Below, one piece after another: positions 1 through 64,000 of a DNA stretch of 64,000 bases. Position numbers and translations under genes: made by a program. Every line of letters begins with the position of its first letter. Positions within the stretch are counted from its first letter, which is position 1. The DNA comes from Artocarpus heterophyllus (taxonomy: Eukaryota; Streptophyta; Magnoliopsida; Rosales; Moraceae), in NCBI GenBank assembly GCA_025403435.1, contig JAJQZP010000440.1:62001-126000 (forward strand), written 5' to 3'. The notes under the pieces were generated by a model. It worked only from the letters and a program-made list of their open reading frames with translations. It had not been told where the DNA came from and made no database searches.

Positions 1-3000
1 CGGCGAGTGAGCTTCGCCGACACCGAGATCACCTCCGTCCACATTTTCCGGCGCGACGAGGACTACGAGACGCCTCCCGAGTCCAACCCCAGCTCTGAAA
101 CCGCCGACGCCGAGTCGCAACCTGACAACGAGGTCTTTGGGTTTTTTGGAAACTTGGCCGGCGACATTGATGACAACGAAGACGATGAAGGAAGTGTCGA
201 TGGCAGGAAGTTGTTCCTCAGGCCGATGGGGTCGCCCTCTCCAGGGAGTAGTTACGCTGGTTCTGCCACCCCCAATAACGGCATGTTCACATTTTTCTTT
301 TTCTTTTGTTTTTTGTTTGGTTCTCTGGAAAATAAGAGATTTATGTCAACGAAACTTAAAGTTCTCGAAAATGAATTTCCGCGTTTAGGATTTTTTCAAT
401 TTAAAGTTTTGCTAATAGGACACTAGTGATTTGTGTTATTATTTATCTGGGTAAAACTTTGAGATCTACAAATTACATGCAATTTGAATGCTCTTTGTGT
501 GTGCGTGTGTGTTTTTAATAATGTTCTTTAGCACTCTTTCTGAAATGCAATCGAAAAAAAAAAAGGATTTATGTGAAGAAAACCGAAGTTGTGGAAGAAG
601 ATTTTTAGCCTTGAAATTCAAAGTTAAGCTCGTAAGATGCTTAGTATTTTTTTCCTCTCATTTACGGTTCTTTTTTTCGCTTTTAAAACCCATTTTTTTC
701 GCACCTAGTGGCATTTTTGTTAGAAATTTTCATTTTGTAAAGTTCGCAGTTAGGTTCTCACTTGAATGTTTGAGTTCTGATTGTCTTTGGAGAAAACACT
801 GAAGTATCTGTTTCTGGGCTGTCCCTTGGCAGAAGACAATTTCTTTGGTCATGTGTCGGCAAGTTTCATTAGACCTGGAAGATTATCCGACTCTGCTGGT
901 TCGGATGAAATTCATGAAGAGACTTTGGATACGACAGCATTTTCAATGCATTACCGCAGTCTTGCAAGATCGGATTCGGATGAACTCAAGACACCAACAG
1001 CAGTTCGCCTTGTTTTTGAAGAGAAGACAACAACCAAGGATCCTAATCCTACTGATTCAGGGAGTTTAATGGCATTAATGGAGCCTAAAAGGGTAAGTTC
1101 TCAATCTCCGTTTGCCCTTGAAGAGGGTAGAGGTGGTGAAGATTCAGATGAGGGCATGAGTATTGTGGATGAACACCCAAAGACGTATGATTATGGAACT
1201 CTATCACCTAGATTGGATGCCCTTTTGGAAGAAGGTAGCAAAGATCTGACCAAACTGGGGAGCGATCTGACCACAATGGGTTGATGGTTCATAGAAGTGG
1301 TAGAGATTTAGAATTGGTAAATCTTGATACTAATGAGAATCTTGCGGAGGTAGCTTCCCTTTCTTATAGTAAGTTGTCAGAGGCAAATGCCAGTTTCTGT
1401 GATCGGACTGGTTTTGATTTCTTGTCTAAGAGAAACACTGATCTAATCTCTGGTGCTTCCAGCTACCAAATACAGAGCCCTAAGCAATTACCAAGTGTAT
1501 GACTTTCTCCTTTGTTGGACACTTTTGCAGTAATGGTGTTGCCCAATTTATGTTTTCTCATCTATTTATTGTTTTAAATGCACGATAATCTTGAGATTTT
1601 CTTCGATGTTTACCTTATTGGACCTTTCTCATACTTATATAACATTATTATTAATTCTGAACACTTTAATATTGTTTTCGTTTTCCTATTAGACTTGATT
1701 CCCAAATACAATATCTTTTTACCTTCTTTAAACATTATTGGTAGGCTGCTTTGTTGCTTGCAGATATTCGAAGTCTCTTATGGAGAACAAAGGCATTGGT
1801 TTTTATGCTTTTTTTTGCAGGGAAGTAAGAGATTTGTTGAAGATGCCACAAATGAAGGCACAAGAAGAGAAAATTCTCTTGTGGTAGGAAGACATGATAC
1901 CAATCATCATTCTTACAGACAACATGGGTCTCAGTTGGAGGGGTCCCCAATATCATTGTCTGGCAGACGACAACAATCAATTTTGAATGCTCCTAATTCA
2001 TTGAGAATTTCAGGTATAGTGTCCCCCTCCTGTAAATCGATAGATCTCCAAAGCAATGAACGCAGGAAGCGTAATGAGAGTATTTTGTTAATTGAGAAAA
2101 GCGTTTCTCGTTCCAAAATTCCTGATACTCCATACTCTGGTTCTAGTATCAACCAAGGAACTGATAAATTGAAACAGAGATTGTCAAAGTACTCGTCTAT
2201 AAGTTCTCCCTTTGGTAGTGTTTTAGATGAAAATAGCAAAGAACTTGAATCTAAGTATGGATCTACTCCAATAGCTTGTTTGGCGGAACAGTTTTTTACT
2301 GCCGATTCAAAGAATGAACAACATATAAGTTTGGTTAGCTTAAAAATTGATCGAGTTGAACCCCCAAGAAACACTAGTAAGCTGGGTCAGAACAAAGAGA
2401 CCACAGGTCTTGCAAGAGATGGACAACCTCTGGATTCCATGTCGATGGATGTTCTTTCCAAGGATGGACCTAATAAAATAACATTAGGGTCTTTGCCTTT
2501 TGGGTTGGCATCATCAGTAACAAAGGTAATGCAGCAAGCCTTAATTTCAGAGGGTTCCTCGAAAAAGATTTTTATTTCTGGAACCAATTTGTTATTTGTA
2601 AATGATGAAGAAGTTGGCTTTCCTCATATGAACATTGACGCTGAAAGTTTGAGGTATTTCCAGTTGCCTGCGGATAAAGGCATCTTGAATTTGCAGTTAG
2701 AAAGCTCTGAGAACCTTCAAACTACACAAAATACACTGCTATCTAAATCTAGTGTCAGTGGAACTAGAGCCGAGGCAGCCTCTTTCAAGGTCTCAAACTT
2801 TCTTCAACTCATTTCCCCTTGCAATGAACATGCACACATATTGCACTTTGCATGTATATTTCACAGTGGCCAGCTTTCTTTGAGTTTGAGTGTCAAATAG
2901 TCCTTGGAAGTATTTACTTGTTAACTTCAACCGCACTTCTGCTGCAACAACGTCACCTCACTTTTACTTATTTATTTATTTGTTTATTTATTGCTTTTGC

Positions 3001-3862
3001 TGTTATCATTTTTTTAGAGTTTTTGTTATTGTATGTCTTTGTTCTTATACTTATCGATATTATTGCCATTGATGATTACTATTATCGATTGCTTCATTTG
3101 ATTGTTACTGTTACTTACATGGTAATGTCCTTTTTGGTCAAATGGGTAACTTAGAGTCCTTCCATGAAAGAGTCATTTCAGAGCCCCATCAGAAAAGTGC
3201 CAACACAAAGCCCTATGCAGGATACGCCTAGTCAGAAGGCTACATGGAAAGAACTGACTCAGATTCCCTTTAGGAAAAGTCCATTTGAGAGGATTCTACC
3301 AAGAAGTCCCCTCCGGAAAGAGTTAACTCCAAGATCCCTCATTAACATGCAAACTCAGAGCTCTCCTGTGAAAGAGCCAACTCAGATCTTCCTTAGGAAA
3401 GAGCCACTGCAAAGTCAAGGCATGAAAGAGCTTATTTTGGATCCCTCTGGGTATGAAGCAGCTCATAGTCCTTCCAGAAAAAAACCAACAGAGAGCCCTT
3501 CTAGGCTAGAATCATCTGGTGCAACACATGTTGGTAATATGCAATCCTTTCCTGGAAAAGGCATGAATTCTACGTGGTCGAATTCTGTTGGGCCTGGGAG
3601 TGACAATCTTCATCAAGGACATGTGGCACAGGGTCCTTTTTTCACGAAAGATGTAGAGATATCTTTCGAGCAGAAGAAACGAAGTATTGGAGTTGTTATT
3701 GAGGATGGAAAACATATGTACAAAACTGCCAGGATCCAGAATAGTTCAGAAGTTCATAAAAGTGCAAATTATGATTCTGAGCTCATGTATTCTCAGTCTA
3801 ATAAGGTTCTTAGTGAGACAGATAAAGTTGAAGGTGGCAGAACACGGCAGTACTGGCTCGAT
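1..3862 (+). CDS. KNL1: KNL1-like kinetochore scaffold protein, N-terminal exons (5' end outside window)
   Basis: KNL1 scaffolds the outer kinetochore (KMN network) and recruits PP1 and checkpoint proteins. Exons inferred from splice sites and consistent phase: 1-280, 833-1496, 1821-2789 and 3155-3862. The first codons read R-R-V-S-F, the PP1-docking RVSF motif, followed by an acidic stretch, so the true N-terminus lies to the left of the window. Exon 2 carries a D-T-T-A-F-S-M-H-Y-R-S block that I recognise from plant KNL1 proteins. Exon 4 is rich in Ser-Pro repeats of the type SPxRKxPTQ, which are possible kinase sites. Intron 1 is GC-AG (donor gcatgt at 281). Exon 2 changes reading frame near 1279-1281: the upstream frame ends in TGA at 1282, and the downstream frame resumes as L-M-V-H-R, as if one base were lost. 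That is either a real frameshift or an assembly error. Identification is from recognised motifs, not a search. Confidence 0.75.
281..832 (+). other. KNL1: GC-AG intron of KNL1
   Basis: The exon reads up to AAT AAC G at 280 and resumes with AA GAC AAT at 833 (after cccttggcag), which restores an open frame (N-E-D-N-F-F). No GT donor in phase lies at this edge; the donor is gcatgt. Rare GC-AG introns are known in plants. Confidence 0.6.
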
Positions 3863-3984
3863 GTAAGTGAAATATTTTCCATTTTGGGATTCAAATTGTA
3901 GACATAATCAGTTTCGTCAACAAAGTAGGCAAATCTTTTTCCTCAATTCCCTCCTTTTGATTTTAACTTGAGTTTCTCTTGCAG

Positions 3985-6900
3985 ACTTGGGTAGCATTTT
4001 CCAGGAATGCAGAACAGTTGCTTTCACCATCAATAAATAAGCTTAACCTCAAAGCTGTAAATTCCATTCTCTTACCTTTCCACCCACACACATGCGAATG
4101 TGCACGCGCAAAAGAATGGATTGGTATCGATTTAGTGTTTCTGCCATTATTCAAATTAGTTAATCACTGTTTTTCTTCGTCATTTCACAGATAGGCACGC
4201 TGGAAGATACTTTGATTCACTCGTTGAAGGTTAAGAAATATGAGATGCTTGCTTCTGAAATTAAGTCTCCGTTATACTGTATAGAAATTAGTTCTATTTT
4301 ATAAATTTATTTGCATAATTTTTTTTAGAATGCTTTGCTTTTCTAATTTCTTGTTTCTCCTTTAATGTTCTTTTTCCCCTCTTACAGAGTGTCTCTGACC
4401 GCTTCAGTGTCAGGCATAATGAAAGGTTTTATTCGTTGTTTATAGTTTTCTTGTGGATGCTTTATTATCCTTCTTATTGTTGCAACACTGATTCTGCCCA
4501 TTGACTTGGTAAGTCGATCTGTTGCAGGGTAGCTGAAACGAAATTGTTGCTTTATAAAATTGCATGTGACAAGGAGAAACTACAGCTGATGGGTGCAAAG
4601 AAACAGAAATTGCTGGTATTATCCTCTCTTACCCCCACCCCCCCACCCCCCCTCTCTCTCTCCTTTTCTTTTTCTGTCGGATACTGGGATAGTTCTTTTG
4701 CAAGTTTGATTATTGACATATGCTAAAAGTTTCTTACATACCCTTATCTTGCAAGCAGAAAAGGGTACAGTTTTCGAACTCCGGAATTCAGGAATGTGAA
4801 ATGTTGAAATTGAATTACGTCCAACAGTCTAAAAGTGGTAGAAGAGACACTCATCTTCAGTCATGTACAGTTAATCAGGAGGGTGAACATCAGGTATACC
4901 GTATAAGTACGAGCCAGTAGATAGTGAAGGCATTAGGTTTTGTCACTGTGTACATGTGGTTGCTTTTACAATGGTGCTTGCAAGTGTGCCACATTTTAAT
5001 TTCATTTAAAATTTCAGCCCAACATCCTGAACTGGGTGACTTTCCCCTGGGGATTTGGGTTGGGAAATTCGGCAATGAATCTTGCTGCTCGTTGTTACAA
5101 TGAAGTTTGCTTTATTAGTTGGAGGTCGTTTAAACTTCTTGGGTCCTATGACTATCTTCTTATTCAGAGGTGCCAAATTCATCTGTAATCTCTTTTTTAT
5201 GCTTGAATTAATTTGACGTGTAACTGGAAACATTACTAGTTGCTACCCTTATCTCTCTCTTGCAGGGAATGTTAAACTCCATTTCCCTTCACTGTTATTT
5301 ATCTTACAGTATTTGTTAATAGCTTATGGAATGGTTAAGGTACAAGATGAAAGGAAGATTTCACCTGAGTGACAATATATTCTGGTTTTTTTATTTGGTT
5401 GATTTTGGCTGCCGACTTTTGTTGGTAGAACCATACTCTGATCATATAGGAATGTGGCAAATAACATATGCCATTCAGAATACTGTTTATGTACTTTCTT
5501 ATTCTTAATCTGTGGATTTCCAGCTAGATGTGACATAGTCTTGCGCTGATAATCTCCTTGATTTTGGGTTGTAAAGTTCTCATTCATAAATCTTATATAA
5601 CAGGATGCAAGTGACACTCTGAGCACAATGAAGAAGGACGTTAAAGAGTTGGACACAAAAATAAATAGGTTGAGCAATTTCTTTCATAGTTATTGTAACT
5701 TGAAACTAGGAGACCCAGAGTGTGCTGACACTCTTTCACTAGTTTATGATAATCTGAAGAGAAGAAAATGTTCCAGGCTTTTACGTCAGGAGTTACAGGT
5801 CTTTCTGCTGTTTGCTGTACTATTTGTTGACACAGTAACTATGTATGTCTGAACTAGCTGAGAGCATTATCCTGTCTATATTTTGTCAGTTGTGGAATAT
5901 GCATGGTTTTGAGAATCAGAATGGCCTTTTCAGTCTTTTCCTCAAATATCAGGATTACTTCATCCAAAGGTTTTTTGCCTCATTTGATTGCTCTTCTAAA
6001 TCTAATTTTATAAGCATTGTTGACTCTGTTTTTTTGTCTGCATGGTTCTGTTAGATTTTACTTTGGGGATTTCATCTTGACGTTGGACAGGTTTACCCTA
6101 AATATTGAACCTCAATCAAGTATTCTTGTTGCGAATCAATTGAATGATATAAACATAGCGAAGGTAAAAGGCTAAGAAGTCATTTGTCTCATCTCCTATC
6201 TTATTGTTATTATTATTTTCACTTTTTCTTTGAAGAATTTGCTTGTCCTGTTAATTTGTTATCCTTAATATACTATGCAATCTCTTGTTCACTAGATGTT
6301 TCCAAACATGGATGTTCATGTTGCTTTTGCATTTGTGTTAACTGCTGAGGTCACTAAACCATTTGTTGACTCGAAATGTTTAGCACAAGAAACTCAAGTA
6401 AGTGTTCTATCTCTTCTGGGAGGCCTCTTCCCTTTTGTTTTCTCTTGTAATTATTATTAATAAGAGATCCAGTTTCTTTTCAAAAAAAAAAAAGTAAGCA
6501 TTTCATCTCTATATGGCATCTTTTTATTTGTTTTCTCAAAAAGTTAGTTAGCAAAAGCAAAATTGTGGAATAGCATTGTGAATTCGCAAAGTTTGAAGTG
6601 TATGACTCTATAACTACTTTTGGAGTTTTCTTTGATATATTGCTATATTTTGTATATAATAGGTTGCCCAATCTCTTCTACGTAATTTGCTAGACGTCAT
6701 TGAGGAGGTACAGATGGCTCAGATAGAGATTGGGAATTTGATTAAGGCAAACTTTCACTCTCCATCTGGTAACAATAATCTTTGTTACATTGCTCCCTCT
6801 TGGTTCTTTTCCATTTTTTTGTCTGTCATCTGCTTTGGGGCTTGGAATTTATGACCTCTGGTTACATAAATAATGTTCTTTTATAATCCTAATCAATAGT

Positions 6901-7450
6901 CAATAACCAGTTCCTGACTCCAGCCTTTCAAACCAATAAAGTCTGCAAAGGTTTTCCTTTTACCTCTATTAAATTGATGTCCTATTTTTCATGCAGTTCA
7001 AACTCAAAGTCGATCCTTTTTAGTTTTTAGGTATGCCCTTCCCAGGGTATTTAGAGACAATTGAAATTATTAGGTTAGTCATGCCAAAAAATGCTTTGAT
7101 ACTGGAGTCAGTATTGTTAAATTGATTACTGCTACTTACAATTGGTTACACGGGTTGTTAAATTGATTACTGCTACTTACAATTGGTTACACGGGTAATA
7201 TTTGGGAAAGGAAACAAAAAAAAAAAAGTATAGATTAGCGTTTAATGATCTATTTGATACTAACATAATTGTTATGCTCTTTGAGCAGTTAATCTTTACC
7301 AGATTGTACCGATGACAGTCTGTTATGGAGCAGTTTTAAAGGTCTATGTTCTTGGTTTGCAGGTCAGCAGCTTAATTTTCAGCTTTGTTTCATCGATTTT
7401 CATACTGGTATAAAGGTGACTTTGAACCTTGACGTCACGGGTTTGAATAG
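3985..7450 (+). pseudogene. KNL1: KNL1 C-terminal module, copy 1 (damaged)
   Basis: Exons read from splice sites: 3985-4056, 4191-4271, 4388-4425, 4528-4615, 4759-4893, 5604-5798, 5890-5969, 6055-6163, 6296-6397, 6663-6768, 6997-7030, 7303-7341 and 7368-7450. Apart from the lesions noted here, exon lengths keep phase. They encode a Lys/Glu-rich, probably coiled-coil segment followed by a C-terminal domain ending in G-I-K-V-T-L-N-L-D-V, typical of the plant KNL1 C-terminus. Lesions relative to copy 2: the donor after exon 6 is CG|TT where copy 2 has AG|GT (4270-4273); a 15-nt in-frame shortening in exon 9 (135 versus 150 nt); and one T missing in the exon at 7303-7341 (39 versus 40 nt), which brings a stop into frame. 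The next exon was not identified with confidence. A reading from about 7540 would run into a MITE. Confidence 0.7.
7114..7195 (+). repeat. 41-bp direct tandem duplication, unit 1 only
   Basis: Two adjacent copies of a 41-bp sequence beginning ttgttaaattgatt (7114 and 7155). The matching place in unit 2 (near 11949-11990) has a single copy, so the duplication arose after the segmental duplication. It lies in a KNL1 intron. Confidence 0.9.
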
Positions 7451-7590
7451 GTATTCTTTTTTCCTTTATCTTTTTTCTTACCTCATCATCTTTTTCCTCT
7501 CTTCCAAATCGATTGGTTGATTGATATTGTTTGCAGAACATTAAAACAGCCTGCTATGTTATACGGTTGTTTTGGTTTTGGGTTACTATG

Positions 7591-7708
7591 GGTCTGTTTG
7601 GTTCGAGTATTGAATAAAGTATTTGAATGAAGATTTAAATTTTTGTGAGAGAAAATACTGTAGCAACATTATTCAAACCGTGATTCGAATCACGAAACAA
7701 ACGGGCCC
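7591..7708. mobile_element. 118-bp MITE with 3-bp target duplication, in KNL1 copy 1
   Basis: The ends are imperfect inverted repeats (GGTCTGTTTGGTTCG and, reversed, GGGCCCGTTTGTTTCG). It is flanked by ATG at 7588-7590 and 7709-7711. The duplicated unit 2 has the empty site, with a single ATG between gttact and tttttcc near 12386. A second member of the family lies at 60791-60910. The short TSD and GGGCCCGTTTGG-type ends suggest a PIF/Harbinger-like MITE, but family assignment is tentative. Confidence 0.85.
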
Positions 7709-7822
7709 ATGTTTTTCTATGTTGTGTGTACTCTCATATTGCTTAACGAATACGTTTAGCAAAAAAGACAAAAATGTTGCTCGACGAATAGATTTATTTT
7801 ATTTTTTTGTTTAATTTTTAGG

Positions 7823-8730
7823 GTTAATTTTAGTTTTGGCCCTTAAACTTTGCAACTTGTCTCATTTTGACCCTTGAACTTTAAAACGTCGCAAATCATA
7901 CCCTTAAACTATTCAACTTGTCTTATTTTGATCTTTTTGTTACTAAATCTGTTAAACATTAACTATATTGAGCAAATAATTTCACTTTTGCCCTTTAAAC
8001 TATACAACTTGTCCCATTTTGACCTCTAACTTTTAAACTATATCAAATCTGAACTATGAAACTTGTCCTGTTATCGATTTAATTATAAAATGACAGTTGA
8101 GATTAAATCTTTTGTTATCGAATTTCACTCATTTTAGATCTACAACTGGGGAACTTAATAGACAAATGTACATTTTTGTTGACTTAAATTAATAAGAATT
8201 TTGAGTGTTTTTTTTTTTTTTTTGTGTGATTGTTGAGTCCAATTAAGTGAAGTATTCATTATTGTGTCGATTACGTAATTTTAACTCCAAAATTTAATCA
8301 TAAAGATGACAAATACATTGTACAGTGGTTTCTATGTATCGTTTTTGTTAGGTACTCATATATCTAAGTGTTTTTCTCTTATTTGTTTATAAATTTTTTA
8401 TTTTAATTCATTTTAAATCATATGATGGAGAAAATTTGATAAAACTTCTTGAGCAAAAAAAATAGTAAAACTTTTATCAACAAAATTATTAAAAAAGAAA
8501 AAAAATAACAAACTTATATAATAGATAAACAGAATTTAAATATTTGGACTTCAAAATATATGTTGAAAACATATAGAGCCAAAAAATGGTCATTTGTTTT
8601 AATCCATCAATATTTAACAGAGTGATGATAGAATTAAAATGGAACAAGTTTAGTAGTTTAGAAGTGTTATTTGTTATAGTTTAATTTTTAAGAGTCAAAA
8701 TGAGACAAGTTGCATAGTTTAGGGGCCAAA
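7823..8730. mobile_element. Truncated long-TIR (foldback-like) element, unit 1
   Basis: This non-coding AT-rich repeat begins with ggttaattttagttttggcc and contains the recurring phrase types ttgtctcattttgaccc and aaactttgca. It matches the element at 12497-13585 but stops at 8730, where the duplication junction cuts it off before its right inverted terminus. No transposase ORF was seen. Confidence 0.7.
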
Positions 8731-8848
8731 GTGAAATATTTTCCATTTTGGGATTCAAATTATAGACATAATCAGTTTCATCAACAAAGTAGGCAAATCT
8801 TTTTCCTCAATTCCTTCCTTTTGATTTTAACTTGAGTTTCTCTTGCAG

Positions 8849-9484
8849 ACTTGGGTAGCATTTTCCAGGAATGCAGAACAGTTGCTTTCACCATCAATAA
8901 ATAAGCTTAACCTCAAAGCTGTAAATTCCGTTCTCTTATCTTTCCACCCACACACATGCGAATGTGCACACACAAAAGAATGGTTTGGTATCGATTTAGT
9001 GTTTCTGCCATTATTCAAATTAGTTAATCACTGTTTTTCTTCATCATTTCACAGATAGGCACGCTGGAAGATACTTTGATTCACTCGTTGAAGGTTAAGA
9101 AATACGAGATGCTTGCTTCTGAAATTAAGTCTCAGGTATACTGTATAGAAATTAGTTCTATTTTATAAATTTATTTGCATAATTTTTTTTAGAATGCTTT
9201 GCTTTTCTACTTTCTTGTTTCTCCTTTAATGTTCTTTTTTCCCTTCTTACAGAGTGTCTCTGACCGCTTCAGTGTCAGGCATAATAAAAGGTTATATTCA
9301 TTGTTTATAGTTTTCTTGTGGATGCTTTATTATCCTTCTTATTGTTGCTACACTGATTCTGCCTATTGACTTGGTAATCGATCTGTTGCAGGGTAGCTGA
9401 AACGAAACTGTTGCTTTATAAAATTGCATGTGGCAAGGCGAAACTACAGCTGATGGGTGCAAAGAAACAGAAATTGCTGGTATT

Positions 9485-9522
<38 letters not shown>

Positions 9523-12251
9523 TTTCTTTTTTTGTCAAGTTTCATTATTTACATATTCTAAAATTTTCTTACATACCCTTATCTTGCAAGCAGAAAAGGG
9601 TACAGTTTTTGAACTCCAGAATTCAGGAATGTGAAATGTTGAAATTGAATTACGTCCAACAGTCTAAAAGTGGTAGAAGAGACACTCAACTTGATGACAT
9701 TCACCTTCAGTCATGTACAGTTAATCAGGAGGGTGAACATCAGGTATACCGTATACGTATGAGCCAGCAGATAGTGAAGGCATTAGGTTTTGTCACTGTG
9801 TACATGTGGTTGCTTTTACAATGGTGCTTGCAATTCTGCCACATTTTAATTTCATTTAAAATTTCAGCCCAACATCCTGAACTGGGTGACTTTCCCCTGG
9901 GGATTTGGGTTGGGAAATTCGGCAATGAATCTTGCTGCTTGTTGTTACAATGAAGTTTGCTTTATTACTTGGAGGTGGTTTAAACTTCTTGGGTCCTATG
10001 ACTATCTTCTTATTCAGAGGTGCCAAATTCATCTGTAATTTCTTTTTTATGCTTGAATTAATTTGACGTGTAACTGGAAACATTACTAGTTGCTACCCTT
10101 ATCTCTCTCTTGCAGGGAATGTTAAACTCCATTTCCCTTCACTACTATTTATCTTACAGTATTTGTTAATAGCTTATGGAATGGTTAAGGTACAAGATGA
10201 AAGGAAGATTTCACCTGAGTGACAATATATTCTGGTTTTTTTATTTGGTTGATTTTGGCTGCCGACTTTTGTTGGTAGAACCATACTCTGATCATATAGG
10301 AATGTGGCAAATAACATATGCCATTCAGAATACTATTTATGTACTTTCTTATTCTTAATCTGTGGATTTCCAGCTAGATGTGACATAGTCTTGCGCTGAT
10401 AATCTCCTTGATTTTGGGTCGTAAAGTTCTCATTCATAAATCTTGTATAACAGGATGCAAGTGACACTCTGAGCACAATGAAGAAGGACGTTAAAGAGTT
10501 GGACACAAAAATAAATAGGTTGAGCAATTTCTTTCAGAGTTATTGTAACTCGAAACTAGGAGACCCAAGCTGTGCTGACACTCTTTCACTAGTTTATGAT
10601 AATCTGAAGAGAAGAAAATGTTCCAGGCTTTTACGTCAGGAGTTGCAGGTCTTTCTGCTGTTTGCTGTACTATTTGTTGACACAGTAACTATGTATGTCT
10701 GAACTAGCTGACAGAATTATCCTGTCTATATTTTATCAGTTGTGGAATATTCATGGTTTTGAGAATCAGAATGGCCTTTTCAGTCTTTTCCTCAAATATC
10801 AGGATTACTTCATCCAAAGGTTTTTTGCCTCCTTTGATTGCTCTTCTAAATCTAATTTTATAAGCATTGTTGACTCTGTTTTTTGTCTGCATGGTTCTGT
10901 TAGATTTTACTTTTGGGATTTCATCTTGACGTTGGACAGGTTTACCCTAAATATTGAACCTCTATCAAGTATTCTTGTTGCGAATCAATTGAATGACATA
11001 AACATAGTGAAGGTAAAAGGCTAAGAAGTCATTTGTCTCATCTCCTATCTTATTGTTATTATTATTTTCACTTTTTCTTTGAAGAATTTGCTTGTCCTGT
11101 TAATTTGTTATCCTTAATATACTATGCAATCTCTTGTTCACTAGATGTTTCCAAACATGGATGTTCATGTTGCTTTTGCATTTGTGTTAAATGCTGAGGT
11201 CACTAAACCATTTGTTGACTCGAAATGTTTAGCACAAGAAACTCAAGTAAGTGTTCTATCTCTTCTGGGAGACCTCTTCCCTTTTGTTTTCTCTTGTAAT
11301 TATTATTAATAAGAGATCCAGTTTCTTTTCAAAAAAAAAAAAAGTAAGCATTTCATCTCTATATGGCATTTTTTATTTGTCTTCTCAAAAAGTTTGTTAG
11401 CAAAAGCAAAATTGTGGAATAGCATTGTGAATTCCCAAAGTTTGAAGTGTATGACTCCATAATTACTTTGGATTTTTCTTTGATATATTGCTATATTTTG
11501 TATATAATAGGTTACCCGATCTCTTTGCTAGACGTCATTGAGGAGGTACAGATGGCTCAGATAGAGATTGGGAATTTGATTGAGGCAAACTTTCACTCTC
11601 CATCTGGTAACAATAATCTTTGTTACATTGCTCCCTCTTGGTTCTTTTCCATTTTTTTGTCTGTCATCTGCTTTGGGGCCTGGAATTTATGACCTCTGGT
11701 TACATGAATGTTCTTTTATAATCCTAATCAATAGTCAATAACCAGTTCCTGACTCGAGCCTTCAAACCAATGAAGTCTGCAAAGGTTTTCCTTTTACCTC
11801 TATTAAATTGATGTCCTATTTTTCATGCAGTTCAAACTCAAAGTCGATCCTTTTTAGTTTTTAGGTATGCCCTTCCCAGGGTATTTAGAAACAATTGAAA
11901 TTATTAGGTTAGTCATGCCAAAAAATGCTTTGATACCGGAGTCAGTATTGTTAATTGATTACTGCTTCTTACAATTGGTTACATGGGTAATATTTGGGAA
12001 AGGAAGCAAAAAAAAAAAAAAAAAGAAGTATAGGTTAGCGTTTAATGATCTATTTGATAGTAACATAATTGTTATGCTCTTTAAGCAGTCGATCTTTACC
12101 AGATTTGTACCGATGACAGTCGGTTATGGAGAAGTTTTAAAGGTCTATGTTCTTGGTTTTCAGGTCAGCAGCTTAATTTGCAGCTTTGTTTCGTCGATTT
12201 TCACACTGGTATAAAGGTGACTTTGAACCTTGACGTCACGGGTTTGAATAG
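8849..12251 (+). pseudogene. KNL1: KNL1 C-terminal module, copy 2 (damaged)
   Basis: This is a tandem copy of the C-terminal exons: 8849-8920, 9055-9135, 9253-9290, 9392-9479, 9594-9743, 10454-10648, 10740-10819, 10904-11012, 11145-11246, 11511-11606, 11831-11864, 12103-12142 and 12169-12251. The splice donor lost in copy 1 is intact here (AG|GTATAC at 9134-9140), and the exon at 12103 keeps phase. However, the exon at 11511-11606 is 96 nt instead of 106: ten bases present in copy 1 are missing, and the frame runs into TAG (11526-11531 region). The module has no KNL1 N-terminal exons of its own; the only ones lie upstream of copy 1. No single transcript choice gives an intact protein unless exons are mixed between copies. 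Confidence 0.7.
9487..9521 (+). repeat. CT microsatellite in KNL1 copy 2 intron
   Basis: A run of about 16 CT dinucleotides. The equivalent position in copy 1 (4622-4665) is an interrupted C/CT-rich tract, so the tract has mutated in one copy or expanded in the other. Confidence 0.85.
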
Positions 12252-12496
12252 GTATTCTTTTTTCCCTTTTTTTTACCTCATCTTCTTTTTTCCTCTGGTC
12301 TAAATCGATTGGTTGATTGATATTGTTTGTAGAACATTAAAATAGCCTGCTATGTTATATGGTTGTTTTGGTTTTGGGTTACTATGTTTTTCCATATTGT
12401 GTGCACTCTCATGTTGCTTAACGAATACCTTTAGCAAAAAAGACAAAAATGTTGCTCGACGAATACGTTTATTTCATTTATTTGTTTAATTTTTTG

Positions 12497-13585
12497 GTTA
12501 ATTTTAGGTTTGGCCCCTAAACTTTGCAATTTGTCTCATTTTGACCCTTGAACTTTAAAACGTAGTAAATCATACCCTTAAACTATTCAACTTGTCTCAT
12601 TTTGGCCTTTCTGTTACTAACTTTGTTAAATATTAACTGAATTGGACAAATAATTTCACTTCTGCCCCTTAAACTATACAACTTGTCCCATTTTGACCTC
12701 TAATTTTTAAACTATACCAAATCTGATCTATGAAATTTGTTCTATTTTGACCTTTTAATTACTAAATCCGTTAAATATTATATGTACCTGATCAATTAAT
12801 TATAAAATTACAGTTGAGATTAAATCTTTTGTAATTGAATTTCAGTTAATAAACAAATGTACAGTTTTGTTGACTTAAAATTAACACGAATTTTGATTTT
12901 TTTTTTTTTTTTTTTTGTGATTGTTGAGTTCAATTAAGCGAAGTATTCATTATGATGTCAGTTACGTAATTTTAACTCCAAAATTTAATCATAAAGATGA
13001 CATACGTTGTATAGTGGTATCTATGTGTCGTTTTTGTTAGGTACCCATATATCTAAGTGTTTTTTTCTTATTTGTTCATAAATTTTTTTATTTTAATTCA
13101 TTTTAAATCATATGATGGAGAAAATTTGATAAAACTTCTTGAGCAAGAAAAATAGTAAAAATTTTATTAACAAAATTATTAAAAAAGAAAAAAAATAACA
13201 AACTTATATAATAAATAAACATAATTTAAATATTTGGACTTCAAAATATATGTTGAAAACATATAGAGCCAAAAAATGGTCATTTGTTTCAATCCATCAA
13301 TATTTAACAGATTTAATAATGAAAGAATTAAAATGGAACAAGTTTAGTAGTTTAGGAGTGTGATTTGTTTTAGTTTAAATTTTAGGAGTCAAAATGAGAC
13401 AAGTTGCATAGTTTAGGGCCAAAGTGAAATTATTGGCTCAATTTTGTTAATATTTAACAAATTTGATAATAGAAGGACCAAAATGGAACAAGTTGAATAG
13501 TTCGTGTGATTTGTTACGTTTTGAAGTTTAGGGGCTAAAATGGGACAAATTACATTGTTGAAATGCCAAAAGTGAAATTAATTCT
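12497..13585. mobile_element. Long-TIR non-autonomous element, near full length
   Basis: The left end (ggttaattttaggtttggcccctaa type) is matched in inverted orientation by the right end (taggggctaaaatgggacaa through gtgaaattaattc). The inverted similarity covers roughly the outer 100 bp or more on each side, with further internal partial copies of the same phrases. There is no coding capacity. It probably lay in a KNL1 intron or just downstream of the gene. The outermost ends and the TSD were not fixed precisely. Confidence 0.6.
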
Positions 13586-13975
13586 TTAATTTATTAGATA
13601 ATGTTTGGTTGTGGCGGTGTTAGTTTTAGTTTTGCCCGTTTAGCATGAAACGTTGCGGGGGTCAATATGTCTAATTGTTAAAAAAAAAAAAAAAAAAAAA
13701 AGGCACAATGTGACAAACTTATTCTGAGCTCGAGATCTGTGGATTTCGTTAACCTAATACATCTCACAGTAGCTCTCTGGTTATGCTTTTCAGAACTGCC
13801 ATCCGTGCATGCAATGAATCTGTTTCTCTTGGAAAAGAATGTGAAACTAACTTGAATTTGAGTTGGCGATTGCTATTGCCATGTGCCATTTATGTTCTTA
13901 ATATTTTCATCTCTTGCGACGGCTGAGCTCGACCGGTAATAGTAGTTACAATTGTTCTTTCTGCTGTTCATTAAC
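13586..13975 (+). other. KNL1 3' flank with a candidate terminal exon
   Basis: A poly-A run lies at about 13680-13700. After an acceptor-like ttatgcttttcag (ending 13793), an open reading of 43 codons in the phase left by the last KNL1 exon ends at TGA 13924-13926. It could be the terminal KNL1 exon, but I see no family motif in it. The retroelement array begins 50 bp later. Confidence 0.3.
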
Positions 13976-14028
13976 TGTGACACCTGTTATTCTCCTAAGG
14001 GTATTAAGGTAATTAGATTAATTACCTA

Positions 14029-14041
14029 GTATATATATAAA
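14029..14041 (+). promoter_or_regulatory. TATA-like element of the LTR promoter
   Basis: The sequence agtatatatataa lies only about 55 bp from the LTR 5' end and is followed by CT-rich DNA typical of plant start sites. It recurs in LTR 2 (about 20640-20650) and LTR 3 (27264-27277). If used, U3 is unusually short and R-U5 is about 2.3 kb. Confidence 0.5.
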
Positions 14042-14842
14042 AAAAATCAGAAAATCTCTCATAATTCGAAACTCTCTCTCTCTACTTTCTCTCTCTAAAA
14101 AAATTCTCTCTCTCCTCAAAGATCGTTTGAGATTTCGGCATCCGTTTTCGACACCTCCCGCACCAATGGAAAGCTCTCGACGAGCTGAGTCCAACGAGGT
14201 GCTGCGCCGCCCAAAACGCCGCCGGAGGAGACCACACGCGCCGCCCAAAGTGGCGGCAAAACCCATTTCTTTCCGACGAGATATCTTCGTCGTCCGACGT
14301 CCGATCGACGTGATTCTTGTTTCTATACGACCACCGTGATGAGAGGAACAAAACCCACCCTTGGTGGCAGCTCAACAACCGCCGGATTGCTCCGCCCGCC
14401 TATTGCCGCCGTGCACCGCCGCCCCCATGGTGGAACTCCGCCTTGCCGGAGGAGGTGACTGACACCACCCCTCCCAATGAGTTCAGAGGATCAAGGGGAG
14501 TAAAACCCCTCGATCAATTGCACGGAAGGAGCCGGTTTCGCCGGAGAACGGCCAACGCCGCCGTCAACCGCCGCGGGAGCCTCCGTTTTGGCTCTTCCCA
14601 GCCACGTTTCTTCAAATTGGATGAGGGAAAATGCTCATAGGAGGATGGGTAGCAAAAACCCTCAGTCAATTTCAGGTTTCCATCGTCGGAGAATCAAGAT
14701 CGGAGCTCATCCATTTCTGCCGACGTTGTACTTCACGACCTGCTATGTTAGAGGCAGAATTGGGTGAAATTGACCCCGCCATTGGACTCAGAAGGGTCGA
14801 TTTAGGGGGGGTAGGCCCGAGCCCAGCTGCCAACGGACCCCG

Positions 14843-14920
14843 ATTGACGCCGGTCAACGACGGTCAAAGTCGGTCAACGCCGGTCAACGGTGGTCAACGC
14901 CGGTCAACGGCCAGTCAAAG
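14843..14920 (+). promoter_or_regulatory. GGTCAACG-type short repeat cluster (W-box-like cores) in LTR 1
   Basis: About six GGTCAA units plus one GTCAA and one TTGAC fall within 80 bp. GGTCAA is the reverse complement of TTGACC, the W-box core bound by WRKY factors. The cluster recurs in LTR 2 (about 21453-21531) and, with one extra 20-bp unit, in LTR 3 (about 28083-28181). If the TATA above is the start, the cluster is downstream of it. Confidence 0.5.
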
Positions 14921-15297
14921 GCTAAATTGGAATTTTGTGATCCGGACCTCCGATCGAAGATCCGAGACCGCCTCCTGACTCGTTTCGATGCTCTGGATGC
15001 AATGGTGACCTCCGTTTGAGCAAATTCTACTCCGATGAAAATCATCCGGTACCGACTGCACGCGAATCGAGGCGATTCAAACAGCAGTATCGGAGTCCAG
15101 AATGACGTTTTCAAGAATGTATGATCTCCAGGAAGCATTCCTAGCCATTCATAGTCGCTCGAGGAGCACTACAGAGGATGCTTCGTAGATACAGCGAGAT
15201 ACAACTGGATCTATTTTGCTTGGAGTTCAAGATCAAGGGAGTATGGAGCTAACGTTAATTGATTCCAGGATTAAGAGACTGTTGATAAGCTTGAAAG

Positions 15298-16011
15298 GTA
15301 GGGATTCTATTACTCATTTTTGTGAGGTTTTTATAGAATTAAAATTGATTGTTTTGCCGCAATATATATATATCTATGTTGAACTGATATTATATGAGTA
15401 TCACATATGAAACTATGACATGGACTCGTCTTGTATTGTACGGCGAGGAACATAATGAATTGACACATGTTATAAATTGAGAAGCATGGTTAGGAAAACT
15501 AACTCTATTAATAATGATTCAATATAGAGAAATTGTGAGACATGAAGAGGGCGACGGTTACGTCCTTGGGCATGAATACCCAAAAAGGTAAAATAGGAGG
15601 AAGGTGATGACGCTTCCTTGGGTTGAAAGTCCCAGAACACACTGTACATGAATCGATTTGGTGAGGACTCGGGGCTTGATGTCCCCTCACCAGAACACCC
15701 TTGGAATGTTTATAGGGTGATCAAGTGCGCCCATTTGGGTTTCGATGAGTTGAGTGATACTCAATTTAACATGGATATCTAGGAACAATGATGATTGGTA
15801 ATATTTGTATAAATGTGTAATTATGACACTTGGTAATGATTAACTACGGTATCCATAAGATGTGATCATAATAAACCTCATAATCTGGAATATGATGTGA
15901 CTTACTAACCATGCAGATTTTAATGTGGTAATGATAAAAACCTAAAGGTGAGTAATGGCTTTCTCTACTGAGCATAGTGTCGCTCATTCCCTTATGTTTA
16001 TATCTTTTCAG
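15298..16011 (+). other. Possible leader intron inside the LTR
   Basis: There is a donor-like ttgaaag|gtaggg at 15298 and a pyrimidine-rich acceptor tatcttttcag ending at 16011, with AT-rich sequence between. Both sites are conserved in the other two LTRs. Splicing is only inferred. Confidence 0.25.
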
Positions 16012-16376
16012 GACTCACTAAGTGTGAGGTGGCTACGAGAAATATAGTTGAGGAAGTGATGTAACTATATTACATTGGGACTGCTTCAATTGTTGAGAAT
16101 GTTCTTAATGATAATGTAAGCATCAATTGTTACTTTCTGTGACTGTATTACAATGTGTTGAGGGTTAAAATGATGATGACAACAGTTTATATTATTAAAT
16201 TTAAGGTGCTACATTAAAACTGTGGTTTAATTGTCGTTTACATTTTTATTTTTGAGTTGAGAGTTTTCATTTAAGTCTCCGGCAAATTTTATTTTTAAGG
16301 TTTTACTTTTACTATTTATTTTTATTTTATCTCATTAAAAACTGTTAACCCCCATATAGGGGCGTTACAGAATTTT

Positions 16377-16388
16377 TGGTATCAGAGC
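16377..16388 (+). promoter_or_regulatory. Primer-binding site (initiator tRNA-Met), unit 1
   Basis: TGGTATCAGAGC seven bases after LTR 1 is the standard plant PBS complementary to the 3' end of initiator tRNA-Met. Confidence 0.9.
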
Positions 16389-17827
16389 CTAGGTTCGGTT
16401 AACCTAGGGAGTGTAGCACCACTTTAAAAAATATATATTTTTGAGATGGTTTTGAAGCTGAATTTTCATTGTCATCATCAAAATGAACCTTCACATTGAT
16501 TTATACAGTCTAGAAGGATGTAACATGGAAATGCCATAGAATGAAAATATTAATAGTTATATGAGTACAATAATTATATAGAAGGAAAGTATTAATAGTT
16601 ATAAGAGAATGATAATTATATGGAATGAGTTTATAAGTAGAATGCTTATGAGAGATTCGTATAATATTTGGATCTATAAGCATATTTAATTCGTATAAAC
16701 GATGAGAAATTCGTGTAGATACGAGGATTTAAAAGCCTTTTGTCTCGTGAAAAACAATAAGAAATATAAGGCTTGATTTATTGATTTCAAAGTTTGGCAT
16801 AGATATGCCAAATTTTTCTTAATTGATTCAAACCTAAGTAATGATTATGTGTGGATTCGATGGAGCACATAAGTGTCAATAACTTTTCTTGAAAGTTCTA
16901 TTTATTTGAGGAATATGATATAAGTTGGGAATCATGGTATTGAATCTTGAGAGAGATAAATGTTAGACTTTTGGTCTGTTGAGACTGTGTAAAGTCTAGA
17001 ATGCATGAATCTCAAAATTGGAATATTTCGTTACGTACATTGTATTTAAGTGTATCAGTGAATCTTTTGGTTACCTAAGGTTTTGTTATATGAGGAAATT
17101 ATATATTGTATGAGTAGAATTGTGGGGATTGTAGATGTTCTTAAGTAGTAACATCTAGTGTCTTTGTTCATTGATATGGTCTATGTTGAAAGACGTAAAT
17201 CGTATTGATTTCAAGGTTAGTCGCATTCTAAACCCTTGGTAGTAATGATGATGAATCCATTGATAGATGTTAAGTATTATGAATAACATATGGGTGTATG
17301 CATTGTTCAATAAGGTTTTGATTAAAACAAAATTATTTGAGTTGCTGGATCATTCAGGAAGATCCTTGTTGTCGTTAAATTAGATTTGTTGTTCATACTT
17401 AACTTATCTATAGTGGACTTTGAATTGGGTTTAAGATTTATACAAATTGGTTTTCAATTTTATGTTTGTTATTTAACTCGTTCTAAATGTGTTAAGGCCC
17501 GAAACAACCTGACCATTTTCAACTAAGAACATTTGGGCCTAGTTCAAATCTTAAATCAGTTTGATTCACACTGTCTCTCCCACGTGGTTTCTATACGTGT
17601 CATATACAGTGGTTTAATTATTGTTTACAAATACGTTTACTGTGCATAGGAGCTTATTTCTCCGAGTTCACTTTTTCTCTCTTAATTTGTTATTTTCTCT
17701 CTAAATCGCAAATCCTCTTCTTTTTCATTAAAAATTCTTCTTTTTCTCTAAAAGAAGAAGGAATTCTAGGATTCTGCAATTTACTATCTTAATTTTTCCT
17801 TTCTATTTACTCTTCTTTCATCTCATC
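16389..17827 (+). other. Non-coding leader of internal region 1
   Basis: AT-rich and without a long ORF. A G-box CACGTG lies at 17581-17586. A CT-rich, intron-poor stretch follows (17660-17827) and leads into the first ORF, resembling a plant 5' UTR. This may be the ORF pair's own promoter and leader, or simply the retrotransposon leader. Confidence 0.4.
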
Positions 17828-18349
17828 ATGGACCCAAAGTACCAACACCTGAGAAAGTATTTCCCATCACTCTCCCAAAAGATTCTCAGAAAGAAATACA
17901 AGGCTAGAATTACTCGGTTGTGGATTCTTATGCGTTTTGGTATCCCTTGTGATGTGAGAATGTTGATAGAGGGGAAAATCCGTCCGAGTGACTTTAGTCA
18001 AGATGTCGGTTTACCAGGAATAGGTACCAGTCGTAGTGCAATGAAAAGAAGAGCTCGTGCCATCGTGGTCACTTGTAACAAATGTGGAAGACAAAATTGT
18101 AACGGTAAATGTACTTCACCTGGTTATATGTCTACGAATAGAGAGGATAAAATAAGGTTTTGTAGGGATGGACTTTCAAAGGAGAACTTGGATAGCATCC
18201 ATCCTCCTCTCCATGATCACCCTAGTGGATATGTTCAAGGAGCTATTTTTAAACTCTGGCCTAAATTTTATACAGAAAGACAACGCCTCAGGAATATGGT
18301 ATTTCTAGATCCTGTTTGCCAAGCCATAAGAAAACTGGATGGGGAATAA
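17828..18349 (+). CDS. Basic Cys-cluster protein of unknown function, copy 1 (173 aa)
   Basis: Intronless, starting at an ATG after a CT-rich leader. The protein is strongly basic in its first half. It has a cysteine cluster C83-x2-C86-x4-C91-x3-C95 directly after an R/K-rich stretch (K73-R-R-A-R), which suggests zinc and nucleic-acid binding. I do not recognise a plant family. The order basic patch, four cysteines, then Pro-Gly reminds me of small cysteine-rich nucleic-acid-binding proteins of some plant RNA viruses, but this is only a resemblance. Spacing differs from the CCHC knuckle of retroviral Gag. The C-terminus differs from copy 2 because one base is missing near 18320, which changes the last residues and ends the frame early at TAA 18347-18349. 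It lies 643 bp upstream of the LOG-like ORF on the same strand. Confidence 0.6.
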   Translation: MDPKYQHLRKYFPSLSQKILRKKYKARITRLWILMRFGIPCDVRMLIEGKIRPSDFSQDVGLPGIGTSRSAMKRRARAIVVTCNKCGRQNCNGKCTSPGYMSTNREDKIRFCRDGLSKENLDSIHPPLHDHPSGYVQGAIFKLWPKFYTERQRLRNMVFLDPVCQAIRKLDGE

Positions 18350-18992
18350 GTCATCGCTCTATAAAGGTTATTTAGTCTTTACTTATTTGAAGCAGTTTTA
18401 GCTGATGTTCAACAGTTTGTGTTTTTCTTTTACTCAGAATATTTGCTTTTGTGTTTGAAATAATTGTGATTATTAGATTGATACAGTAAGTGTTAATATC
18501 TTATTTAATTTATGATTTTCTTAAATATATATATAATAAAATATATTATCTTATCAGACACGTTACATACGGTACAGTAATATGTTTGAATTTTGAAAAG
18601 CTTATCCAGATATTTCAAGATTTGTGTCTCAAATTTCAAAAGTTCTACAGTATTTGTCGTTTATATTAAATTTCTAGACTTGGTGTATATTTGTCAAAAA
18701 GTCTACAGTTGTGTCAAGAGGGTCTTCTGTCAAATTGTTCTCAATTGTCAAAAGTTATACAATTAGAGTCTAATCTTTTTCAAAAAGTGAATCAGATTTT
18801 CTGTAAACTATCAATCACCTTATCTTACTTTCTTATCCGCATAAGATTTTGTTTAAATCTTTGGATTACCTTTTCATTACCTACTCGTCTATCTCTTTAG
18901 CCCTTTTTGTATATTTCTCATCTTTAAAATCTCATGTAGAACCCGAAGTCTAAGTGGAGCAGACATTAAGCAACCACTTCTATAAACCAAAT
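18350..18992 (+). other. Spacer between the two carried ORFs, unit 1
   Basis: AT-rich sequence without a convincing ORF. Short phrases with the pattern caaaa-gt-cta recur around 18640-18790. A transcript covering both ORFs would have the second far from the cap, so the spacer may contain a second promoter; none was recognised. Confidence 0.4.
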
Positions 18993-19643
18993 ATGTCTAC
19001 CTCCCAGTCCACGAAGAAAATAAAGAATGTCTGTGTCTTTTGTGGTTCCAGCCTTGGAAAAGATAAAGCTTATTTAGAAGCTGCAAATCACTTAGGGCAA
19101 GTCCTAGCACGCAAGAAGATTAACATAATCTATGGGGGTGGTAGTATAAAAATGATGGTAAATATGGCACTAGCAGCTAGGTCTAGCGACACTACTGATG
19201 TAAGAATTTGGCCTCATATTCCAGTTGAAGGAAACCTTTGTAAGGAAGCCATAGGTAAGGGAGAAGGAGTCAGGAGTATCCCTAAAAATTTTAAAGACAT
19301 AATCTATAATTCTGATGCTTTTATAGCATTACCTGGTGGTCTAGGTACTCTTGAGGAAATATTTATAGTTGCTTGTGGGCAATTGTTGGGCTTTTATTCC
19401 AAACCTTTGGGACTGCTGAACGTAAAGGGTTTTTATGACGGTCTTTTGAAATTTCTAGATTACGCTGTGGAAGAAAACATCACTACAGAATCGGAGAGAC
19501 AAATCTTTGTTACTGCTTCAACAGCTGAGGAATTGATAGATAAAATGCAAATCATACATCCAGAATCCGACACTGCAACATCCAAGCTTGAATGGGAAAG
19601 GGAAAGCCGGGAGCGGCCAATTGATTTGAATCTCCATCTGTAA
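18993..19643 (+). CDS. LOG: LOG-like (cytokinin riboside 5'-monophosphate phosphoribohydrolase family) protein carried by the retroelement, copy 1
   Basis: 216 aa from the first ATG; an in-frame GTG 39 nt upstream is not a plausible plant start. LOG enzymes release active cytokinin bases from their nucleotides in the cytosol or nucleus. Visible family features are C-V-F-C-G-S-S at 14-20, Y-G-G-G-S at 47-51, D-A-F-I-A-L-P-G-G-L-G-T-L-E-E at 108-122, and a C-terminal A-x-E-L-I-D-K-M near the usual end. The Arg-Lys pair that normally precedes the PGGxGTxxE motif in LOG proteins (RKxxM) is replaced here by Asn-Phe, and the region 52-95 is strongly diverged, so ordinary activity is doubtful. The gene is intronless, whereas plant LOG genes usually have several introns; this suggests capture from an RNA copy or a non-plant origin. 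Confidence 0.8.
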   Translation: MSTSQSTKKIKNVCVFCGSSLGKDKAYLEAANHLGQVLARKKINIIYGGGSIKMMVNMALAARSSDTTDVRIWPHIPVEGNLCKEAIGKGEGVRSIPKNFKDIIYNSDAFIALPGGLGTLEEIFIVACGQLLGFYSKPLGLLNVKGFYDGLLKFLDYAVEENITTESERQIFVTASTAEELIDKMQIIHPESDTATSKLEWERESRERPIDLNLHL

Positions 19644-20570
19644 TCTTTTTATTTTATCTTTGGCATGTAGGCATGTGTGTCCGTATTTCGTGTGTTACGA
19701 ATAACCGTTTGCCTGTATTCTGTGTTTCTTGTGGTACGTTGTTGTTCAATCTTTTAGATTCATTGAGCCTAATGCCGGGATGGCTGGATACGGAGTACTT
19801 GATGCTCTCGAAACGCATCCTTCTTAAGGTCCGATCTTTTGTTTATCGATGTTTTTGTATCCTCTAAGCATGCATGATATGGATAGCTGGGTACGGAGTG
19901 CCTTGTACTCTCGAAACGTATCCGTATTATGTTTGTAATGTGTAATATTCTGTTAATATTATGTGGAAGTACCAGAGTCAGTTATGGGGATATTCCATAT
20001 GAAATATGAGTATATTATTTGGGTTGAATGTTTGTGTCATGAGGATAGCTGTTTAATGAAAAATATGTCGGGTATGTTTGCAACCAGAGATTCCGTTTAA
20101 TATCTCTATGAATAAGTTTAATGTATAGTTTTGAATAAAAGTGTTTGTGATATATGTTTTATGATTATGTTTTAGTTTATTAGTAGAGGTATGAAATCAA
20201 ATATATTTGACTTTTCCTTACTCAAAAAGGAAAAGGAACCTAAAGATGAAGTATATAAAATTACTCTGGCAATCTCCTTAAATGTGATTGTAAATCACAG
20301 TCCATGGACAATGAAGGACTGGAATCATGATATGGTCAATATGTATGCCTGATCAGATTCTTAGACTATTATACGGTGTTATAAGTTGAAACTTGTCAGA
20401 AATACTCTCATTGAGGGATTTAGGAGTAAGATTTATTATGCAAGTAAATAAGTGGAGATACGATAACTTAAATTTGGAGGATAAACAACATTAACGGTTT
20501 AGACTCGGAATTGGAATCATAATTTTTACTAGTATTACTAGAATTGAAATTTCGAGGACGAAATTTCTTT
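19644..20570 (+). other. 3' non-coding part of internal region 1
   Basis: AT-rich. Two similar phrases (ggatacggagtacttgatgc and gggtacggagtgccttgtac types, at 19788 and 19889) are each followed by ctctcgaaacg. No ORF with family motifs. A gypsy-like cgaggacgaaatttc precedes the polypurine tract. Confidence 0.5.
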
Positions 20571-20584
20571 AAGGGGGGTAGAGC
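20571..20584 (+). promoter_or_regulatory. Polypurine tract, unit 1
   Basis: aaggggggtagagc lies immediately 5' of the TGTGATACC start of LTR 2 and would prime plus-strand synthesis. An identical tract lies at 27198-27211 before LTR 3. Confidence 0.85.
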
Positions 20585-22982
20585 TGTGATACCCGTTATT
20601 CTCCTAAGGGTATTAAGGTAATTAGATTAATTACCTAGGTATATATATAAAAAAAATCAGAAAATCTCTCATAATTCGAAACTCTCTCTCTCTCTACTTT
20701 CTCTCTAAAAAAATTCTCTCTCTCTCCTCAAAGATCGTTTGAGATTTCGGCATCCGTTTTCGACACCTCCCGCACCAATGGAAAGCTCTCGACGAGCTGA
20801 GTCCAACGAGGTGCCGCGCCGCCCAAAACGCCGCCGGAGGAGACCACACGCGCCGCCCAAAGTGGCGGCAAAACCCATTTCTTTCCGACGAGATATCTTC
20901 GTCGTCCGACGTCCGATCGACGTGATTCTTGTTCTATACGACCACCGTGATGAGAGGAACAAAACCCACCCTTGGTGGCAGCTCAACAACCGCCGGATTG
21001 CTCCGCCCGCCTATTGCCGCCGTGCACCGCCGCCCCCATGGTGGAACTCCGCCTTGCCGGAGGAGGTGACTGACACCACCCCTCCCAATGAGTTCAGAGG
21101 ATCAAGGGGAGTAAAACCCCTCGATCAATTGCACGGAAGGAGCCGGTTTCGCCGGAGAACGGCCAACGCCGCCGTCAACCGCCGCGGGAGCCTCCGTTTT
21201 GGCTCTTCCCAGCCACGTTTCTTCAAATTGGATGAGGGGAAATGCTCATAGGAGGATGGGTAGCAAAAGCCCTCAGCCAATTTCAGGTTTCCATCGTCGG
21301 AGAATCAAGATCGGAGCTCATCCATTTCTACCGACGTTGTACTTCACGACCCGCTATGTTAGAGGCAGAATTGGGTGAAATTGACCCCGCCATTGGACTC
21401 AGAAGGGTCGATTTAGGGGGGGTAGGCCCGAGCCCAGCTGCCAACGGACCCCGATTGACGCCGGTCAACGACGGTCAAAGTCGGTCAACGCCGGTCAACG
21501 GTGGTCAACGCCGGTCAACGGCCAGTCAAAGGCTAAATTGGAATTTTGTGATCCGGACCTCCGATCGAAGATCCGAGACCGCCTCCTGACTCGTTTCGAT
21601 GCTCTGGATGCAATGGTGACCTCCTTTTGAGCAAATTCCTACTCCGATGAAAATCATCCGGTACCGACTGCACGCAAATCGAGGCGATTCAAACAGCAGT
21701 ATCGGAGTCCAGAATGACGTTTTCAAGAATGTATGATCTCCAGGAAGCATTCCTAGCCATTCATAGTCGCTCGAGGAGCACTACAGAGGATGCTTCGTAG
21801 ATACAGCGAGATACAACTGGATCTGTTTTGCTTGGAGTTAAATATCAAGGGAGTATGGAGCTAACGTTAATTGATTCCAGGATTAAGAGACTGTTGATAA
21901 GCTTGAAAGGTAGGGATTCTATTACTCATCTTTTGTGAGGTTTTTATAGAATTAAAATTGATTGTTTTGCCGCAATATATATATATCTATGTTGAACTGA
22001 TATTATATGAGTATCACATATGAAACTATGACATGGACTCGTCTTGTATTGTACGGCGAGGAACATAATGAATTGACACATGTTATAAATTGAGAAGCAT
22101 GGTTAGGAAAACTAACTCTATTAATAATGATTCAATATAGAGAAATTGTGAGACATGAAGAGGGCGACGGTTACGTCCTTGGGCATGAATACCCTAAAAG
22201 GTAAAATAGGGGAAGGTGATGACGCTTCCTTGGGTTGAAAGTCCCAGAACACACTGTACAGGAATCGATTTGGTGAGGACTCGGGGCTTGATGTCCCCTC
22301 ACCGGAACACCCTTGGAATGTTTATAGGGTGATCAAGTGCGCCCATTTGGGTTTCGATGAGTTGAGTGATACTCAATTTAACATGGATACCTAGGAACAA
22401 TGATGATTGGTAATATTTGTATAAATGTGTAATTATGACACTTGGTAATGATTAACTACGGTATCCATAAGATGTGATCATAATAAACCTCATAATCTGG
22501 AATATGATGTGACTTACTAACCATGCAGATTTTAATGTGGTAATGATAAAAACCTAAAGGTGAGTAATGGCTTTCTCTACTGAGCATAGTGTCGCTCATT
22601 CCCTTATGTTTATATCTTTTCAGGACTCACTAAGTGTGAGGTGGCTACGAGAAATATAGTTGAGGAAGTGATGTAACTATATTACATTGGGACTGCTTCA
22701 ATTGTTGAGAATGTTCTTCATGATAATGTAAGCATCAATTGTTACTTTCTGTGACTGTATTACAATGTGTTGAGGGTTAAAATGATGATGACAACAGTTT
22801 ATATTATTAAATTTAAGGTGCTACATTAAAACTGTGGTTTAATTGTCGTTTATATTTTTATTTTTGAGTTGAGAGTTTTCATTTAAGTCTCCGGGCAAAT
22901 TTTATTTTTAAGGTTTTACTTTTATTATTTATTTTTATTTTATCTCATTAAAAACTGTTAACCCCCATATAGGGGCGTTACA
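20585..22982 (+). repeat. LTR 2 (shared by both units)
   Basis: 2398 bp, TG...CA. Nearly identical to LTR 1 and LTR 3. It acts as 3' LTR of unit 1 and 5' LTR of unit 2. Confidence 0.9.
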
Positions 22983-22989
22983 GAATTTT

Positions 22990-23001
22990 TGGTATCAGAG
23001 C
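22990..23001 (+). promoter_or_regulatory. Primer-binding site (initiator tRNA-Met), unit 2
   Basis: TGGTATCAGAGC seven bases after LTR 2, as in unit 1. Confidence 0.9.
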
Positions 23002-24440
23002 CTAGGTTCGGTTAACCTAGGGAGTGTAGCACCACTTTAAAAAATATATATTTTTGAGATGGTTTTGAAGCTGAATTTTCATTGTCATCATCAAAATGAA
23101 CCTTCACATTGATTTATACAGTCTAGAAGGATGTAACATGGAAAGGCCATAGAATGAAAATATTAATAGTTATATGAGTACAATAATTATATAGAAGGAA
23201 AGTATTAATAGTTATAAGAGAATGATAATTATATGGAATGAGTTTATAAGTAGAATGCTTATGAGAGATTCGTATAATATTTGGATCTATAAGCATATTT
23301 AATTCGTATAAACGATGAGAAATTCGTGTAGATACGAGGATTTAAGAGCCTTTTGTCTCGTGAAAAACAATAAGAAATATAAGGCTTGATTTATTGATTT
23401 AAAGTTTGGACATAGATATGCCAAATTTTTCGTAATTGATTCAAACCTAAGTAATGATTATGTGTGGATTCGATGGAGCACATAAGTGTCAATAACTTTT
23501 CTTGAAAGTTCTATTTATTTGAGGAATATGATATAAGTTGGGAATCATGGTATTGAATCTTGAGAGAGATAAATGTTAGACTTTTGGTCTGTTGAGACTG
23601 TGTAAAGTCTAGAATGCATGAATCTCAAAATTGGAATATTTCGTTACGTACATTGTATTTAAGTGTATCAGTGAATCTTTTGGTTACCTAAGGTTTTGTT
23701 ATATGAGGAAATTATATATTGTATGAGTAGAATTGTGGGGATTGTAGATGTTCTTAAGTAGTAACATCTAGTGTCTTTGTTCATTGATATGGTCTATGTT
23801 GAAAGACGTAAATCGTATTGATTTCAAGGTTAGTCGCATTCTAAACCCTTGGTAGTAATGATGATGAATCCATTGATAGATGTTAAGTATTATGAATAAC
23901 ATATGGGTGTATGCATTGTTCAATAAGGTTTTGATTAAAACAAAATTATTTGAGTTGCTGGATCATTCAGGAAGATCCTTGTTGTCGTTAAATTAGATTT
24001 GTTGTTCATACTTAACTTATCTATAGTGGACTTTGAATTGGGTTTAAGATTTATACAAATTGGTTTTCAATTTTATGTTTGTTATTTAACTCGTTCTAAA
24101 TGTGTTAAGGCCCGAAACAACCTGACCATTTTCAACTAAGAACATTTGGGCCTAGTTCAAATCTTAAATCAGTTTGATTCACACTGTCTCTCCCACGTGG
24201 TTTCTATACGTGTCATATACAGTGGTTTAATTATTGTTTACATATACGTTTACTGTGCATAGGAGCTTATTTCTCCGAGTTCACTTTTTCTCTCTTAATT
24301 TGTTATTTTCTCTCTAAATCGCAAATCCTCTTCTTTTTCATTAAAAATTCTTCTTTTTCTCTAAAAGAAGAAGGAATTCTAGGATTCTGCAATTTACTAT
24401 CTTAATTTTTCCTTTCTATTTACTCTTCTTTCATCTCATC
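23002..24440 (+). other. Non-coding leader of internal region 2
   Basis: Near-identical copy of 16389-17827, including the G-box CACGTG at 24194-24199 and the CT-rich leader before the ORF. Confidence 0.5.
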
Positions 24441-24989
24441 ATGGACCCAAAGTACCAACACCTGAGAAAGTATTTCCCATCACTCTCCCAAAAGATTCTC
24501 AGAAAGAAATACAAGGCTAGAATTACTCGGTTGTGGATTCTTATGCGTTTTGGTATCCCTTGTGATGTGAGAATGTTGATAGAGGGGAAAATCCGTCCGA
24601 GTGACTTTAGTCAAGATGTCGGTTTACCAGGAACAGGTACCAGTCGTAGTGCAATGAAAAGAAGAGCTCGTGCCATCGTGGTCACTTGTAACAAATGTGG
24701 AAGACAAAATTGTAACGGTAAATGTACTTCACCTGGTTATATGTCTACGAATAGAGAGGATAAAATAAGGTTTTGTAGGGATGGACTTTCAAAGGAGAAC
24801 TTGGATAGCATCCATCCTCCTCTCCACGGTCACCCTAGTGGATATGTTCAAGGAGCTATTTTTAAACTCTGGCCTAAATTTTATACAGAAAGACAACGCC
24901 TCAGGAATATGGTATTTCTAGATCCTGTTTGTCCAAGCCATAAGAAAACTGGATGGGGAATAAGTCATCGCTCTATAAAGGTTATTTAG
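24441..24989 (+). CDS. Basic Cys-cluster protein of unknown function, copy 2 (182 aa)
   Basis: Same protein as at 17828-18349, with I65 replaced by T and one Asp to Gly change near the His/Pro-rich stretch before the C-terminal third. The frame continues past the point where copy 1 shifts (gtttgtcc here, gtttgcc there) and ends in S-I-K-V-I. Without an outgroup I cannot say which C-terminus is ancestral. The four-cysteine cluster and basic patch are unchanged. Confidence 0.6.
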   Translation: MDPKYQHLRKYFPSLSQKILRKKYKARITRLWILMRFGIPCDVRMLIEGKIRPSDFSQDVGLPGTGTSRSAMKRRARAIVVTCNKCGRQNCNGKCTSPGYMSTNREDKIRFCRDGLSKENLDSIHPPLHGHPSGYVQGAIFKLWPKFYTERQRLRNMVFLDPVCPSHKKTGWGISHRSIKVI

Positions 24990-25607
24990 TCTTTACTTAT
25001 TTGAAGCAGTTTTAGCTGATGTTCAACAGTTTGTGTTTTTCTTTTACTCAGAATATTTGCTTTTGTGTTTGAAATAATTGTGATTATTAGATTGATACAG
25101 TAAGTGTTAATATCTTATTTAATTTATGATTTTCTTAAATATATATATAATAAAATATATTATCTTATCAGACACGTTACATACGGTACAGTAATATGTT
25201 TGAATTTTGAAAAGCTTATCCAGATATTTCAAGATTTGTGTCTCAAATTTCAAAAGTTCTACAGTATTTGTCGTTTATATTAAATTTCTAGACTTGGTGT
25301 ATATTTGTCAAAAAGTCTACAGTTGTGTCAATGAGGGTCTTCTGTCAAATTGTTCTCAATTGTCAAAAGTTATACAATTAGAGTCTAATCTTTTTCAAAA
25401 AGTGAATCAGATTTTCTGTAAACTATCAATCACCTTATCTTACTTTCTTATCCGCACAAGATTTTGTTTAAATCTTTGGATTACCTTTTCATTACCTACT
25501 CGTCTATCTCTTTAGCCCTTTTTGTATATTTCTCATCTTTAAAATCTCATGTAGAACCCGAAGTCTAAGTGGAGCAGACATTAAGCAACCACTTCTATAA
25601 ACCAAAT
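24990..25607 (+). other. Spacer between the two carried ORFs, unit 2
   Basis: Near-identical to 18350-18992. Small indels open a 102-codon frame (25207-25515) that is closed in unit 1. It has no recognisable motif, so it is not called as a gene. Confidence 0.4.
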
Positions 25608-26258
25608 ATGTCTACCTCCCAGTCCACGAAGAAAATAAAGAATGTCTGTGTCTTTTGTGGTTCCAGCCTTGGAAAAGATAAAGCTTATTTAGAAGCTGCA
25701 AATCACTTAGGGCAAGTCCTAGCACGCAAGAAGATTAACATAATCTATGGGGGTGGTAGTATAAAAATGATGGTAAATATGGCACTAGCAGCTAGGTCTA
25801 GCGACGCTACTGATGTAAGAATTTGGCCTCATATTCCAGTTGAAGGAAACCTTTGTAAGGAAGCCATAGGTAAGGGAGAAGGAGTCAGGAGTATCCCTAA
25901 AAATTTTAAAGACATAATCTATAATTCTGATGCTTTTATAGCATTACCTGGTGGTCTAGGTACTCTTGAGGAAATATTTATAGTTGCTTGTGGGCAATTG
26001 TTGGGCTTTTATTCCAAACCTTTGGGACTGCTGAACGTAAAGGGTTTTTATGACGGTCTTTTGAAATTTCTAGATTACGCTGTGGAAGAAAACATCACTA
26101 CAGAATCGGAGAGACAAATCTTTGTCACTGCTTCAACAGCTGAGGAATTGATAGATAAAATGCAAATCATACATCCAGAATCCGACACTGCAACATCCAA
26201 GCTTGAATGGGAAAGGGAAAGCCGGGAGCGGCCAATTGATTTGAATCTCCATCTGTAA
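25608..26258 (+). CDS. LOG: LOG-like protein carried by the retroelement, copy 2
   Basis: 216 aa from ATG 25608. By eye it differs from copy 1 by one amino acid (T67 to A) and one silent change. It keeps CVFCGSS, YGGGS and PGGLGTLEE and has the same replacement of the usual Arg-Lys pair. The frame is fully open in both units, while the neighbouring ORF and spacers already differ by indels. That is compatible either with constraint on the LOG-like ORF or with simple youth. Confidence 0.8.
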   Translation: MSTSQSTKKIKNVCVFCGSSLGKDKAYLEAANHLGQVLARKKINIIYGGGSIKMMVNMALAARSSDATDVRIWPHIPVEGNLCKEAIGKGEGVRSIPKNFKDIIYNSDAFIALPGGLGTLEEIFIVACGQLLGFYSKPLGLLNVKGFYDGLLKFLDYAVEENITTESERQIFVTASTAEELIDKMQIIHPESDTATSKLEWERESRERPIDLNLHL

Positions 26259-27197
26259 TCTTTTGTTTTATCTTTGGCATGTAGGCATGTGTGTCCGTAT
26301 TTCGTGTGTTACGAATAACCGTTTGCCTTGTATTCTGTGTTTCTTGTGGTACGTTGTTGTTCAATCTTTTAGATTCATTGAGCCTAATGCCGGGATGGCT
26401 GGATACGGAGTACTTGATGCTCTCGAAACGCATCCTTCTTAAGGTCCGATCTTTTGTTTATCGATGTTTTTGTATCCTCTAAGCATGCATGATATGGATA
26501 GCTGGTATACGGAGTGCCTTGTACTCTCGAAACGTATCCGTATTATGTTTGTAATGTGTAATATTCTGTTAATATTATGTGGAAGTACCAGAGTCAGTTA
26601 TGGGGATATTCCATATGAAATATGAGTATATTATTTGGATTGAATGTTTGTGTCATGAGGATAGCTGTTTAATGAAAAATATGTCGGGTATGTTTGCAAC
26701 CAGAGATTCCGTTTAATATCTCTATGAATAAGTTTAATGTATGGTTTTGAATATAAGTGTTTGTGATATATGTTTTATGATTATGTTTTAGTTTATTAGT
26801 TGAGGTATGAAATCAAATATATTTGACTTTTCCTTACTCAAAAAGGAAAAGGAACCTAAAGATGAAGTATATAAAATTTCTCTGGCAATCTCCTTAAATG
26901 TGATTGTAAATCACAGTCCATGGACAATGAAGGACTGGAATCATGATATGGTCAATATGTATGCCTGATCAGATTCTTAGACTATTATACGGTGTTATAA
27001 GTTGAAACTTGTCAGAAATACTCTCATTGAGGGATTTAGGAGTAAGATTTATTATGCAAGTAAATAAGTGGAGATACGATAACTTAAATTTGGAGGACAA
27101 AGAACATTAACGGTTTAGACTCAGAATTGGAATCATAGTGGAATCATAATTTTTACTAGTATTACTAAAATTGGAATTTCGAGGACGAAATTTCTTT
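26259..27197 (+). other. 3' non-coding part of internal region 2
   Basis: Copy of 19644-20570 with small indels, including a short local duplication (ggaatcata) near 27128-27146. No gene seen. Confidence 0.5.
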
Positions 27198-27211
27198 AAG
27201 GGGGGTAGAGC
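27198..27211 (+). promoter_or_regulatory. Polypurine tract, unit 2
   Basis: aaggggggtagagc directly before the TGTGACACC start of LTR 3. Confidence 0.85.
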
Positions 27212-29631
27212 TGTGACACCCGTTATTCTCCTAAGGGTATTAAGGTAATTAGATTAATTACCTAGTATATATATAAAAAAAATCAGAAAATCTCTCATAA
27301 TTCGAAACTCTCTCTCTCTCTACTTTCTCTCTCTAAAAATTCTCTCTCTCTCTCCTCAAAGATCGTCTGAGATTTCGGCATCCGTTTTCGACACCTCCCG
27401 CACCAATGGAAAGCTCTCGACGAGCTGAGTCCAACGAGGTGCCGCGCCGCCCAAAACGCCGCCGGAGGAGACCACACGCGCCGCCCAAAGTGGCGGCAAA
27501 ACCCATTTCTTTCCGACGAGATATCTTCGCCGTCCGACGTCCGATCGACGTGATTCTTGTTCCTACACGACCACCGTGATGAGAGGAACAAAACCCACCC
27601 TTGGTGGCAGCTCAACAACCGCCGGATTGCTCCGCCCGTCTATTGCCGCCGTGCACCGCCGCCCCCATGGTGGAACTCCGCCTTGCCGGAGGAGGTGACT
27701 GACACCACCCCTCCCAATGAGTTCAGAGGATCAAGGGGAGTAAAACCCCTCGATCAATTGCACGGAAGGAGCCGGTTTCGCCGAAGAACGGCCAACGCCG
27801 CCGTCAACCGCCGCGGGAGCCTCCGTTTTGGCTCTTCCCAGCCACGTTTCTTCAAATTGGATGAGGGGAAATGCTCATAGGAGGATGGGTAGCAAAAGCC
27901 CTCAGCCAATTTCAGGTTTCCATCGTCGGAGAATCAAGATCGGAGCTCATCCATTTCTACCGACGTTGTACTTCACGACCCGCTATGTTAGAGGCAGAAT
28001 TGGGTGAAATTGACCCCGCCATTGGACTCAGAAGGGTCGATTTAGGGGGGGTAGGCCCGAGCCCAGCTGCCAACGGACCCCGATTGACGCCGGTCAACGA
28101 CGGTCAAAGTCGGTCAACGCCGGTCAACGGTGGTCAACGCCGGTCAACGGTGGTCAACGCCGGTCAACGGCCAGTCAAAGGCCAAAATGGGATTTTGTGA
28201 TCCGGACCTCCGATCGAAGATCCGAGACCGCCTCCTGACTCGTTTCGATGCTCTGGATGCAATGGTGACCTCCGTTCGAGCAAATTCCACTCTGATGAAA
28301 ATCATCCAGTACCGACTGCACGCGAATCGAGGCGATTCAAACAGCAGTATCGGAGTCCAGAATGACGTTTTCAAGAATGTATGATCTCCAGGAAGCATTC
28401 CTAGCCATTCATAGTCGCTCGAGGAGCACTACAGAGGATGCTTCATAGATACAGCGAGATACAACTGGATCTGCTTTGCTTGGAGTTCAAGATCAAGGGA
28501 GTATGGAGCTAACGTTAATTGATTCCAGGATTAAGAGACTGTTGATAAGCTTGAAAGGTAGGGATTCTCTTACTCATCTTTTGTGAGGTTTTTATAGAAT
28601 TAAAATTGATTGTTTTGCTGCAATATATATATATATCTATGTTGAACTGATATTATATGTGTATCACATATGAAACTATGACATGGACTCGTCTTGTATT
28701 GTACGGCGAGGAACATAATGAATTGACACATGTTATAAATTGAGAAGCATGGTTAGGAAAATTAACTCTATTAATAATGATTTAATATAGAGAAATTATG
28801 AGACATGAAAAGGGCGACGGTTACGTCCTTGGGCATAAATACCCTAAAAGGTAAAATAGGGGGAAGGTGATGACGCTTCCTTGGGTTGAAAGTCCCAGAA
28901 CACACTGTACAGGAATCGATTTGGTGAGGACTCGGGGCTTGATGTCCCCTCACCGGAACACCCTTGGAATGTTTATAGGGTGATCAAGTGCGCCCACTTG
29001 GGTTTCGATGAGTTGAGTGATACTCAATTTAACATGGATACCTAGGAACAATGATGATTGGTAATATTTGTATAAATGTGTAATTATGACACTTGGTAAT
29101 GATTAACTACGGTATCCATAAGATGTGATCATAATAAACCTCATAATCTGGAATATGATGTGACTTACTAACCATGCAGATTTTAATGTGGTAATGATAA
29201 AAACCTAAAGGTGAGTAATGGCTTTCTCTACTGAGCATAGTGTCGCTCATTCCCTTATGTTTATATCTTTTCAGGACTCACTAAGTGTGAGGTGGCTACG
29301 AGAAATATAGTTGAGGAAGTGATGTAGCTATATTACATTGGGACTGCTTCAATCGTTGAGAATGTTCTTCATGATAATGTAAGCATCAATTGTTACTTCT
29401 GTGACTGTATTATAATGTGTTGAGGGTTAAAATGATGATGACAACAGTTTATATTATTAAATTTAAGGTGCTACATTAAAACTGTGGTTTATTTGTCGTT
29501 TATATTTTTATTTTTGAGTTGAGAGTTTTCATTTAAGTCCCGGGCAAATTTTATTTTTAAGGTTTTACTTTTATTATTTATTTTTATTTTATCTCATTAA
29601 AAACTGTTAACCCCCATATAGGGGCGTTACA
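27212..29631 (+). repeat. LTR 3
   Basis: 2420 bp. It is longer than LTRs 1 and 2, mainly because of an additional GGTCAACG-type unit (ggtggtcaacgccggtcaac at about 28130-28170). It ends GGGGCGTTACA at 29631 and is followed by unrelated sequence rather than a PBS, so it is the outer 3' LTR. Confidence 0.9.
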
Positions 29632-30796
29632 ATAATTATCAATTCCAACGTTACTCCACTAAAAGCTTGGAGTTGTGCTTTCGAACTACATAGAATTATG
29701 AAACCCGTGTAGCTAAGTCTCCATGACATATCATAGTGTATCGTATCCCCATATGAATATCTATAATCAGCTTAAGGACAAGTTTTGTCTTACCTTCACA
29801 ATTATTTTTATCTTACGTTCTATTATCTCACCATCGAAAAACATACCATTCAAAGACAATATACCATTCGGTTACACCTATGTATCTTAATGGTTTAGCG
29901 CTCCAGTTTTTCAATTACAAGATAACGCATATAAGAGGATATCATTACTCCTAAAGTGGAGCTATGGATCCCATATCTATGAATAACAGGTCTATGCTAT
30001 CAAGAGTCATGCCTCCAACGTACCGGCATGCATACTACTATTAAGACGTGGATATCACCCTTTGGTACATCAAAAGACATAAGTCAAGACAACAGGCCCA
30101 CTATTCATCCCGGGATTAAGATACAATACAAATGATTGTCTAAAGTGAAACGATTTGCCGAGATAGAATTATTAATCCAAATCAATTCACTTTATGTCCC
30201 GATCCAACATATCGTCACTTATGACAACGTGCCAATATTTTTATTCATGGAGTCCACCTCCAAAGGTTAAGACAAACCATCTCCCAAAAGGGATATAGAC
30301 AACATAACAATCTTTATATGAATAAAGCGCCTAACTTTATTCCCTTGATTTAGACCGTCACTATAAGAATCGTATCTTCCACATAATCTGTCCATCATAT
30401 GCCTAATTCTTAAAGTTTAGACCGACAGTCTCAGACTATTGCTTGCTTAATATACATTCAACAAATATGAACATAAAGAGGACAAGATTTGGTATATAAA
30501 TAATGAATAAATTCTTTTTTGATAAAAATATCTCTAAAAACTTATTACATTTATACTCCTTAAGGCATACATGTCTAACAGTTGCAATCAAAATGGAGGA
30601 GATGCATTGCAATATAACAGACATATGATCCGATATTATGGTTTTGACCTTTGTGCTGTCATTTATGATCTTTGAAGTGAACCAATATTGTTCTCAGGTT
30701 TCTCAAACCGTGCTATTTTGTTACGTAGTACGCCTGCAACGTTTTGATGAAATGTTTGTTAAATTTATCCTAGACAAATAATGAGTTTTCTTATCA
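29632..30796. other. Unidentified sequence between the LTR array and the ABCB relic
   Basis: No ORF above background and no recognised motif. The text is less AT-rich than the neighbouring introns and looks like degenerate non-coding DNA of another repeat, but I see no termini. The missing 3' half of the ABCB gene would be expected here and is absent. Confidence 0.4.
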
Positions 30797-31372
30797 TTAG
30801 TCACATATGAGAATGCATAAATGTTCGTGGTGGTCTTGAGAGAGTGTACAATGCCTTAATACAAATATCGTCTCAAGTTTGCCATGGCCTTCTCTCCTAT
30901 CACTCCAAAGAAGTAATGTTGCAAGGTGTGTGAGAATAAGGACAGCAGCCCTATTAGAGAAAACATGAACGAATACCATCCGACTTGATGCTTTGCATCT
31001 TTTTTGTAATATGCTACTCCAATTGTTATAATGTAGTACCCGAAAATGGGCCTCGTAATGCCCAAGAAAGCTGCCACAATTGAACCAAAGGTGCTCTTTG
31101 TAAAGTCTTTCTTTGTTAAGCCACAGCACCATATTCTGAAAAATATAGTGCCTCGTCGTTTCTCTTTTTTCTCCTTTTGCTTGGAAGTCAGGGTGGAAGA
31201 CTTTTCAAGGTAGTTCATGTGTTCTTCGGTGTCTTTCTTATATGGAATTTGCCGCTGGGTGCTTTCAGGCTCTTCGGGATAATTTTTTGAGCGGTAATTT
31301 ACAATTAAATGTTGTCAGGTATGATTTTTGAGCTTTTTATTCAAAAAGGGCAAAGAGAGGATATAACCTTGA

Positions 31373-31822
31373 TGTTGGATCAAAATTCAATTATGGGCCA
31401 ATATATTAAATAAATGTGAATTAAAGGCTATCAATAAGGTTGTCCAATTAAAAGTGATCAATTTGGGTTTTGGGCTTTTAATGCATCATTAAGTATGGGC
31501 CTCCTATGTATAGAGACCAAAATATAATTACTAATTTTATGATGGGCTAAATTGGTAATTAAGGATAATTGCTAGGGTTTAGCAATTATATAAAGGGGTT
31601 GTAGTCCCCAAGTCAGTACGTACATTATTTTTCTGTTACCCATCTACGCATTCTGATAAGAAGGATTTACGTACCAGACTTGGAAGATCCTCAACCAAAA
31701 GATTCAAGAATCACATTCTATCAATGGATTCAGGTTAGCTTCCGCATCTTATTAATATTCTTGATGATTTGACATGAACGATCCTGGGTGATGATGGTTT
31801 TCATCACAATTTTATTCTAACA
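31373..31822 (+). repeat. Copia 5' LTR
   Basis: TG...CA ends. A TATA-like ttatataaa lies near 31588, before gggttgtagtcccc. Paired with 37739-38202. Confidence 0.9.
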
Positions 31823-31824
31823 AA

Positions 31825-31838
31825 TGGTATCTAGAGCC
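31825..31838 (+). promoter_or_regulatory. Copia primer-binding site
   Basis: TGGTATCTAGAGCC two bases after the LTR: the initiator tRNA-Met PBS with one extra T relative to TGGTATCAGAGC, a form often seen in plant copia elements. Confidence 0.8.
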
Positions 31839-33229
31839 TCTTCATGTTGAATCATTGAGAATCAATAATTTTCTATATGTGATTCTCATTATAAATTCTC
31901 AAATTTAACAATCTATGGTTTTATAAAATTGTTGAATTTGAGAACAATTATTTTAAAATTTTGGTTGAATTATTCAAAGAATACGTTATTGTATTCATGT
32001 ATAGACATATATATGTGTTTGGAGAATTCGGGTAAAGGTTGAAAGAATCCTTTGGTTGCAATGTACGACATGTTGCCGAAAAGTGAAAAAAAAAAGTTAT
32101 ATATATGAATCAGTTTTGTTTTTATTGCAACATTCACTGTTAAGTTCGTATGGTTTTGGATTCATTATACATTTTCTTTTCTTTTCTGCCTAAAGACGGC
32201 TCTGTTGCCAAGAAAGTATAAAAAAATGAATAAATAAATAAAGAGGCTTTAAGGCCTTTCGCCGGCGGCTGGCCTTGTCACTGCCGGCGTCGACCTCGTC
32301 TGGGAGTGGCGACTAGGCCACGCCAGTGAGAAAGCGCCAGCCAGAAAAAGGTGAAGTGGCAGCGCCAGCCAGAAATAGGTAATGACCGCCTCCACCATTC
32401 TAGCCCAAAGGGATCGGATGACCCCTAGGGCATCTTTAGGGCGGGTCTGGGCTTCGGCCCAGCCTTGAGAATTTTATTTTTTTTTAGTTGGGCCCGTGAC
32501 AAGTTATAAGCCTCTAGGTTACCAGTTAACCAAAAAAAAAAGGGGGGGGACAAGCATACACGGGCCCAACTGGGCCCATGACTGGACAAAGGGCAGCCAT
32601 ACACGGGCTGGGCCCATGACCGGTAAGTCCCCAGGGGTTCAACCCCTGGGTGACCCGAAAAAAAAAAAGGAAATAAAGGGGGCTGGTTTAGGATCCGGGT
32701 AGGGTTCTCTCGACCCTGTCAATGTTGACCTTGACCAAATTTTTTTTTATTTTTTATTTTTTATTTTTAATTTTGGTCAATTTTGGTGCAATTTTAAATT
32801 CAAATATTGGTATTTTATATATATTTTGAGATGAATTAATTTAAGCAATATGTCACCAAAGTGGCCTCTCTTGTGGAAATTAATTTGTTTTGAAATGTAA
32901 AAAGTTGTGTTTATGTAACTTATGTGAATATTGACTACCCAAAGGAAGGCAATATTTGACAGAATTGCATGTACACCTGTGGTGATAAACACGTGATGAT
33001 TATTCGGTTTTACATGTAAGCAATAAATCAGCCCAAATGAAGATTTATTGTTTGACATGTTCTTATTGTCAGTGTTTGATTACTACACCAAGATATCACT
33101 TACAAGTTAATATTTCTGTCCAAAGACTAAATATTAATGGAGTGCCCGATATCTTGAGATGGGTTACCTTTATTTGGATTTATTATTGTTATTATGGATT
33201 CTTATGTGAGCTTGTTTTGGTTTTGTTTA
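31839..33229 (+). other. Copia untranslated leader
   Basis: About 1.4 kb without a convincing ORF. A locally GC-rich patch at 32250-32700 contains repeated ccagccagaaa (32337 and 32368) and ggcccatgac phrases (32572 and 32611), and is followed by a T-rich tract (32740-32790). Confidence 0.5.
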
Positions 33230-36200
33230 TTTTGTTCTCTGTTTCAACTACTAGTTCTGCCTCTAATATTACTGCCAACATCAATTCAATTCCTATGCTG
33301 AATGGTAGCAACTTCAAATCATGGCAAGAGAACCTCCTAATAGTTCTCGGAGTCATGGATCTCGACCTTGCGTTAAGGGTTCCTTCTCCCGCACCTCTTA
33401 CAGATAAAAGTTCCTCTGATCAAAAGAAGGACATGGAAAGGTAGGAGAAGTCAAATCGCATGTGTATGATGATCATGAAGAAGGCCATTCCAGAAGCATT
33501 CAGGGACACTATATCGGAAACGATAAAGACAGCCAAAGAGTTCCTTGAGGACATTGAGAAGAGATTTGCCAAAAATGAAAAGGCTGAAACAAGTACACTT
33601 TTGGCAAACCTCATCTCAATGAGATACAAAAGTAAAGGGAACATTAGGGAGTACATCATGGAGATGTCTCATCTTGCTTCAAAATTAAGAGCACTTAAGC
33701 TTGACCTTTCTGAGGACTTGCTAGTGCATTTGGTTCTTATATCTCTTCCTGCACATTTCAGTCAGTTTAAGGTGAGCTACAACTGCCAAAAGGAGACTTG
33801 GTCTCTTAATGAGCTCATCTCACATTGTGTGCAAGAAGAGGAAAGGTTGAAGCAAGAAAAGACAAAAAGTGCTCACTTGGCTAATACTTCCAAGGACAAC
33901 AGGAAGAAAAGGAAGAAGGATAAGGAAGCTGCAGTTACGGCACCTCAAAAGAAGCAACAAAAGAGACCAGTTGATCTCGAAGGTACGGGTTGTTTTTCTG
34001 TGGAGCTGCAGGACATAACAAGAAGCACTGCACCAATTATCATGCTTGGCACGCTAGAAAAGGTATGCTTCTTAATTTGGTTTGTTCTGAGGTTAATTTA
34101 ACTTTGGTACCTAAACACACTTGGTGGATGGATTCTGGTGCAACCACTCACATTAGTGTGTCTATGCAGGGATGCCTGAGATGCCGAAAGCCAACTGATG
34201 GTGAAAGATACATCTACGTGGGCAATGGCAAGAAAGTTGAAGTTGAAGCAATAGGAAAATTTAGATTATTGTTAAAGACTGGATTTTATTTGAATCTTGA
34301 TAAAACATTTATTGTACCGTCTTTTAGACGGAATTTGATTTCTATTTCAGCTTTGGACAAATCTGGTTATTCTTGTTCATTTGGAAATGAAAAAATTTAG
34401 TTTGTTTCATGATTCAAAATTGGTTGGTTCCGGTTCTTTATCAGGTTACGATAATCTTTATTTGCTTGATACAATTGCTTCATTTAATGAATCCTTGCAA
34501 TTAAGTACACGAGGTATAAAGAGAAAATTAACCAATGAGAATTCAGTTGCGTTATGGCACAAGAGATTGGGTCATATCTCCAGATGGAGAATAGAGAGAC
34601 TTGTGTCATACGAAATTCTCGACCCCTTAGACTTTACAGATTTTGATATTTGTGTTAACTGTATTAAGGGGAAACAAACCAATAAAAGGAGATTTGAAGC
34701 CAACAGGACTTTGGACGTCTTAGAACTTATACATACAGACATTTGTGAGCCATTCCCTACGGCTTCTTGGAATGGTCAACAATATTTTATAACGTTCATA
34801 GACGATTTTTTCAGATATGGCTACATATATCTCATTCATGAAAAGTCACAGTCGCTGGATGTGTTCAAAAATTATAAGGCTGAAGTTGAAAATCAACTCA
34901 GCAAAAGGATTAAAAGCATCAGATCTGACCATGGTGGTGAATACTATAGTAGATATGACGGTTCAGGTGAACAACGTCCAGGACCGTTTGCTAAGTTCCT
35001 AGAGGAAAGCGGTATCGTCCCACAGTACACTATGCCGGGTTCGCCCACTATAAATGGTGTTGCTGAAAGACGAAACAGAACGCTTAAGGACATGGTGAGG
35101 AGTATGATTTCTCATTCTATCTTACCAGAATCACTTTGGGGAGAAGCACTTAAGACTGCAGCATATATCCTTAACAGGGTTCCAACTAAAGCAACTACCA
35201 AAACCCCTTACGAACTTTGGACAGGCAAGAAGCCTAGTATAAAGCATTTACATGTTTGGGGATGTCCAGCTGAGGCAAGGCCTTATAGGCCTAATGAAAA
35301 AAAAAACTAGACTCGAGGACGGTTAGTTGTTATTTATTGGATACTCTGAAAGATCCAGGGGGTACAAGTTTTATGATCCCACCACCAAATCGATATTTGA
35401 GATGGGAAATGCCAGGTTTTTTGAGGATGTCGAGTTTGCGGGGGGAGATATGGTTAGGGACTTTGTCTTTGAAGAGGAATATGTTGATATTCCCATAGCT
35501 GTTATTGACATTGATCAGGTTTCTACTCCTGACATCGTTCAAGAAGCAGACCCAAATCAAGACAATGTCGGAGAACCTCCCATTCCAGAAATTGTTCCAA
35601 AAGAACAAACTCAACCACCTCAAGAACTTATGTCATTAAGGAGATCCACTAGAGAAAGGAGAAGTGCGGTGCCAGATGATTATATTGTATTTCTCCAAGA
35701 ACATGAGTATGACATTGGTATGGTGGAAGATGATCCAATCAACTTCCGTCAAGCCATGGAAAGTTCTAGATCTCAAGAGTGGATTGATGCCATGAATGAA
35801 GAGATAAAGTCTATGAAAGACAATGACGTTTGGGATCTTGTCCCATTGCCTGAAGGTGCGAAACCCATTGGTTGCAAATGGATATTTAAGACCAAGAGGG
35901 ATTCAAAAGGCAATGTGCAGAGGTATAAGGCTCATCTTGTCGCTAAAGGCTTTACATAGAAAGAATGCATTTATTATAAAAAGACTTTCTCTCTGGTTTA
36001 TTCGAAAGACTCTTTTAGGATTATAATGGCATTAGTGACACATTTTGATCTTGAGCTTTATCAAATGGATGTTAAGACTATGTTCCTCAATGGTGACATT
36101 GATGAAACAATCTATATGGTGCAACCGGAAAACTTTGTGTCGGGAGATACAAAGAAGATGGTTTGCAAATTAAAGAAATCCATTTATGGGCTTAAGCAAG

Positions 36201-37309
36201 CTTCTCGTCAGTGGTGTTACAAATTTAAGCAAATTATCATCTCGTTTGGTTTTGAGATGAATTTGGTTGATGATTGTATATACCACAAGTTTAGTGGGAG
36301 TAAGTATATTTTTTTAGTTTTATATGTCGATGACATTTTGCTTGCCAGCAACGATATAGTCTTTTTGCACGAAACCAAGAGATTTCTATCAAAGAAATTT
36401 GAGATGAAGGATCTTGGTGACGCCTCTTTTGTGTTGGGTATACAGATACACCGGGATCGCTCTCGGGGTACTTTAGGATTATCACAAAAGGGCTATATCG
36501 AAAAGATTCTTAAAAGATATGGCATGCAGGATTGTAAACCAGGTGATACCCCTGTGGCTAAGGGAGACAAGTTGAGTCTCAATCAGTGCCCTAAGAATGA
36601 TTTTGAGGTTAAGAAAATGCAGAAGATTCCTTATGCGTCAGTAGTAGGGAGTCCAATGTATGTTCAGGTTTGTACGCGTCTGGATATTGCGTACATTACA
36701 GGGATGTTGGGCAGGTACTTAAGCAATCCTGGAAAGGATCACTGGGTAGCAGCCAAACGAGTCTTGAGGTATTTTCAGAGAACAAAGGATTACATGCTCA
36801 CGTATCGGAGGTCAGAATAGCTTGAGATCATTGGGTATACTGACTCTGATTTTGCTGGATGCCAAGATAGTATGAAATCTACATCGGGCTATGTCTACCT
36901 TATGGCTGGAGGTGTTGTCTCTTGGAAGAGTGCTAAACAGTCTCTTATAGCATCTTCTACAATGGCAGCAGAGTTCATAGCGTGTTATGAGGCATCCAAT
37001 CATGGAATATGGCTGCGAAATTTTGTCACGGGGCTGCGTATAGTGGACAGTATTCAAAGACCACTCAAGATATTTTGTGACAATAAGTCAGCAGTTTTGT
37101 ATTCCAACAACAACAGGAGCTCGACGAAGTCAAAGCATATAGAGATCAAGTTCCTAGTTGTGAAAGAAAGAGTTCAGAGTGGACAGTTGTCTATAGAGCA
37201 CATCGGCACAAACTCCATGATTGCGGATCCGCTTACTAAAGGATTGTCACCCAAAATGTTTCATGAGCACACTGCTCGTATGGGTGTCATATCATTTCAG
37301 GATATTTAG
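33230..37309 (+). pseudogene. Copia gag-pol polyprotein, interrupted
   Basis: The Gag part has the copia L-N-G-S-N-F-K-S-W start and a C-x2-C-x4-H-x4-C zinc knuckle at about 33993-34035. The protease motif W-M-D-S-G-A-T-T-H lies near 34123. Integrase has H-T-D near 34731 and the later Asp and Glu in S-D-H-G-G-E and N-G-V-A-E-R. RT has Y-V-D-D-I-L-L near 36325. The RNase H end has A-D-P-L-T-K-G-L near 37220. Breaks: stop TAG at 33442, a frame change near 34000, a frame change at an A-run near 34390, a frame change at an A-run near 35297, and stops at 35957 and 36818. The element is not autonomous. Confidence 0.9.
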
Positions 37310-37738
37310 TTTTAGTGGGAGTTTGTAATTTTAAATGCTCTTATGATATAGACATTTTTCAGTTATTTCAGTTTATGAATATTTTAAGATTATTTTCTGC
37401 AGAAATAAAGTTTTCAATTTATTCACACTCTGATTTTGGTATGGTTTGATCTCACTAAGGTATTAAGGTGGACCAGGTGGAAATAGGCATGTTAAGATCA
37501 CATTGCATGACATTTCTATGCTACGCATCCATGCTTGATCTTGTTATTAGTTGTATTGGTATATGTGATCATTGACAGGTCTAGTTATGACATATGTAAC
37601 AAAGGTCGCTTTGGTCCTATATTGATATGATTAATGGACAAGATTGTTGAGATGCATAAGGTTTTGATAGCAAAATTTATGAGCTCATAAGGTATAATTC
37701 ACATTTATAAAGTTTTATATATAGCTCAAGTGGGAGAT

Positions 37739-38202
37739 TGTTGGATCAAAATCCAATTATGGGCCAATATATTAAATAAATGTGTGTTAAAGGCTATCAG
37801 ATAAAGTTGCCCAATTAAAAGTGATCAATTTGGGTTTTGGGCTTTTAATGCATCATTAAGTGTGGACCTCCTATGTGTAGAGACCAAAATATAATTATTG
37901 ATTTTATGATGGGCTAAATTGGTAATTAAGGATAACTGTTAGGGTTAGCAGTTATATAAAAGGATTGTGGTCCCTCAATCAGTACGTACATTATTTTTCT
38001 GTTACCCATCTACAGAGAGATTACAGAGCATTCTAATAGGGGAGATTTACGTACCAGACTTGGAAGATCCTCAACCAAAAGACTCAAGAATCACATTCTA
38101 TCAATGGATTCAGGTTAGCTTCCGCATCTTATTAATATTCTTGATGATTTGACATGAACGATCTTGGGTGATGATGGTTTTCATCACAATTTTTTTCTAA
38201 CA
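37739..38202 (+). repeat. Copia 3' LTR
   Basis: 464 bp and preceded by the purine-rich aagtgggagat. It contains a short insertion (gagagattacaga, about 38014) not present in the 5' LTR. Confidence 0.9.
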
Positions 38203-39807
38203 CTTGATTCTAAAACTTGGTTAAGGTTCTGCATGTTGCACAAGTTGTCGTAGAATTTGCTGGTTTCTAGCAGCCTGTGAGCAGTTCCGGTCTCTATAAC
38301 CTGTCCATTTTGTACAACAAAAATTATATCTGCATTAATAATAGTTGACAACCTGTGTGCAATCAAGATGACAGTTCTTCCCTGCATAGCCTTCTCGAGT
38401 GTGTCTTGAAGAAGCTTTTCTGATTTTGTATGAAGTGCACTCATGGCCTTGTCAAGCAATAGGATTGGAGGGTTTTTCAAAATGGCTCTTGCTATGGCTA
38501 TTCTCTGCTTTTGCCCTCCTGATAACTGGACTCCCTTTTGTCCCACCTGGAAACAATTTCATTCCCAAAACATGGAAAAACCTTTCCTTGGTTAAGATTT
38601 GTAGGACAGTTTTTTTTTTTTTTAAGAGATGAAATTCCAGCAAAAGATGGTGTGCATTTGAGTAATTTTTTTTTTTTTTTTTGTTAATTCTTCCAAAGTA
38701 TTATTCTTGCTAGTCTAACCATGGGGCTACAGAACTACAGCAAAAACATACCTCCGTTAAGTAGTGATCAGGGAGTTTTGTTATGAACGAGTGTGCATTT
38801 GCCATCTCCGCTGCATTCTGAATCTGGTGATCATCACCATCCATGTTGCCTACATTAATGTTGTCTTTAATTGTGCCTGTAAACAGTGATGGTTCCTGGG
38901 AAACTGCTCCTATGTTTTTCCTAAGGAACTTCAAGTTCAGATCCTTGATGTTATGGTTGTCTATGAGAACTTTGCCTGCATAATTTGCACTCGTATTATT
39001 AGCTAAGCGAGGCAGAAAAGCACTTAACGTTATGCAACACAGGTTGCCAAAGATTAAGTAGCCGTATCGAGTAGTTGACAGATACCTCAGACCTTTTGAA
39101 GGATCATAGAATCTCAACACCAGGGAGATAACAGTACCCTTTCGCACCCACTACTTCCGCTAAAGCCACTGTCTTTGCTGCTGGAATTGACAATGAAAAC
39201 CCTTTAAGGATCTCTTTCTCAGGTCAGGATGGATATGAAAGGTGCACATCGTGTAGTTCGATGTTTTCTTCGACTTTCTCAAGCGTCTTCCCCTTGGAAT
39301 CATAACTTATAACTGGTCTCCTCAGAATCACTTGGAAAACCTCATTTCCTGCAGCCTTGGCTTGATTGAATATTTGCATGTCTGGTGCAGCATGGGTAAG
39401 TGATCTGACATGTAGACAAAGTAAGATTTTAGTATGCTCGAGATTCTGCTCTCTACATAGGTTTGTTATTGAATACTGTTTTGCTTACATTGCTCCAAAG
39501 AGAATGCTCATCACTACGGTTTTGATATCTCCTCCTTTTGCCTTTTTGTCAGTGACTAAAACAGCTCCAATCCATATGATGAGTGCCCACGAACAAAACG
39601 GCACTGTTTGGAACATTCCCGTCTCAACGCCCTTTAATGGAGCCTCTCGTTTACGAATAGAAAACTGCTCCTCCATGCAATTTGAGAAAGACTTGATTGC
39701 ACAACATTCCCCAACAAATGAGTATACTGTTTTTATTTGAGATATCGTCTGCAGTGCTGGAAACAAATAAGATAGTTAATGACGGGAGAATGTTGTGCTA
39801 GAGTTAA

Positions 39808-39845
39808 AAATATATAAATATATATATACATATATATATATATGT
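39808..39845. repeat. AT microsatellite in ABCB relic intron
   Basis: Interrupted (AT)n tract. A second one lies at about 40722-40768. Confidence 0.9.
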
Positions 39846-41380
39846 CTACTTATAGAACACGGTTGTCAAGTCTGATAAAAGAACTCGATACAATAAAAAA
39901 GTGTGTCAGCAGCTTTTTTCGTTTTGTCTCTCTCTTGTTGCTTTTCAAATGGGCAGTCATGGGGATAAAATATGTCGTTGTTTACTTTTTTTTTTTTTTT
40001 TTGATAAGAGAGATTAAGAAAAGTTGTTAACCTGTTCTACCATAGATGTTGCTTGTGACTGGTTAAGCACTTTGGCAGCTGTAATGGTGTTCATTTTCTT
40101 GGTGTAAGTAGCTCCAATAGCAAGAATCATAGGGGCAACCAAGAAGTTGAGGAGCGCCACTTGCCAAGAGTACATGGTCGCGGTCAGAATTCCAAACAAG
40201 AAAGTTGCCAAGCATGACAAAAAAAGGCCCAACTGCAAGTTATTATGAAATTAGATAGCATTAATAAAAAATGATGGGGAAAAAAAACAGATAAGAATAT
40301 CTATCCGCCTTCTCGCCAACAGCATCTTGTATGACACTCGTGATTACTTATTCTATTACTTGTTTAAGTCTGAGTCAAAGGCCCCAATTTCCTGACTAAG
40401 GACTGCTTTTAGTTATGCTAATCTTAGACGTGCCATTTGTGTTTCACTTGCATACATCCAGCATCCAATCTCTAACAATTAAAATAACAACATCATAAAA
40501 AGTTAAAAAAGAGAAACGTATGAAACTTCACTAACATAGCTCTATAATTAACCCTTCATTTCTTTTTATTGGCTACGAATTTGATCAACATGTATAATAG
40601 TGCGGTGATAATTGATAACCAAACTTGATCTTACAACTAATTATAGGAAAATTTACGAAGGATTCCAGCTGGAAAGGTGGCAAACGCCATGTACCATACA
40701 TATGGAACAACCTAAAATAAATACATATATATATATATTTATATATCTATATATATATATATATATATGTATCAGTGTGCAACTTGAATCCCATAAATAT
40801 CCCATCATGAGATCTTACACACACAAAATAATATTGCTTGGCCGTAGTTTTTTTTCTTCTTTTTGTTTTTTTACTAGGATTCAGAGGACTAACTCTTCAA
40901 AGGTAGACGTATAAAATTACAGTTCATACTGGTAAAAAATTAAAGGTGTGACCTGTCATATATGCGTTCTATTTTTTTTTTTTTTTTTTTTGCCCCCAAG
41001 TCTCTCTGAGGATTAGAGTCTTAGAACATGTGTGTATGCGTGCTAGTCTGTCTATTTATTAGACACAAAAAAGAAAAAAAGCGAGCAAGAAGCACATACC
41101 TAACCATGGCATGAGTGTCGTTAATGTTGTCGCCGAATGCAGCAAGAAGTATCCGATTGGTGGAGCCATGCCATGGACAACTGAACCCAACGTCCCAAAG
41201 GCCATTAGAGTCCCAATCCCATCCATCTGCATAGCTCAGCAGCTTATGAAATGGCAAAGCTTTGGCTACAATTATCTCTTCTTTTTTCTTCTCATCGACC
41301 TTGTCTACTTCCTGCTCTTCTTCTTCCACTTGAGTGAGTTCTTCTTGGGGCTGAGGGCTTATTTGCAACATTTTTTGCAT

Positions 41381-42899
41381 GCACGTGTCGTTGACTACTA
41401 TTGAAGTTCTGTATGTTGCATCTTAAGGTCTTATCTCCACATTTATACATACATATTATGAGAATAATCCCAAAAAACAGAATATTTTGTGGATATACCT
41501 TGCCTTTCGATAAAACAAAATCAGCGAAAATTATTACTTTTCGTTTTTGGTTTCATGTTGGTGTTTTATTGCATGCATGTCAAAAGCATGCAGAAAAGAA
41601 CTTAAAACACAGTAGAGCCTCCTATTGACCTTGTCTCTGAACTTTTTTGTGTCGAGTTATGATTGTCTTATATAGAGATCCAAAACAAATACTCCGGCCG
41701 GAGGGGCCGGGTCTCAATCAAAGTTCTTATCATATAATAATGATACTAATGTGCTGTTTCTGTTTTACATTTACCATGGCAAGACAAATATATACACGGA
41801 AATCTGAAGCATTAAACATTGGGTTCTAGTTGTTGTTGTTGTTGTCAACGCATGACATACTTACTGTCCTCTTAAGAATTGGGATAAATTTTAAATCCCG
41901 TTTTGTTGAGTATTGAATTGTCGTAGGAAATGTTAATGTCTTTCATTGCTTGTCTGTTGCTCAGAACATTATTTGTGTTTAGCTACTTCATTTCAAATCA
42001 AAAATTTTTGTTGGCATAATATAAAATTTTAACATACTATAGTGTCCAAAAAAAATAAACCACAATACAAAACACTCACATTCCACGCAATTTGAACCAA
42101 AACTTTGGTTCAAACCATACTCTCTAACACATTATATGAATCCATTTCTTGAATTTAACACTATTGTATCAAAATGTGGAAATAGCAAAACAAGTTTAGA
42201 CAACCCTTAAAGATAATTACTTTTTTAAGAGCATGATTTAAACCAACACTTACTTTGAAAAGTAAATTAAAACTTAAAGTTAGAACTTAAACAACATCAC
42301 ATGTAAAGGCTTTACACTGTAACAAACTACTGTAACATAAAAAAGCTTTACACTATAACAAATTGAAACTTAAAATTCCAACTTTCTCAAACAAAGCCCA
42401 AAATGTTTAGGTTAAAGCCATTATCGCTACAGCAATTTCTCATAAAATTTAAATTGCTACAGGATTTTGGTTTCAAATCTTTGTTCCACACTTCGAACTG
42501 TATTTCCAAATTTATATCAAAAATCAAGTAAAACCAAATTAATCAGAAGGCTAATAAAGAGCAGCTTCAACGCTTTCTAACAACTTGTACATATCTGCCT
42601 CTAGATCACATTCCCCCTCCCCATAAGCCAACCGAGAAAAAAGGAAGGAAAATATTTATACAAGAAAAATAACAAGGAAAAAATTAATTCCATATCAGAA
42701 GATGATGATTGAAAAACTCAAGTGCCCCTAAGAAAGGCGCACTTCTATTAAATTAAAGCAACAAGGCATATATACCAAAGAAAAAAAAATAATGCACTGC
42801 TACAATATACAAATGCCAAATTGCTCAACACGCAACCGCTAGCACAATGACAGTGCTACGACCTAAAACTCAGGCACAACAGCAGAGAATACAAATCCG
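41381..42899. other. Intergenic region between the ABCB relic and MOR1
   Basis: AT-rich, no gene seen. At about 42280-42460 are phrases such as aaagctttacactataac and ctcataaaatttaaattgctac. These resemble, in inverted orientation, sequences at 60185-60260 and the MITE at 60791, so degenerate MITE remnants are likely. The MOR1 3' UTR probably occupies the last part (to about 42900). Confidence 0.4.
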
Positions 42900-43054
42900 A
42901 TATTGCTCTTTATACAATAAATGCAAGAAACCTCAAACACCAACTGAATTTGGTTGCGCCGTCATTCCCGTTCAAAAATCAGAAGCCAAAAAGGAGCTGT
43001 AATGGTAATAATAAGATGCTTAAGGAAACACTTCTTACAGGAATTTCCCATCTT

Positions 43055-46000
43055 CTACAGAGGTTCAAGAGTCCCGCTTTTGAGTCTCTCCATCCGGGCT
43101 TGAAGCCCTGATAATGCCTTCTCATCCATAGGAAGAACGCCACCATGGACAGGATTTTCCAAATTAGCATGTTCCGGTGCATGATGAACCTGGCCGGAAA
43201 ATCCTTGGTTCACATTGTCATTCATGTAAATATTAGGCCTGCTTTCTGTATGCGGGTTCCCAGCAGCCGCTGCTAATTGCATGCTCTTCATCCTCTCTCT
43301 GATTGCATCTAATGTCCCACTGGTTACTGATTTTCAATGGAGAGCTTCACTGTTAGAGACTCTTTCACCAATAAGAACATGCAGGATATTAAACGCACAA
43401 AGAAAACAGTTACCTCCACTTATATATCTCTCATTCCTTTGGTCGCCCAATGAGTTTTCTGTGGTCAGACCTCTAGGAATGATATTATTTGCTCTACCGT
43501 CTTCGGTGTATGATGGAGGTAGATTGAAGCTAGTCGGTTCTGATTTCATATTTAATGACTTTGCATCATTTAAGGAATTTGTACGTACAGGGGAGAGGGG
43601 TGCAAGTTCCGGTGAAGAAAGACTTAAAGATGATGGGGGAGGCGTAGATAACGGCAAGCTCGATGGTGTCCTTCCAGCTGCTGCATTCTTCTCCATCTGA
43701 GATAGAAACCCAAAAGTAATAGTTAACATGCATCTCAATAACACATCCACATGCATTAAACTAAAGCAAAGCAAGCTGGAAAGTTTTGCTATAGTATAGT
43801 CATGATACGATACCTGGGCTAAACCATCTCTAATATATGTGCGAAAAGCCTCACTAGCATTTTGGAGCTGAGCAAATATATCTACCTGAAATAGGCATCA
43901 TACAAAAATTTTACACACAACTAAACCATATAACAAAGCGGTGCTAGCTTGTGTGAGATGTTACACTCTTGAATGCTCTCCAAGAAACACGAAACGGCTT
44001 AAACTGAAACAGTGGAATAGACAACTTACTTTTGGGTATAGTTGAGTTATGCGATATAGTTCATACAGACCAATGGTGCACGTATGCTTATCACCGATTT
44101 TCTTGAATATAGCAGCAAGCTCTTGCTACAAGTTAAACAAGCCAAAAGCATCAGAGGAATTCATAAACAAATACAAAGGCTACGGTAATGACAGATGAGT
44201 ACATAACTGAAGCCTAATCAATGCAAAACTAGATCATTTTAAACCTTCAACTGTGCATCAGCAGAATGCGTGGCAGATGAGGGATTGTTGGCAGCTGAAT
44301 CACCCCAATGAGTTTGGCCCACAGGCCCAGTTGCTGTCAACATCCTTGCCGCAGCTAAAGTCTGTCAAATTATAGCAGAAAAATTATAAAGACATTGAGC
44401 AAAGATATTCTGAATCCAAAATTAACAAAAGCAATAAAGTTAAGCTTCACAAATTTCCTACCTCTAGATTAAGATCAATGTAGGCAAGAATAATTGGCTG
44501 AGGTTTCATGTCAATAGGAACCATGGAAAGGTGACCTTTAATCGCAGCTCCACGAAGCTTCACAAGTTCATGTAGAACAGTTTTCACCATTCGCAATGGT
44601 TTGTCATCAGCACCAGCACTGGATTCATGTCACACGTGGCAGGAGAAAAAAAAAAACTACATGTAAGGATAAAAGAAAGAACTAACTACAACTATTACAA
44701 GCATCGCCAAGGACGTAATAGATTGCATGTGAGTCCATGTGAAAAAAAAAGAGACATACCGTCTCCTGATTTCTTCCATCCCCAAGTCCTGCAGATACAA
44801 ATGGATGCTTTGCAGGATGCGGTCCAGATCAACATCATAAATAGTGCTTTGAAGAACCTAATCCGCAAAAAAAGCCAAGTCGTCAAACAACGAAGATTGA
44901 ACTAAATAAAGGACAAAGGTCTACGCTCAATGTAATCTGATCATGGTTTCTTTTAAGTTGAACAGAAAATATATTTCCACAACTTTATTGATCTGATTCT
45001 CAGAGCCAATAATAAGACAACACAAGAACTAAGAAGCTCTAACAATTTCAGCAATTGCCTTAAGCATTTCTGCATATTTGTGAAGTCAGTCTCATTTAAG
45101 ACACTTGTATCTATCATTCAGCAACTGAACTTTGAATATTTAAGTGATAAAGTAAGTGGTGCAGTGATATTATTATGAATATTCCCATCCAACTTGAAGA
45201 GCTGTCAAAGCCGTTAATCGTATATCTGCATCAAAAAATTCTCCTCCGTTCCACGACCATGGACTTGAGATACTTCCTGAGAAAAGAAAGGGGAAGAGAA
45301 GTTACCTTTGTAAGTTTAATAAGACATTTAACAACCAGATCAGAGAACTTCTGATTTCTGGCAGCAAATGTCTCGTTTGATGCAGGTGATGGCCACCTTG
45401 AGGGATCTAATGGACATAAGAGATTAATGAGAACAACGAAGGACGAAGTTCGATCTGCATTATCCTGTACGTAGAATAACTAGTCAAAAATAAAGTAGTG
45501 GATGACTAAAATTACTGCAGAGAGGAATAAGGGCCAAAGAAAAGAGAGAAAAAACAAAATGAAAGTACAAGTGAGTGTTAACCAGAATCTTTAGCATCAA
45601 GACATTCAAAGCTTTTAGAAGCTGGCTGCCATCATCCATATGCGGAACTCTCTCGTCCAGAAGCCACAGAAGAAGCTCAGTTATTAGACTGTCAAGAGTA
45701 CTCTCCTTCACAGCATAAGCTAGTCTCTTGCTCTGAAATGTCTGTAGAAAAGTAGATCAAATAAGAAAATTAGCAGCTTATACCAATTTTAAATCTGGTT
45801 GGAGGCTTTGTTATTGAAAAAGACGAGAATCCAATAAAAAGAAATAGAGCATGCCACTGGCGTTATAGGTTTAGATAACTTGAGCATATTATATCAAACT
45901 TCGCACAGGAAATTGGCAGAGAAATTTTACCTGCATGAGGGTGTTCAGAACATATTTACAAGATCTAGATGATGCTCCTGTCAAACTGAAGTCAAAAGTC

Positions 46001-49000
46001 TTGGCTACCTGTTTTAAGGGGAAAAAACTAGGTGAATTTCCAAGAATGCTAGTTTCTACACCAAGGTATTCAATATTTTATTTATGGAAAGAAATGGAGC
46101 GAGGAAGTTGCCTTATTTGCCAAGCATGAAACGAGCCTATCTGCATCCTTAACAAGCTCGTCCATTGCACTGCCTTCTGGATCGCTAGTGGCTTGTGCCA
46201 GCTCATGACACACAACTTTCATTCCTTCAACAGACTGCAAAAAAGGCATATAATAAGCTCATCTCGTACTCGTCATTAAACTTGTTCAATGTGAACCAAA
46301 ATAAAAGGCGAGAACCACACACCCTCACTAGCCCTAGGACAGGTAAATGAAGCTTCTACAACAATAACAGATGGCATTATAGAAACTTCTATCCCATATT
46401 AACCATAAAAGACCTTGAAAAAATAAGGGCTAGGGCTGGACAAGCCAAAAGAATGTGCTACATAAGTTCCCAAGGTAACTTCCAAAAGTTTTTTAAGTTT
46501 CAAGCAAGACATGCCACTGTCCCCTGGGTGGAAAAAAATGAGAAAAAAGAGAAAGCAAGAACAAAATAAAGAAACAAAAGAGCAAACAGAACAAGAAAAC
46601 ACCTGCTCAGGAGAACCAAAGGAAATAATATCCAAAGCTTCATTCCAGTCAGTAGGACCATTAGCACTCGGAAGGGCACAGGGCATAAGTTGTCTCTCCA
46701 TAGGTAGCTCGAGATTCCCATAGTTTTTCCTGCAGTTTGGTTATACAACCATTATATGATAGAAATATTAGGTGTAATAATAATTTCAGTAATAGGATTG
46801 AGAGGTATAATGTAAAACACAAATAAAAGATCTAAGGGATCAGTATGCCAGCAATACCTTCCAACTATCGGACCAGAGATAGACCGTGTGGCCTCCCCGC
46901 TTTGTTCTGCTACATCAGAGCTACGATAAAAAAGAAATATTTTTCAGGGTTATAGCTAACCAGTTTATGCCATTGACATTTTTTACGGATTCGTTACCTT
47001 TTGGCGTATGGAAAAGGTTATTTCAGACTACATTCTATACCAATACTAAGTTGAGAATTAAATGACCTTAAACAATTTTGAATACCATAAACAATTTTGA
47101 ATACCAATACTAAGTTGAGAAGTAAATGACCTTAGACAATTTTGAAAACTCAAATGCAACACACAATTTTGAAATCATAGTCCAGGGGCAAGAAAGGAGA
47201 AACACCGATTTGACTTCCGTTTATAAATTAACAACTATGAAGGGAATTTTAACAAAATACAATAGGAACATTTTTTTTTTCTAACTTGTTTTAGTACAAG
47301 AAAAAGAAATGCACACACTTTACACGAGGACAGAAAATAAAAACAAATATTCCTCCAGGAAGAAACAAACAACCACATAGAAAGAACACAGCAGATAAGA
47401 TCTTATACAGTTTTTAAAAAATAGCTATTTACTAAAAGAAGAACCACATTGAAAAGAAGTAACACATGCACAAATTACAAGGTGAAAGGCACCTTAGAAC
47501 ATACCCAATTTCCCTTACAGAACGTCTCAAAGCGGCTCTAGCTTCCCCGGGTTTCCCTTCCTTCCTTTTTTCCATTTCTCGAACCTGACAAAGGCAATAT
47601 ACAAATAGATGGAAAACAGAAACAGATTACAAGACCGAGAAAGGAATATTTTAACTTACACCAAGAACTTCTGAGCACTAATAACCAAACCTTCCATTTA
47701 AACCTATCATCCAACATACTCTTCTGAGCATCTGTCAGCTTGCCAACGTATCTCCATATATCCTCACCTAACAAAAAATGTAACCATTGACTAAATAAGA
47801 TAGTGAAAGAAAAAAAAAATCCAAGAAATGAAACCTAGTTGCAACAGGTGCAAGAAGAATGCAACTAAAAGGAGTACATGTAGAAGATGAAGTTCAAGTC
47901 ATTGATTAATTACTAACTCGACGGTTGGCACCATAAGGTAAGGAAAAAAATATGTTCAATGAACTAAAGGATGACTTAACATGCTTAGATGTAGGCATGA
48001 CATACCAAGAATTTTATAGCCAGTGGCTAAACTATTTAAAGCAGCTTTCCTAAGCTCGCCATCTCTTTCTGCTGTCAAGCTTGCAACAATTTGCAATGAT
48101 TTGAATTGTCCGCTAATCTGCCACGTAAGCAGATGTAAGTATCATTTTATATCCCCAATCCTGCATCCTATATATCAGCTAAAAACATGAGCAACATAAA
48201 GGTCTCCATTTACCTCAGCACCATGGTGTTCCATTAAATATCCAACAAGATCAACGTTTTCTATTCGTGTACGGTTGTTTTTAGAACGTAAACCCTCCAA
48301 AATATAAGGAAAGCTTTTTGCAGCAGAATATGTCTGAACGATTTGTTTCATCAGCTCCCGCATTTTTTCTCTTACTTTCTCAATGTTATGCCCCAGCTGC
48401 AGGAAAAAATCAAAAAAGAAAATTCAACAAGTCCTTTCATAGCTAAAAACTACTCCACTGTCCAAATGCAAAAGTGCAAGCACAAAGGAAAGGCCAAATC
48501 ATATGATTTTTGTTAAAAAAAAATAGAATAATAATATCCGATCAGGTTCATGTTAAAATAACAAAAAAGAACCTTCTCTATCAAGCATGGAAAAAATATG
48601 GCTGCTTCCGACTCGGTCAAAGAATGCCCCTCATCCTTTAAGGCGTCAAAAAGTTCAGGAAGAAAATCCAGCACCTGTGATTCATGCCAATAATTACTTC
48701 TCAATTAAAGCATTGAACCCTAAGGGGAAAAAAGTTGCTCAAAGAAGCAATATAAACTTACCTTCAGCAAGCATGTTGTATTTGATTTACAGAATTGTAA
48801 GACAAACCACCTAAGCAGTATATCCAGAACTTCAATGATTTCCTTGCCAATGGATGGGAGCGCCTAAAATATAATCTCAATCTTGTAAAATTGTGCACTC
48901 CAAACAAAAAAAAAAAATCAAACAAACAAACATATAAAAATGCAGCAAAATACCTTCTGCAGCATCTCAAGTGCATCAACTTGCTTCTTAAAATCTGTGC

Positions 49001-52000
49001 TTAGAAGACGTCTATGCAAATCCTCTCTGAAGTACTTCATCATATCATTCTGCATAGCGTGCATGTAGAATAGATTTCGCATAAGATTAAAAATGCATGT
49101 AAACTGACATTAACTACTATTCTACATGCCTCCATAGACAAACCTCAAGATCTTGAATCTGTTCTATTCGTGGCTCTTCAAACTTAAACCGTCGCACTAC
49201 CATTCTTTCCCTATCCTCCTGCAGATAATTTAGATCAAATGACAACTTATCAAAATGTTCAGAGTAATAGATAAGTTTAAAAGTAGCCTGTTTTAGTGAA
49301 CTATACCTTATTCGAGTCTTTAACATTCAATAAAGCCTGTGATTGGACGGCTATATCTTGAAGAGATGTCAATGATTCTGGCCTTGATGCCTTTGTAACA
49401 GCAATTCTCTTTGCAAATATTAAACACCCCGCCCCCAACAAAAAAAAAAAAAAAATCAATATCCTTGTTAATTTACCAAAAAAAAAAAGATAGGCCAGAA
49501 AACATACCGAAGATACAGCTTTATTTCCATGCCTCAAAACACCATTGGACGAAGATTTTCCCACCTTTGAGAGGCCTCTGGATGTGGGTCCTGTAGAAAT
49601 TGCTTTGGAAGATTCAAAAGATTCTAGACAAAAACATTTCAAATTAGTAAAATTATTGAGAAAGAAACCAAAAAGCCAAATAACCAACAATCTTACCGTG
49701 AAAAGCACCATTAGGCCTAAATCGTTCAAGAACAAGAGCTAAAGCTGGCCCATGAATATCTTTTATAATCTTCTCAACCTGAAGAACGCATGTGACAAAT
49801 GTTCATGCGCTAATTAACCAAAGAATCAGCAGAAGTACCAGAATTTGTTGACACACTTACAGTTTCCTGCCCACTAACTCTCAAGATTTCAATAAGGCAC
49901 GTCTCTGCAGCTTTGCGAACATCTGAGGATTTATCCTGAAGAGAATTCCGTACATTCAATTAATGTATGAAGAATAATAAACGTGAAGTGCTGTGTCTAT
50001 GTATGCATTTGTCTACGTTTATCAATATTCATGAAGAATTTTGGTAATTAGGAAATGATCTCAAAATTAACTACTGAGAATAAACTTCTATCAATTGAAA
50101 ATTACCGTCATAGCAAAGGAACTTGGTTTCAGAAGTTGGACGGCATCAGGAAAATCATTTAACCCAGAGAGTTGCTTTGATAACCAGTCAAAAAGATCCT
50201 TACGCCCTTCTGCACCAAGCTTGGTATCCATCAAGGCAGCTGCAATATAAGGAACCTACAAAGAGAAGACTGTCATAGCATCTGATACCAAACCTTGACA
50301 TTACCAAACACGATGTTCAAAAGTTACCATTTTCTCCAGATGAACAGCTGAGAGCCAAGAATCTAAAGTGGTCAAGGTGCATTCTCTCATATGCTTCTTA
50401 TTGTCACCAAGGCATTTCAAAACATCCGAAAAAATGCCCTGCAAGATATTAATTCGAACTGACACTCAACTCTTTAAAGGAAAACAACGTTTTAAGATCA
50501 GTAATTTTAACTAGGAAGGAATCAACAACCTTGCTTGACTTCTCAACAGCTGGACCCATTGCAGATGCAACGTTACCAACACATGTCAAGGTTGCCATGA
50601 CTAGGTTTTTGTTGCTATCAGATAGACGCCCCCTCAAGGCACCAAATAATTCAGCTACAAAAAAGAAATTGAAAAATTGAAATTATACCTTCCCATCTAC
50701 ACAATTAAAAAATACCAAAAGAGAAAACAATAGCCTCAACTAGTTTGAAAACACAGAACCACAACACAGAATGACATGTACCAGTTCCATTTGGTTGGAT
50801 GCGCTTGTTAGCCTCTTCCAAAATCTTATTCACAGCTTCAATTGACTCTAAACGAACCTAGGAGAGCAAAACTAATAATGTTAAAAAGATTGTAGTGCCT
50901 GATAATTTCAAGGATAAACTATCAAATATCGCAGAATAACATGAAAAAGCAGAAAATTAAATGTGTTTTGAAAATTACCTTCCAATCTGTATTTTCCAGA
51001 CCTTTCAACAGAGTAGGTGTAATCTTCCCACTAATATCTTCCCGAGGCAGGCCATCTAGGCCCACTGAAAAAACAGATGAAGTAGGTTCTGATGATTTCA
51101 CTGTTCTCTTTGGAGCTGCTGAAGCACCCTAAACAGAAAAAGAAGAACATAGGTAACTTGTAAACAAGAAAGAACGATATATGCATCTTATATCATCAAT
51201 TTGGCATACCTCAAATGAATTTTTCTCATACTCCATGTCCAAAGCACTAAGTAGTGCAGGTTTAACATCAGAAAGAAATCCTTTGATATCTGCAACAAGA
51301 GAAGACAACAAGCTTTAAACAAGAAATAAAGGTTTATGCACAGTTTACAGTTCATACTAAAACGACCATCACCTGGACCAACAAATCTGTGTAAGACACC
51401 CAAAAGCTTGACAGTAGCATTCCTTGTAGCAGCTGCACTAGACTGCAGTCCAGTGTCTTTTGAAAAATCAATTAAATCCTGTAAAATATCAAATTGTATT
51501 TCTTTAGATAACCAATTATAGCAACTGATAATCGGAAAAGTAAACAAGAAAAAAGAATGCATCGGCCAAAATAGAACTCTAGTCACCTTAAGTTTCAAAT
51601 GTGAGATGCCAAAATCTTCAACTGCTGAAACCATCCACAAAATTCCCTCGCTAAGAACCTTAGGATTCTTATGCTCTTTCATGATTTTGTAAAGCTACAA
51701 AAGAAACAGAAGACCATGTTGCAATTTGAAACAAAAATAAACAGAAGGAAAAAAAAAAAAAAAAAGGGAACGTTCTAACTAAGCTAAAAGTAGAGGATTT
51801 TATCCCTGCTTCAGGGGACACTAGAAGACAAGTGGAACAATGGATGAACTTACCCTTTCAAAAATAAATCCAGGACCTACTGCTTCAGAGAAAGTAGTGA
51901 GGCACTTCATCGCATGAGCACGAGTCTTGATGTCTGCAACCCGCTCACTTATACCTGTCAATTCAGGCATAACAAAAGCAAAGCCAAAGGATGCAAGATC

Positions 52001-55000
52001 AGACAACTTAGTTTAAACAAACAAACCCAGCTCAAAAGACTAACTGTCAATTTACTCACCAAAGAGGCAAAGCACAACGCACTTCTTCGGAAACTTTGTG
52101 GAGGTAGACGCTATAAAAGTGATAACTTCAATAACTTGTTGCTGAACCTGCACCATTCAAACTTAAGGCTTAACATTAACAATTCTTTTTTCAATGAGAA
52201 TGTTTATAAACAAAAGACAGACGGCATTGTCTAGCAAAGAAGCCTTAAATACCTGAACGTTTTTCTCACTCCAGCCAGGGACGGCACATAGCAAACGAAT
52301 TAATAATTCAACCCACTGGTGAAGGTCCGATAAGGCTTCCAATTGTTGTTTAAATGAAAATATTGCTGCAAGAAAAGTCAAATTTTAGAAGTGAAGATTC
52401 ATAGCAATATCAAGTTGACAACACAAAGCATCCGTAAACAAATCATGACCTAATATAATGTATTTCACTCTCTCGCAACAATTGATCTGCAGATGTGTTC
52501 TAATTAATATCATCCGCAGATGTATTTTGCTAAACAATAAAAAGTGAATGTATCATAGAATTCAAAGCAGAATAATCACCATTTTTCTAGTTTTCAGTTT
52601 CAGTAGATATCAATTTTTCTATGCCTAGTATAACCAACCATATTACAACAAGCACACATAACATACAAAAGAAAAAATCTCCAGTCACAAAATATGAATA
52701 GACAAGTTGATATAATCATCACAAACCTTCAAGACGTTCCTTCCACGCTGCACTCTTCAATTGAGAAATGGTATCTGCTTGTACAAGAGAACCTAATCGA
52801 TTTTCAATCTCTTCAAGACACATTTCTGCTGGCTGTTACATATTCAAAACAGTAGTAAGTCAAAATATTGAAAGCTTTGTGAATAACAGGAAAAAAGGCA
52901 ATTCTGCAGATAAACTATGGTCTACCTCAACATCTTCAGGTGGTTCAACAGATTTAGAAGTCTTTTGCAGTGCAGGTGCATCACTCTTTTTGTTCACACC
53001 TGATTTAGCAGAAGCCCCTTTTTTGTTCGCAGGCTAATACAAAACAATTTTGTCAATCAGAAGACACCACAATCAAAGTAACTTCAGCTGCCTAAACTGG
53101 AAAAGAAATAAAAGTATGAAGAACTTACAGCTGACTGAACTGGCCTCTTCCCACTCAGCATGCTTGCTGCTGATTTTCTAACAAATGAAGCTTCTGATGT
53201 CTGCATATAGCAATAAATTTAGCACCAAATGCAAAATATCAAAAAAGGGAAATTCCCACTTGGAAGCATTCTCAAAATGGTTTTGTCATGGGTATGAAAA
53301 TGGAAATGAGAACCTTTTAAAAATAATGTTGGGATTGTTTCTGAAACTGCATGTGGTTGTCTATCTTGAACAATTTGAGTATTAAACTGCATTTTGTTAT
53401 GTTTCTGAATATATGTATTGAGTATATATGCCCTAAAAAATGATAATAGCGTTTACTTTTTTTTCTTAATGAAAAAATGAGACCAGTTTCAAGCCATATC
53501 AGCCTTTTTTGAAAATATATACCAACCAAACACTATTTCCGAATCGTTTCCAAATTCAGTTACTTCAAGAAACACAAAAAACAGTTCTAAAAACAGAATC
53601 AAACGGGCCCTAAAACTTTATTAGACAAATTTTTTTCCTCCTCTCACAATCTAACGTGCCAAGGATCAACCTAGTTCATTTTTCCCACACTGGCAGTGAC
53701 ACTCCATCCATGTTTATGGACCTCATTTCTTTCCAACGTGCCATGGGTCCTTGCAGTTAATTAATTAAAAAAAAGAGTTCAAAACTAATGATAGACGCAA
53801 GATTTTCTATTTGCAAAATCCCCAAGGATATAAGATAAACGTGAACAACTCCACTGTGGAAGTAGCTCATATATTTTAAGCATAACAGAATTCTTCAAAC
53901 GTAACACTAGAGTTTGAACTCACCTCGAGAGAGGGAACAGTTGCACCTGAAGTTTGGACTGTACCTGGCACAACAACAAGGATAGATAGAGTTGTGAATA
54001 CTCCCGTGACTAAGCAAAGTTTTCTGAGAGAATTGAACAAAGTTAGTGCCACGAGAACAACTAGACCTAATACAGAGCCTTACAAACCTGAGCTTGCATT
54101 GATGGATGTACCTCCTTCAGAACCAGAAATCATTTCAGAAAGCTTCTTTCTTCTGACATCATCAAGTTTCTCAAGTGACCTCTCCAAAGGTCTCATACCA
54201 ACCAACTAAATGAAGTGAACAAAGTAGAAATCAAGAATTAATGTCAGTTCTAAAACTTTACATAAAGTTTCAGCGTTTACTACGATTATATAAAGCAACA
54301 ATACCACCTTAGCTACTGCTGCCAAAGCTGAAAAGGCTGCATCCCTCACATCAGGGGTTCCATCATTGAGGCACTATAGTTCCAAATTTGAAAATGTTAA
54401 AAACTCCATAAGAAGAGCATATTTAGTGAAGAGATCTCAAAGCTGTGAATGCATATAACTAGAAATTTGAATCTCAATAAGAGAAACAGAAGATAAAATA
54501 AAATAATAGACAGGATAATCCACATGCCAGAAGAGATATACTTCCACTGTTCCACTATCACAATTTATTTTTTTTCCCTTTTGTGTATGTTAAACATTAA
54601 ATAGTTAGAGCGCCATGCAATTAAACTAAGTACTAAGTAGCGCTCCCAAACTAATTGAAACCACACAAAAGTTGCCATTATAAACATTAAGCCTCTGTTT
54701 GGCATGAAGGAAAATTGGACAGAAAGAAAATGGTGAAGGGATTTTGGGATGGAAATTGATAGATGAGGGTGTTTGGTAGGAGGGAAGTTTGGATGGAAAA
54801 GAAAATGAGATGAAAATACTACCAAGTAGATTCTATTATATTTTCTCCCCTCAAAATTGGACGGATTATTAGATGGAAAAGATTGTCAGTCATATAAATG
54901 AAAGAAAATTACAAAATTATCCATAATAATTAGACGAAAAAAATCTGAAAATTACTTTCTTTTCCATACTTCACGAATCTTCAGCACATTTCACATTTTA

Positions 55001-58000
55001 TTTCTTGACTGGTTCTCTCTCTTGCAAACCTTCACCAATCACTATACCTCACACCTTCATCATAAATTTCCCATCTTTTTTGCTAAAAAGCTTTTTTTTT
55101 TACAATTTCTATTGTTGAAGATTGATAAAGGTATGTAGTCCAAATTTATTTAAATTATTGTTAATTTGTGGTTGAATCTGTCTCCTTTTGATTTTATGTT
55201 TTGTTGACTTCTTGAATTAGGAGAATGTTGAATTTTTCTTTCTTTTTTTTTTTTGTGAAAATTGAAAGTTTTACAGAAACCCAACCACCTTTCGTAAAAA
55301 CAACCAAACGTGTTGTTCATTTTCCAATCCAATCATCACTCCCAGGTCAGTCTCCTTCTATTTCTGAATTCATTCAACCTTTCTTTCGTTTTCGGCAATA
55401 TTTATACTATTTTTACATGATGTTTCTAATCAGATTTTTTTACAAAGCAAAATATCAAGAAGTGGCAAAGAAAGTAATGTTACTTGGGCTTTTGGTCTTG
55501 GGTTGGAGCGGCTAGCAATGGTGCTATTTGAATTCCGCCAATTTTACAAGTGAAGAATTATATTGGTTGTGTTGGATAAAAAAGGAATTATATTGATTAT
55601 AATTTTTCCATCCTTTAGGTTCTACGTTCAACACCAAACGCATAAAGGTAAATTCATTTTCTTTTCTCTCTATCATACCAAATAACTAAAGAGAAAACTA
55701 AAATCCTTTCTTTCCTTTTAGTTTTCCATCCTTTATAATTTTCCTTTCTCTCTCACTTTCTTTCCTTCCTACCAAACAGAGGGTAAAGGAAGCAACCAAT
55801 ATCGATCCCACAAACTTAGTTTTCAAGCTACTTGACATTATAACAACAATGTTCAAACTACCTTAACATTATAACAAAAGAAGTTACAACTTCAGATATG
55901 GATGCACTGACCTCCATACAGATGGGGACATAATCCTTGTGCACCTTCAGAATAACAGCCTTGCTACTTGTTTCAATACAAAATGTTACCCAGTTCAATG
56001 TTAATGACCGAACAAGAGGAACTTTATTTTTCGTAGCCGTCTTGACATCTGCAGTGAACAGCAACCATTACAGTTTGAATAAAATAAGAAATGCTAGCTA
56101 TCAGCAGTTGGGTAAAAATCTCAAAGGAAAGAAATTTACGTCTTAGGACTTAGTTATAAGTTATAACAGTACATTTGTACAATAGACAATACTGAACCCA
56201 ACGAAAAAGGGGCCGAATATGGCTCAATAAACCTGAGGATACTGCAAGTGCTCTTAACCTTATAAGTACCAGGTAGAATAGATAATATACTTGCCTTCCA
56301 CAATGTCCGCCAGATTTAAGCACCCGGCTTTATGCATTGCTTGAAGAGTTTGAGTTAGTGCCTCGGTCAAAGTAGGTTTTTTCTCTTTCAATTTTTCCTT
56401 AAAAATAAAAGAGGGAGAAGAAAAATGTAAGATAAGAAATAAACTCCAACATCCCTTCTTAAAGCTAAAAGAAAAGCTATAACTTTAAAGCAAAAAGCAA
56501 AAGTCATGGCTACAATCAGCGTCACTTGAACTTCTACAGGGGACATCTGCTTGGATGACTATGAAAGCATTTACAAGTACCAAGTCCAAGAAGAATATTA
56601 TCATGCTTAATCTGAGCCCCAGTTAAGCACTTCCAATGAACGTTTTCATCTTTTAATGCCAAAATTGGTTTTCTGATACAAATTATAAAGTTCATTTTTC
56701 ATTTATTTGGTAACAACAAAAAATCAACTTACAAGCAAAACTGGCAATAAGAAGCGTGAGCTCCCAGAAAAATGAGTTCTTAAACCCTGAGCGAGATTGC
56801 CAAGAGCTTGGATAGCCTCGACTGCTACAGCAATGTTGACATCTGTTATAAGCTGTAGAAACAAACAGTTAGAGAAATACTCATTCATCTACCCAGCAGA
56901 CAGACGTAAAAGATAATCAATATACAAAATCAGAAAATAAAAGAGAGAGTTGATCTTTCTAGTACACCAAGTAGAACAATAACGCACCTTCATCATTGTT
57001 GTTTGCAATAAATACTAAATGATACAAAAGAAAACTTACTTTTTTTAGTGTCCGACATATTTCTGTGAAATCACCAGGAGCTATTTTTTTTGTTGAAGCA
57101 AGCTTGGTTAGCTCAGCGACAGCCTCTTTTCGTTCCGACCACTTTGTCGCTTTCTAAAACAAAGACGATGCACCGCTAAAACAAATCTTGCTAATAACAA
57201 AAATAAAGCACTACAAATTTTTTTTTCTTTGTTGCTATGAAACGCAAGTCACTTCCACAACCGAAAAACAAAAAGATTCAAAGGATTTCCTTCAACTAAT
57301 TAGATAGAAAGAGAGCACTAACCACTCCATCCCAGAATCCAGTCTTCTCCAAAGGAGCCAATATATCAACAGGATCAACGAGCTCATACTCATCTATTTC
57401 TTGAGGAGCTGACCACAAGACAAATTAAAATGAGTAACAGTAGAGCAGCTACAGAGTTACAGCACCAGCCTGTCAAGTTAAAAAGCTAAAGAACTAAAGC
57501 GCTAACATGCCGAAATTCCTACAACAGGAACAACCTCTTCCTTGCCAATAGCACACCTACTTGATCTCTCATTCAATGAACGTTTAGAAAACAAAAATAA
57601 AAAAGCATCTACATGGTTCCAAGTGTGAATCACATACCCTCAGATGTAGATTCTTCAGATGGACCAGAACCCACAGCTTCAGACACTGCTTCCCTTTCTG
57701 GCTCCTTGTCTTGCTCAGACCTAGAACAAGCATAAAATCAAGCTCAAACCCGCAAGACTTGTGCTCCCACAAGTAAGCTAATTAAGAACTAAATTTGCAC
57801 CTTATTTTACGAGATGGCCTAGCTGTCCCTGATACATTGACCAGCTCAGCCTCCAACTCTTTTTTCTACAAAATACAAAAATTTAAATTGGGAAAATCAA
57901 TTCTATACTTTCTGGAGGAAAAAAAAGAAGCTCGCCATGGTTCCTCATAAGACAATAAAATTATACCATTGTATCTCGCATCTTCTCAAATAATATTGAT

Positions 58001-59127
58001 TTTACGGGGTCTTTTCCAATCCAACGGCAAAGCTCAAGAGTAAGTCCTTTAGATGATGCACGAACATTTTGATCTTGATGGTCAAACAGTTCAGGCAACA
58101 TCTTCAAAATCCTCTTCGGAGGTACAACTTTCGCTCCAAATTCGCTATTAAAACAGAACACACAAGGATAACATCATAAACCTATCTTATTTATACATAT
58201 GTATCCCATAAAGAAATCTCAAATGCAAACCTCAAGGCTTGAAACATGACATCAATTGCAGGTACAACAGCTTTGGCAACTTTATTCTTTATTGCTTTCT
58301 CCATTGCGTCCTGCAACAAACACAATCACAGTAAAATCCCAAGAAACCACGCGAAGTGCAAAATGGTAATGCACACACTACTAAACTCGCTAGTTCAATC
58401 TTACAATTTGAAGTGAAAAAAAAATAAAATCAGAAAGAGAAAGAGAAGCATGTACTTCCGCTACTATTCATATGTAAAAACAAGAGAAGCATGTACTTCC
58501 GATACTATTCATATGTAAAAACAAACACAAGAATAGAAGAAATGGCGTACCAGGAAAGCCTCCACTGCCTCCAATTCAACCCAAAGCATGAAGATAGCCT
58601 GAGCCTTCTCCACCGTCTTCGGCCTACCGGTGAGGCATTTCGCCACAACCGCGTCGCATACTTCCTTGGCATACCTAGACATTGCAATTACAACACTCCA
58701 TAATCACAAATCCAAACAACAAAAACAAAAGAGAGAGAGGCCAGAGAATAATTCACCTTCCGGCATCAGCATCAGCGGCTCGTAAGAAGGCAATCAAGGC
58801 ATCAAGCGCCTTCTCTTGCACAGGCGCATTGGAATCCACCACCGTCTTTCTGAAAAAGGGACCTGCGACGACGAAGCCAGCGGAAAACGACAACAAATTA
58901 GGACGCGGGGGGAACCCTAAGTGGCAAAGCAAGAAATGAGAAGAAGAGTTTGCGTTTCTTTTACCGAATTCACGGAGGCGAGAGTCCTTGGGGTCAGTGA
59001 TGGAGTCGCAGACGGCGGCCAAGTCGATGTTGGCCTCGTTCCGAACCTTCCAATTCTTGTGAAAAAGACGATCCTCCCATGGAAGCTTCTTCGCCTCCCT
59101 CAACAACTTCTCTTCCTCCGACGACAT
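43055..59127 (-). CDS. MOR1: MOR1 / XMAP215-Dis1 family microtubule polymerase (multi-exon, intact)
   Basis: MOR1 (GEM1) binds tubulin through TOG domains and promotes growth and organisation of cortical, spindle and phragmoplast microtubules. ATG at 59127-59125 (M-S-S-E-E-E-K-L-L-R-E-A) and TAG at 43057-43055. About 50 short exons. Exon 1 is 59127-58965 (K-L-P-W-E-D-R-L-F-H-K-N-W-K-V-R). Further landmarks: 58687-58550 (TOG1), 58160-57965 (V-V-P-P-K-R-I-L-K-M-L), an acidic linker near 57840-57640, F-W-D-G-V-K near 57330 starting TOG2, V-P-L-V-R near 56025, a Ser/Lys-rich linker near 53200-52790, E-P-R-I-E-Q near 49160, N-W-type linker exons 47700-46400, and a Ser/Pro-rich C-terminus at 43700-43060. 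HEAT-repeat character is visible throughout. All exons checked are open with canonical splice sites. Introns hold several insertions. Likely length is about 2000 residues, as in the family. Confidence 0.9.
47039..47150. repeat. 64-bp-period tandem duplication in a MOR1 intron
   Basis: accaatactaagttgaga occurs at 47039 and 47103, each followed by closely similar sequence up to acaattttgaa. Confidence 0.8.
53325..53612. mobile_element. Possible degenerate MITE in a MOR1 intron
   Basis: The right end reads, reversed, agggcccgtttgattctg. The left end near 53329 reads gttgggattgtttctgaa. The inverted match is short and imperfect, so boundaries and class are uncertain. Confidence 0.3.
54691..55783. 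mobile_element. 1.09-kb non-autonomous PIF/Harbinger-like transposon in a MOR1 intron
   Basis: The left end GCCTCTGTTTGGCATGAAGG and the right end, reversed, CCCTCTGTTTGGTAGGAAGG form imperfect terminal inverted repeats. Further matching runs into the aaggaaaattgg and ggatgg phrases. The flanking 3-bp target duplication is TAA (54688-54690 and 55784-55786), as PIF/Harbinger elements prefer. It makes up most of the 1.5-kb intron between the exon ending in P-I-C-M-E (near 55914) and the C-L-N-D-G-T exon (54374). It has no transposase ORF. Confidence 0.8.
58441..58522. repeat. 41-bp tandem duplication in a MOR1 intron
   Basis: Two copies of a 41-bp unit containing gaagcatgtacttccg and ctattcatatgtaaaaacaa. 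The copies start at 58441 and 58482 and differ by one base. They lie next to the second-exon-side splice donor near 58548. Confidence 0.9.
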
Positions 59128-59560
59128 TTCGCCCCTTTCGCCTCACAACCTATATCTCTCTCTCTATGATTAACCTTGTCGATCAGATCTCTGCAAATGC
59201 CAATGCAGAGAGAAATGGAGAAGATGGATCGGATCCACCACCACCACCAACACAACACGACCTCAGGAAAAATTAAAATGAAAATTCAAAAACAAACCTC
59301 TCTATAACGAAGAAGAGGGTTTTTTTTTATTTGTTGCGCTTTCTTCTTCGTTTATATAATTTTTATTTAACAAAAAACACAAAAAACAAAAAGGAGTGTC
59401 TTTGGGGATGGTTGAAGAGAGAGAGAGGAGATGTAGAGGGAGAAAAGGACGCACTGTTGTTGCTGGGGTTTAACTTTATTTAGACGGCAGATTTTTAAGT
59501 TGGAACTAAACGACGGCGTTTGACAGCGCTCCTGTTTTCCCTTTCTAATCGTTTTTGAAA
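59128..59560 (-). promoter_or_regulatory. MOR1: MOR1 5' UTR and proximal promoter
   Basis: On the - strand the leader is GA/CT-rich (59150-59170, 59420-59450). An aacgacggcgtt motif at 59508-59520 contains AACG and GGCG cores like those of cell-cycle genes. An aaccctaa telo-box-like core lies in intron 1 at 58912-58919. Regulation is inferred from motifs only. Confidence 0.35.
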
Positions 59561-60790
59561 TTTTGTTGATTAAATTATGATTAGTGCACTAAACGATAGC
59601 CTTTCTGTAGCTGGCGGTTTTATTTTTGCTTTGTTGAGGTGTCGTGATCTGAGCCATTAATTTCAAATTAAGGGACGGCGTTGCGGATATTTCACGTCAT
59701 GTGGGGTCCGCGTGAAATCCACCGGATACCGGCCCGGCGCGTACCATGTCCTTATCTCGCCACTACGGCCTGTCATTATAAGGAGTACCTTATGTATTTT
59801 TTATTATTTGTTATAATTTTTTTAATTTATTATAATAATACTATCGTTTAATTAAATGAACAAATTTTTTTGCTTTTATAATTAATTACTAATTGGTTAA
59901 AATCTTTTATTTTTCGTGGGACGATGATTTATATTGCACAGGATTGGAGCTGTAGGGATCATTTTATTTGAATATGTATTTGTTTTATTCAACGAAGAGA
60001 AGTTTTTGTCAATGCCGCATAATTACGTTTTTTAAAGTTGCCTTTTTCTTTAGACTTACAGTCAAAGAGCTATATAAAAAAAATTTTGAAAAAATAGTTG
60101 CCTGTCCGAGAAAATTCTAGTTTGAATCTCTCTTAGTTAACTATTTATTACTAATCTGTTTGATAAAGTTGATTTTAACCAATATTTTAATTGTAGCAGT
60201 ATCAAGCTCTTATATTCTACAGTGTAAAGCTTTTATATGCTATAGTGTTTATGAGTCTAACAAATGATTCTAACTATCATGTCAAACACCCTATACAAAT
60301 TCAAATTGTGGTAATATGATTTTTTTAGGTCGTTTGTTGCGTGTGTTTACAATACAATTTCAACTATTTTGTTATATTATGTTCTCTCAGGAGAATTTTA
60401 ATTTTTATTCAAACAGGTCATTTCAAATGATAAAATTTGAAAAATGATTATTGCAATGGGAACTAGAAGTGTACATAAAAGTTATATTGAATATGTCTTG
60501 AAAACAAGATTTAAATTGATAAACTTAAACAAATCAACTTTCTCATCCTCCTTTCTCAATAGGGCTAAGGTTTCTTGCTTGGTTTCCCTCTTAAGGCTAT
60601 AATTCGGTGTTGTTGCTAATTATTCGCGGGTCTCTCGCCCTTGAGATGGTGGCTAGGGTCGTGCAAGTCAAGTTGTTGATTGATGGGTATGATCATGCGG
60701 TGGCAGAGGTGTAGAACAGGTGGGCTTGTTAGCTTCGTTGTTTTGTGTTTCCCTATCCTCGTCGGTGTAGATCATATGAGGGGCAACCTA
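59561..60790. other. Intergenic region upstream of MOR1
   Basis: Mostly AT-rich with no gene seen. 60185-60260 contains tacagtgtaaagcttttat, matching in inverted form phrases at 42300-42360. 60560-60900 is more balanced in composition but has no convincing ORF. Confidence 0.4.
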
Positions 60791-60910
60791 TGGCCCGTTT
60801 GGTTCGAGTATTTTAGTAGAGTATTTGAATGAATATTTAAATTTTTGTGAGAGACAATACTATAGCAAAATAATTCAAACAGTGATTCGAATATCCAACC
60901 AAACGGGCCC
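60791..60910. mobile_element. 120-bp MITE, same family as 7591-7708
   Basis: TIRs are tGGCCCGTTTGGTTCGAGTA and, reversed, GGGCCCGTTTGGTTGGATA. It is flanked by CTA at 60788-60790 and 60911-60913. The interior shares gtatttgaatgaa-atttaaatttttgtgagag with the copy in KNL1. Confidence 0.85.
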
Positions 60911-61029
60911 CTAGTCTTAAGGCATCGGAGGTGAAGGCACAGGCTTTTGCCAATGCAAGGTTGGCCAATGGAACAGTGGCAATTGAGCTTTAATCCTAGT
61001 GGTGTGTTGCTTTTTCTAGTTATTTACTA

Positions 61030-64000
61030 TGATGACCCGTCTTTTCAAACAATCACTTAACTTTATTAAACATTGTTTCTTAAACATTAATATTACTTAC
61101 TAGCAAAAAAAATGCTGAAATAATTTTTTCCTTTTTTTTCTTTTTTTTCTATAACATCCTTTAAAACTTTCTTTCGAACTGTTGCGACCTCTGTCGCAAT
61201 TTAAGTTGAGACTTCACTCAACACTTCGCTTTAAAATCATTTCAAATAGTTTCTTAAAACTTAATAAGAAACATTAATTAAATCATAGCTTAAAACTTCA
61301 CTTTATAATTATATAATAAATTCCGTTAAATGTATCTTAAAACTTTGAAAACATTTCTTAAAACTTTGATTTTCTTAAAACTTTGAAAACATTACATTAA
61401 GTAGTGGAAAACTTTTTCTTTGAGTAGCGGAAGCAAACTGCTGTGGTATCCATACCTAAATCTTCGCATCTGTCCTCCGCAGCACCCAAGCTCTTCTAAC
61501 AAATCCTACTGGTCACCCATAGGATTACCTATAGCATGAAGAAACTTTTAATGTGCTTTCGCTCAGTAAGTTCAAACGTAATTAAAAATTTTTCTCATAA
61601 AATATTTTCTCTCAAAACGTTTTTCATAAAACATTTCTGAAACGTTTGTGTAAACATTTTTCATAAAGCATTTCTGAAACATTTTTTCATACGTTATTCA
61701 TCAAACATCTTTTTGTAATGTTTTTCTTACAACGTCCTTCATAAACCTTTTCTTGAAAACATAAAAATGTTTTACATAAATATTTAATGTAAAAAATAAC
61801 ATATAAATATTTCATAAAAAGAAATTGACGCAAAATTAGAATGCATTATTCCATTCATGCTCAATTATGAACTTTCATTTATGAACATTCTTTTTTTACT
61901 TTAAATTTGTGTCTTTGTCCTTTAACTTTCCTTATATTACTTTAGTGTTTGTACCAACATCATTAATCATAAGATCATAACATATGATGCTTCTCTTGTG
62001 GAAGACTTGAGACCATCAAACCCGAGGTCATGTACCTCACATTGAGGAGGTCAAACTTTAACTTTACTTGTGTACCTCACATCTAGGAGGTCACCACTTT
62101 AACTTTACTTTCAGTACATCACAATAAGAAGGCTGGTACGACACTTTTTTTTATTATTTTTACTCTTACATTCTTTTGTAACTTGGTGAGCATATCAAAT
62201 GCAATCACATTATATGTAAACACATTTGCAAATCATAATTATTCTCTTTAAAACTTATTGCATAACAAATGCAACATAAAACTAATTACTTAAACTGTAA
62301 AACATTATGCATTAACAAAATGCAAAACATACTTTAAACATAAATTTTGCAAATATATTGCAAACTTTTACTTGATCTTTCAAAACTTTATGCACATCAA
62401 ATACAACCATGCTTTAACATAATAGTTGCAAACAAATTGCAAATCTTGATTTAAACTGTAAAACTTTTTGTATAACAAACGCAAACATACTTTTAAAAAT
62501 AATTTGTATAATAATTGCAAACACATTTGCAAACATATATATATATATAAACATTTGAAAATTATTTATTTCATGCTGTAGGTGAGGTTTGAAACTTACT
62601 TGGATTGCTCTTTAGCGTTTCCTATTCCATTCCTTTTCCTTCCATTAGTCGGTTCTGTGTCCTGATCATACGACACCCGACTAATGAGTTAACTTTCTCT
62701 TTATCAATCCACCTGATTGGTAATAAAACTTTAAACATCTAGCATTTATTTCCTCTTAACTTAACTTGATACCCTATCGATTTATCCCCCTCTTTACTTT
62801 GTACTTCGTTGCTTTTAACTTTGTAACCCATCAGATTACCTTACCTTTCACTCTAGTTCCATAACCCATCAAGTTATTATTCTTTTGACTTGGCTTTGTA
62901 TGCAACCTATCAAGTTATATTTTTCTTTACTTGAACGGCCCTTATTAAATTTCTTGTCTCATGTGACAGTTTTGTTACTTAACGTATTATGGAATATTTT
63001 CTGTCTAAGAGCATTTTGCTAGTTTAGAGTGTTCGACTCCGTTTTAACCGTTTTCTTACAAATGACGATTTTACCCTTAACGGGTTTTTCGTCTATTCCG
63101 TAACTTAATAAAACTCATTGCTTAACTTTACCATTCCATTACCTACATAATATAAAAAAATCCCCACCAAGGAATGTTTCCCAACATCGGGCGTTTCGGG
63201 TTCGTTTTGACCATTTTCATAAAATGACAATTTTGCCCCTAATGTTTTTTTTTTCATTATTTCCTTAACTAAACTTTAAATCCTTTAAAAACATAATCCC
63301 TGTGGTTACTTGCTGCCCACAAAAATGTAGGAACCTAACGTTCTTTGGTGAAAAATCTAGGTTTTACATAATTTTATGGTTTTGATCCGAAATACAAAAA
63401 TATTTATATTTTTGCCACCGGTACCAAAAACAATCATTTTATACCAAAATGTTCAGTTTTTTGCAAGGAACAAAACTTATAAAAGTACCATGGTCAAATT
63501 CAATACATTCCATAATGTTTCCATTTCTTGAATTTTTGTGCTTAAAATTTTGTAAATTTCGTAACTCCTAAACGGAGTCGAATTTTGGAAAACTACTTAT
63601 GACATTTTAGCATTTTCGATGTGTTCTACAACTTTTATGTTTTAACTTTCTTGAAATTCTAACGTTTATGGGGACTTTTTGGTTGATTTTCAAATATACA
63701 AATAATACATTTTTCTTTGTAATTTAGTTCATTTTGAAATTTCACCAAAACCCTTACTTTCTTCTTTCCATCATCATCACCATCAATATATAGCATAAAA
63801 CAATCATGCCTTGACATCCATCTTTCATACCATAGTCCAAATCATTTTATTAAACACTTTGCATACATAAAAACATAAACTTTAACTTGATTTTAAAGAC
63901 TAGGATTTAGAATTTTTACCAAGAATTCTCCAATCTTTTAATCCTCTAATTGTGCAATTAAACTTGCTTAGATTCCTTTGTCATAAACTATGACAAAAAT
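61030..64000 (-). mobile_element. Probable gypsy-type long LTR in antisense orientation, running off the window
   Basis: The sequence starts TGATGACCCGTC, the reverse complement of GACGGGTCATCA, a typical 3' end of long gypsy LTRs (compare GGGGCGTTACA above). The body contains a gaacttactgagcg-type phrase (reversed, near 61560) and several internal near-repeats, as such LTRs do: cctcaca-t-aggaggtca at about 62030 and 62080, and aacccatcaagtta-like at about 62768-62918. There is no PBS to its left, so it would be a 3' or solo LTR. The other end lies beyond the window. Confidence 0.45.
62240..62520. repeat. Degenerate tandem repeat of about 80 bp
   Basis: The phrase type aaaactt-t-gcataacaaatgcaa-cata recurs near 62251, 62299, 62379 and 62459, alternating with ttgcaaa-aaattgcaaa phrases. 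Confidence 0.6.

Follow-up and report, generated by a model that had tools for sequence, protein, structure and literature searches.

A High-Copy LTR Retrotransposon of Artocarpus heterophyllus with NABP-like and LOG-like Reading Frames and No Detected gag-pol

Introduction

What keeps two open reading frames in a retrotransposon in which no gag-pol is detected? The question is raised by a 64,000-nucleotide stretch of Artocarpus heterophyllus DNA (the window). Non-autonomous elements are usually viewed as non-coding parasites of a partner, and a gag-pol-less element present in thousands of copies would hardly be expected to keep two selected-looking frames if their products did not benefit the encoding RNA. 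The first frame, ORF A, appears to be related to a family of silencing suppressors encoded by RNA viruses, silencing being a defence that also keeps transposons in check, and the second, ORF B, looks like a relative of a hormone enzyme with a repression-type tail that is common to most of the plant relatives listed. If the reading developed below is true, whether plant retrotransposons carry counter-defence genes of their own becomes a question that can be tested directly in one system.

Organization of the Array

Positions 13976-29631 of the window are arranged as LTR-internal-LTR-internal-LTR, forming two units (Table 1). LTRs, primer binding sites (PBS) and polypurine tracts are present and gag-pol is not detected, confirming the initial annotation of this array except for a small overstatement: the two ORFs were said to persist in each unit, but the Cys ORF of unit 2 is frameshifted near its end, yielding a 182-aa product with an altered C-terminus; unit 1 keeps both frames and unit 2 the LOG-like one. 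A GTG start at 18954 would extend ORF B of unit 1 to 229 aa. The PBS, TGGTATCAGAGCC, which we take to match initiator tRNA-Met, is also present in all 17 copies measured elsewhere.

Table 1. Coordinates of the array features in the window
Feature	Position	Strand	Remarks
LTR1	13976..16369	+	start TGTGACACC, end GGGGCGTTACA; BLAST
PBS, unit 1	16377..16389	+	TGGTATCAGAGCC; follows the LTR1 end after seven bases
Internal region, unit 1	16370-20584
ORF A, unit 1	17828..18349	+	carlavirus-NABP-like, 173 aa, intact
ORF B, unit 1	18993..19643	+	LOG-like, 216 aa from ATG, intact, tail IDLNLHL
Polypurine tract, unit 1	20571..20578	+	AAGGGGGG
LTR2	20585..22982	+	common to both units; BLAST
PBS, unit 2	22990..23002	+	in the bases after the LTR2 end
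Internal region, unit 2	22983-27211
ORF A, unit 2	24441..24989	+	frameshift close to end
ORF B, unit 2	25608..26258	+	intact
Polypurine tract, unit 2	27198..27205	+
LTR3	27212..29631	+

The two internal regions are 99.06% identical by BLAST, and the LTRs 98.7% (LTR1/2), 97.4% (LTR2/3) and 96.8% (LTR1/3), the corresponding values for substitutions only being 1.05%, 1.50% and 2.21%. No 5-bp target duplication flanks the array, with TTAAC on the left and ATAAT on the right. Formation by a single recent unequal crossing-over finds no support in LTR2, in which LTR1-like and LTR3-like sequence do not meet at a clean breakpoint.

Copy Number and Mobility

Exact matches in the host genome (985 Mb) number 2,687 for the LTR/PBS junction, 2,747 for a LOG word, 2,063 for an NABP word and 5,182 for the LTR end, with zero in the controls (backward-read for the junction and LOG words), and counts in the thousands against none establish that the element is more than chance. 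On one contig, C1, the LOG word lies downstream of 58 of 65 junctions and the NABP word of 50, both words being found at 48 and neither at 5; one pair of LTR ends on this contig, at 1007781 and 1016461, is separated by 8.7 kb. A perfect 5-bp target duplication surrounds 16 of the 17 measured copies, all 17 have the PBS and a PPT-like tract, and in 10 the LTRs differ by zero substitutions. Retrieved internal regions align to that of unit 1, and large parts of the LTR have been freely exchanged with mobility kept. The element is thus a high-copy, recently mobile LTR retrotransposon with 5-bp target duplications, and the two ORFs are carried by most copies examined. LTR-bounded copies by the thousand bear out the initial suggestion of a mobile element spreading a LOG-like ORF and dispose of the alternative that this ORF is confined to one locus, with no LTR association elsewhere.

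Coding Capacity and Lineage

Internal region 1 has 42 stop-to-stop frames of at least 40 aa, and only ORF A and ORF B exceed 80 aa; none of the 10 frames scanned out of the other 40 gave a Pfam match at E<=0.1. Unit 2 has an additional 102-aa frame (25207-25515), whose unit 1 counterpart (18670-18900) was covered by the Pfam scan. By frame length and Pfam scan of internal region 1, no gag-pol, including a chromodomain, is detected in the element. A tRNA-Met PBS is usual in chromoviruses and copia and absent from non-chromoviruses, according to the available text of PMC6317226. The element accordingly has the PBS of a chromovirus, which also fits Ty1/copia, without the gag-pol with chromodomain; its tRNA-Met-type PBS and missing pol do not fit the Athila type; and it resembles LARDs in having no gag-pol, its internal region being other than non-coding, with two ORFs of pN/pS <0.3.

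A search for a distinct autonomous partner that combined the LTR end, a variable spacer and the PBS gave 2,156 matches, and no such partner is seen among the places listed, where 98 of 100 have one and the same spacer and 2 differ from it by one base. On another contig, L016, a relative of ORF A lies ∼200 nt downstream of a gypsy integrase that we take to be Athila/Tat-like; gag is not seen there because the contig is short, and the element presumably has a gag of its own. Among 150 scored NABP matches in the host genome (5,265 candidates), none is closer to L016 than known types are. The proposal that related full elements carry gag-pol in this place and that the present form is a chance local insertion therefore holds in part, with an ORF A relative just after a gypsy integrase, but fails as to chance insertion, the gag-pol-less form having been amplified.

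ORF A and ORF B

On sequence comparison ORF A, the Cys protein, falls into a large family of plant proteins with matches to the nucleic-acid-binding proteins of carlaviruses and is no orphan. It combines a basic stretch with a Cys cluster, the Cys pattern recurring in 107 of 125 relatives. The family numbers 856 proteins at E<=1, 120 of them listed; of 63 members, 46 match Carla_C4 at E<=1e-3 and 46 match Viral_NABP. ORF A of the window itself, at 16.4 bits against a cut-off of 23, falls under both Pfam cut-offs, whereas the L016 relative exceeds that of Viral_NABP (34.2 bits against 23). The structure model is mediocre and its match to a viral structure weak (E 0.084, TM 0.19). Proteins of the NABP kind from carlaviruses and mandariviruses are silencing suppressors, as stated in passages of PMC12172455 and PMC3689765. 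The breadth of this plant family, together with the 54 pattern-matching stretches in viral contigs, none of which was confirmed as an ORF A relative, led us to drop a recent carlavirus insertion as the source of ORF A.

ORF B is, as judged from its residues, one of a clade of LOG-like proteins with an EAR-like LxLxL tail. Its model adopts a predicted LOG fold (best structure 2a33, E 1.1e-15) and PGGxGTxxE is kept. The Arg of the LOG motif MHxRK has a catalytic role; this Arg and the Lys are lost in the family, the window copy having N and F in their places, and YGGGSxGLMG is altered, with KMMV for GLMG in that copy. A direct effect on host cytokinin balance, as envisaged initially, appears less likely because of these changes, even with PGGxGTxxE retained. 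The tail, LNLHL, is disordered in the model; LxLxL is present in 94 of the 120 relatives listed, EAR-tailed LOG relatives occur in Populus, and the tail has changed to DFNLHL in 2 of 20 copies chosen by ORF A (L050 and L051, neighboring units). Viral contigs include 15 loci with LOG relatives, at 25-62% identity over the best segment. A candidate NABP-LOG fusion in Xanthoceras (P0017-P0019, 336-381 aa) was set aside, the sequences looking like LOG-LOG duplications. The longest contig is 4,511 for both P0096 (LOG) and P0141 (NABP), which might hint at linkage in another plant.

Selection on the Reading Frames

Both ORFs show apparent signs of purifying selection. For ORF A, pN/pS is 0.181 among 20 sequences from copies picked by LOG and 0.214 among 19 from copies picked by ORF A, and for ORF B it is 0.290 (n=17) among copies picked by ORF A and not by LOG. 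Relative to an older pair, L045, in which the DNA between the ORFs has diverged by 37%, dN/dS is 0.146 for ORF A and 0.264 for ORF B. ORF A diversity in 20 internal regions (0.0127) is below that of most non-coding neighbors, two being lower (0.0102 and 0.0125); the low LOG diversity of 0.0044 stems from copies picked by LOG protein match. Intact ORFs can be inherited by young copies without selection acting on each.

Discussion

With confidence a little short of even, we favor the reading that Gag and Pol come from a partner, probably a chromovirus-type element, and that the two encoded proteins make the present element more successful. ORF A would most likely bind the element RNA and shield it from silencing, as is suggested by the suppression of RNA silencing by viral proteins of the family. 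In ORF B the LOG fold is kept and two core residues are lost, which makes a cytokinin enzyme less likely than a scaffold that binds nucleotides; a TOPLESS-type corepressor may be recruited through the exposed LxLxL tail of this protein. The selection apparent in young non-autonomous copies suggests that the proteins favor the RNA encoding them, and the cargo probably moved between retrotransposon lineages, since a relative of ORF A lies after pol in a gypsy element of another lineage. The fuller proposition, that an NABP-family RNA shield and an EAR-tailed LOG pseudoenzyme commandeering a corepressor form a two-protein counter-defence module that moves between lineages, acts in cis and is selected even without gag-pol, is possible but invites more doubt than assent.

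A simpler history would start from an autonomous gypsy ancestor with the same LTRs and both ORFs downstream of pol, gag-pol then being lost and no transfer taking place. L016 shows the order pol-NABP, though with an integrase that we take to be Athila/Tat-like, and the 5 of 65 C1 junctions with neither ORF word, as well as the LTR ends 8.7 kb apart, might be longer relatives. Against this stand the 150 scored NABP matches, none nearer L016 than known types, and the absence of tRNA-Met PBS from non-chromoviruses, as stated in a passage of PMC6317226, and we consider such a loss rather unlikely. It is also unlikely, in our estimation, that the ORFs are now functionless passengers of a LARD-type element, still intact only through the recent descent of the copies from a small number of intact masters. 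Most measured copies are indeed very young and large LTR parts were freely exchanged without loss of mobility, but pN/pS of 0.18-0.29 among copies and dN/dS of 0.15 and 0.26 against the diverged L045 pair, with inter-ORF DNA 37% different, speak for constraint.

Other functions can be imagined for each protein. Were ORF A a nucleocapsid substitute, an RNA chaperone delivering element RNA to partner particles with no role in silencing, its basic stretch and Cys cluster (107 of 125 relatives with the Cys pattern) would find a use in an element without its own gag; the L016 relative, however, is preceded by an integrase and its element presumably does have a gag, and we hold this role to be improbable. 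A role for ORF B as a working LOG enzyme that activates cytokinin and shifts host hormone balance for the element seems very improbable: the fold and PGGxGTxxE are kept, and a cell-division signal could benefit an element, but MHxRK has N and F for Arg and Lys and GLMG reads KMMV in the window copy.

Comparison with Known Systems

LARDs are non-autonomous LTR elements described as non-coding. They have the same long LTRs, PBS, PPT, high copy number and lack of gag-pol as the window element, which differs by its two ORFs under apparent selection. Two Athila-like elements with LOGL4-like ORFs were reportedly described by Steinbauerova et al. (2011), a study cited in PMC9289625. Gypsy elements with a YgdH (LOG) domain are known from Citrus sinensis, C. 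clementina and Populus trichocarpa and, like the window element, are LTR retrotransposons with a LOG-family ORF; in the available sections of the source (PMC9289625) their consensuses were found through reverse transcriptase and so have pol, whereas the window element has none detected, and its section 12 mentions neither a carlavirus-type ORF nor an EAR tail. The initial remark that no described family with this ORF pair is known needs one qualification: that source already documents gypsy elements with LOG ORFs, and what was not found, in literature searches covering mainly openly available papers, is the NABP and LOG pair in a gag-pol-less element. Orchid gypsy elements carry an AlkB-like m6A demethylase ORF with a proposed role in host surveillance, likewise a fixed ORF in a gypsy lineage, but are large (25 kb) and autonomous with a different protein, as far as the same excerpt of PMC9289625 describes them. 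Athila/Tat-type elements have extra ORFs downstream of pol, according to the consulted part of a review (PMC7264820), and the ORF A relative of L016 occupies the same position; the window element differs in its lack of gag-pol, its tRNA-Met PBS and an ORF that is NABP-like rather than env-like.

Of the two proteins, ORF A shares a basic stretch and Cys cluster with the carlavirus Cys-rich/NABP proteins (Pfam Carla_C4, Viral_NABP), but its family is found in plant genomes and is ∼180 aa with long flanks, and its spacing is C-x2-C-x4-C-x2-4-C as against C-x2-C-x9-C-x4-C in Potato virus H. ORF B has the predicted fold and PGGxGTxxE of the plant LOG cytokinin enzymes and differs from them in its changed MHxRK, its EAR-like tail, its intronless form and its thousands of transposon copies.

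Structure of the Array

The LTRs of the window array are 2.39-2.42 kb in length and its internals 4.2 kb, each internal beginning at its 5' end with a seven-base spacer followed by the PBS TGGTATCAGAGCC, which we take to be of the tRNA-Met type, and carrying AAGGGGGG at its 3' end, just upstream of the next LTR. No 5-bp target duplication surrounds the array, the outer LTRs of which have diverged by 2.21%. ORF A of unit 2 has a frameshift close to its end, and a scan of 10 of the 40 other stop-to-stop frames in internal 1 returned no Pfam match at E≤0.1. Elsewhere in the window, at 33037-37309, frames judged by eye to be Ty1/copia-like lie amid ABC-transporter-like frames.

Table. Features of the array, in window positions
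Feature	Position	Strand	Length
LTR-internal-LTR-internal-LTR array	13976-29631	+	
ORF A, unit 1		+	173 aa
ORF B, LOG-like, one per unit		+	216 aa counted from ATG

Family Ties of the Two ORFs

Both ORFs belong to recognizable protein families. ORF A is, from its sequence, a carlavirus-NABP-like protein: 14 of the 15 relatives in a first search have a precomputed Carla_C4 (PF01623) label, some being additionally labelled Viral_NABP (PF05515), and a profile search at E≤1 brought up 856 proteins, of which the 120 listed carry the Carla_C4 label without exception and, where a host is named, come from plants (Xanthoceras, Populus, Acer, Rhamnella, Orobanche, Hibiscus). In a direct Pfam scan at E≤1e-3, PF05515 and PF01623 were each found in 46 of 63 members; ORF A of the window itself scores under both cut-offs. 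Of 125 relatives, 107 show the pattern C-x2-C-x4-C-x2-4-C. AlphaFold gives a mediocre model of ORF A (pLDDT 73.7, pTM 0.45), whose best viral structure match, the Cherry mottle leaf virus 15 kDa protein, is weak (E 0.084). Silencing suppression involves Cys-rich proteins of carlaviruses and mandariviruses, according to sections of PMC12172455 and PMC3689765, and in the literature searched we found no paper connecting the carlavirus NABP family to LTR retrotransposons.

ORF B is related to LOG proteins but has an altered core and ends in an EAR-like tail. It matches PF03641 (E 9.7e-22), its best match of solved structure is the Arabidopsis LOG-family protein 2a33, and its model (pLDDT 76.1, final 21 residues disordered) matches 2a33 as well (E 1.1e-15). 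LxLxL falls within the final 12 residues in 94 of the 120 relatives listed (of 7,767 at E≤0.001); among the remaining 26 are host LOGs, proteins that stop before the tail and a few altered tails. The Lys of the MHxRK stretch is absent in 93 of the 94 tailed proteins and the Arg kept in 85, both residues being lost in the window family. In a tree of 35 hand-chosen rows a 99/98 branch parts all 26 EAR-tailed rows, together with P0034, a short protein without the tail, from 8 other LOGs; the branch leading to the window copy is very long (1.45), and the position of that copy is not exactly fixed. The named hosts of EAR-tailed relatives are Populus and Reevesia.

Copy Number, Age and Tandem Units

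The element belongs to a large family, many copies of which are young. The genome of the window (985 Mb, 334 contigs) gave 6,183 first-look candidates, that is, putative copies, for the LOG ORF, and the 150 matches that were scored are all open across 229 aa at 99-100% identity. Firmer numbers come from exact words, each with a count of zero when read backwards as a control: 2,687 for the LTR/PBS junction, 2,747 for LOG, 2,063 for NABP and 5,182 for the LTR end. Insofar as words of unequal length are comparable, the resulting ratio of LTR ends to junctions, ∼1.9, suggests that most elements are complete and that solo LTRs are few. Pairing of the ORFs was counted on contig C1, covered whole for junction, LOG and NABP words, where a LOG word lies downstream of 58 of 65 junctions, a NABP word of 50, both of 48 and neither of 5; a LOG word follows downstream of 51 of 53 NABP words, and a NABP word precedes 51 of 64 LOG words.

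Twenty of the 150 scored copies were fetched, a non-random set of the highest-ranked with the window copy and four others left out, and 17 were measured, since L034, L036 and L040 are broken up by other copies or insertions. A perfect 5-bp target duplication is present in 16 of the 17; L037 continues into a further unit. The LTRs of the 17 show zero substitutions in 10 cases (some with a gap), 0.04-0.46% divergence in 6 and 1.32% in L037. The family has moved recently. If substitutions accumulate at 1.3e-8 per site and year, LTRs that are identical over 2 kb are, to an order of magnitude, at most tens of thousands of years old, and the 2.21% of the window array would correspond to ∼0.85 million years.

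Tandem units like those of the window recur as five LOG copies spaced 6.62-6.66 kb (C9:16537152-16564415), as LOG pairs spaced 6.1-6.9 kb on contigs C3, C4 and C7, and as two junctions flanked by three LTR ends, spacing 6.6 kb, on C1, so that shared-LTR arrays may form often. At C1:1007781-1016485 two LTR-end words are 8.7 kb apart, where 6.1-6.9 kb is the norm, and neither a junction nor a LOG word is listed in the interval; they may mark a longer relative or else two separate LTRs. In the fetched copies and the window the LTRs have ∼72 bases at the start and ∼1,140 at the end in common, around unrelated middles, AT-rich (740-1,139 nt, 30% GC) in 12 of 14 LTRs measured and GC-rich (53.5% GC), as in the window, in 2.

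Constraint on Both ORFs

Both ORFs are under constraint. For ORF A, pN/pS is 0.181 in 20 gap-free sequences, mostly from copies picked by LOG match, and 0.214 in 19 picked by ORF A; for ORF B it is 0.290 in 17 picked by ORF A, and 0.054 in 22 sequences, a value that is biased because most of these copies were LOG-chosen. Of the 20 LOG-chosen copies, 18 have an intact ORF A; of 19 ORF-A-chosen loci extending as far as ORF B, 17, with L045 (see below) among them, have that ORF intact. Diversity over 20 internals is 0.0044 for LOG (biased set), 0.0127 for ORF A and 0.0102-0.0270 for non-coding pieces, two of which are lower than ORF A; the dip at ORF A is not decisive by itself, and it is the ratio of change types that decides.

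L045, a diverged ORF pair at C17:24140600-24141118, is 75% (ORF A) and 62.5% (ORF B) identical, with dN/dS of 0.146 and 0.264, respectively, and 37% difference in the inter-ORF DNA. Its LOG retains GGGSLGLMG, the Arg and an EAR-like tail, so that the core changes are a property of the amplified family. ORF A of L045 matches ten places at 83-100%, nine with stops; L045, the one pair still intact in this older family of some ten places, could be a domesticated copy. The 2.6 kb upstream (longest frame 112 aa) has no match to the window LTR or internal.

A Relative Beside a Gypsy Integrase

L016 is a 3.3-kb contig that is assigned to a bacterial MAG yet is plant-like in content. It encodes a Ty3/gypsy integrase (PF00665, E 2.3e-16; PF17921, E 1.2e-12), and 204 nt past the integrase stop begins a relative of ORF A, 182 aa long, that scores above the Viral_NABP cut-off and is 51% identical over 178 residues (dN 0.46, pS 0.75, silent sites almost saturated). 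The integrase looks Athila/Tat-like, as does a G-rich tract inside the contig. By eye, a pyrimidine-rich stretch ending in CTGCAG (∼1630-1665), between pol and the NABP ORF, looks like a candidate splice acceptor, as in env-like messages.

The LTR and PPT signature of the window element is, to our eye, reminiscent of Tekay. In a passage of PMC6317226, tRNA-Met primers are assigned to most chromoviruses and to Ty1/copia lineages using complete tRNA primers, and not to non-chromoviruses, and the window LTR shell is therefore probably of chromovirus type. The cargo probably has a relative in a lineage other than that of its shell, and would have been transferred between retrotransposon lineages.

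Discussion

Most telling is that the proteins are constrained in an element without its own gag-pol. Mobilization by a partner may be envisaged, with putative RNA protection by ORF A, putative corepressor recruitment by ORF B and a cis preference of the proteins of the element. Extra ORFs of retrotransposons are reviewed in PMC7264820, parts of which describe antisense ones as without similarity to other TEs or viruses. PMC9289625, which cites Steinbauerova 2011, records YgdH (LOG) domains among the gypsy consensuses it obtained from two species of Citrus and, with its own filter off, from Populus.
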